Shown piece after piece: positions 1 through 33,698 of a DNA stretch of 33,698 nt. The position numbers were made by a program, and so were the translations under genes. This stretch comes from Lachnospiraceae bacterium. GTDB lineage: Bacteria > Bacillota > Clostridia > Lachnospirales > Lachnospiraceae. Location of the stretch: assembly GCA_017469935.1 (NCBI GenBank), contig JAFUFL010000107.1, forward strand, positions 1 through 33,698, in the 5' to 3' direction. The notes beneath the pieces are model-generated. The model saw only the letters and a list, made by a program, of their open reading frames with translations. It searched no databases and was not told the origin of the DNA. Position 1 is the stretch's first letter, and every line of letters starts with the position of its first letter.

Positions 1-1
1 C

Positions 2-304
2 ACACACAGGCTTCTGGTGCAGGGGCACCGCATTGACAATGTGGATGGCGGCGCCATGGTTGTGGCCGATGCGATTCAGATCCGACCGGTTTTCATTGCA
101 CCGTTTTTGGCCATTCCGATCCTGCTCTTGCTTCTCATTTACGTGCTGATCAGTACGAGTGCAAAAAAGCGCAAAGAGAGGGACTACAAAGCGGAATATA
201 TGGAGGAGAAAGGGATTGAAGAGCCGGAGCTGTCAGAATTATCGATGGAGGACCGGGATATGATCACGGAATCGATCAGATCATTTATGGACAAGAGAAA
301 GTAG
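2..304 (+). CDS. Class C sortase, C-terminal part (5' end outside window)
   Basis: The reading frame is open from the left edge, so this is the tail of a longer protein and the GTG at 17 is not its real start. It begins THRLLVQGHRID, matching the strand of class C (pilin-polymerising) sortases that carries the catalytic arginine in an NTHRLLVxGHR context. A membrane segment follows (about residues 32-53 of the visible part), then a charged cytoplasmic tail of about 45 residues ending SFMDKRK. A C-terminal membrane anchor is usual for class C sortases. The catalytic His and Cys would lie upstream and cannot be checked. The next gene encodes a protein with an IPQTG sorting signal, a plausible substrate. 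The identification rests on the short arginine motif plus context. Confidence 0.82.
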   Translation, partial: THRLLVQGHRIDNVDGGAMVVADAIQIRPVFIAPFLAIPILLLLLIYVLISTSAKKRKERDYKAEYMEEKGIEEPELSELSMEDRDMITESIRSFMDKRK

Positions 305-356
305 ATTTGCAGAAGGGGACATCTTTTAGAGCTCATCTTGCGGAAAGGGGCATTTT

Positions 357-1124
357 ATGAAGCTCATCAGGAAAACAGGTTTGAATAAAGCAGTAATGAG
401 TGCGGCAACATGTTTAACGCTGATCGCGGCTTTGCTGGTACCGGTCGTGCTGCCGCTGCCGCAGGCGGCGATCTCGGCGCACGCAGCTCAGAACGATGAA
501 ATGCCGGATCTGGACAGGACCGGGTCGATCAGTATCACGTTTCAATATTTTGACGAATCTAGCGGGAAGAAGCTTCCTGTGTCGGGCGGCAATTCGGTGG
601 GCCTCTACAAGGTAGCGGACGCGGTCGTCGACAACGGCTATAAATTTGTCGTCGATGAACGGTTTGCGGCGGCAGGAGAGATCCCTGCGACGGACGAGGA
701 ACTGGACAGCGCAAATCTTGAACTGGCTGAGAAAATGGCGGAGATCGCCTCGAGCGGCGCCATTGATTTCGATGCGGCGGCGCAGGAGATGGACGCGGAA
801 GGCAAGGTCAGCTTCGAAGGCCTCTCGGTAGGACTCTATCTTGTGATGCAGGACGCACAGGGAAGCGGCGACAACAAGTATGTGATCTCTCCGTTTCTGA
901 TCTCTATTCCTTACCGCAATCCGGACGGGACACTCACGTATGATGTAACTGCGGAGTCGAAGCCGATCGGAATCGGGAAGATCGAGCCTCCGCCGAAGCC
1001 GGACAAGCCCGACAAGCCGTCGCGCATTCCGCAGACCGGCCAGCTGTGGTGGCCCGTGATGGCACTGGGTATCGCAGGCGCGCTGTTCGTGCTGGCAGGC
1101 GTGGCCGTCAAAGTCAGAAAGTAG
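357..1124 (+). CDS. Sortase-anchored pilin-like surface protein (IPQTG)
   Basis: A 255-residue secreted wall protein. Residues 1-43 form a signal peptide (charged MKLIRK, a long hydrophobic core, an AHA-A type cleavage site). The mature part opens with PDLDRTGSISI and contains GLYKVAD and GLYLVMQD segments, the pattern of pilin-like beta-sandwich domains in clostridial sortase substrates. A proline/lysine linker (PPPKPDKPDKP) would span the wall. The sorting signal is complete: IPQTG at about 224-228, a hydrophobic segment at about 231-251, and a KVRK tail. The start follows a GGAAAGGGG ribosome binding site. It lies 52 bp after the sortase, consistent with an enzyme-substrate pair. It is paralogous to the protein at 2247-2951. 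Whether it is a pilus backbone, a minor pilin or a single anchored protein cannot be told. Confidence 0.85.
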   Translation: MKLIRKTGLNKAVMSAATCLTLIAALLVPVVLPLPQAAISAHAAQNDEMPDLDRTGSISITFQYFDESSGKKLPVSGGNSVGLYKVADAVVDNGYKFVVDERFAAAGEIPATDEELDSANLELAEKMAEIASSGAIDFDAAAQEMDAEGKVSFEGLSVGLYLVMQDAQGSGDNKYVISPFLISIPYRNPDGTLTYDVTAESKPIGIGKIEPPPKPDKPDKPSRIPQTGQLWWPVMALGIAGALFVLAGVAVKVRK

Positions 1125-1191
1125 GCAGCCCGCACGCGGCGCGGCGGCTCGCTCCGCGAGCCATGAATTAAATCACTAAACGTAAATCAGG

Positions 1192-1230
1192 GAAGACAGG
1201 GCGCGGGCCCTGTCTTCTTTTTGCTTTTTG
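1192..1230 (+). terminator. Intrinsic terminator of the sortase/pilin operon
   Basis: A perfect 10-bp stem (GAAGACAGGG with CCCTGTCTTC) and a 6-nt loop is followed by a T-rich run at 1218-1229. A second short hairpin (1146-1162, GGCTCGC/GCGAGCC) lies just upstream without a T tract. The terminator closes the plus-strand unit before the convergent DUF3800 gene. Confidence 0.88.
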
Positions 1231-1303
1231 TTAGTTGATTGAGACTGACTTGACCGGTGGGCATAAACAGTTTGCATTAGGGACTGACAATTAACCAATT
1301 CAT

Positions 1304-1981
1304 TTACAGCCACATCTTTTTTGATATAGGTTTGAGATAATTCTTTTTCAAATCGCGAAGGTTTCCGAAGAACTCCATTTCAGAGGCGGATACCGTACTT
1401 GACTCGACTTTTAGTCGAATAAGTTCCAAAGTGCAGAGAAGATCTGAGGCTTGGAAAAGACGATACTCAGAAGGTATAACACGTTTAAACTCGACGCGAG
1501 GAAGCAAAGAGTTAAACACGGACGCTAATATCTTATTAACTTCCGCCTGACCATTATCGTAGTATATTTTGACCAGGTCATAAGAAAGCAATTCCTGATA
1601 ATGATCTGTTATAAAACGTGAAATCAATTTTGAAAGCTTCGATACCATTTCGATGGAATCGGAAATATGCTTTTTCTCAATTGAAAAGGTCATGCATTTC
1701 ACATCACAATGCTTAACAAAAGTCATCATGCTGTTAAAGATTCGTCGACGGGTGTTTACTCTAAGAAAGGAGTATTCATTTTCTCTCCGGATTATAGGAC
1801 CGGTATGAACACAGTGATTCGGAAATCCAATAGCGGATAGGTCTTGGTCAAGCTTGAGAATTGGAGACGACAGATCTGTAGTTTGATCGTGAAAGACCAT
1901 AGAAATTATATAATAAGGAGAATGAAAGTCATAATCACCAAAATCTCCGGACTCGTCGATAAAAATGCCAAGTTCTTTCAA
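1304..1981 (-). CDS. DUF3800 domain protein (TTG start)
   Basis: A 225-residue protein of the DUF3800 family. It shows the N-terminal acidic signature IDESGD (residues 8-13) and the C-terminal QASDLLCTLE segment (177-186), whose Asp is characteristic. The family's molecular function is not settled; the spaced acidic residues suggest an RNase H-like nuclease fold, which is inference. The frame is open further upstream to 2056, but the likely start is TTG at 1981-1979: a strong GGAGG lies 8 nt before it, and the DNA upstream is a structured leader ending in an intrinsic terminator. The gene is more AT-rich than its neighbours and sits in opposite orientation between two paralogous surface-protein genes, suggesting an inserted cassette. 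No partner gene is visible, so promoter, leader and gene look like a self-contained unit. Confidence 0.85.
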   Translation of the reverse strand: MKELGIFIDESGDFGDYDFHSPYYIISMVFHDQTTDLSSPILKLDQDLSAIGFPNHCVHTGPIIRRENEYSFLRVNTRRRIFNSMMTFVKHCDVKCMTFSIEKKHISDSIEMVSKLSKLISRFITDHYQELLSYDLVKIYYDNGQAEVNKILASVFNSLLPRVEFKRVIPSEYRLFQASDLLCTLELIRLKVESSTVSASEMEFFGNLRDLKKNYLKPISKKMWL

Positions 1982-1997
1982 GTAAAGTTCCTCCGGT

Positions 1998-2024
1998 AAA
2001 AAAATGGCGGGGAACATCCCCGCC
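1998..2024 (-). terminator. Intrinsic terminator inside the DUF3800 leader
   Basis: On the minus strand, GGCGGGGA/TCCCCGCC makes an 8-bp GC-rich stem with a TGT loop, followed by A and seven T residues. It lies between the promoter and the ribosome binding site, so full-length mRNA requires readthrough. This is the geometry of transcription attenuation or of a terminated small RNA. Confidence 0.85.
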
Positions 2025-2076
2025 CTCGATGGACCCGGGTCTTGCGACCAGCCCATTGGTGTCTAGCACCATTTGT
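1998..2076 (-). ncRNA. Structured leader RNA upstream of the DUF3800 gene
   Basis: Between the predicted transcription start (near 2076) and the GGAGG, the minus strand folds into three consecutive hairpins. P1 is TGGTG/CACCA (2057-2071). P2 is an outer ATGG/CCAT stem (2029-2056) with an internal loop and an inner GGTC/GACC stem closed by a GCAA (GNRA) tetraloop (2038-2049). P3 is the terminator at 2006-2024. Several RNA motifs associated with DUF3800 genes were reported in comparative-genomics work (the DUF3800 motif series). This leader fits that setting, but I cannot assign it to a numbered motif. A cis-acting attenuator or an RNA partner of the protein are both possible. Confidence 0.6.
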
Positions 2077-2082
2077 AATTAT

Positions 2083-2111
2083 ATTGTAGTAAATGACATA
2101 GTTCGTGTCAA
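2083..2111 (-). promoter_or_regulatory. Sigma-A promoter of the DUF3800 unit
   Basis: On the minus strand a perfect -35 box TTGACA (2111-2106), a 17-bp spacer and a -10 box TACAAT (2088-2083) predict transcription starting near 2076, just before the first leader hairpin. Confidence 0.8.
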
Positions 2112-2190
2112 GAGGTAAAGAAATATTACTTGACCTATACATCCTTGACGTATTCATCGGCCGGAACCATTCGGAAGCCCTCTTGCAAAC

Positions 2191-2219
2191 TTGTAAAGAA
2201 TCTCCCGAAATGCTATTGT
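2191..2219 (+). promoter_or_regulatory. Possible promoter of the second pilin-like gene
   Basis: TTGTAA (2191-2196), a 17-bp spacer and TATTGT (2214-2219) lie 27 bp before the chosen start. Both boxes are imperfect. A separate promoter is expected because the DUF3800 cassette interrupts the operon. Confidence 0.35.
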
Positions 2220-2246
2220 TATAAAAGATGTTTCAGGAGAATAACG

Positions 2247-2951
2247 ATGAACTCAATGCATCAATCATATAAAGCAATAAAAAAAATGCTCTGCACGTTT
2301 CTATTCTGCACGGTCTTGGTCAGCTCTGTTTTGCTCGGGTCATTATTGACCGGTGGAGCGACCGCGAAGGCGGCCGAGCCGAACGAGCCGACTGCCGACG
2401 AGCAGACCATTCCGGATCTTTCGCAGACCGGTTCGCTGACGGTCGCCTTCACAAATGAGGCCGGCGAGCCCGACAAGTTTGGCAACAAGGTGGGACTCTA
2501 CAAGGTGGCGAACCTGCAAGTCGAGGACGGCTTCAGCCTCGTCTACGACGAGCTGTTTGAGTCGGTCGGGGAGCCGCCGTGCAGGGATGCCCAGCTGGGC
2601 GCGGACCTCGCGCAGAAGCTCAACGAGACCGCGGAGATCAAGGGCATTTCCCTGGATGCGCCCTCCGAAGAGATCTGGTCGGACGGGACTGTCACATTTA
2701 AGGGCGTGGACGCCGGGCTCTACCTGGTGGTACAGACCTACAGGGTCTCGGACAGCGAGAAGGCCGTGATCCGGCCTTTTCTGGCGATGATTCCGGAGAG
2801 ACGGGCGGACGGGACACTGAATTATGATGTCAAAATATCGTCGGCCGGGGCCTCTGACCGAAAAGCCGGTTCCGAGAGCCAGAATAAGATGCTGTCAGAG
2901 ATCACGCCTGACTCGAAACTTCCCAATACGGGCGGATTCTTTTTTGACTGA
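2247..2951 (+). CDS. Pilin-like surface protein truncated after LPNTG
   Basis: A 234-residue secreted protein. The ATG at 2247 is preceded by AGGAGA at 6 nt and starts directly into a signal peptide (basic stretch, hydrophobic LCTFLFCTVLVSSVLLGSLL, Ala-rich cleavage region), so the open frame upstream to 2130 is not coding. The mature region begins IPDLSQTGSLTVAF and has GLYKVAN and GLYLVVQT segments, paralogous to the protein at 357-1124. The C-terminus reads KLPNTGGFFFD and stops. The hydrophobic span and basic tail needed to hold a sortase substrate in the membrane are absent, and neither alternative frame downstream encodes one. It may be a decayed gene, a protein released to the medium, or a protein anchored some other way. 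An HAD phosphatase gene follows 41 bp later. Confidence 0.8.
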   Translation: MNSMHQSYKAIKKMLCTFLFCTVLVSSVLLGSLLTGGATAKAAEPNEPTADEQTIPDLSQTGSLTVAFTNEAGEPDKFGNKVGLYKVANLQVEDGFSLVYDELFESVGEPPCRDAQLGADLAQKLNETAEIKGISLDAPSEEIWSDGTVTFKGVDAGLYLVVQTYRVSDSEKAVIRPFLAMIPERRADGTLNYDVKISSAGASDRKAGSESQNKMLSEITPDSKLPNTGGFFFD

Positions 2952-2992
2952 AATCTGTTTGGACGGGGGCTTTTTGGCGGAGGAGTGGGATT

Positions 2993-3559
2993 ATGAAAGC
3001 GTTTGATTTTGATAATACTCTGTATCGCGGAGAGAGTTCGCTGGACTTCTCGCTCTACATGATCCGGACTAACAAGAAGATCCTGCTGTATCTGCCGGTG
3101 ATCCTGACAAATACGGTCAAGTACAAGCTGTGCCTTGTGGACCGGGAGGAGCTGGGCGATACGATCAACAAATACATGAAGATCCTCATCCGGGACAAGA
3201 GAGAGCTTCTGTCGCTGGTGGGGAAATTCTGGAAGACGCACGCCGACCGCCTGGATGCGGACATGCTGCGGCGCGTCGGGCCGGACGACCTGATCATTAC
3301 GGCCGGGCCGAGCTTTCTGCTGGACGGGATCCGGGACCGTCTGGGTACGCAAAATATCATCGCCTCAGAGGTTGACCTTGACAAGAGAGAGATTACGCAT
3401 TTTAATTTTAAAGAAAATAAGGTGCGCAGATTTCGCGAGCTGTATGGGGATGCGAGGATCAAGAGCTTCTATACGGATTCTTACAATGACCAGGCGGTGA
3501 TGGATATTTCTGATAAGGTCTTTCTGGTTAAAAAGGGAAAGGTAAAGCGGATCAAATAG
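2993..3559 (+). CDS. HAD-superfamily IB phosphatase
   Basis: A 188-residue protein with the nucleophile motif DFDNT (residues 5-9, DxDxT) and a late segment FYTDSYNDQAVMD supplying the acidic loop IV, as in phosphoserine-phosphatase-like HAD-IB enzymes. About 90 helical residues between these motifs form the C1 cap. It should act on a small phosphorylated metabolite; the substrate is not predictable. The ATG has GGAGGAG 7 nt upstream. Length is normal for a compact HAD-IB member. It follows the truncated pilin gene with no terminator between, so they may be cotranscribed. Confidence 0.8.
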   Translation: MKAFDFDNTLYRGESSLDFSLYMIRTNKKILLYLPVILTNTVKYKLCLVDREELGDTINKYMKILIRDKRELLSLVGKFWKTHADRLDADMLRRVGPDDLIITAGPSFLLDGIRDRLGTQNIIASEVDLDKREITHFNFKENKVRRFRELYGDARIKSFYTDSYNDQAVMDISDKVFLVKKGKVKRIK

Positions 3560-3621
3560 CGCGCAAGAAAACGGTACAAATTCAGGCAGGACAGGCCAAA
3601 ATCGTCAAAAAGGAGAATGCT

Positions 3622-3948
3622 ATGACAGAAAAAGAATTACTCAAACTGAAAAAATCAGAACTTCTGGAGATCATGCTGGCGCAGAGCAAGGAAATCGATT
3701 CCCTGCGCGAGCAGCTCGCCGAGGCCGAGGAGAAACTTGCATCGCGCAAGATCGCGATCAAGGAGTCCGGATCGATCGCGGAGGCTTCGCTGAAGCTGAC
3801 TAAGATATTTGAAGAGGCCCAGAAAGCCGCGGATCTCTATGTGGACAACGTGAAGAGAAGAGCGCGCATGGAAGAGAAGAAAGCCAGGCAGAAAGTGGAA
3901 GAGGGCGCCGGCAGTGCTGCTGCGGAAGCGGATACGGATGCTAATTAA
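3622..3948 (+). CDS. Small coiled-coil protein with disrupted tail
   Basis: A 108-residue highly charged protein, predicted coiled coil over about residues 1-55 (LLKLKKSELLEIMLAQSKE, then SLREQLAEAEEKL) with a second helical stretch at 60-95. I recognise it as a family frequent near surface and sortase genes of clostridia, sometimes mislabelled as a DNA repair protein; no enzymatic motif is present. DivIVA-like or membrane-associated scaffolding is possible but unproven. The ribosome binding site is AAGGAGA. The frame stops at TAA 3946-3948 inside an Ala/Asp/Asn-rich tail. In the +1 frame the same tail composition continues to 4003, so the present stop probably arose by a small indel. Confidence 0.7.
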   Translation: MTEKELLKLKKSELLEIMLAQSKEIDSLREQLAEAEEKLASRKIAIKESGSIAEASLKLTKIFEEAQKAADLYVDNVKRRARMEEKKARQKVEEGAGSAAAEADTDAN

Positions 3949-4003
3949 TGCCAATGCCGATTCCAATGCTAATACCAATTCCAATGCGGGGAATGAGGGA
4001 TAA
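3943..4003 (+). repeat. Low-complexity Asn/Ala tail continuing in another frame
   Basis: From 3947 the +1 frame reads NANADSNANTNSNAGNEG and ends at TAA 4001-4003. This matches the character of the upstream tail (EADTDAN). The underlying DNA is a degenerate AATGCC/AATACC/GATTCC tract, prone to slippage. Confidence 0.6.
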
Positions 4004-4024
4004 AGCGGGGCGGAGGCTCTCTAA

Positions 4025-4194
4025 AAAAGTCAATATGCTTTTTTTAAACCCTTCTTCGGTGGAATATCCACCGAAGAAGGGGACAGAAACAGACCTATAG
4101 ATCCCTTAGGCAGTCATAGTGCCTATTCTGAAACCCTTCTTCAGTGGAATATCCACCGAAGAAGGGTTTTTAAATAGGGGATACAGAAAATTTG
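4025..4194 (+). repeat. Double-hairpin dispersed repeat, copy A
   Basis: A ~170-bp element also present, in the same orientation, at 30346-30515. It holds two hairpins with arms CCCTTCTTCGGTGGA/TCCACCGAAGAAGGG. The first (4049-4081) is perfect with an ATA loop; the second (4134-4166) has one A/C mismatch. Shared flanking text includes AAAAGTCA before hairpin 1, GGACAGAAACAGACCTATAG between the hairpins and ACAGAAAATTTG at the end. The second hairpin is followed by TTTTT (4167-4171) and could terminate plus-strand transcription. Internally the element looks like two degenerate units, each AGTCATAGTGC-like text plus a hairpin plus ACAGAAA. Confidence 0.88.
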
Positions 4195-4274
4195 CGGGCA
4201 ATACAATTAGGTGCCGCCAGCGCAGGTGCTTTTCCACCGTGCTTTTTGGCACAAACTTATTAATTAATAAAAAT

Positions 4275-4332
4275 ATCTCCCAATCAACGCCTCGGAATTC
4301 ACACCGAGAGCTGAGATTGGGAGATGCTTTTT
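4275..4332 (+). terminator. Compound hairpin with T tract
   Basis: An 11-bp outer stem (ATCTCCCAATC with GATTGGGAGAT, 4275-4285 and 4315-4325) encloses an inner CTCGG/CCGAG stem (4291-4295 and 4304-4308). It is followed by GCTTTTT on the plus strand and, read the other way, by ATTTTTATT. It could act as a bidirectional terminator between the convergent coiled-coil and DUF6020-like genes, or be the remains of a small RNA. Confidence 0.6.
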
Positions 4333-4363
4333 ACATAGAGCATCCGAATGCCTAAAGCTATGG

Positions 4364-4388
4364 AAAAAGCTTCCTGATTCGACAGGAA
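4364..4388 (-). terminator. Weak terminator for the DUF6020-like gene
   Basis: Read on the minus strand, TTCCTG/CAGGAA (4388-4371, 6-nt loop) is followed by GCTTTTTCC. The stem is short. It lies about 190 bp past the stop codon of the minus-strand gene. I see no gene in the intervening 4389-4579 segment. Confidence 0.4.
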
Positions 4389-4579
4389 ATCTTCTTTTTC
4401 CGGAGTCCTTTGGAAGCTGTTTTCGCAGAAATGGCTGATTATGCCTAAAAAGTTCGCGTTGGACCATACGGGATGTCCGGTGGCCTCCATACCAGGCAGC
4501 TTGCTGCTGCACTGTATGGGGGCAGGTTGATCAAATTTCCCCCATATGATCCAACCAGGGCAGAACACCCGCCCGGGTA

Positions 4580-6565
4580 TCACTTCCTCCGCGCCCCAAT
4601 CCCCATGACCAGCGGCAGCGTGTAGAACTGTGGCAGTCCGTAGCGCGCCATCGCGTAGGGACTCACCCAGAGGACGAGGACGCAGACCGCGATCGGGAGC
4701 AGGCAGCCGAGGGATTTCAGGCGGCGGCCCTTGAAGTCCGGGAGCAGGAGCACCCGCAGCAGGGCGGCCAGCGGCAGCCACCAGGTGTAGAGCACGCACT
4801 GGAAGAGGAGCCCGACGCCCGGCAGGGCGGTCAGCCATTTGTAGACTGTCTGGACTGCGTCGCGGAAGGGGGCGAGCTTCGGGGGGTTTGGTATTTTGAC
4901 GTATTGAGTTGTCGGAAATTCGTAGTAGACCCGTATAGTTTCCGTGGGCGTGAAGAAGCCGCCGGCCGTGCCGAACAGGGCGTTCAGGCCTGAGAGCGGG
5001 TAGCGGGCGAAAAGCTGCAGCCAGAGGCGCTTGTAGGCGCTGAGCTGGTCGGCGGTGGCCTCGTAGTTGAAGAGTTTTTTGACCTCGTCGTAGTTGTAGC
5101 TGCTGTAGGATTCTTCTACTTTGGACAGGTCGATGACCGCGCCGATGGCCTGCACCTCCTGCGGCGACAGCTCGTCCTTGTGGTCGAGGTAGGTGCGCGC
5201 CGTCATCTGCATCGTGAAGCCGATGGACTCCTGCTTGCCGCCCGCGAAGATGTTGCACATGGGGAAGATCACGTGGGGCAGCAGCACCAGGACCAGCAGC
5301 GCCGGCAGGATCCAGCTCGCCGCCCACTCGGCCCATTTGCGGCGGACCGTCGGCGCCAGGATCAGCACCAGATTGCAGATCAGGACAAAATAGACCCCCG
5401 TCTTCTTCGTCAGCGCCAGCAGGATTGCCAAAATAGTGAGCGAAACCATTCGCCGCCCGCTTGCGCCTTCAAGCATGATTACCGCGTAGAGCAGGTAGTA
5501 GGCGATGAAGAGCATGCTGTAGAGGGAGTCTTTGAGCATGCCGATCGTGTACAGGCCGATAAAGGGCGCAAGGCCCAGAAACAGGAAACCTGCTTTCCTG
5601 TAGGCGTAGGGAACGCCGAATTTCTCCATGCGGCACAGCATCAGCGACATAAAGAGCGCCGTTATGGCCGCCTGGAGCGCGCAGTAGGCAAAGGCTCCGC
5701 GGACGGGGCCGCCCAGAAGGCCGCCCACCGTCTCCGTAAAGAACGTAAAGATCAGCGTATCCACTACCGGATGATGGTCATTCAGAAAGCAGCTGATCTT
5801 TGGCTCGCCCTCGTTCCAGTTGATCTCGATGGGCATGGTTCCGGTGGTGAAGTCTTTGATCTGGTTGGTGGTATCCATGCTGGCCACGCCGGGGTAGAAC
5901 GCCAGCAGGTAGGGCAGGAACAGGCACAGGAGCAGGATCCATGTCAGGATCACGCTGCGGGGGGACCAGGAGAAGAGAAGATGGAGGCGGGAGGCTGATG
6001 CTTGGCTGGGCATCTCAGGGATATCATTTTCTGGGGGAGTAACCAATGCCGCGGAGTCGTTGGCCGCGCCGAGTGCCTCTGCTTCAGGACACTCCGCAAG
6101 AACCGCCTTCCGATCGAACCGATCCAGCAGCTTCCAGCCGATCACAAAAAGCACAAGATAGACCAGAACCTGAAGTCCGGTGGTCACATATTCGGCAGTC
6201 GTCGAGAAGCCGAACTGCTTGGTCCGCCTGACATGTTCGACTAATACAGTAAAGAAAGCAAGTGCCAGAGCAAAGGCAATGGCAAGGATGCTTTTAAAAA
6301 GGCCGAGTCCCGCAAAGGAGATGGGGGCCGGAGAGGCGATGGGTTTCTCGTCGGAGTTTGGGATGGGTTCTGCGGGGGCGTTTGTGGTACCAGCGGCGGA
6401 ATCGTCGGGTGCACTCGTAACGGAAGAAACATCAAGGTCAGTGGGGGCGTCTGGTGCAGAAGCTGCACCAATGTCAGTTGGTTCCGTCTTCGCGGAAGCT
6501 GAATCCGGCTGTTCTATAGCCGGCGCAGGAAGTTCGCTATTGACTTGTTCGTAAGGGTCGTTCAT
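4580..6565 (-). CDS. Multi-pass membrane protein, DUF6020-like
   Basis: A 661-residue polytopic membrane protein. Residues ~10-83 form a low-complexity Ala/Pro/Asp/Ser-rich cytoplasmic tail. About a dozen membrane segments follow, the first near 90-110. Between later segments lie YPGVASMDTTNQI (about 224-236) and NDHHPVVDTL (about 262-271), acidic and His-containing loop motifs recalling GT-C type glycosyltransferases; the family best matches DUF6020. A role in moving sugars at the outer membrane face is inferred only from topology and the adjacent glycan locus. The ATG at 6565 is chosen because AAAGG lies about 10 nt upstream; a TTG at 6607 would add 14 residues but has no clear ribosome binding site. 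It is transcribed alone, opposite to the polysaccharide locus. Confidence 0.72.
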   Translation of the reverse strand: MNDPYEQVNSELPAPAIEQPDSASAKTEPTDIGAASAPDAPTDLDVSSVTSAPDDSAAGTTNAPAEPIPNSDEKPIASPAPISFAGLGLFKSILAIAFALALAFFTVLVEHVRRTKQFGFSTTAEYVTTGLQVLVYLVLFVIGWKLLDRFDRKAVLAECPEAEALGAANDSAALVTPPENDIPEMPSQASASRLHLLFSWSPRSVILTWILLLCLFLPYLLAFYPGVASMDTTNQIKDFTTGTMPIEINWNEGEPKISCFLNDHHPVVDTLIFTFFTETVGGLLGGPVRGAFAYCALQAAITALFMSLMLCRMEKFGVPYAYRKAGFLFLGLAPFIGLYTIGMLKDSLYSMLFIAYYLLYAVIMLEGASGRRMVSLTILAILLALTKKTGVYFVLICNLVLILAPTVRRKWAEWAASWILPALLVLVLLPHVIFPMCNIFAGGKQESIGFTMQMTARTYLDHKDELSPQEVQAIGAVIDLSKVEESYSSYNYDEVKKLFNYEATADQLSAYKRLWLQLFARYPLSGLNALFGTAGGFFTPTETIRVYYEFPTTQYVKIPNPPKLAPFRDAVQTVYKWLTALPGVGLLFQCVLYTWWLPLAALLRVLLLPDFKGRRLKSLGCLLPIAVCVLVLWVSPYAMARYGLPQFYTLPLVMGIGARRK

Positions 6566-6642
6566 AAGAAATAACCTTTCTATATGTTTAGTAGGGATAT
6601 GACTCAATAAAAAGACTTGTAAATAGTTGTATCACCTATATG

Positions 6643-6671
6643 AGAATATCATTGTGGGAGTAGGCATGCAA
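6643..6671 (-). promoter_or_regulatory. Candidate promoter of the DUF6020-like gene
   Basis: On the minus strand TTGCAT (6671-6666), a 17-bp spacer and TATTCT (6648-6643) lie about 78 bp before the ATG. The boxes match 4 of 6 and 5 of 6 consensus bases. Confidence 0.45.
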
Positions 6672-6750
6672 GAAATGATGATCATGCATTGAAATAGTCT
6701 TTGAGAATATTCATGAAATAGGAGGAATGAGCGAATTTGCTGTGCACAGC

Positions 6751-7016
6751 CCTACGGAATGGAAAAAGTTTGCTATTCGTCGGTCGCCCCTGGGCCCGGA
6801 AAAATGGCACAAGCCAATTACAGCCCTACGGAATGGAAAAAGTTTGCTATTCGTCGGTCGCCCTCAGGCTTGGACGAATGGCACAAGCCAACCACGCCCC
6901 TACGATATAGAAAAAAATCCCTGTTCGTCGGTCGCCACCAGTCCAGCCAAGCAAAACAAATCCAATCACACCCCTACGGCATAGAAAAAAATCCCTATTC
7001 GTCGGTCCCCCCGGCT
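6751..7016. repeat. 74-bp tandem repeat array (about 3.6 units)
   Basis: Units start at 6751, 6825, 6899 and 6973, exactly 74 bp apart. Each has a conserved ~38-bp core beginning CCTACGGAATGGAAAAAG and ending TTCGTCGGTCGCC, then a more variable ~36 bp that is still related between units (TGGCACAAGCCA in the first two). Divergence increases from left to right. Because 74 is not a multiple of three, no protein repeat can be encoded. With flanking sequence it fills most of the 718-bp gap between the divergent DUF6020-like and pckA genes. Its function is unknown. Confidence 0.85.
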
Positions 7017-7161
7017 AAACACCCGGCTCAAAGCGTCCTCCGCGCCCGGCACAAGGCCACCTCCGCCCCCCCCGATTGAACCGTGCACCCGGCCGCCGTC
7101 CATAGTCAAATTTGACGAAAAAAAATCGATAAACAAAGGATTTTCCACATAGTTCCCAAAT

Positions 7162-7260
7162 ATTTCAAATTGATTGAAATTTAACAACTTTTATGCTAAC
7201 GTCTTAATGAATCGATGTAATTGTATTATTAAAAGTACATAAAAGTACCATCTAAAGTAC
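7162..7260 (+). promoter_or_regulatory. pckA upstream control region
   Basis: An inverted repeat ATTTCAA-N5-TTGAAAT (7162-7180) overlaps a possible -35 box TTGATT (7170-7175). A 16-bp spacer leads to TATGCT (7192-7197). Downstream are three direct repeats of (A)AAAGTAC at 7231, 7241 and 7253, the last two followed by CATC. The inverted repeat is a plausible operator. Promoter boxes are weak matches. Confidence 0.4.
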
Positions 7261-7283
7261 CATCGTCAGAAAGAGGTAAGATT

Positions 7284-8897
7284 ATGGCAAAAGTAGATTT
7301 AACAAAGTACGGTATCACCGGTACAACTGAGATTATCTATAATCCCAGCTACGAGGCACTTTTTGAAGCTGAGATGGATCCCAGCCTCGAGGGCTATGAG
7401 AAAGGCCAGCTCACCGAGCTCGACGCAGTTAACGTTATGACCGGTATTTTCACCGGCCGTTCTCCCAAAGACAAATACATTGTCATGGACGAGAACTCCA
7501 AGGATACCGTTTGGTGGACAACTCCCGAGTATCCCAACGACAACCACCCGCTCTCCGAGGAGAACTGGGCAATCCTTAAGGACATTGCCAAAAAAGAGCT
7601 CTCCAATAAGAAACTCTATGTAGTGGATGCTTTCTGCGGCGCCAACAAGGACACCCGCATGGCAGTTCGTTTCATCGTTGAGGTTGCCTGGCAGGCACAC
7701 TTCATCAAGAACATGTTCATCCAGCCCACAGCTGAAGAGCTCGAGACCTATGAGCCTGATTTCGTTGTTTACAACGCTTCCAAGGCTAAGGTTGAGAACT
7801 ACAAAGAGATGGGCATGAACTCCGAGACAGCTGCTGCTTTCAACATCACAAGCCGCGAGCAGGTTATCATCAACACATGGTACGGCGGCGAGATGAAGAA
7901 GGGTATCTTCTCCATGATGAACTACTACCTTCCTCTGAAGGGCATCGCTGCTATGCACTGCTCCGCAAACACAGATATGGAAGGCAAGAACACAGCGATC
8001 TTCTTCGGTCTGTCCGGCACAGGTAAGACCACTCTGTCCACAGATCCCAAGAGACTGCTGATCGGCGATGACGAGCACGGCTGGGACGACGAAGGCGTAT
8101 TCAACTTCGAAGGCGGCTGCTATGCTAAGGTCATCAACCTCGACAAGGAATCCGAGCCCGACATCTACAACGCCATCAGAAGAAATGCTCTTCTTGAGAA
8201 CGTTACCGTAGACAAGGACGGCAAGATCGACTTCGCAGACAAGAGCGTTACCGAGAACACTCGTGTTTCCTATCCGATCGAGCACATCGAGAACATCGTC
8301 AAGAAGGTCAGCCCTATCTCTGCAGGCCCTGCCGCTGAGAACGTAATCTTCCTGAGCGCGGATGCTTTCGGTGTTCTGCCTCCGGTCTCTATTTTGACAC
8401 CTGAGCAGACGCAGTACTACTTCCTGAGCGGCTTCACAGCAAAGCTGGCAGGCACAGAGCGTGGCATCACAGAGCCCACTCCTACATTCTCCGCTTGCTT
8501 CGGACAGGCATTCCTGGAGCTGCACCCCACCAAGTACGGCGAGGAGCTGGTTAAGAGAATGAACCAGAGCGGCGCGAAGGCTTACCTCGTGAACACAGGC
8601 TGGAACGGAACCGGCAAGCGTATCTCCATCAAGGATACCCGCGGCATCATCGACGCGATCCTCAATGGCGACGTTCTGAAGGCTCCCACCAAGAAGATCC
8701 CTTACTTTAACTTCGAAGTTCCCACAGAGCTTCCGGGCGTTGATCCCGCGATCCTTGATCCTCGCGACACCTATGCTGACGCGGCACAGTGGGAGGAGAA
8801 GGCTAAGGATCTGGCTGGCCGTTTCGTCAAGAACTTCAAGAAGTACGAGACAAACGAGGCAGGCAAGGCTCTGGTAGCTGCAGGCCCTCAGCTGTAA
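7284..8897 (+). CDS. pckA: Phosphoenolpyruvate carboxykinase (ATP)
   Basis: A 537-residue, full-length ATP-type PEP carboxykinase, interconverting oxaloacetate plus ATP and PEP plus CO2 plus ADP in the cytosol. Diagnostic segments are [12 protein letters not shown] (about 56-67), the PEPCK-specific [13 protein letters not shown] (205-217), the P-loop GLSGTGKT (242-249) and the second kinase motif IGDDEHGW (260-267). The start follows AGAGG. Codon choice differs from the neighbouring glycan genes (many TTC, AAC, CTG, GTT), as expected for a highly expressed metabolic gene. In anaerobic clostridia the enzyme often runs toward oxaloacetate for succinate formation or CO2 fixation; direction here is inference. 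It is monocistronic, between its own promoter region and a strong terminator. Confidence 0.97.
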
Positions 8898-8959
8898 TTC
8901 GGATCAGAAGCTGATCGGAAGGAGCTTTCGACTGCAAAATATCGACTTTTAAAAATTCT

Positions 8960-9003
8960 GCATACGAGCGAGAGATTTATTCCTTGCTCGTATGCGTTTT
9001 TTT
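8960..9003 (+). terminator. Intrinsic terminator of pckA
   Basis: A 10-bp stem GCATACGAGC (8960-8969) with GCTCGTATGC (8986-8995) and a 16-nt loop is followed directly by G and seven T residues. Confidence 0.92.
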
Positions 9004-9067
9004 CTGGTATTAATATGTGATTAATGATAGATTTAGATGATACGAGAACTTGAACGCAGAGGTAAAT

Positions 9068-10621
9068 ATGACAGAATCGAGCAAATTCTTATCAATATAC
9101 AGGAAAGCCCTTTATTTGGGCGCACTGGGACTTGCGGAAGTCTATCTGCTGTGGTCGCTTCTGCAGTTCGTGATCTGGAAAAAGAACTATATAAAGTATG
9201 AAAAGTGGGCAGGCCTCTTGCTGATCGCAGGAACAGTACTATACTTGGTACTGGTCGCGGTGGCGGAGCGCAGGCGGAGGGGCGCCGAGAACGGCGGCCC
9301 GGCGGGCTCCGTAAAGGAGTTTCTGCGGAAGGCCATGTCGCGGGAGCAGATCTTCCTGATCGGCTTTTTGGTATGGTATGCCGTGGTGTGCGCGGTGCGC
9401 ACGGCGCTGGACGGGAAATCCTATTTCAGCGCGAATGATAACAGGCTGTTCTATACGGCGCTGTCCTCACTCTTGTTCTTTCCGATGGCGAAGATCGCGG
9501 CCGGAATCGCGGCCGGAATCTCAGCCGGAACCGTAGCCGGGTCCACAACCGGGACTGCGGCCGGAATCGTGGCCGGATCCACAGGCGGGACCGCGGCCGG
9601 ATCCACGGCCGAATCCACAGCCGAGAACAAGGTAAAAAAGACAATCGACTTAATGCTTTGTTCGGCGGTGGCCGCCTACACGCCGGTGTGCGCCTGGGTA
9701 CTGTGGAACTTCTACCACGGAGTGTTCGTGAATCTTCCGTCCGGGAATGTGGTCAAGCTGTACCAGGGGCTTTCGCTGATGATCGGCGTGCACAGGAACA
9801 CGACGGCGGCCTATTCGCTGATCCTGCTAAGTATCTGCGTCTACATGCTGGTGACGATAAAGAGCCGGATCAAGTATGTGTTCTTTATACCGGCTGCGGT
9901 GGTGCACTTTTTTGTCATCATACTGAGCAACTCGCGGACCTGCTATATGGTGCTTCTCGCGATGATCATTGTGCCGGCTCTGGTGCGCGGGGCGGGATAC
10001 TTGAAACGCGTCAAGATTAAGAACAAGGCGCTCGTGGTCGCAGGAGCGGTGGCGGCAGCGGTGTTGGTCGTGGCGGCGCTCTATTTTCTGCGGTCGGGGA
10101 TCATCGCCTCGAATGCAGAGACCTGGCGCGAGAAGCTGCACAACCCCGACGCGATGAGAGTGCGCAAAATGGTGGGACTGAGCGGCCGGATCAATATCTG
10201 GAAGGCCAGCGTAAAGCTCATGTTCTCGAGCCCGGACCGATTCTTCTTTGGCGTGACGCCGACCATGCTGCCGAGTGTTCTATGGGAAATCGGAAAATTC
10301 CCGGTCAAGCAGCCCAACTGCCACAACGTCATTTTGCAGGTGGGGACCTGCTTTGGAGTGCCCATGATGCTGCTCTACATCTGGTTCACTGCCTCGGTCG
10401 CCCTGCGCGGACTGCGCGTCATGAGAGACGGCGGCAGGCTCTTCAGGGGCGCCTGGGTCATTCCGGTGATCTTCTTCGGAATTCTGATGACGGACATGCT
10501 GGAGGTGCTGACCTGCGCCAATGCCTTCTTTAATCAGCCGGTCTACTTCCTCCTCGCCGGATGGATCATGGCCATGGACCGCGCGCTGGCGGCACAGAAG
10601 GGCCAAAACAGCGCTATCTGA
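9068..10621 (+). CDS. O-antigen ligase/polymerase-like membrane protein (Wzy_C type)
   Basis: A 517-residue polytopic protein with about 11-12 membrane segments. The ligase/polymerase signature is visible: LSNSRTCYMVLLAM, then a large extracellular loop with SGRINIWKASVKLM, then NCHNVILQVGTCFGVP containing the typical H-N pair before the last membrane helices. It should polymerise or transfer lipid-linked glycan outside the membrane. The ATG at 9068 is used because AGAGG sits 5 nt upstream; the in-frame TTG at 9050 has no such site. Residues 143-186 are an Ala/Gly/Thr/Ser repeat encoded by eleven 12-bp units, an insertion between membrane helices not expected in the family. This is the first gene of the plus-strand polysaccharide locus. 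Confidence 0.82.
   Translation: MTESSKFLSIYRKALYLGALGLAEVYLLWSLLQFVIWKKNYIKYEKWAGLLLIAGTVLYLVLVAVAERRRRGAENGGPAGSVKEFLRKAMSREQIFLIGFLVWYAVVCAVRTALDGKSYFSANDNRLFYTALSSLLFFPMAKIAAGIAAGISAGTVAGSTTGTAAGIVAGSTGGTAAGSTAESTAENKVKKTIDLMLCSAVAAYTPVCAWVLWNFYHGVFVNLPSGNVVKLYQGLSLMIGVHRNTTAAYSLILLSICVYMLVTIKSRIKYVFFIPAAVVHFFVIILSNSRTCYMVLLAMIIVPALVRGAGYLKRVKIKNKALVVAGAVAAAVLVVAALYFLRSGIIASNAETWREKLHNPDAMRVRKMVGLSGRINIWKASVKLMFSSPDRFFFGVTPTMLPSVLWEIGKFPVKQPNCHNVILQVGTCFGVPMMLLYIWFTASVALRGLRVMRDGGRLFRGAWVIPVIFFGILMTDMLEVLTCANAFFNQPVYFLLAGWIMAMDRALAAQKGQNSAI
9494..9625 (+). repeat. 12-bp in-frame minisatellite (11 units)
   Basis: Eleven consecutive 12-bp units of the type ATC GCG GCC GGA, varying to ACC, TCC or ACT in the first codon, encode an IAAG/TAAG/STAG repeat inside the Wzy-like gene. 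The repeat keeps the frame whatever the copy number. Confidence 0.88.
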
Positions 10622-10772
10622 ACGCTTTTTCGTTTTAGCGGGACACAAATCCGCGGCGAAAGATACAAAAAGACAGTCGAATCAAAGGATTAGAGTAGGA
10701 TTTTGCTCTGAAATGTAATAAAATAATTGTATGTTTTGACGAGACTGAAGACCTTTACAGGGAGAATATAAG

Positions 10773-11894
10773 ATGCCAATTTATGTAACTCGTTCCTCAA
10801 TGCCTGAGCTTTCAGAGTATATCGAGGAAATCAAGCCTATGTTCGAGACGCACATGCTCACGAATATGGGACCTATATATAAGAAGTTTCAGGGCGAGTT
10901 GATTTCCTATTTGGGAGTGCGGGATCTTTCGCTGTTCGTGAACGGACACCTGGCGCTCGAGATCGCCATCCAGGCGCTCGGAATGACGGAGAAAGGTGAA
11001 GAAGTCGGCGGAGGAGAAGTGATCACGACGCCGTTCACATTTGTTTCCACCACACATGCGATCACGAGGAATAACCTGAAGCCCGTTTTCTGTGATATCA
11101 GAAAGTCGGACTACTGCATCGATCCCGATAAGATTGAGGAACTGATCACCGACAAGACGGTCGGAATTGTGCCGGTACACGTATACGGCAATATTTGTGA
11201 TGTCCACAAGATCGAGAACATTGCCGAGAAGCATGGTCTCAAGGTCCTCTATGACGGCGCGCATGCCTTTGGCGAGAAGTACAACGGAAGAGGAATCGGG
11301 ACCTTCGGCGACGCGACAATGTTTTCTTTTCATGCCACGAAAGTCTTCAATTCGATCGAGGGAGGCGCAGTGGCGTTCCGCAACAAGCGCTACGGCGTGG
11401 CGCTCCATGAGCTCAAGAACTTCGGCATGCACACGGAGACCAGCATTACTTCGGTCGGCCTCAACGCCAAGCTCGACGAGTTCCGCTCGGCTATGGGCCT
11501 GTGCAACCTCCGGCACATCGACGAGAGCATTCAGGACAGGAAGCGCGTACACGACCGGTATTACGAGAGACTGAGCGGGATCGACGGAATTGAACTGTTC
11601 CAGGCGCAGAAGGGCGTGACGCCCAACTATGCGTACCTGCCTGTCTATTTTGACAAAAAGAAGTTCGGCAAGAGCAGAGACGACGTCTACATGGAGCTGC
11701 GCGAGCAGGAAGTCTATACGCGCAAATACTTCTACCCGGCCATCAACGACCTGGAGTGCTACCGGGATCTGGGCGGACCGGCGACGCCCGTCGCACACGA
11801 CGTGTCCATGAATATCCTGACGCTTCCCATCTATGAGGGACTTGCGACGGAGGATATTGATATGATCTGCGACATCATACTGTCGAAGAAATAA
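10773..11894 (+). CDS. DegT/DnrJ/EryC1/StrS sugar aminotransferase
   Basis: A 373-residue PLP enzyme of the nucleotide-sugar aminotransferase family. Seen are NGHLALEIAI (cofactor phosphate region, about 57-66), VITTPFTFVSTTHA, LYDGAHAFGEKY with the cofactor-binding Asp161, and FSFHATKVFNSIEGG with the internal-aldimine Lys190. The HATKVFNSIEGG context resembles transaminases that aminate 4-keto- or 3-keto-6-deoxyhexoses (VioA/FdtB type), so the product may be an amino-dideoxyhexose for the repeat unit. The exact sugar is not determinable here, and no matching dTDP-glucose dehydratase is in the window. It has a GGGAG ribosome binding site and is followed 42 bp later by the initiating transferase. 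Confidence 0.88.
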   Translation: MPIYVTRSSMPELSEYIEEIKPMFETHMLTNMGPIYKKFQGELISYLGVRDLSLFVNGHLALEIAIQALGMTEKGEEVGGGEVITTPFTFVSTTHAITRNNLKPVFCDIRKSDYCIDPDKIEELITDKTVGIVPVHVYGNICDVHKIENIAEKHGLKVLYDGAHAFGEKYNGRGIGTFGDATMFSFHATKVFNSIEGGAVAFRNKRYGVALHELKNFGMHTETSITSVGLNAKLDEFRSAMGLCNLRHIDESIQDRKRVHDRYYERLSGIDGIELFQAQKGVTPNYAYLPVYFDKKKFGKSRDDVYMELREQEVYTRKYFYPAINDLECYRDLGGPATPVAHDVSMNILTLPIYEGLATEDIDMICDIILSKK

Positions 11895-11934
11895 GAATAT
11901 TTGGAATAAGGACACTTACAATAAGGATACTTAT
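11890..11934 (+). repeat. 15-bp tandem triplicate before the sugar transferase start
   Basis: Three exact-length 15-bp units (AATAAGAATATTTGG, AATAAGGACACTTAC, AATAAGGATACTTAT) begin at the stop codon of the aminotransferase and end 2 nt before the next ATG. Units 2 and 3 each contain an AAGGA ribosome-binding core; only that of unit 3 (9 nt from the ATG) is well placed. Confidence 0.8.
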
Positions 11935-11936
11935 AT

Positions 11937-12746
11937 ATGAGCCTTAAGTTTGATTATGATAAGCTTCCCCGGGAGCAGGCTCTCGCGATCGCGGAGAGGA
12001 TCGCCCGGGACAACAGGGAGAATTCTAATAAATTTTACCCGAAGGCAAAGGTGAAACAGGGTTTTTACGCATTATACGGAAAGAGGGCACTGGACCTGCT
12101 CTTCTCGAGCGTGGCTCTGGCCATCACCTTGCCTGTCAATTCTGTGATCGGAGTCGTCACCTATTTTGACGTCGGATCGCCGATCTTCTTCCAGCAAAAG
12201 AGAATGGGCAAGGGATGCAAGCCATTTACCATGGTGAAGTTCCGCAATATGACCAATGAGACCGATGAAAACGGAGTGCTCCTGCGGGCTGACCTTAGGG
12301 TCACCAAATGGGGCTCTTTTGTGCGCTCTACTTCCCTGGACGAGCTGCTCAATTTCATCAATGTGTTCAAGGGCGACATGTCCATCATAGGGCCCAGGCC
12401 GCTTCCGCTGGCCTATAAGGGGCGCTTTAACGACTATCACGAGCTGCGCCACAGCGTAAAGCCGGGGCTGGACTGCCCGCTGCTGGATCCCTCCAAGGTC
12501 ATGACCTGGGAGAACCGGCTGGAGAACGACGCCTGGTACGCCCAGAACGTCACTTTCGCGACCGATGTAAAGCTGGTCGGCCTTCTGGTGCGCGAGACGC
12601 TCTTCGGCAAGGACAAGAAGGCCAGGTCCGCGGGCTTTAACGAGGGCACTTTCATGGGATACTTCGAGGACGGAAGAGTGATGGACTCCAATCATATCCC
12701 GGAAAAATATTACAGAGAGTACCTTGAGGATAACAGCGGGAAGTAA
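11937..12746 (+). CDS. Initiating undecaprenyl-phosphate sugar phosphotransferase
   Basis: A 269-residue bacterial sugar transferase (polyprenol-phosphate phosphoglycosyl transferase, PglC-like core). It has KRALDLLFSSVALAITLPV (re-entrant membrane helix, about 49-67), VKFRNM, the catalytic Asp-Glu pair in STSLDELLNFINV (D135, E136), and KGDMSIIGPRPLP. It lacks the extra four-helix N-terminal domain of WbaP/WcaJ proteins. It should load the first sugar phosphate onto undecaprenyl phosphate at the inner membrane face; the sugar is unknown, though bacillosamine-like amino sugars are common for such enzymes. A 10-bp hairpin encloses its stop codon. Confidence 0.9.
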   Translation: MSLKFDYDKLPREQALAIAERIARDNRENSNKFYPKAKVKQGFYALYGKRALDLLFSSVALAITLPVNSVIGVVTYFDVGSPIFFQQKRMGKGCKPFTMVKFRNMTNETDENGVLLRADLRVTKWGSFVRSTSLDELLNFINVFKGDMSIIGPRPLPLAYKGRFNDYHELRHSVKPGLDCPLLDPSKVMTWENRLENDAWYAQNVTFATDVKLVGLLVRETLFGKDKKARSAGFNEGTFMGYFEDGRVMDSNHIPEKYYREYLEDNSGK

Positions 12747-12761
12747 ACGAGCCCGCTGTTA
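12731..12761 (+). other. Hairpin spanning the stop codon
   Basis: TAACAGCGGG (12731-12740) pairs perfectly with CCCGCTGTTA (12752-12761), enclosing the TAA stop at 12744-12746. There is no T run, so it is more likely an mRNA processing or stability element or a leaky terminator than a full terminator. Confidence 0.5.
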
Positions 12762-12803
12762 CTGTTGTCGCAGGAAACTGACCTTCATTAAGGGGTAGAT
12801 ATT

Positions 12804-13835
12804 TTGAACAGGCTGAAAATAGTGAGCGCCGCTTTCTTTGCGGCTGCCCTGGTTCTTCTGGGCGTATATACGGTCCGCGAAAAAGCGGGACAGGACCGCG
12901 AAGAGCCGGTCATCACGGTAGACGGCGACCTGATCGAAGTCAGCGTGGCAGACGGCGAAGAGGCCCTTATGCAGGGCGTGACCGCGTCGGACACCGAAGA
13001 CGGCGACCTGACGGACAAAGTGATGGTCGAGTCCATCGGCCGCTTCGACAAGGATGGCAGACGGACCGTCACCTACGCGGTGATCGATTCGGACAGCCTG
13101 GTGGCGCACGCCTCCAGGAAACTTACATACAGCGACTACACGCCGACCCGCTTTTCGACGGACAAGCCGCTGTCTTTTGAAATGGGAACAACGGACCTCA
13201 CAGGCAGGATCCAGGCGTATGACTGCCTGGACGGGGACCTGACGGCGAGCGTCAAACTGACCTCGGAGGAGGGGATCGAAGTGGCCCAGTCCGGCCACTA
13301 TAAGGCGGCGCTCAAAGTCACCAACAGCGCCGGCGCGACCTCCGTCCTGCCGGTGACCGTCGAAATCTACGACCCTTCCGTGCGCAGCTCGGTCCCGCTG
13401 ATCACGCTGAGCGACTATGTCGTCTACATTGCCGAGGGGACCGCGTTCGACCCCAGGAGCTACCTCATGTCCGTGACGACCAGAGGGACGGAATATGCTT
13501 TTACGAGCGAAGAGGGGACCTTCAGCATGGATGGCGAGGCCGGCATGGACGATGCGGCCGGCATGGATGATGCGTCCGGCACGGACGATGCGTCCGGCAT
13601 AGACGACGCGGCCGGCATGGACGACGAGGCCGGTAATGACAGCGCGTCCGGCACGGACGACGCGGCCGTGACCGCCCGGGGCAGCACGATCAACTACAAG
13701 TATGTGACGATCGAGAGCAGCGTCAATCCTCAGGCGGAGGGCAATTACGAAGTGCATTATACGTTCAGCGACGGGACAGGCGTCACAGGAATGGCGACCC
13801 TTTACGTCGTGGTCACAGAAGGAGGAGCCCGGTAA
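12804..13835 (+). CDS. Membrane-anchored Ig-like (DUF5011-type) protein
   Basis: A 343-residue protein starting at TTG with AGGGG nearby. An N-terminal hydrophobic segment (about 5-22) is an anchor or signal. Two bacterial Ig-like domains follow: the first includes TASDTEDGDLTDKV (about 60-73), the second AYDCLDGDLTASV; such DGDLT motifs mark DUF5011/HYR-type folds. Residues 241-288 are an eight-unit six-residue repeat rich in Asp/Gly/Ala/Met. A last beta-rich segment ends TLYVVVTEGGAR. No enzyme motif is seen. The stop lies one base before the start of the Wzz-kinase gene, so the two are coexpressed. It may be an extracellular co-factor of chain-length control or export; function is not established. 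Confidence 0.7.
   Translation: MNRLKIVSAAFFAAALVLLGVYTVREKAGQDREEPVITVDGDLIEVSVADGEEALMQGVTASDTEDGDLTDKVMVESIGRFDKDGRRTVTYAVIDSDSLVAHASRKLTYSDYTPTRFSTDKPLSFEMGTTDLTGRIQAYDCLDGDLTASVKLTSEEGIEVAQSGHYKAALKVTNSAGATSVLPVTVEIYDPSVRSSVPLITLSDYVVYIAEGTAFDPRSYLMSVTTRGTEYAFTSEEGTFSMDGEAGMDDAAGMDDASGTDDASGIDDAAGMDDEAGNDSASGTDDAAVTARGSTINYKYVTIESSVNPQAEGNYEVHYTFSDGTGVTGMATLYVVVTEGGAR
13524..13667 (+). repeat. 18-bp in-frame minisatellite (8 units)
   Basis: Eight units of the form GGC ATG GAC GAT GCG GCC, with Met replaced by Thr, Ile or Asn and Ala by Ser, encode an acidic G-M-D-D-A-A type repeat in the Ig-like protein. It preserves the frame at any copy number. Confidence 0.88.
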
Positions 13836-13836
13836 G

Positions 13837-16404
13837 ATGTTTGATATCGAAGCAGATCGCCGGCGCGACTCCGGCGGCAAAAAATCGATCGACCTTCACA
13901 GCATCCTCGAAGACATAGCCAGACACTGGCTCTCCATCCTGCTCCTTACGGCGGGAGTCTTTATCTTTGCCTTTGTCTTTCTTTCCTGGAGGCAGCAGTC
14001 CTCCTACGCGTCTTCGGCGACGATCGCTGTGACGAACACCGACTATATGTCTAACGTGGACACCTACAACATGCTCACCTACTCTGCCGACGTCACAGGC
14101 AAAGTCAAGAGCATCCTGGAGAGCAAAGAATTCCGGGACGCGGCAGCCGCGGAACTGGGCTATTCGAGCTTCAGGGGGAGCGAGACCGTGAGCATTGTCG
14201 GAGACTCCAACCTGCTCCGGATCACAGTCAGATCCGGCTCGCCGGACGTCTCCTATCTGGAAGTAAAAGCAATCCTGAACAATTACAAAAAGCTTGAAGA
14301 CAACCTGTCAGGCGGCGCCCGCTTCACGATCCTGGAGCAGCCCGCGATCCAGGCAAGGCCCGATATCTCAGCCAGCGGCATGAAAAAGGCAATGATCGCT
14401 GCGCTGGCGGTCTGTGCTTTGCTATGTTTTGCACTGGCAGGGATTTCGGCGTGCAGAGATGACATCCGGGACGGCCTGGACGTCACGGACAAGCTCGGGG
14501 CGAGCTTTCTGGGCGCCGTCTATCGAAACAGGAAGTTTCGGATCACGCCCGACCTTCTGATTACGGATCCGGCTGCAAGCCAGGACTACGTCGAGGAGAT
14601 CCGCAGGCTCGCGGGCCGCGTCGGCCGCAAAATGGCCGAAAAGGGGCACAAGGTCCTCCTTGTGACCAGCGCGTCGGGCGCAGAGGGCAAGTCTGCGGCG
14701 GCGGCGAATCTCGCAGCGGTCTGGCGGGAAGCGGGCAAAAAAGTGATTGTGGTGAGCGCTGAGGAGGCGGGAGCGATTGCTTCTGCGGGCGATTTTGTAA
14801 TTATTGATGCGCCGCCCCTGAGTGAGTCCTCGGACGCTGTGGAGCTGGCAGGACTTGCCGACACATCTGTCCTGGTTGTGCGCCGCCATTACAGCCAGAC
14901 ACCGCAGGTCAGAAGCGCCGTGAGTGCGCTGGGAGGCGCGGACAGGCTGCTCGGCGTCATTGTGACGGATGTGCGCGGATACAGCGCGGATGTTTCGGTG
15001 ACTGAGTGCGAGAGGCGCCGGGCATCCGGGGCGAAAGCCGCCCGCAAGCCTCTGGTCGACCGCGGACAGAAAAATGTCATAGAGATCGACCTGCTCCCGT
15101 TCCTGGGAGATCTTTCGAGAGAGATTCGCCGATACGGCATCCTGCTGCTGGCGGTGACGCTGCTCTTTGGCGGCGCCTTCTACTATCTCGGCGGGAGAAA
15201 GAACACGACAAGCTACACCGCTTATTCGACCTTTACGGCGGAGCCTGCGGAATCCGTGATCTATCAGATCAATAACCAGAAGAACCTGACGACCGCACTG
15301 GTAGGAAAAATGCTTCCTTCCATGCTCTCGAGCGACGCGATGAAAGCAATCGTCAAAGAAGACATGGGATACGGTCCGCCGGACAGGCTGCCGGCACAGA
15401 TTTCCGCCTCGGTGGTGACCAACACAAACCTGATCAAGCTCTCTGTCAGCGCGGCGGAGCCACAGCTGGCCTATGACGTCCTGCAGTCGGTGCTTCGCTG
15501 CAGCAGCATTATCACGGACGCCGCGATCGGCAGTGTGCGCATCACGACCGTGAACGAGAGCGGAGTGCCGGAAGGAAAAGGCATCTCCACCGGAAACGGC
15601 AAAAAAGCGGCCGCCGCAGGTCTTCTCTTAGGCCTGATCGTCGGTCTCGTGGTGCTGGTCTGCAAACTGGTCTTTAGGGACACTATTTTGACAGAGGATG
15701 AGATCGGCTGGAAGCTAAAGGCCCGGAACCTGGGACAGCTCCCTTGGATCGCGGCCGGAAAGCGCGTCGGGGATCGGATCACGATAGAAGCGGACGACGT
15801 TCCGCAGAAGTTTAAGGAGTCCGTTCGGGCGATCCGCTGCCGGGTCGAGGAAGCGGCGCAGGAGAGCGGCGCGAAGGCATTCCTCGTGACCAGCGCAGTC
15901 GGCGCGGAAGGCAAGACCACTGCGGCCGTCAATCTCGCGCTGGCTTTGGCCGGGCGAGGGCACCGGGTGGCGCTGGTCGACGGCGACCTGCGGAAGCCTT
16001 CGGCGGCGAAAGTTTTGGGAATAGAGCCGGGAGAGGCCGGTTCCGGCGGACTGGCCGGGATTCTCACCGGAAAATGTACATTGGAGCAGGCGTTGGTTTC
16101 TTGCAGGGGGAAAAAGGAATTTATGGTCCTGCCGGGCGGCGAAGCGGTCGAGAGTCCGTACGCACTCTGGAACGGCCGGGCGGCCGGCGAAGTGTTTGAA
16201 AAGCTTCGCGGCGGGTTCGACTACGTCATCGTGGACGCGCCGCAGAGCGCCGTCCTCTCGGAGACGGGGCTGATCGCTGAGCTGGCGGACGCCTGCCTGT
16301 TCCTGATCAGAAGGGACCGCGCGAGATTCGACGAGATCTGCGAAGGCGTGGAGACATTCGAAGAATCTGACTGCAGATTCCTCGGCTGTGTGATGAGAAG
16401 CTAA
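13837..16404 (+). CDS. Double Wzz/BY-kinase fusion, first kinase degenerate
   Basis: An 855-residue protein containing two consecutive copies of the polysaccharide co-polymerase plus tyrosine kinase architecture. Copy 1: membrane helices at about 32-51 and 184-204 flank a Wzz domain; then comes an ATPase with Walker A SASGAEGKS (278-286) and Walker B DFVIIDAPP (319-327). The Walker A' strand is missing and the spacing between A and B is about 60 residues shorter than in copy 2. Copy 2: helices at about 434-452 and 591-610, Walker A SAVGAEGKTT (686-695), Walker A' VALVDGDLRK (711-720), Walker B DYVIVDAPQS (795-804). No tyrosine cluster is present at the C-terminus (ends CRFLGCVMRS). The protein should control glycan chain length. 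GGAGGA precedes the ATG, which follows the previous stop by one base. Confidence 0.88.
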   Translation: MFDIEADRRRDSGGKKSIDLHSILEDIARHWLSILLLTAGVFIFAFVFLSWRQQSSYASSATIAVTNTDYMSNVDTYNMLTYSADVTGKVKSILESKEFRDAAAAELGYSSFRGSETVSIVGDSNLLRITVRSGSPDVSYLEVKAILNNYKKLEDNLSGGARFTILEQPAIQARPDISASGMKKAMIAALAVCALLCFALAGISACRDDIRDGLDVTDKLGASFLGAVYRNRKFRITPDLLITDPAASQDYVEEIRRLAGRVGRKMAEKGHKVLLVTSASGAEGKSAAAANLAAVWREAGKKVIVVSAEEAGAIASAGDFVIIDAPPLSESSDAVELAGLADTSVLVVRRHYSQTPQVRSAVSALGGADRLLGVIVTDVRGYSADVSVTECERRRASGAKAARKPLVDRGQKNVIEIDLLPFLGDLSREIRRYGILLLAVTLLFGGAFYYLGGRKNTTSYTAYSTFTAEPAESVIYQINNQKNLTTALVGKMLPSMLSSDAMKAIVKEDMGYGPPDRLPAQISASVVTNTNLIKLSVSAAEPQLAYDVLQSVLRCSSIITDAAIGSVRITTVNESGVPEGKGISTGNGKKAAAAGLLLGLIVGLVVLVCKLVFRDTILTEDEIGWKLKARNLGQLPWIAAGKRVGDRITIEADDVPQKFKESVRAIRCRVEEAAQESGAKAFLVTSAVGAEGKTTAAVNLALALAGRGHRVALVDGDLRKPSAAKVLGIEPGEAGSGGLAGILTGKCTLEQALVSCRGKKEFMVLPGGEAVESPYALWNGRAAGEVFEKLRGGFDYVIVDAPQSAVLSETGLIAELADACLFLIRRDRARFDEICEGVETFEESDCRFLGCVMRS

Positions 16405-16408
16405 TAGA

Positions 16409-16437
16409 AAGGGGGAATACCAATCCCCCTTGTTTTT
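16409..16437 (+). terminator. Intrinsic terminator after the Wzz/kinase gene
   Basis: AAGGGGGA (16409-16416) pairs with TCCCCCTT (16424-16431) with a 7-nt loop, followed by GTTTTT. It divides the polysaccharide locus into two transcription segments. No convincing promoter was found in the 53 bp before the next gene, so partial readthrough is possible. Confidence 0.85.
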
Positions 16438-16490
16438 GCGCATGGCGATCTTTATATTAAAGCACATCGTGCACTAATGGAGAGAAAATT

Positions 16491-17648
16491 ATGAGAATTT
16501 CAGATATGGCAAACAGAATCCAGCCTTCTCTGACGAGGAGACTGTTCGACATGGCCCAGCGGTATGACAACGTCATCGACTTCACGCTGGGAGACCCCGA
16601 CTACGAGACGCCCGACTACGTGAAAAAGGCCGGCTGTGACGCGATCATGGCGGGCAAGACCAAGTACGCGGCCAACGCCGGCATCGCCGAGCTGCGGCAG
16701 GTCGTGGCGGCAAGGATCGAGGACGAGACCGGCGTCCGCTACGATCCGGCTTCTGAGATCCAGATCACGGTCGGCGCCATGGAAGGCCTGTTTCTGACGC
16801 TCTGCTGCCTGGTCAACCCCGGCGACGAGATCATCATTCCGTCCCCGCACTGGGTCAACTACGGGCACATGACCGAGATCCTTAGCGGGCACCCCGTATT
16901 CGTCGAGGCCAAAGAGTGCGACGATTTTGTGGTCAAGCCCGAAGCGGTTCGCGCCGCGATCACCGACAAGACCGTGGCCATCATCATCAACTCGCCCAAC
17001 AATCCCACCGGCGCCGTCTATGACGCGAAAACCATCGAGGAGATCTGCAAAATGGCGGTCGAGCACGATTTTGCCATAATCTGGGACGAGTGCTACAAGA
17101 GCATCCTGTATGACGGGGCAAAATATACCTCCATCCTGGATTTTCCCGGCATGAAGGACCACGCGGTCGTCATCAACAGCTGCTCCAAGAGATACTCCAT
17201 GACCGGCTGGCGCGTGGGCTACCTGGCAGGCCCGGCAGAGCTCGTCACCAACATGCCCAAGCTCCAGGAGAACATAGCGGCCTGCGTCACGGTTCCTTCC
17301 CAGTACGCGGCCATCAAAGCACTCAGCAGCGACGACACCGAGCCCGACAGAATGCGCGCCGGCTTCGAGAGCCGCAGAAATGTCCTCGTAAAGGGGATCA
17401 ACGACATCGATAAGCTCAGCGTCCGCTCACCCAAGGGAACCTTCTACGCCATGGTCAACATCCAGGGGACCGGCATGACCAGCGAGGAGTTCGCCTACGC
17501 CCTGCTCGAGAAGGAGCAGGTGGCCGTGGTGCCCGGCATCACTTACGGGCCGGCCTGCGAGGGTTATGTGAGGATTGCTTTTACCATGAACGAAGACAAG
17601 ATCGAAGAAGGCGTGCGGCGCATCAGACGCTTCGTTGAATCTCTGTGA
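16491..17648 (+). CDS. Class I/II PLP aminotransferase (aspartate aminotransferase-like)
   Basis: A 385-residue fold-type I aminotransferase. Seen are FTLGDPDYETP near the N-terminus, TVGAMEGLFLTL, IIIPSPHWVNY, the NSPNNPTGAV signature, WDECYKSILYDG, and the lysine motif SCSKRYSMTGWRVGYLAG that binds PLP. A late YVRIAFT supplies the carboxylate-binding arginine. It acts on an amino acid/2-oxo acid pair, not a nucleotide sugar. Its place in a glycan locus, 10 bp ahead of an ATP-grasp ligase gene, suggests that it makes an amino or keto acid used by that ligase; this is inference. The ribosome binding site is GGAG. Confidence 0.88.
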   Translation: MRISDMANRIQPSLTRRLFDMAQRYDNVIDFTLGDPDYETPDYVKKAGCDAIMAGKTKYAANAGIAELRQVVAARIEDETGVRYDPASEIQITVGAMEGLFLTLCCLVNPGDEIIIPSPHWVNYGHMTEILSGHPVFVEAKECDDFVVKPEAVRAAITDKTVAIIINSPNNPTGAVYDAKTIEEICKMAVEHDFAIIWDECYKSILYDGAKYTSILDFPGMKDHAVVINSCSKRYSMTGWRVGYLAGPAELVTNMPKLQENIAACVTVPSQYAAIKALSSDDTEPDRMRAGFESRRNVLVKGINDIDKLSVRSPKGTFYAMVNIQGTGMTSEEFAYALLEKEQVAVVPGITYGPACEGYVRIAFTMNEDKIEEGVRRIRRFVESL

Positions 17649-17658
17649 GGAGGAACAT

Positions 17659-18861
17659 ATGAAAAGACTTTTAATGCTCGGCGGCTCCATGCAGCAGATT
17701 CCGATCATCAAGATGGCCAAGGAAATGGGTCACTACGTGATCACCTGCGACTACACGCCGGAGAACCCCGGCCACAAATTCGCCGACGAATACTACGATG
17801 TCAGCACGACGGACCTGGACGGCGTCCTGAACCTGGCCAAAGGCCTGAATATTGACGGGATCATCGCCTACGCATCAGATCCGGCTGCTCCGACAGCGGC
17901 TTATGTGGCCGAGAAGCTGGGCCTGCCCGGCAATCCCTATGAATCCGTAAAACTCTGCACCGAGAAGGATCTCTTTAGAGAATTCCTGAAAGAGCACGGC
18001 TTCAACTGCCCCAAGGCAATGGGATTTAAGACCTATGAGGAGGCACTGGCCGCCATCGATGAGTTCAAATTTCCTGTGATGGTAAAACCGGTGGATTCTT
18101 CAGGTTCCAAGGGCGTAGTTAAGATCTACTCCAAGGAGGAACTGGAGGCGGCAGTGGAGGAGGCTCTTTCCTATTCCCGCGGCAAGCGCTTCATCGTGGA
18201 GGAATTCATCGTCAAGAAGGGCTACCAGGTGTCCGGCGACGGCTTCAGCGTGGACGGAAAACTGGTCTTCACCAGCTACGGAAATGAGCTCTACAGCGGC
18301 GTCGGCGGGACCAGAGAGTACGTGGCGCTGGGAGAATTCTGGCCCTCTCTTCTGACAAAAGAGCAAAAGCAGAAGGTTGACGACGAACTGCAGCGCCTGA
18401 TCAGCGCGCTGGGCATGAGAACCTGTGCCTACAACATCGAAGTCATTCTGGACGAGAACGACACGCCTTACGTTCTGGAGCTGGGCCCCCGCAACGGCGG
18501 CAGCTACATTCCGCAGCTGATAGGGTATGCGACCGGCGTGGACCTGGTCAAATACACGATCCTGGGCGCCCTGGGCGAGGACTGCAGCGACCTGAAGATG
18601 ACCGAGACCACCGGCGTGTGGAGCAACTACATGATCATGAGCCATGTGGACGGGCGCTTTAAGGGCATCAAATTCGAGGAGAATTTTGAGAAAAACAATC
18701 TGCAGGACGTCTACTGCACCGCGAACGTGGGCGACGAAGTGAAGGCTTACAAGAATACGACCAATTCCATGGGAACCATCCTCTTCAAGGCGGACTCCGT
18801 GGAGGAGATGATCCGGATCACAAACTCAATTGAGGATTACTATCAGGTTGAAGTCGAGTAA
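17659..18861 (+). CDS. ATP-grasp ligase 1
   Basis: A 400-residue ATP-grasp protein of the carbamoyl-phosphate-synthase/PurK-like type. It has an N-terminal Rossmann-like pre-ATP-grasp domain (MKRLLMLGGSMQQIPIIKMA), the ATP-binding strand FPVMVKPVDSSGSKGV (138-153), the adenine-contact region FIVEEFI (178-184) and the metal-binding ELGPRNGGSYIP. Such enzymes join a carboxylate to an amine or thiol through an acyl phosphate. In surface-glycan loci they may amidate sugars with amino acids; the substrate here is unknown. The ATG at 17659 is chosen because AGGAGG ends 5 nt upstream; a TTG-type start at 17635 would overlap the upstream gene. It is coupled to the aminotransferase gene. Confidence 0.85.
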   Translation: MKRLLMLGGSMQQIPIIKMAKEMGHYVITCDYTPENPGHKFADEYYDVSTTDLDGVLNLAKGLNIDGIIAYASDPAAPTAAYVAEKLGLPGNPYESVKLCTEKDLFREFLKEHGFNCPKAMGFKTYEEALAAIDEFKFPVMVKPVDSSGSKGVVKIYSKEELEAAVEEALSYSRGKRFIVEEFIVKKGYQVSGDGFSVDGKLVFTSYGNELYSGVGGTREYVALGEFWPSLLTKEQKQKVDDELQRLISALGMRTCAYNIEVILDENDTPYVLELGPRNGGSYIPQLIGYATGVDLVKYTILGALGEDCSDLKMTETTGVWSNYMIMSHVDGRFKGIKFEENFEKNNLQDVYCTANVGDEVKAYKNTTNSMGTILFKADSVEEMIRITNSIEDYYQVEVE

Positions 18862-18897
18862 AGGCGCCGAAAACAGCACAATCGGAAGGAGAAGGCT

Positions 18898-19944
18898 ATG
18901 ACTCCCGAAGTCAGCATTATCATTCCCGTTTATAACGTGGAGAAGTACATACATCAGTGCATGAAGAGTGTCCTCGCGCAGAAAGATGTGGATTTTGAGG
19001 TCATTGCGGTGGATGACGGATCCCCGGACAACTGCCCGGCCATATTGGACGAGTATGCGAAGAAGGACCCGAGAATTCATGTGATCCACCAGGAAAACGG
19101 CGGCGTCTCCCGGGCCAGGAACAAGGGGCTGGAGAGTGCGAGTGGAAAGTGGTGCTATTTTGTCGACTCGGATGACTGGCTTGTAAAGGACGGACTCGCC
19201 AAAGCACTGAAATTCGCCGATGAGAGCGGGGCGGACGTGGTCTTTGTGGACTGCAGGGAGTGCTACGCGAGCGGCAACAAGAAGAGGATCCGCCTGTTCT
19301 CGCAGACTTTTAATACTGCGGACCGGGGGACGATCGAGGACGTGCAGGCGTCTATACTTTGCCACAAGATGAGTCCCTACTTTTCGCCGGGGGCGGACAA
19401 CGCCTATCCCGCGCCCTGGAGCAAACTCGTGCGTACCGCGCTGATCCGGGACAACAATATTCAGTTCGATCCCTATGTGGGTGGAGTCTATGACGACGGG
19501 CTGTTCACGCTGGAGATTCTTGAGGCCGCCGGGAGAGTGGCTTACAACGCGGACTGCCTGTACAACTACAGGATCCTGGATACGTCGATCGTGCACGCCA
19601 ACAGCAAGGGCAAGATTGAGAAATTTGAGAAGAACTGCGCCAGAGTGGATGATTTCCTGAGGCGTTATGGGAAAGCGCGGAAATTCACGGACGCCGAGTA
19701 CGCCCGCAGGATCGCCTATCTGTCCAGCATGCTGGCGACTTCTTTCAGCGCCAAAGGGATGATGGACAGAAAAGAGTACCTGTCCATACTGGGCAGATCG
19801 CCCTGGAAAGAGGCCATCGAAGGCGTTGATCCGGGGCTCCTTGAGGGCAAGCACAAGTTTACTTATCTGTGCCTCAAGAGCAAAAGCACGGCGGGCCTGA
19901 AGATCTACGGAAGGCTGAAGAATTTTAAGAAAAAACGGAAATAA
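18898..19944 (+). CDS. Family 2 glycosyltransferase
   Basis: A 348-residue GT-A enzyme with PEVSIIIPVYNVEKYI at the start, VDDGSPDNC (nucleotide binding, about 39-46), NGGVSRARNKGLE, the DxD-like DSDDW (90-94), and a later DDGLFTLE where GT2 enzymes carry the catalytic acid region. The C-terminal third is helical and ends with a basic tail (KNFKKKRK) probably contacting the membrane. It adds one sugar to the lipid-linked repeat unit on the cytoplasmic face; donor and linkage unknown. It has a strong GGAAGGAG site and lies 36 bp after the ATP-grasp gene. Confidence 0.92.
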   Translation: MTPEVSIIIPVYNVEKYIHQCMKSVLAQKDVDFEVIAVDDGSPDNCPAILDEYAKKDPRIHVIHQENGGVSRARNKGLESASGKWCYFVDSDDWLVKDGLAKALKFADESGADVVFVDCRECYASGNKKRIRLFSQTFNTADRGTIEDVQASILCHKMSPYFSPGADNAYPAPWSKLVRTALIRDNNIQFDPYVGGVYDDGLFTLEILEAAGRVAYNADCLYNYRILDTSIVHANSKGKIEKFEKNCARVDDFLRRYGKARKFTDAEYARRIAYLSSMLATSFSAKGMMDRKEYLSILGRSPWKEAIEGVDPGLLEGKHKFTYLCLKSKSTAGLKIYGRLKNFKKKRK

Positions 19945-19979
19945 AGGCAGAATCCGGCCTGAGCAAATCAGGAGTCGCA

Positions 19980-21143
19980 ATGAGATTTAAACTGTACAAG
20001 CCCACGGACATTCCGAGCGAGCTGCTGTGTGCCATTATCATGCTGGCCGCGCTGTTCGGACATCTGAATCCGAGACTGGGACTTTTGGGAAACTGCATAG
20101 GGCTCTTTCTCGCTATGGTCATAATAGTGGACTGTGTGCGGAAATACAGGCTGCGCCTGATCGTGTGGATCCTGTTCGCGGGAAGCCTGATCCTGGGCGT
20201 TTACAACGTCATGTTCGTAGGGCAGCACGCCTTTCAGAAGTATGTGATCGCCGGGGTGATCTTCTTCGCGGTGGGACTCTACTTTAATGTGGCTGAGACG
20301 CTGAACTACCGGCTGTGGAGGGACGTTTTCCTCCTGACGACGGCTTTCATCATGTTCAACTGGTTCCGGTCCCCGGACGCCTACACGCTGTTCTACCAGC
20401 TGAGCAGAAACTATGTGTCCGTATTCCTGTTCGTGTATCTGATGCCCATGCTGGCCGCCGCGGAGAAAAATCAGATCCGGATTGGGCTCGGGTACTATAT
20501 TCTGATCGTCCTGTGCACGATCAGCGCGGTGGGAAGAGGCGGCATCGTGTGCGCCATGGGCCTTCTGGCGGCAGTGGCCATATACCGGCTCCTGATCGAC
20601 GGGAGACTGACAGTGCGGCAGAAATTCGTGAACATCTCACTGTGCGCCCTGATGGCCGCGGCGGGCTGCGTGGTGCTGTCAAGGTACTGGGACCGCATCG
20701 CGGGGAGGCTTCTGTCCCGCTTCGTGCAGGATAACACCGCCTCGGATAACGCAAGGCTCAGGATCCTGACAGGTTATATTGACAGCGTCGATTCCTGGTC
20801 CAAAGTCCTTCTGGGCTCCAACTCCAAGGAGATCCCTTATCTGACCCAGTGGCTGGGAAATGTCCACAACAGCTACCTGATGACGCACGCTGCCTACGGG
20901 CTGATCGGCGCGGTAGTGCTCATGGTCGGAATGATTGCCTGCGTGATCCTCCTCATCAAAAGCGGACGGGTCGAACTGGGGATCCTGATCGCCGTGATCG
21001 CGGCGCGCGGCGCCATCGACACCATCTTTGTCGCCAAGCCGGCGGACGCGGTCGCGTGGTTCTGCATGATCTATTCCTTTGCCAAAATAGTGAGCGGCCG
21101 GAAGGTCTGCTTCTTTGTAAATGACGGGAGTTTGAGAGAATGA
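19980..21143 (+). CDS. Second Wzy-like O-antigen polymerase
   Basis: A 387-residue membrane protein with about 10-11 hydrophobic segments. It has the SAVGRGGIVCAMGLLAA helix typical of the conserved arginine region, a periplasm-equivalent loop with NARLRILTGYIDS, then WLGNVHNSYLMTHAAYGLIG, where the H-N pair matches Wzy_C proteins. It is the better candidate for the repeat-unit polymerase because it is embedded among the glycosyltransferases, whereas the protein at 9068 may act as ligase or polymerase for another glycan. AGGAG precedes the ATG. It overlaps the next gene by ATGA (21140-21143). Confidence 0.8.
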   Translation: MRFKLYKPTDIPSELLCAIIMLAALFGHLNPRLGLLGNCIGLFLAMVIIVDCVRKYRLRLIVWILFAGSLILGVYNVMFVGQHAFQKYVIAGVIFFAVGLYFNVAETLNYRLWRDVFLLTTAFIMFNWFRSPDAYTLFYQLSRNYVSVFLFVYLMPMLAAAEKNQIRIGLGYYILIVLCTISAVGRGGIVCAMGLLAAVAIYRLLIDGRLTVRQKFVNISLCALMAAAGCVVLSRYWDRIAGRLLSRFVQDNTASDNARLRILTGYIDSVDSWSKVLLGSNSKEIPYLTQWLGNVHNSYLMTHAAYGLIGAVVLMVGMIACVILLIKSGRVELGILIAVIAARGAIDTIFVAKPADAVAWFCMIYSFAKIVSGRKVCFFVNDGSLRE

Positions 21144-22408
21144 AGAAATTATTGGAACTGGGAACATCGGTCGGCAGCACGGATATTGTGGAATATGCCC
21201 GCGAAAAGGGAGTGTACACAATTGTGACGGACTACCTGCCGCCGGAGAGATCCGCAGCGAAAAGAGCTGCGGACGAAGTCGCCGAGATCAGTACCGGCGA
21301 CGTGGACGAATTGATCCGATTTGCCAAAGAGAAGGGAGTCGACGCGGCCTTTGCCGGCGTCAGCGAGTTCAATATCGAGAGCGCGAGAAAGATCAATGAC
21401 GCGCTGGGCGTGCCTTTTTACTACACCACGGAGCAGTGGGACATGTTCATGAAGAAGGACCGCTTCAGGGAGCTCTGTGAAAAATATCATGTGGACACCC
21501 CGAAGACCTATTTCTCCGGGGACGGGCACAGCCTGACGGACGCAGTGGTGGAGAGTATTGAATATCCGGTCATCATAAAGCCGGTGGACAACGGCGCGAA
21601 CGTGGGGATCACCATCTGCAGGTCTTCGGAGAACCTGAAAGAGGCGGTCAGTACCGCTCTCGCCGCGTCTGACGCGGGAAGAATCATCATCGAGCAGTTT
21701 GTCACGGGGCCGGAGATCAGCATGACTTATGTGGTCCAGGACCACTGCTGCAAAATGGTCTGCATGGGGACAAAATATGCCTATAAGACCGGGAACGGTC
21801 TGCAGGCGCTGGCGCACGGCTATGTATATCCGTCTCCCTGCACGGAAGAGTATCTGGAGAAGGCGGACGAAAATGTCCGGAAGATGATCCTCGGAAGCGG
21901 GCTGAACAACAGCACGATCTTTTTCCAGGGAATCTATAACGACCACAGATTCTATATCTTTGAGAGCGGACTGCGGCTCGAGGGAACGGCGACCTTCCGC
22001 ATCACGGAATCCATAACCGGCCAGAGCTTCATGAAGTTCCTGGTGGATACGGTCCTTCAGGAGGAGACGACTTACGATATTCGCAAGGAAGACCCGACGT
22101 TCGGCGGCAAAAAGTGCTTTATTTTCTCCCTGATCGCGAGAGAAGGGACGATCACCAAGATCATCGGCACGGAGACGGTCAAGGAGGACAGCAATATTTT
22201 TGCCTTTGAACAGAGGTACTATGTCGGAGGCAAGATCAAAAATGACGGCACTCTCAAGCAGATCGTCTTCCGGTTCGCCATCAGGAACGACGACATAAAC
22301 GAAGTTATTCACACCATCAACAGGATCAAAAGAAACATACTAGTACTGGATGAAAATGGGGAAGACATGCTGATCAAGTCTTTTGATCCGGAAATTCTCA
22401 GAAAGTGA
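21140..22408 (+). CDS. ATP-grasp ligase 2
   Basis: A 422-residue ATP-grasp protein, distantly related to the one at 17659. The pre-ATP-grasp domain starts MKKLLELGTSVGSTDIVEYA and contains FAGVSEFN. The ATP-binding strand is YPVIIKPVDNGANVGI (142-157), followed by RIIIEQFVTGPEISM. The metal-binding region reads IFESGLRLEG, so the usual Asn ligand two residues after Glu is replaced; this variant occurs in other glycan-locus ATP-grasps but leaves activity uncertain. The start overlaps the polymerase stop by 4 bp, giving translational coupling. Two different ATP-grasps in one locus suggest two successive ligations or two alternative substrates. Confidence 0.82.
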   Translation: MKKLLELGTSVGSTDIVEYAREKGVYTIVTDYLPPERSAAKRAADEVAEISTGDVDELIRFAKEKGVDAAFAGVSEFNIESARKINDALGVPFYYTTEQWDMFMKKDRFRELCEKYHVDTPKTYFSGDGHSLTDAVVESIEYPVIIKPVDNGANVGITICRSSENLKEAVSTALAASDAGRIIIEQFVTGPEISMTYVVQDHCCKMVCMGTKYAYKTGNGLQALAHGYVYPSPCTEEYLEKADENVRKMILGSGLNNSTIFFQGIYNDHRFYIFESGLRLEGTATFRITESITGQSFMKFLVDTVLQEETTYDIRKEDPTFGGKKCFIFSLIAREGTITKIIGTETVKEDSNIFAFEQRYYVGGKIKNDGTLKQIVFRFAIRNDDINEVIHTINRIKRNILVLDENGEDMLIKSFDPEILRK

Positions 22409-22415
22409 CAACACT

Positions 22416-23768
22416 ATGCTGTATGTCGGTGCAATTCTGGTAATTGCGGCAATTGTCATAATCGGTTTATGGTCGGCCAAAAATAAAGATGAAAAATACG
22501 ATAATTCCCGCAGCGCGAATTTCGGCCTGGTGGCCGGCGCGCTGATCGGAACGCTGGTGGGCGGATCCTCTACGATCGGCACGGCGCAGCTCGCATACAG
22601 CTACGGTTTCTCGGCGTGGTGGTTTACGCTGGGCGGAGGAATCGGAGTGCTGCTGCTGGCGCTGGTATTTGCGGAGCCGCTGTATAAGAGCGGCGCCAAT
22701 ACACTGTCGGACATCTTTTCCCGTAAGTTCGGCAGAAAGAGCGGCGTATTATCGGCCGTGCTCAGTTCCATCGGAACCTTTCTGAGCTTTGTCGCGCAGA
22801 TCATCTCGGGGACGGCCCTCATTATGAGCATTTCCCGGCTGAATTATCTGCAGGCGATCATCCTGGTCGCGCTGCTGATGATCGTGTACGTGTATTGGGG
22901 CGGATCTTTGGCCCTGGGATACGGCGGACTTGCCAAAACAGTGCTGTTATCCGCTTCTGTCCTGATGTGCGGTTCTCTGGCGGTCATGGAGTGCGGCGGA
23001 TTCCACGGGCTGTGGACGAATGAACTGCTGCCGCATGAACAGTACATGAATCTGTTCGCGAGAGGGTTCGCGGTAGACGCCGGGGCGGGAATGTCCCTGG
23101 TCATCGGCGTCATAACGACGCAGAGCTATATCGGGGCAATCCTGATGGCGCGGTCCGTCGAAGAGACCAGGAAGGGAGCGCTGCTGACGGCGATCATTGT
23201 TCCGATCATGGGGATCGCGAGCATATTTGTCGGCATGTATATGCATATCTATTACCCGGGCATCGAGACCAAGATGGCGCTGCCCATGTTCATCATTGAG
23301 AAAATGCCGCCGCTTGCCGCGGGGATCATGCTCTCGTCGCTGCTCATTGCGGTCACGGGAACCGGGGCCGGGCTGTCTTTTGGCATGGCTTCCGTGATCT
23401 ACAGAAATATTTACAAGCAGTTCCGGCCGGAGACTTCCGACCGCGAATCCAAAAGGATCATACAGACAATCCTGCTGTGCATAATCATCGGCGGAAGTCT
23501 GCTGTGCTACGTGAACCTGGGCGGCTACATACTGAACTGGAGCTTCCTCTCCATGGGACTGCGCGGGGCCGTGTCCTTCTGCCCGCTCATAGCGGCGCTG
23601 TTCTGTAAAAAGCAAATAGAAGAACGATATGCACTTGCGTCGATGATTTCCGGTGCATTGTTCACGTTCATCGGAAAGTTTGTCCTTCCCTCCAACATCG
23701 ATCCGGTGTTTCTGGGAATTCTGGCATCCTTTGCGGTTATGGGAATCGGGAGTATTAAGAAAACATGA
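22416..23768 (+). CDS. Sodium:solute symporter-family membrane protein
   Basis: A 450-residue polytopic protein with about 13 membrane segments. It opens with LYVGAILVIAAIVIIGLW, then a short loop and the SSS-family signature around LVGGSSTIGTAQLAYSYGFS and WWFTLGGGIGVLLLALVFAEPL, followed by the DIFSRKFGRKSG cytoplasmic loop. The family moves sugars, amino acids, sialic acid or other solutes with Na+. Such a transporter is unusual within a glycan assembly operon. The ATG at 22416 is used; a TTG at 22383 would overlap the ATP-grasp gene. The ribosome binding site is weak, so coupling to the upstream stop (7 bp away) is likely. It overlaps the next gene by ATGA. Confidence 0.82.
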   Translation: MLYVGAILVIAAIVIIGLWSAKNKDEKYDNSRSANFGLVAGALIGTLVGGSSTIGTAQLAYSYGFSAWWFTLGGGIGVLLLALVFAEPLYKSGANTLSDIFSRKFGRKSGVLSAVLSSIGTFLSFVAQIISGTALIMSISRLNYLQAIILVALLMIVYVYWGGSLALGYGGLAKTVLLSASVLMCGSLAVMECGGFHGLWTNELLPHEQYMNLFARGFAVDAGAGMSLVIGVITTQSYIGAILMARSVEETRKGALLTAIIVPIMGIASIFVGMYMHIYYPGIETKMALPMFIIEKMPPLAAGIMLSSLLIAVTGTGAGLSFGMASVIYRNIYKQFRPETSDRESKRIIQTILLCIIIGGSLLCYVNLGGYILNWSFLSMGLRGAVSFCPLIAALFCKKQIEERYALASMISGALFTFIGKFVLPSNIDPVFLGILASFAVMGIGSIKKT

Positions 23769-24889
23769 GTAAAAAGCGAATCATATGCCTGTGCACTACC
23801 TATTTTCAGCTGATCACGGCCGTTCAGATGCGGAGGACCCTCTTTTCGGAGGACGAGTTTACGGTTGTCATGACATCTGACTCCAACGGAGGCCGCGCGG
23901 TCAGCGACAGGCTCCGAGAGACGGGGATTTTCGACGAGGTCTACTATGTCGAGAGGACGCGGGTGGCCATGGCGGACTTCCGGTCGGCAGGGCAGAAGGC
24001 GGAGAGATTTCTCAACTACTTTGTCAAGGGTTCCTATGTGTCCTATCTGAAAAAGCCGTACGATCTCTTCCTGACCTACAACCTCTACTGGTATTCGTTC
24101 ATGATGTTCAATGCGCTGCAGCAGGACAATCCCGCCGTCAAAGTGGCCAAATACGAGGAGGGGATCCTCAGCTACTTCGTCGACGACCGGCGCTTTGAGT
24201 ACAAATATTTTAAGAGGATCGCGAAGATCAAGAAGTTCCTGCGCCAGCCGGTCATTTTCGACAGGCTCCGCACCTTCTACTGCTTCTATCCCGAGTTCTA
24301 CGAGGGGAACCTGAGCACTGCCAAAATCCCGCCCATGGAGCACGACGACGCCTGGCTCCGGGACACCCTGTGCACCCTGTTCGACGTCGACCCGGATAAG
24401 CTGGTCTATGACAGGAAGTTTCTCTATTTTGCCAGCATGCTGGACAGCGAGGTCGTCGCGGGAGAGAGCGGCGAGTTCGATATCTTAAAGGAGATCGTGG
24501 ACGTGGTCGGCGCGGACAACATCATGGTCAAGCTCCACCCGCGCGAGAACGACCCGGAGCGCTACCGCGACCTGGGCGTGGCTATCGACGCCAACTCGGA
24601 CATCCCGTTCGAGGTCATCCGGCTGGTCAAGGACTTCTCGGACAAAACATTCCTCACCTGCCTGTCCAGCAGCACGATCAACCTGGCGACCATTCTGCCC
24701 AAGCGCAGCAAGACCTACCTGACTTACGGGCTGCTCCCGGAGAAGGTGAGGGAGATGGACGTGATCGTAAATTTCATCGACATTTATAAGCGGACGACGG
24801 GGAAGATCAAAGAGGTGACGGGCACGGAGGACTTTATAGTGCTTGAGAGCAGGGCGCAGATGAAAGAGGAACTAGGCAAGTTCATTTAA
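23765..24889 (+). CDS. Sialyltransferase-like GT-B protein (GT52/polysialyltransferase type)
   Basis: A 374-residue soluble protein. It starts KRIICLCTTYFQLITAV, the typical opening of bacterial sialyltransferases of GT52 and the polysialyltransferase-related families. An acidic-Gly motif KYEEGILSY (129-137) corresponds to the catalytic D/E-D/E-G motif, and MVKLHPREND (254-263) holds the HP motif that binds the CMP donor. SSST (301-304) fits the following Ser/Thr motif. With the nonulosonic acid genes downstream it probably transfers legionaminic or a related acid from its CMP donor to the repeat unit. Family-level assignment is by motif only. The start overlaps the symporter stop (ATGA). Confidence 0.75.
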   Translation: MSKKRIICLCTTYFQLITAVQMRRTLFSEDEFTVVMTSDSNGGRAVSDRLRETGIFDEVYYVERTRVAMADFRSAGQKAERFLNYFVKGSYVSYLKKPYDLFLTYNLYWYSFMMFNALQQDNPAVKVAKYEEGILSYFVDDRRFEYKYFKRIAKIKKFLRQPVIFDRLRTFYCFYPEFYEGNLSTAKIPPMEHDDAWLRDTLCTLFDVDPDKLVYDRKFLYFASMLDSEVVAGESGEFDILKEIVDVVGADNIMVKLHPRENDPERYRDLGVAIDANSDIPFEVIRLVKDFSDKTFLTCLSSSTINLATILPKRSKTYLTYGLLPEKVREMDVIVNFIDIYKRTTGKIKEVTGTEDFIVLESRAQMKEELGKFI

Positions 24890-24903
24890 CTTGAGGTGAA
24901 AAT

Positions 24904-26109
24904 ATGCGAGATATCAATCAGTTTATTGCGGAATTTGTGACGAAACGGCCGCAGTCTATGTTTTGGCAGGATATTGAGGCCAATCGGGCGGCGCTCACGG
25001 AAAAGATCGAGGGCAAAAATGTCCTGGTGATCGGCGGCGCCGGCACCATCGGGTCTTCCTTCATCAAGGCGATTTTGCCGTTCAGGCCGGCGGCGCTGGT
25101 CGTGGTCGACACCAACGAGAACGCGCTGGCCGAGCTGACGCGCGACCTGCGCTCCACGAAGGGCATGTACGTGCCGGACGACTACATTCCTTATCCCATG
25201 GATTTTGCGTCGCCGGTCTTCACCAAGATGTTCCGCAGCCGCGGCGGCTTTGACATCGTGGGGAATTTCTCCGCCCACAAGCACGTGCGGTCGGAGAAGG
25301 ACATCTATTCCGTCGAGGCGCTCCTTCAGAACAACGTCCTGCACGCCAAAATATTGCTGGACCTCCTCTCCGAGTATCCCCCGGAGGAGTACTTCTGCGT
25401 CTCCACGGACAAGGCGGCCAACCCGGTCAACATCATGGGGGCCTCCAAGAGGATCATGGAGGACGTCATTTTCGCCTATTCCGACAAGTTCCCCGTCAAG
25501 ACGGCCAGATTCGCCAACGTGGCTTTCTCCAACGGCTCGCTCCCGGCAGGTTTCCTGGCCAGGATCTCCAAGTTGCAGCCGCTGTCGGCCCCTTCGGACG
25601 TCAGAAGGTTCTTCGTCTCTCCCGAGGAGTCCGGGCAGATCTGCCTGCTCTCCTGCATACTGGGCGAGAACCGCGCTATTTTCTTCCCCAAGCTGGAGGA
25701 GGCGCAGATGATGACTTTCGACGCCATCGGGACGGCGCTCCTTAAGGAGTACGGCTATGAGGTGCTGCAGTGCGCCTCCGACGCGGAGGCCATTGAAAAG
25801 GCGGAGGACCTGAAGAAGGGCAGCAAATTCTACCCGGTCCACTACTCGGGGTCCGATACCTCGGGCGAAAAGCCCTTCGAGGAGTTCGTGACCGAGACCG
25901 AGACCGCCGACATGGACCGGTTCGCCTCCCTGGGCGTGATCACAGGCAAGCAGATCCCGGACAAGGGCAGGGTGGAGAAGCTGTTCGCGGAGCTGAATGC
26001 GGCCTTTGAGACAGAGACCACCAAAGAAGAAGTCGTCAGGATCCTTAAGGATTACCTGCCTAATTTCGAGCACATCGAAACAGGTAAGTCCCTGGACAGC
26101 AAGATGTAA
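24904..26109 (+). CDS. legB: Nucleotide-sugar 4,6-dehydratase (LegB-like)
   Basis: A 401-residue extended SDR enzyme of the CapD/PseB/LegB group. The cofactor motif is GGAGTIG (44-50). The active-site stretch STDKAANPVNIMGASKRIME (167-186) has Asp-Lys in STDK and Met instead of Tyr in the M-x-x-x-K version of the SDR motif, typical of GlcNAc 4,6-dehydratases. It should convert UDP- or GDP-GlcNAc to the 4-keto-6-deoxy sugar, the first committed step to legionaminic acid. LegC, NeuD, NeuB and NeuC homologues downstream support the Leg route, and a PtmE-like nucleotidyltransferase suggests the GDP-sugar version. The start has GAGGTG upstream. Confidence 0.85.
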   Translation: MRDINQFIAEFVTKRPQSMFWQDIEANRAALTEKIEGKNVLVIGGAGTIGSSFIKAILPFRPAALVVVDTNENALAELTRDLRSTKGMYVPDDYIPYPMDFASPVFTKMFRSRGGFDIVGNFSAHKHVRSEKDIYSVEALLQNNVLHAKILLDLLSEYPPEEYFCVSTDKAANPVNIMGASKRIMEDVIFAYSDKFPVKTARFANVAFSNGSLPAGFLARISKLQPLSAPSDVRRFFVSPEESGQICLLSCILGENRAIFFPKLEEAQMMTFDAIGTALLKEYGYEVLQCASDAEAIEKAEDLKKGSKFYPVHYSGSDTSGEKPFEEFVTETETADMDRFASLGVITGKQIPDKGRVEKLFAELNAAFETETTKEEVVRILKDYLPNFEHIETGKSLDSKM

Positions 26110-26113
26110 GAGG

Positions 26114-26131
26114 GGCGGCCGCGCGGCCGCC
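26114..26131. repeat. Perfect 18-bp GC palindrome at a composition boundary
   Basis: GGCGGCCGC followed directly by GCGGCCGCC is a perfect palindrome, five bases after the legB stop codon. It is followed by more GC-only palindromic text to about 26149. Immediately after, base composition drops sharply through the next two genes. Confidence 0.8.
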
Positions 26132-26187
26132 GGGCGCGGCGCCGGCCGCACGATACACTACACCGTCGCATTACCGGAGGTGGTACA

Positions 26188-26811
26188 ATGAAAAAACTTG
26201 TCATAGTGGGCAATGGAGGATTTGCGAAAGAAGTCGAATGGCTTGTTGAGAGAATCAATATGATTTCTCCGACATGGGATTTTATCGGCTTTATTGATAA
26301 GGACAGTAATAACCCAAGAGTGGTTGGTGACGATGAATTTATCACCAATTATAACCAGGAACTAAATGTGGCAATAGCCATAGGATCATCTTCAATAAGA
26401 GAAAAAATATATTCTGCATATAAAGAAAACGCTAATATTTGTTTTCCTAATCTCATTGATCCGAGTGTTTTACTTTCGGATAAAATATCATTTGGAGAAG
26501 GAAATATTGTTTGCGCAGGATCTATTTTAACAGTTGATATAGTAATTGGAAATTGTAACATAATTAATCTGGATTGTACCATTGGTCATGATGCTATTAT
26601 TAGAGATTTTGTAACAATCAACCCAAGTGTAAACGTTTCTGGGAATACGACCATCGAGTCCGGAGTGAATATAGGGACTGGTACGCAAATCATCCAAGGG
26701 TTAACCATAGGTAATAATAGTATCGTAGGCGCCGGTGCTGTAGTAAGTCGTGAATTGCCATCTAATTGCACAGCAGTCGGGATTCCGGCGAAGGTCATTA
26801 AGTATCATTAA
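26188..26811 (+). CDS. neuD: NeuD-family sugar acyltransferase, AT-rich copy
   Basis: A 207-residue protein: an N-terminal Rossmann-like domain (KKLVIVGNGGFAKEVEWLVE) binding nucleotide sugar, and a C-terminal left-handed beta-helix with hexapeptide repeats (for example IESGVNIGTGTQIIQG) binding acetyl-CoA. The likely catalytic His is in TIGHDAIIRDF; the EHDC context typical of PglD/LegH is absent, so it may acylate a different position or substrate. The gene is visibly AT-rich compared with legB and legC and pairs with the equally AT-rich neuB that follows. A strong GGAGGTGG site precedes the ATG. Confidence 0.85.
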   Translation: MKKLVIVGNGGFAKEVEWLVERINMISPTWDFIGFIDKDSNNPRVVGDDEFITNYNQELNVAIAIGSSSIREKIYSAYKENANICFPNLIDPSVLLSDKISFGEGNIVCAGSILTVDIVIGNCNIINLDCTIGHDAIIRDFVTINPSVNVSGNTTIESGVNIGTGTQIIQGLTIGNNSIVGAGAVVSRELPSNCTAVGIPAKVIKYH

Positions 26812-26855
26812 GATTAAAATGATTATGGACCTAAGGGGAATGGGAGGAGAGTTAA

Positions 26856-27854
26856 ATGGATGGAAAAGTTCTTATAATTGCAGAAGCCGGTGTTAACCAC
26901 AACGGTAGTCTTGAAATGGCTAAGAAATTGGTCGATGCTGCTAAAGCAAGTGGTGCTGATATTGTAAAATTTCAGACAGCAAAACTGGATTCTCTGGTTT
27001 CAAAATCAGCCCATATGGCAGAGTATCAAAAGAAGAATACAGGTGTGGAAGAAAGCCAAAAGGACATGTTATCAAAACTGCTGCTAAGCTTTGAAGACTT
27101 TGCCGATTTGGCTGGATATTGCAGGAGTGTTGGGATTAAATTTTTATCAACACCTTTTGACATAGAAAGCATACAGTTTCTTAACGATATGCAGGACCTT
27201 TGGAAAATTCCTTCCGGCGAAATAACTAATTATCCTTATCTTGTTGAAATCGGAAAGACAAAGAAGAAAGTGATTTTATCGACCGGCATGGCAGAAATGG
27301 ATGAAATACAGGCTGCGATTAACGTATTGAACGAGTACGGGACCGAAGACATAACAATCCTTCATTGTACTACAGAATATCCGGCTCCTATTAAAGATGT
27401 TAACCTTAATGTGATGCAGACTATAAGAGAAACTTTTGGCTATCCCGTCGGTTACTCTGATCATACAGAGGGAATTGAAGTTGACCTTGCGGCCGTGGCT
27501 CTTGGTGCATCTGTGATAGAAAAGCATTTTACGCTGGACCGTAATTTACCAGGACCGGATCATAAGGCAAGCCTTGAGCCGGACGAACTAAAGGCCATGG
27601 TCAATGGAATTCGTAAAATAGAACTTGCTCTTGGATCAAGAGAAAAGAAACCTTCTGAAATGGAATTAAAGAATAGACTGGTGGCAAGGAAGAGCATTGT
27701 TGCCAAGAAAGCTATTAAGGCAGGAGAAGCGTTTTCTGCCGATAATATCACCACAAAGCGTCCGGGCTCAGGGATTAGCCCGATGAGGTGGAATGAGTTA
27801 ATAGGAATGAATGCTATAAGAGACTTTGAAGAAGACGAATTAATTGAAATATAA
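26856..27854 (+). CDS. neuB: Nonulosonic acid synthase (NeuB/LegI), AT-rich copy
   Basis: A 332-residue synthase condensing PEP with a 6-carbon amino sugar to a 9-carbon nonulosonic acid. It has IIAEAGVNHNGS at the start, VKFQTAKLDSLV, FLSTPFD, WKIPSGEITNYP, the metal/PEP site YSDHTEGIEV and IEKHFTLDRN. A C-terminal SAF (antifreeze-like) domain, about residues 275-332, includes KRPGSGISPMRW. Length is normal. It is roughly 60% identical by eye to the second copy at 31495, yet much more AT-rich in DNA. Whether it makes Neu5Ac, legionaminic acid or a variant cannot be settled from motifs. GGGAGGAGA precedes the ATG. Confidence 0.93.
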   Translation: MDGKVLIIAEAGVNHNGSLEMAKKLVDAAKASGADIVKFQTAKLDSLVSKSAHMAEYQKKNTGVEESQKDMLSKLLLSFEDFADLAGYCRSVGIKFLSTPFDIESIQFLNDMQDLWKIPSGEITNYPYLVEIGKTKKKVILSTGMAEMDEIQAAINVLNEYGTEDITILHCTTEYPAPIKDVNLNVMQTIRETFGYPVGYSDHTEGIEVDLAAVALGASVIEKHFTLDRNLPGPDHKASLEPDELKAMVNGIRKIELALGSREKKPSEMELKNRLVARKSIVAKKAIKAGEAFSADNITTKRPGSGISPMRWNELIGMNAIRDFEEDELIEI

Positions 27855-27888
27855 GAAAGATTGCAGTTATAACGAAAGAAGGCACAAC

Positions 27889-29130
27889 ATGGGCAAATTT
27901 ATTCCGCTTTCGGTCCCCAATTTCGAGGGCAACGAGAGAAAATACGTAGATGACGCGATTGACCAGGGCTGGGTCTCCACCGGAGGCGCCTATATTACAG
28001 AGCTTGAGAAGAAACTCGCTGAGTTCCTGCAGACGCAGAACGTCGCGGCCTGCCAGAGCGGCACTTCCGCCCTTCACCTGAGCCTCGTGGAGGCCGGCGT
28101 GAAGCCGGGCGACACGGTCCTTGTCCCGCCGCTCACTTTCATCGCGGCCGTCAATCCCGTCAAGTACCAGTTCGCGACTCCGGTCTTTATCGACTGTGAC
28201 GACAGTTTCTGTCTGGATCCGGTCAAGCTTCGGAGATTCTGTGAGGAGGAGTGCAGCTTTGAGCCTGCGGGGAGCCCCGCGGGCGGATCTGAGGAGAGCC
28301 CTGCGGGCGGATCTGAGGAGCCTGCCGGCGGCTTGCTCCGCCACAACGGTTCGGTCGTCAAGGCGATCGTAGTTGTTCATGTTTTTGGCAACATGGCGGA
28401 CATGGAAGCCATCATGGACATCGCGGCGCAGTACAACCTCAAGGTGATCGAGGACGCCACCGAAGCACTCGGGACAAAATATACCACCGGCCGCTACGCA
28501 GGCAAATACGCCGGGACGATCGGGGATTTTGGGGCTTACAGCTTTAACGGCAACAAGATCATCACGACGGGCGGCGGCGGCGCCGTGACGGCGCGCGACC
28601 CCAAGGTGGTCGACCACATCCGTTTCCTGTCCACCCAGGCCAAAACCGACCCCCACTACTACATCCACGACGAAGTCGGCTACAACTATCGCATGACCAA
28701 TCTTCAGGCGGCGCTGGGCGTAGCGCAGATGGAGGAACTGCCCGAGTTCATCCGGAGAAAGCAGAGGAACTTTGAGCAGTACAGGGAGGAGTTTCAATCT
28801 TTTGACCTCGCTAAGTTGGTGCCTTTCAGAGAGGGCATTGAGTCCAACAAGTGGTTTTACTCGCTGGACATCGACAGGAGCCGGGTGACGGCCTCCATGC
28901 GGGAGATCATTACTTCGCTCCAGGAGGAGGGCATCCAGACCAGGGCCATCTGGGGGCTCATCAACGAGCAGAGGCCCTACGAGAACGAAGAGACGTACAA
29001 GCTTGAGAAGGCACCTTACTATGCCGAGCGGATACTGAACATCCCTTCCAGCACGCAGATCACGCCGGAAGAGATCACGTATGTGGCGGACAAGGTGAAG
29101 CAGCTGCTTAGGTCACTGGCAAATGGATGA
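27889..29130 (+). CDS. legC: LegC-like aminotransferase with repeat insertion
   Basis: A 413-residue DegT/StrS-family enzyme of the LegC subgroup (amination of the 4-keto sugar made by LegB). The N-terminus IPLSVPNFEGNERKYVDDAI and GWVSTGGAYITELE are typical. PLP lysine is K223 in YSFNGNKIITTGGGG; IEDATEALGTKY carries cofactor-binding Asp189. Residues about 122-154 are an extra Gly/Ser/Pro/Glu segment encoded by a 24-bp tandem repeat, inserted in a surface loop before the strand VVKAIVVVHVFGN. The ATG at 27889 is chosen for AAGAAGG 6 nt upstream; an open frame 15 codons longer would overlap the neuB stop. Its 3' end overlaps the next gene by 8 bp. Base composition returns to GC-rich here. Confidence 0.88.
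   Translation: MGKFIPLSVPNFEGNERKYVDDAIDQGWVSTGGAYITELEKKLAEFLQTQNVAACQSGTSALHLSLVEAGVKPGDTVLVPPLTFIAAVNPVKYQFATPVFIDCDDSFCLDPVKLRRFCEEECSFEPAGSPAGGSEESPAGGSEEPAGGLLRHNGSVVKAIVVVHVFGNMADMEAIMDIAAQYNLKVIEDATEALGTKYTTGRYAGKYAGTIGDFGAYSFNGNKIITTGGGGAVTARDPKVVDHIRFLSTQAKTDPHYYIHDEVGYNYRMTNLQAALGVAQMEELPEFIRRKQRNFEQYREEFQSFDLAKLVPFREGIESNKWFYSLDIDRSRVTASMREIITSLQEEGIQTRAIWGLINEQRPYENEETYKLEKAPYYAERILNIPSSTQITPEEITYVADKVKQLLRSLANG
28273..28332 (+). repeat. 24-bp in-frame repeat inside the LegC-like gene
   Basis: Two 24-bp units (28273-28296 and 28297-28320, differing by one base) encode SPAGGSEE twice. A partial third encodes PAGG. The flanking EPAG may be a further remnant. Confidence 0.85.
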
Positions 29131-30166
29131 ACTGAGAAAATTTATCGGCAGGAGCAACCTGACCGTATCCGAAGCCATGCAAAAAATTGACGAGGGCGCG
29201 GCGGGAATCCTCTTCCTGACTGACGAAAATGATGTCCTGGTCGGCTGCATCACGGACGGAGATATCCGCAGGTTCCTTTTGGCCGGCGGGTCCATGCGGG
29301 ACCCCGCGCTGGGCGCCTGCAACCGCCATCCCAAGGTCGCCGGGTCCCTGGAGGAGGCCAAGTGCCTCTACCACAGCAAAAACTACATAGTCATCCCCGT
29401 CATCGACGAGACCGGCGCCATCACGGCGCTCTACGGCGGGGGCAAAGGCGAGATCAGGAACCGCAAGAAACTGGGCGTTCCCGTGGTCATCAACGCGGGC
29501 GGCAAAGGCACCCGGCTGGACCCCTTCACGCGCGTCCTCCCCAAGCCGCTGATTCCCGTGGGCGACCAGCCCATCGTGGAGCTCATTATGCAGGAGTACC
29601 AGTCCTACGGCTGCGATGACTTCCACATCATCGTCAATTACAAGAAGAACCTCATGAAGGCCTACTTCACCGAGAATGAGACCAACTACAACATCACCTG
29701 GTACGACGAGGACAAGCCCCTGGGCACCGGCGGCGGCCTCAGCCTCCTGCGCGGTAAGTTTGACGGCACGTTCTTTTTTGCCAACTGTGATGCGCTGCTG
29801 ACGGCCAATTACGAGAGCATGCTCCGGTTCCACAAGGAAAACGGCAACGCCATCACCATGGTCTGCGCCTACAAGAACCTCAACATCCCATACGGCGTCG
29901 TCAAAATAGGCCGCGCCGGCGTCATCGACAGCATGGAGGAGAAACCCCTCCTCTCATTCCTTGTCAACACCGGCATCTACATCGTCGAGCCTGAGGTCAT
30001 CGACGACATCGAGGACGGCGTTCCGATCGGCTTCCCTGACATCGTGGAGCGCGAGCGCCGCCTTGGCAAAAAAGTGGCAGCCTACCCGGTCAGCGAAAAC
30101 GACTGGATGGATATGGGGCAGCTTCCTGAGCTGGAGAAGATGAGGATTAAGTTGTACGGAGAGTGA
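29123..30166 (+). CDS. CBS-domain nucleotidyltransferase (PtmE-like)
   Basis: A 347-residue protein in two parts. Residues ~1-115 are a CBS pair (GILFLTDENDVLVGCITDGD is the first). The rest is a sugar-phosphate nucleotidyltransferase with the signature NAGGKGTRLDPFTRVLPKPL, a YDEDKPLGTGGGL loop and FANCDALL. This architecture matches PtmE, the glucosamine-1-phosphate guanylyltransferase of the Campylobacter legionaminic acid pathway. It would supply a GDP-sugar for LegB/LegC; nucleotide specificity is inferred from context. The start overlaps the LegC stop by 8 bp with only a weak ribosome binding site, implying coupled translation. CBS domains may sense adenylates. Confidence 0.86.
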   Translation: MDELRKFIGRSNLTVSEAMQKIDEGAAGILFLTDENDVLVGCITDGDIRRFLLAGGSMRDPALGACNRHPKVAGSLEEAKCLYHSKNYIVIPVIDETGAITALYGGGKGEIRNRKKLGVPVVINAGGKGTRLDPFTRVLPKPLIPVGDQPIVELIMQEYQSYGCDDFHIIVNYKKNLMKAYFTENETNYNITWYDEDKPLGTGGGLSLLRGKFDGTFFFANCDALLTANYESMLRFHKENGNAITMVCAYKNLNIPYGVVKIGRAGVIDSMEEKPLLSFLVNTGIYIVEPEVIDDIEDGVPIGFPDIVERERRLGKKVAAYPVSENDWMDMGQLPELEKMRIKLYGE

Positions 30167-30345
30167 TGACGTGCGGCGGCGTGGAGATCCGTGACGTGCG
30201 GATGCGCGGAGAACCAGAGAGTGCAATATGCAGCAGCGAAGCGGATAAACGAAATTTCGCGCACTAATCGTGTTCTAATATTCATGATTTGCAACCCTCT
30301 GCTGGACCAAAATTTGAAAATGATCGATATTTTGACAAGTGCCGG

Positions 30346-30515
30346 AAAAGTCATAGTGCTCTTTCAAAACCCTTCTTCGGTGGAATATCCACTGAAGAAG
30401 GGGACAGAAACAGACCTATAGACCCCGAAAGCAGTCATGGTACCTTTCCCGAAACCCTTCTTCAGTGGAATATCCACCGAAGAAGGGAAAAAAAAGAGGG
30501 GGTACAGAAAATTTG
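30346..30515 (+). repeat. Double-hairpin dispersed repeat, copy B
   Basis: The second copy of the element at 4025-4194, same orientation. Hairpin 1 is at 30370-30402 (one G-T pair on the plus strand), hairpin 2 at 30455-30487 (the same A/C mismatch as in copy A). The spacer GGACAGAAACAGACCTATAG is identical to copy A. Hairpin 2 is followed by eight A residues rather than T residues. The end shares ACAGAAAATTTG. No protein is encoded. Confidence 0.88.
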
Positions 30516-30563
30516 AGGCTCACGGGGCGCGGGGCGCCCGCCGAAGGTACACCTGCCGCCAAA

Positions 30564-30795
30564 TATGCATAAAATATTAATAATATGCATAAATTATTAG
30601 TTGAAGGTGCGGAATTCGGCAGCAGAGGGTCTGAATCGCGTTAATATTAATCTCGGAATTATGCATAATATGCAGTTTTTTATGCATAAACGGTATGCGT
30701 GAATGTACGCATAAATGAGACGCATAAACGGCATGCATAAATGAGACACATAGGCGGCATGCACAAATGAGACGCATAAATCATATGCATAAGCG
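30564..30795. repeat. ATGCATAA-rich repeat region upstream of the second neuD
   Basis: An AT-rich stretch with repeated TATGCATAA and GACGCATAAA motifs. From 30691 it becomes a tandem array: one 38-bp unit (30691-30728), two 26-bp units (30729-30754 and 30755-30780) of type CGGCATGCATAAATGAGACG plus CATAAA, and a partial fourth. Open frames across it have no recognisable coding character. Together with repeat copy B it fills the 660-bp gap 30167-30826, where I see no gene. Confidence 0.75.
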
Positions 30796-30826
30796 ATCCC
30801 CAATAAACGATACGGAGAATTCAGAA

Positions 30827-31462
30827 TTGAAAAGAAAGCTTTTGCTGATCGGCGGCGGCGGCCACTGCCGCTCCGTGCTCGACACGGCCATGCAACTGAA
30901 TAGGTACGACGAGATCGGAATCGTAGATTTTGCGGACAGTTCCTGCCTGGGCGTGCCGGTGGTCGGAAACGACGACGACATCCCGGACCTGATCCGGCAG
31001 GGCTGGAACGAAGCCTTCATCACAGTGGGGAGCGTCGGCAGCACAAAAGTCCGCAGGCGCCTCTACGAAATGGTCAAAAAATTGAACCTCACAGTTCCAT
31101 CCCTGATCGACCCGACTGCCGTCATTGCGAACGGTACAGAGATCGGCGAGGGTACTTTTGTGGGCAAGAGGGCCGTCGTCAATACCTGCGCGGCGATCGG
31201 AAATTGTGCCATCATCAATACGGGCGCGATTGTCGAACATGACTGCAGGATCGGCGACTTTTCGCATGTCAGTCCGGGCGCGGTGGTGTGCGGCCAGGTG
31301 ACGGTGGGAAATGATTCCCACGTGGGAGCCGGGACGGTCGTGCGGCAGCAGATTGTGATCGGGGACAATGTTTTGATCGGCGCGGGAAGCACGGTTGTCA
31401 AGGATATCCCGGCGGGGGCAAAAGCTTACGGAAATCCGTGCAAAGTGGTGGAATCCCTATAA
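30827..31462 (+). CDS. neuD: NeuD/PglD/LegH-like sugar acetyltransferase, GC-rich copy
   Basis: A 211-residue protein with an N-terminal nucleotide-sugar domain (KRKLLLIGGGGHCRSVLD) and a left-handed beta-helix. It keeps the full catalytic context INTGAIVEHDCRIGDFSHV (the His of EHDC acts as base in PglD-type N-acetyltransferases), making it the better LegH candidate. The TTG at 30827 is chosen: GGAG lies 9 nt upstream and the family's N-terminus starts exactly there. The in-frame ATG at 30767 lies within the 26-bp repeats and would add 20 residues of repeat-derived sequence. It is followed 32 bp later by the second neuB. Confidence 0.87.
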   Translation: MKRKLLLIGGGGHCRSVLDTAMQLNRYDEIGIVDFADSSCLGVPVVGNDDDIPDLIRQGWNEAFITVGSVGSTKVRRRLYEMVKKLNLTVPSLIDPTAVIANGTEIGEGTFVGKRAVVNTCAAIGNCAIINTGAIVEHDCRIGDFSHVSPGAVVCGQVTVGNDSHVGAGTVVRQQIVIGDNVLIGAGSTVVKDIPAGAKAYGNPCKVVESL

Positions 31463-31497
31463 AGTGATGAAATTCCTATAAAGGTGGTGAAAAAATG
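31442..31497 (+). repeat. 19-bp tandem triplicate before the second neuB
   Basis: Units AAAGTGGTGGAATCCCTAT (31442), AAAGTGATGAAATTCCTAT (31461) and AAAGGTGGTGAAAAAATG (31480) span the end of neuD, its stop codon (31460-31462) and the neuB ribosome binding site and start. The third unit supplies the AAAGGTGG binding site. Confidence 0.75.
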
Positions 31498-32487
31498 AGC
31501 GTATACATAATTGCAGAAGCCGGCGTCAACCACAACGGCGACATCAATCTGGCCTATCAACTGGTGGACGCCGCCAAAGCGGCGGGCGTCGACTGCATCA
31601 AATTTCAGACTTTCAAGTCGGAGAATCTGGTCTCGCACACGGCGCAGAAGGCGGACTACCAGAAAGCGGCGACCGGGGACAGCTCCCAGCAGGATATGCT
31701 GAAGCAGTTGGAGCTATCTTTTGACCAGTTTGTGAGGCTGAAAAAATACTGCGACGAGAAGGGCATTTGCTTTTTGTCGACGCCGTTTGACTTTGAGAGC
31801 ATAGAGTTTTTGGACTCCATCGACATGCCGTTCTGGAAGATTCCGTCGGGCGAGGTGACCAATTATCCCTATCTGGTCGCGCTGGCAAAAACCGGAAAGC
31901 CGGTCGTCATGTCCACGGGCATGTGCGAGATGCGGGAGATCGAGGACGCGATCAGAGTCCTGCGCGAGAACGGGACAAGCGAGATCAAGCTGCTTCACTG
32001 CAATACCGAGTATCCGACGCCGTATGAGGACGTCAATCTCAGGGCGATGAGGACGCTCGGGGATGCTTTTGGGGTGGAAGTCGGCTATTCGGACCACACG
32101 AAGGGCATCGAGGTGCCGATCGCGGCGGTTGCGATGGGGGCGACGATTATTGAGAAGCATTTTACTTTGGACCGCAATATGGAGGGGCCGGACCACAAGG
32201 CCAGCCTGGAGCCGCAGGAGCTGGCGCAGATGGTGGACAGCATTCGCCACATCGAGAAGGCGCTCGGCACCGGAGACAAGAAGCCGTCACCTTCCGAGAG
32301 GAAGAACATGGCCGTCGCCCGCAAGAGTATCGTGGCGGCGAAGAGGATTTTGGCAGGCGATGTTTTGACGGAAGAGAATATCACTGTGAAGCGGCCCGGC
32401 AGCGGGATCTGCCCGATGCGCTGGCAGGAGGTGCTGGGGACCAGGGCGGTCAGGGACTTTGAAGAGGATGAGCTGATCGAATTGTGA
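31495..32487 (+). CDS. neuB: Nonulosonic acid synthase (NeuB/LegI), GC-rich copy
   Basis: A 330-residue synthase with the same architecture as the protein at 26856: IIAEAGVNHNGD, IKFQTFKSENLV, FLSTPFDFES, WKIPSGEVTNYP, YSDHTKGIEV, IEKHFTLDRN and a C-terminal SAF domain with KRPGSGICPMRW, ending DFEEDELIEL. Codon use matches the GC-rich glycan locus, so this is probably the resident copy. Placement with NeuD (EHDC type) and NeuC makes a standard NeuD-NeuB-NeuC order; legionaminic acid synthase (LegI) is the most likely activity given LegB, LegC and the PtmE-like enzyme. Confidence 0.94.
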   Translation: MSVYIIAEAGVNHNGDINLAYQLVDAAKAAGVDCIKFQTFKSENLVSHTAQKADYQKAATGDSSQQDMLKQLELSFDQFVRLKKYCDEKGICFLSTPFDFESIEFLDSIDMPFWKIPSGEVTNYPYLVALAKTGKPVVMSTGMCEMREIEDAIRVLRENGTSEIKLLHCNTEYPTPYEDVNLRAMRTLGDAFGVEVGYSDHTKGIEVPIAAVAMGATIIEKHFTLDRNMEGPDHKASLEPQELAQMVDSIRHIEKALGTGDKKPSPSERKNMAVARKSIVAAKRILAGDVLTEENITVKRPGSGICPMRWQEVLGTRAVRDFEEDELIEL

Positions 32488-32534
32488 GATTCGGGGGATA
32501 GCGAATACAACTGGGACCTCCAAGGAGGAAAGGG

Positions 32535-33686
32535 ATGCATAAAATTGCAGTAGTCACCGCCACGCGCGCGGAGTACGGGCTGCTCTCGCCGGTGATCAAG
32601 GCGCTGCGCGCGAGGGAGAACGACGAACTTAAGATTGAGCTTATTGTGACCGGAACGCACCTGAGCGACAGCTACGGCAGGACGATCTGCCAGATCGACG
32701 ACCGGATCGACCACGAGATTCCGGTGCCGGTGAAGTCGGACTCCGAGGCGGACATCTCGGCGAACCAGGCGGACGTGCTGGTCAAATTTACGGACCTGTT
32801 CCTGCGGGAGCGTTACGATGCGGTGGTGCTTTTGGGCGATCGGTACGAGACGCTGGCCATCGCGATTGCGGCGGGCAACACCCGGACGCCGATCTTCCAT
32901 CTGTGCGGCGGCGACACGACCGAGGGCGCGCTGGACGAGTGGATCCGGCACTCGATCACCAAGATCAGCTATCTGCATTTTGTGACAAATGAAGAGAGCC
33001 AAAAAAGAGTCATCCAGCTGGGCGAAGACCCGGCGAGGGTTTTTAATTTTGGATCGACTAGTATTGACAATATTTTGACCGTTGCGGATATGGGCAAGGA
33101 GGAGGCGCTGGCCAGTATCGGGCTGGGCGGCTGCCGGTACGCGCTGTGCACGTATCACCCGGTGACCATGGAAGGCGGGAGTGTCGACGGGCAGATTGCG
33201 GAGTTTTTGGAGGCGATCAAGGGCATGGACGACCTGGAGTTCATCGTCACCAAGTCCAACGCGGATCAGGGCGGCGCGCGGATCAACGAACTGCTGGACA
33301 AGGCGGGGGAGGAGATCGGAAACCTGCATGTTTTCACGTCTCTTGGAGTGCGGCGGTACCTGTCGCTGATGAAATACGCGGAATTCGTGCTCGGAAATTC
33401 GTCGAGCGGAATCATTGAGACGCCGGCGTTCCACGTGCCCACGGTCAACATCGGGGACAGGCAGCGCGGAAGGCTGCAGGCGGCCAGCATCATCAACTGC
33501 GGCGCGGACAGCGCGAGCATCACGGCGGCCATGGAGAAGGCCAGAAGTGACGCTTTCAGGGCTGTTTGCCGGGAGACGGGCAGCCTGTACGGGTCGGGCA
33601 ACGCCGGCGAGCGGATCGCCCAAAAGGCTGTCGAAGTTGTGATGGCGGGCGGGATCGACCTCAAGAAGAAGTTTTACGATTTGTGA
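32535..33686 (+). CDS. neuC: Hydrolysing nucleotide-sugar 2-epimerase (NeuC/LegG)
   Basis: A 383-residue GT-B-fold enzyme of the WecB/NeuC family. It has IAVVTATRAEYGLLSPVI at the start, LLGDRYETLAIAIAA (about 98-112), FHLCGGDTTEGALDEWIRH, CTYHPVT, and the nucleotide-binding LGNSSSGIIETP. It should release UDP or GDP from the 2,4-diacetamido sugar and invert C2, giving the 6-carbon substrate for NeuB/LegI; in the legionaminic pathway it is LegG. Length is normal and the gene is complete, 12 bp from the window edge. AGGAGG precedes the ATG. A CMP-sugar synthetase (LegF/NeuA) would be expected next but lies outside. Confidence 0.93.
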   Translation: MHKIAVVTATRAEYGLLSPVIKALRARENDELKIELIVTGTHLSDSYGRTICQIDDRIDHEIPVPVKSDSEADISANQADVLVKFTDLFLRERYDAVVLLGDRYETLAIAIAAGNTRTPIFHLCGGDTTEGALDEWIRHSITKISYLHFVTNEESQKRVIQLGEDPARVFNFGSTSIDNILTVADMGKEEALASIGLGGCRYALCTYHPVTMEGGSVDGQIAEFLEAIKGMDDLEFIVTKSNADQGGARINELLDKAGEEIGNLHVFTSLGVRRYLSLMKYAEFVLGNSSSGIIETPAFHVPTVNIGDRQRGRLQAASIINCGADSASITAAMEKARSDAFRAVCRETGSLYGSGNAGERIAQKAVEVVMAGGIDLKKKFYDL

Positions 33687-33698
33687 GGCGTCGCGCCG

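Follow-up and report, generated by a model that had tools for sequence, protein, structure and literature searches.

A short structured RNA and a DUF3800 gene that lie in tandem in the window (the whole 33,698-nt stretch of Lachnospiraceae DNA analysed here) may together form a horizontally acquired RNA–protein module of the toxin-antitoxin or abortive-infection kind, with solitary copies of the RNA in phages as candidate decoys. Judging from sequence comparisons, we give this reading an even chance and favour it over one in which the RNA is a cofactor of the protein, which we in turn place ahead of a cis-regulatory leader. The linkage of gene to RNA, the RNAs that lack a gene and the solitary viral copies give the DUF3800-XI RNA family a testable function; Rfam's DUF3800 RNA series runs from I to XI, and we know of no role for several of the DUF3800-linked RNAs, RF02968, RF02969 and RF02975 among them.

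An RNA of a listed family precedes the DUF3800 gene

A sequence-only reading of this DNA had given the order of elements along the minus strand, and all of them are present: promoter, 5′ hairpin, core hairpin, terminator, GGAGG, TTG start and DUF3800 gene (Table 1). The promoter that it had called perfect falls slightly short, with TTGACA-17-TACAAT agreeing at 11 of 12 consensus positions; the location of the -10 hexamer would place the RNA 5′ end near 2076. Because promoter-like and terminator-like sites in positions 1-6000 are no more numerous than in shuffled sequence, both calls rest on position and conservation. TTG starts are used by 6 of the 24 intact genes in the window's bacterial family, the window's included, with start sites chosen by us.

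Table 1. Coordinates of the RNA–DUF3800 unit in the window
Feature	Position	Strand	Basis or remark
-35 hexamer TTGACA	2111-2106	minus	sequence
-10 hexamer TACAAT, 17-nt spacer	2088-2083	minus	sequence
5′ hairpin TGGTG-CTAGA-CACCA	2071-2057	minus	folding and sequence; outside Rfam model RF02975
Core hairpin UGGGCUGGUC-GCAA-GACC(CG)GGUCCA, GCAA loop	2055-2030	minus	
DUF3800-XI RNA (Rfam RF02975): core hairpin and most of terminator stem	2009..2055	minus	67 bits, E 6.2e-13
Intrinsic terminator GGCGGGGA-TGT-TCCCCGCC, 8 bp	2024-2006	minus	T7 at 2004-1998
Ribosome-binding site GGAGG	1994-1990	minus	
DUF3800 gene, 225 aa	1304..1981	minus	TTG start 1981-1979, stop 1304-1306; PF12686
Whole unit, 939 bp	1232..2170	.	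no counterpart at this site in congener G317

The RNA aligns over the full length of the Rfam covariance model RF02975 (DUF3800-XI), its 67 bits standing above the gathering cut-off of 37.8, and is the only such match in its genome. This rules out the unlisted class that had been considered and supports the suspected link to DUF3800 RNA motifs; the window RNA shares with the Rfam family its location upstream of a DUF3800 gene. The Rfam model spans 48 nt and has a single paired hairpin, to which our analysis adds pairing in the terminator, a frequent 5′ hairpin and the description of gene-less copies in virus records.

Compensatory changes, for which the sequence-only reading had looked to homologous leaders, are present there. 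An alignment that takes in 35 of the 61 family RNAs has 95.9% of its cells paired and two-sided change at 11 of 18 pairs (0/500 shuffles equal). The 79 RNAs of named genomes (76 distinct; from the best 80 of at least 335 relatives) give 96.6% and 10 of 18, again with 0/500 shuffles equal, in an alignment that was fitted to RF02975 and is so biased toward the model structure. The terminator stem also covaries in both alignments. This covariation is strong evidence for the fold, and folding energy on its own is weak evidence (z -1.96 for the window RNA, with 7 of 200 shuffles equally good).

A 5′ hairpin of at least five Watson-Crick pairs occurs in 57 of the 79 named loci (best 80 of at least 335 relatives) versus 12% of mononucleotide shuffles, and in the family in 18 of 24 loci with an intact gene, 8 of 13 with a partial gene and 8 of 20 with none. 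Its sequence differs between loci, and some loci lack it; it is nearly identical in related loci such as L012, L019, L023 and L099. Where the -10 hexamer adjoins the core, as in several loci (for example Treponema L102, L110 and L111; Fibrobacter L113), there is no space for it, and the RNA, with its start deduced from the -10, would shrink to a minimum of about 58-66 nt made up of core and terminator. By eye, the leaders of L040, L101, L108, L112 and L114 hold a second GC-rich hairpin after the first, giving two successive terminator-like stems. L108 also carries an extra copy of the RNA (3688-3754) on the opposite strand, just 3′ of its DUF3800 gene.

The gene keeps its RNA, and the RNA is often found without the gene

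At E 0.001 or better, RF02975 matches in 44 of 299 genomes of the window's bacterial family, 42 of them above the cut-off. Downstream of the 61 family RNAs, the DUF3800 gene is intact in 24, partial or broken in 13 (three of these, L007, L031 and L055, being weak short matches at E 0.1-0.2), absent in 20 and beyond assessment at contig ends in 4; with these 4 of 61 left out, 33 of 57 RNAs have no intact gene. Internal deletions that retain both ends of the DUF3800 gene behind the RNA are seen in L015, L034, L042 and, weakly, L007.

Seen from the gene side the picture is different: the same 299 genomes hold 27 full-length, stop-free DUF3800 genes, and with one at a contig end (L068) set aside, an RNA accompanies 26 of 26, in 24 by Rfam match and in 2 divergent cases (L085, L088) by eye. 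Among named genomes, represented by the best 80 of at least 335 relatives from a protein-only search, the RNA lies whole upstream in 79 of 80 loci, the remaining one being severed by a contig end, and each of these 79 leaders holds a single RF02975 match. The two sets share at least five loci (L100/L012, L103/L023, L106/L014, L131/L027, L137/L039), and their counts are not independent. A terminator stands between RNA and gene in all 24 intact family loci.

RNAs without a gene largely keep their structure: of the 20, 16 form 9 of 9 core pairs and 17 have a terminator. Two of them (L053, L057) have in common an A-U pair at a position that is G-C in all 35 rows of the family alignment and all 76 distinct named-locus rows, which hints at selection acting on the RNA alone. 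Gene lesions exceed RNA lesions in part because the gene is the larger target. By target size alone, in a rough calculation that ignores kinship, finding no lesion in a 75-nt RNA has P about 0.08 for 0/26 and 0.0005 for 0/79; for a 48-nt RNA, P is 0.2 and 0.008. Some gene-less RNAs are likely decaying, since strong promoter scores (at least 9) are rarer upstream of them, at 5 of 20 against 12 of 24 intact-gene RNAs (4 of 13 partial; 2.8% of shuffles); at lower thresholds the score does not separate real sites from shuffles, 81% of which pass the first.

Solitary RNA copies occur in virus records

A strict pattern for the core found 12 viral stretches and a broad one 19, and the reversed broad pattern had no viral match. 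A DUF3800 gene lies downstream in 3 of the 19 broad-pattern loci and is absent in 16. These 16, together with L242 and L243, make up 18 virus records in which RF02975 matches (E 0.01 or better) and a record-wide search gave no DUF3800 match; as the records are fragmentary (6 to 184 kb), the viruses may still carry a DUF3800 gene outside them. The Rfam cut-off is exceeded by 14 of the 18 RNAs. Several of the loci have common flanks, and we read them as about 13 distinct settings. Terminase or portal proteins near L210, L212, L234 and L240 point to phage origin; a terminase domain is found in 5 of the 18 records, in 3 above cut-off, and the others are classed as viral by their collection.

Many of these copies sit among tRNA genes. 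In 10 of 18 loci (L208, L215, L234, L236-L240, L242, L243) between 1 and 22 tRNA genes are nearby, with the RNA on the tRNA strand in all ten and the closest tRNA 8-22 nt away in L208, L237 and L239; the fetched stretch of the other 8 loci holds no tRNA gene. Only 3 of 19 bacterial loci with a gene-less RNA have adjacent tRNA genes, and the tRNA setting is therefore mainly viral. Pairing in the viral cores is kept by two-sided changes in 9 cells, a number that 0/500 shuffles equal; the number of two-sided-changed pairs (2; 202/500 shuffles) and of pair types (500/500) does not rise above shuffles.

Where a viral locus bears the gene, the RNA is usually there too, in 16 of 17 loci, with a weak match in L230 (E 3e-4) and only a piece of the gene in two; in L233 the RF02975 model finds no RNA. 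A blastn search of the RNA against phages gave no match, and the DUF3800 protein search gave one distant match each in plasmid and in phage records. A core of subtype 2 had 0 matches in viral contigs. A pattern with a longer loop found six viral stretches, of which L242 and L243 are cow-rumen-3-like and the other four resemble chance matches; L241, one of the longer-loop matches, has no RF02975 match.

Cow-rumen-3 (Rfam RF03083) is a longer RNA with a 5-nt apical loop, whose 3′ hairpin aligns to the DUF3800-XI core and whose weak matches are co-located with it. Near phage tRNAs in L243 (7943-8066) and L242 (3720-3832), both records without a DUF3800 match, it scores 72 and 58.5 bits with low E-values, below its cut-off of 86.7. 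The 299 family genomes gave 0 cow-rumen-3 matches in a search whose control likewise matched nowhere, so that absence is not demonstrated.

Other structured RNAs turned up in the same records. In L209, a 126-kb virus contig, a drum RNA (RF02958; 11384-11537) lies directly upstream of the solitary DUF3800-XI core and slightly overlaps it. L237 holds two DUF3800-XI-type RNAs (3258-3318 and 5486-5550) in one record, with 22 tRNA genes nearby, and the start of L243 is the 3′ end of a ROOL RNA, slightly below cut-off.

The DUF3800 protein has a predicted RNase H-like fold

The window protein matches PF12686 at 33.3 bits (E 9.3e-8; Pfam gathering 21 bits), and its AlphaFold2 model has a mean pLDDT of 93.5. 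An RNase H-like fold is predicted: the best PDB matches in Foldseek are RNase HII (E 1.4e-5, TM about 0.4, top-match rmsd about 9-11 A). Kinship to RNase HII would rest on a loose fold match, because a profile comparison of DUF3800 with RNase HII gave no alignment; membership of RNase HII by profile was rejected for the same reason. D9, E10, D13, D142 and D180 are invariant across 75 DUF3800 proteins, in an alignment that omits 6 of 80 named proteins with stops or at contig ends. PADLOC models gave no match to the window protein at E up to 1. The suggestion of a possible nuclease gene is supported by sequence, as a possibility. A TPR-DUF3800 protein is likewise predicted to have an RNase H fold, with catalytic rearrangement (PMC10910872).

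An RNase H fold is also found in some RNA-guided nucleases, and the RNA might be an obligate cofactor of the DUF3800 protein, as scaffold or guide, with phage copies poisoning the complex as Racr RNAs do. The gene was not found without the RNA in any assessable family or named locus (the latter being the best 80 of at least 335 relatives), which suits this reading, and solitary phage copies would serve as decoys for a cofactor as well as for an antitoxin. Foldseek matches to Cas005 and PIWI Argonaute are weak (E 0.02-0.07). Retention of the RNA without the gene is less expected of a cofactor. The transcript is almost wholly hairpins: no free variable segment was seen in the leaders, on which ground a guide RNA was rejected, and the 5′ hairpin, unlike a variable guide, is near-identical in the related loci noted above. 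We judge a cofactor unlikely, and still the first among the alternatives.

A probable default short RNA with readthrough into the gene

In thermodynamic folding the terminator stem dominates in 101 of 103 leaders (median probability 0.97), two falling outside the terminator criterion, and only 9% of leaders have its 5′ arm more than half paired at the point where the 3′ arm has yet to be transcribed. No conserved antiterminator or other structure that disrupts the terminator was found in the 101, and an antiterminator was rejected on these grounds. In the window, 24 nt separate the terminator stem from the start codon, ribosome-binding site included, so that a separate gene promoter past the terminator is not plausible. 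Since there is neither a conserved antiterminator nor room for a second promoter, the default product would be a small RNA of ~79 nt, with the gene product made by readthrough, one of the two options that the sequence-only reading had offered.

The other option, a riboswitch or attenuator, is disfavoured. A cis-regulatory leader of this kind, or one through which the DUF3800 protein would regulate itself by binding its own leader, does account for a terminator placed between promoter and gene and for the constant linkage of RNA and gene (best 80 of at least 335 relatives). It does not sit well with the lack of a conserved antiterminator in 101 leaders, and a leader acting in cis only does not predict that RNAs without a gene are common: behind 33 of 57 assessable family RNAs the gene is missing, partial or broken, and the 18 virus records have no DUF3800 match at all. 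We consider it improbable, more so than a cofactor.

A putative antitoxin-like module and its relation to known systems

In the antitoxin-like module that we favour, a single promoter would serve the ~79-nt structured RNA, which ends at the strong terminator, and the gene would be reached by readthrough, leaving the short RNA in large excess over DUF3800 protein. The RNA would bind the RNase H-fold protein and restrain its nuclease activity. Phage infection or stress would disturb the RNA:protein balance and release the nuclease, which would attack nucleic acids of the cell or the phage; a phage-borne core without the gene would act as decoy RNA and keep the nuclease silent. Toxicity, binding, neutralisation, an anti-phage role and decoy function are all what we infer from the comparisons given here.

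We favour this reading because the gene comes with the RNA in all assessable family loci and in 16 of 17 viral ones, the RNA often comes without the gene, and the RNA covaries; because gene-less RNAs largely retain core and terminator, RNase HII gives the best PDB matches to a confident protein model and acidic residues are invariant; because the unit has a low GC content, a patchy spread and a site that is empty in a congener (below), and 18 virus records hold the RNA with no DUF3800 match; and because AbiF/RCd22 has an equal layout and phage mimics of ToxI and of CRISPR repeats are known. Several results count against an antitoxin: the RNA is single-copy, unlike the tandem repeats of type III systems; the gene is the larger target; orphan RNAs are perhaps decaying, in their 5′ hairpins (8/20 versus 18/24) as in their promoters (5/20 versus 12/24); 8 of 18 solitary loci have no tRNA gene; L233 has no RNA; and the fold match is loose. 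Solitary copies need not be decoys, because phage tRNA regions house many other RNAs.

The closest layout is that of AbiF/RCd22 in Clostridioides difficile (RF03085). It has a SigA promoter, a short structured RNA, a terminator and readthrough, with an RNA that terminates early, lets transcription run on into the gene and neutralises the toxin (PMC12373285). Its RNA and protein families differ from those of the DUF3800-XI unit, and RCd22 has two motif copies where DUF3800-XI has one. The order promoter, RNA, terminator, gene is also common to type III toxin-antitoxin systems (ToxIN, CptIN, TenpIN). Their antitoxins are tandem repeats, whereas the DUF3800-XI RNA is single-copy and without repeats, and their toxins are ToxN, CptN and TenpN, outside which the DUF3800 protein falls by PADLOC, Pfam and its RNase HII-like fold; the ToxN fold differs from the predicted RNase H fold of DUF3800. 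RF02975 and the abiF motif reportedly both come from one 2017 catalogue. By analogy, the best reading is a unit that would work like type III toxin-antitoxin or AbiF and yet is not a type III member, because it has no tandem repeats and a different protein family.

Phages are known to carry mimics of antitoxin and CRISPR RNAs: a phage-borne mimic of ToxI antitoxin RNA (PMC3475682), and RNA anti-CRISPRs (Racr), phage-carried mimics of CRISPR repeats (PMC10651486). Racr RNAs resemble the solitary DUF3800-XI copies in that viral genomes hold a defence RNA on its own; they are CRISPR-repeat mimics put to experimental test (PMC10651486), whereas the DUF3800-XI copies are candidates known from sequence. 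A wider proposal is more tentative, and we lean against it: DUF3800 proteins with their RNA motifs would form a new kind of anti-phage system, in which an RNA antitoxin restrains a toxin of RNase H fold and to which phages respond with solitary mimics, often among tRNA genes, cow-rumen-3 being one. Our literature search found no link of DUF3800 RNAs to toxin-antitoxin systems or phage mimicry, which does not prove its absence from print. If the RNA and its phage copy do neutralise the protein, an orphan RNA family would be explained and RNA-antitoxin systems would gain a new toxin fold. The result would also bear on the DUF3800 proteins that neighbour Cas12a2 (V-A2) and type VI-F CRISPR loci (PMC10910872, PMC12669027).

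A low-GC insert at a site empty in a congener

In congener G317 the two flanking pilin-like genes are adjacent, with 14 nt where the window has 1232-2170; in congener G349, the window segments 1074-1125 and 2185-2250 have short matches that are 33 nt apart. RF02975 has no match in either genome. The insert has a GC content of 0.396 against 0.548 for window 2171-33698, and the RNA is present in 6 of 61 genomes of the genus. Across the bacterial family the unit is patchy, and going by record titles it is present in several phyla. A protein tree built by a quick method implies 6 switches of phylum label, against a minimum possible of 5; Spirochaetota takes 3, and well-supported branches force 2 of these. 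Tree, low-GC insert and empty site fit horizontal transfer and do not prove it; mis-binned contigs may play a part.

The RNA region might instead mark one end of a mobile element and give an RNase H-fold transposase its cis signal. The low-GC insert and its empty site would suit this, as would the loci whose internal gene deletions retain both gene ends. We nonetheless find it very improbable, given the single RNA copy in the window's genome, the covariation at RNA level and the retained terminator, and mobile-element ends were rejected because, by eye, no common sequence appeared past the stop codon in the loci displayed.

Defence-like neighbours are found among 118 flanking ORFs (22 of 140 omitted, after 9 of 80 named loci were skipped as near-copies); 88 control ORFs, from a set in which 5 of 20 stretches were omitted as close to a unit, likewise match Cas9, AbiE, Gabija and DRT models, and as the output names families and not the individual proteins matched, the rates are not comparable. 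The genes on either side of the insert in the window (357-1124 and 2247-2951) are paralogues, about 40% identical, which we take to be pilin-like surface proteins. Farther along, at 26188-33686, lies what is presumably a cluster of NeuB/NeuC-like sugar-acid and aminotransferase genes, probably for a surface polysaccharide.
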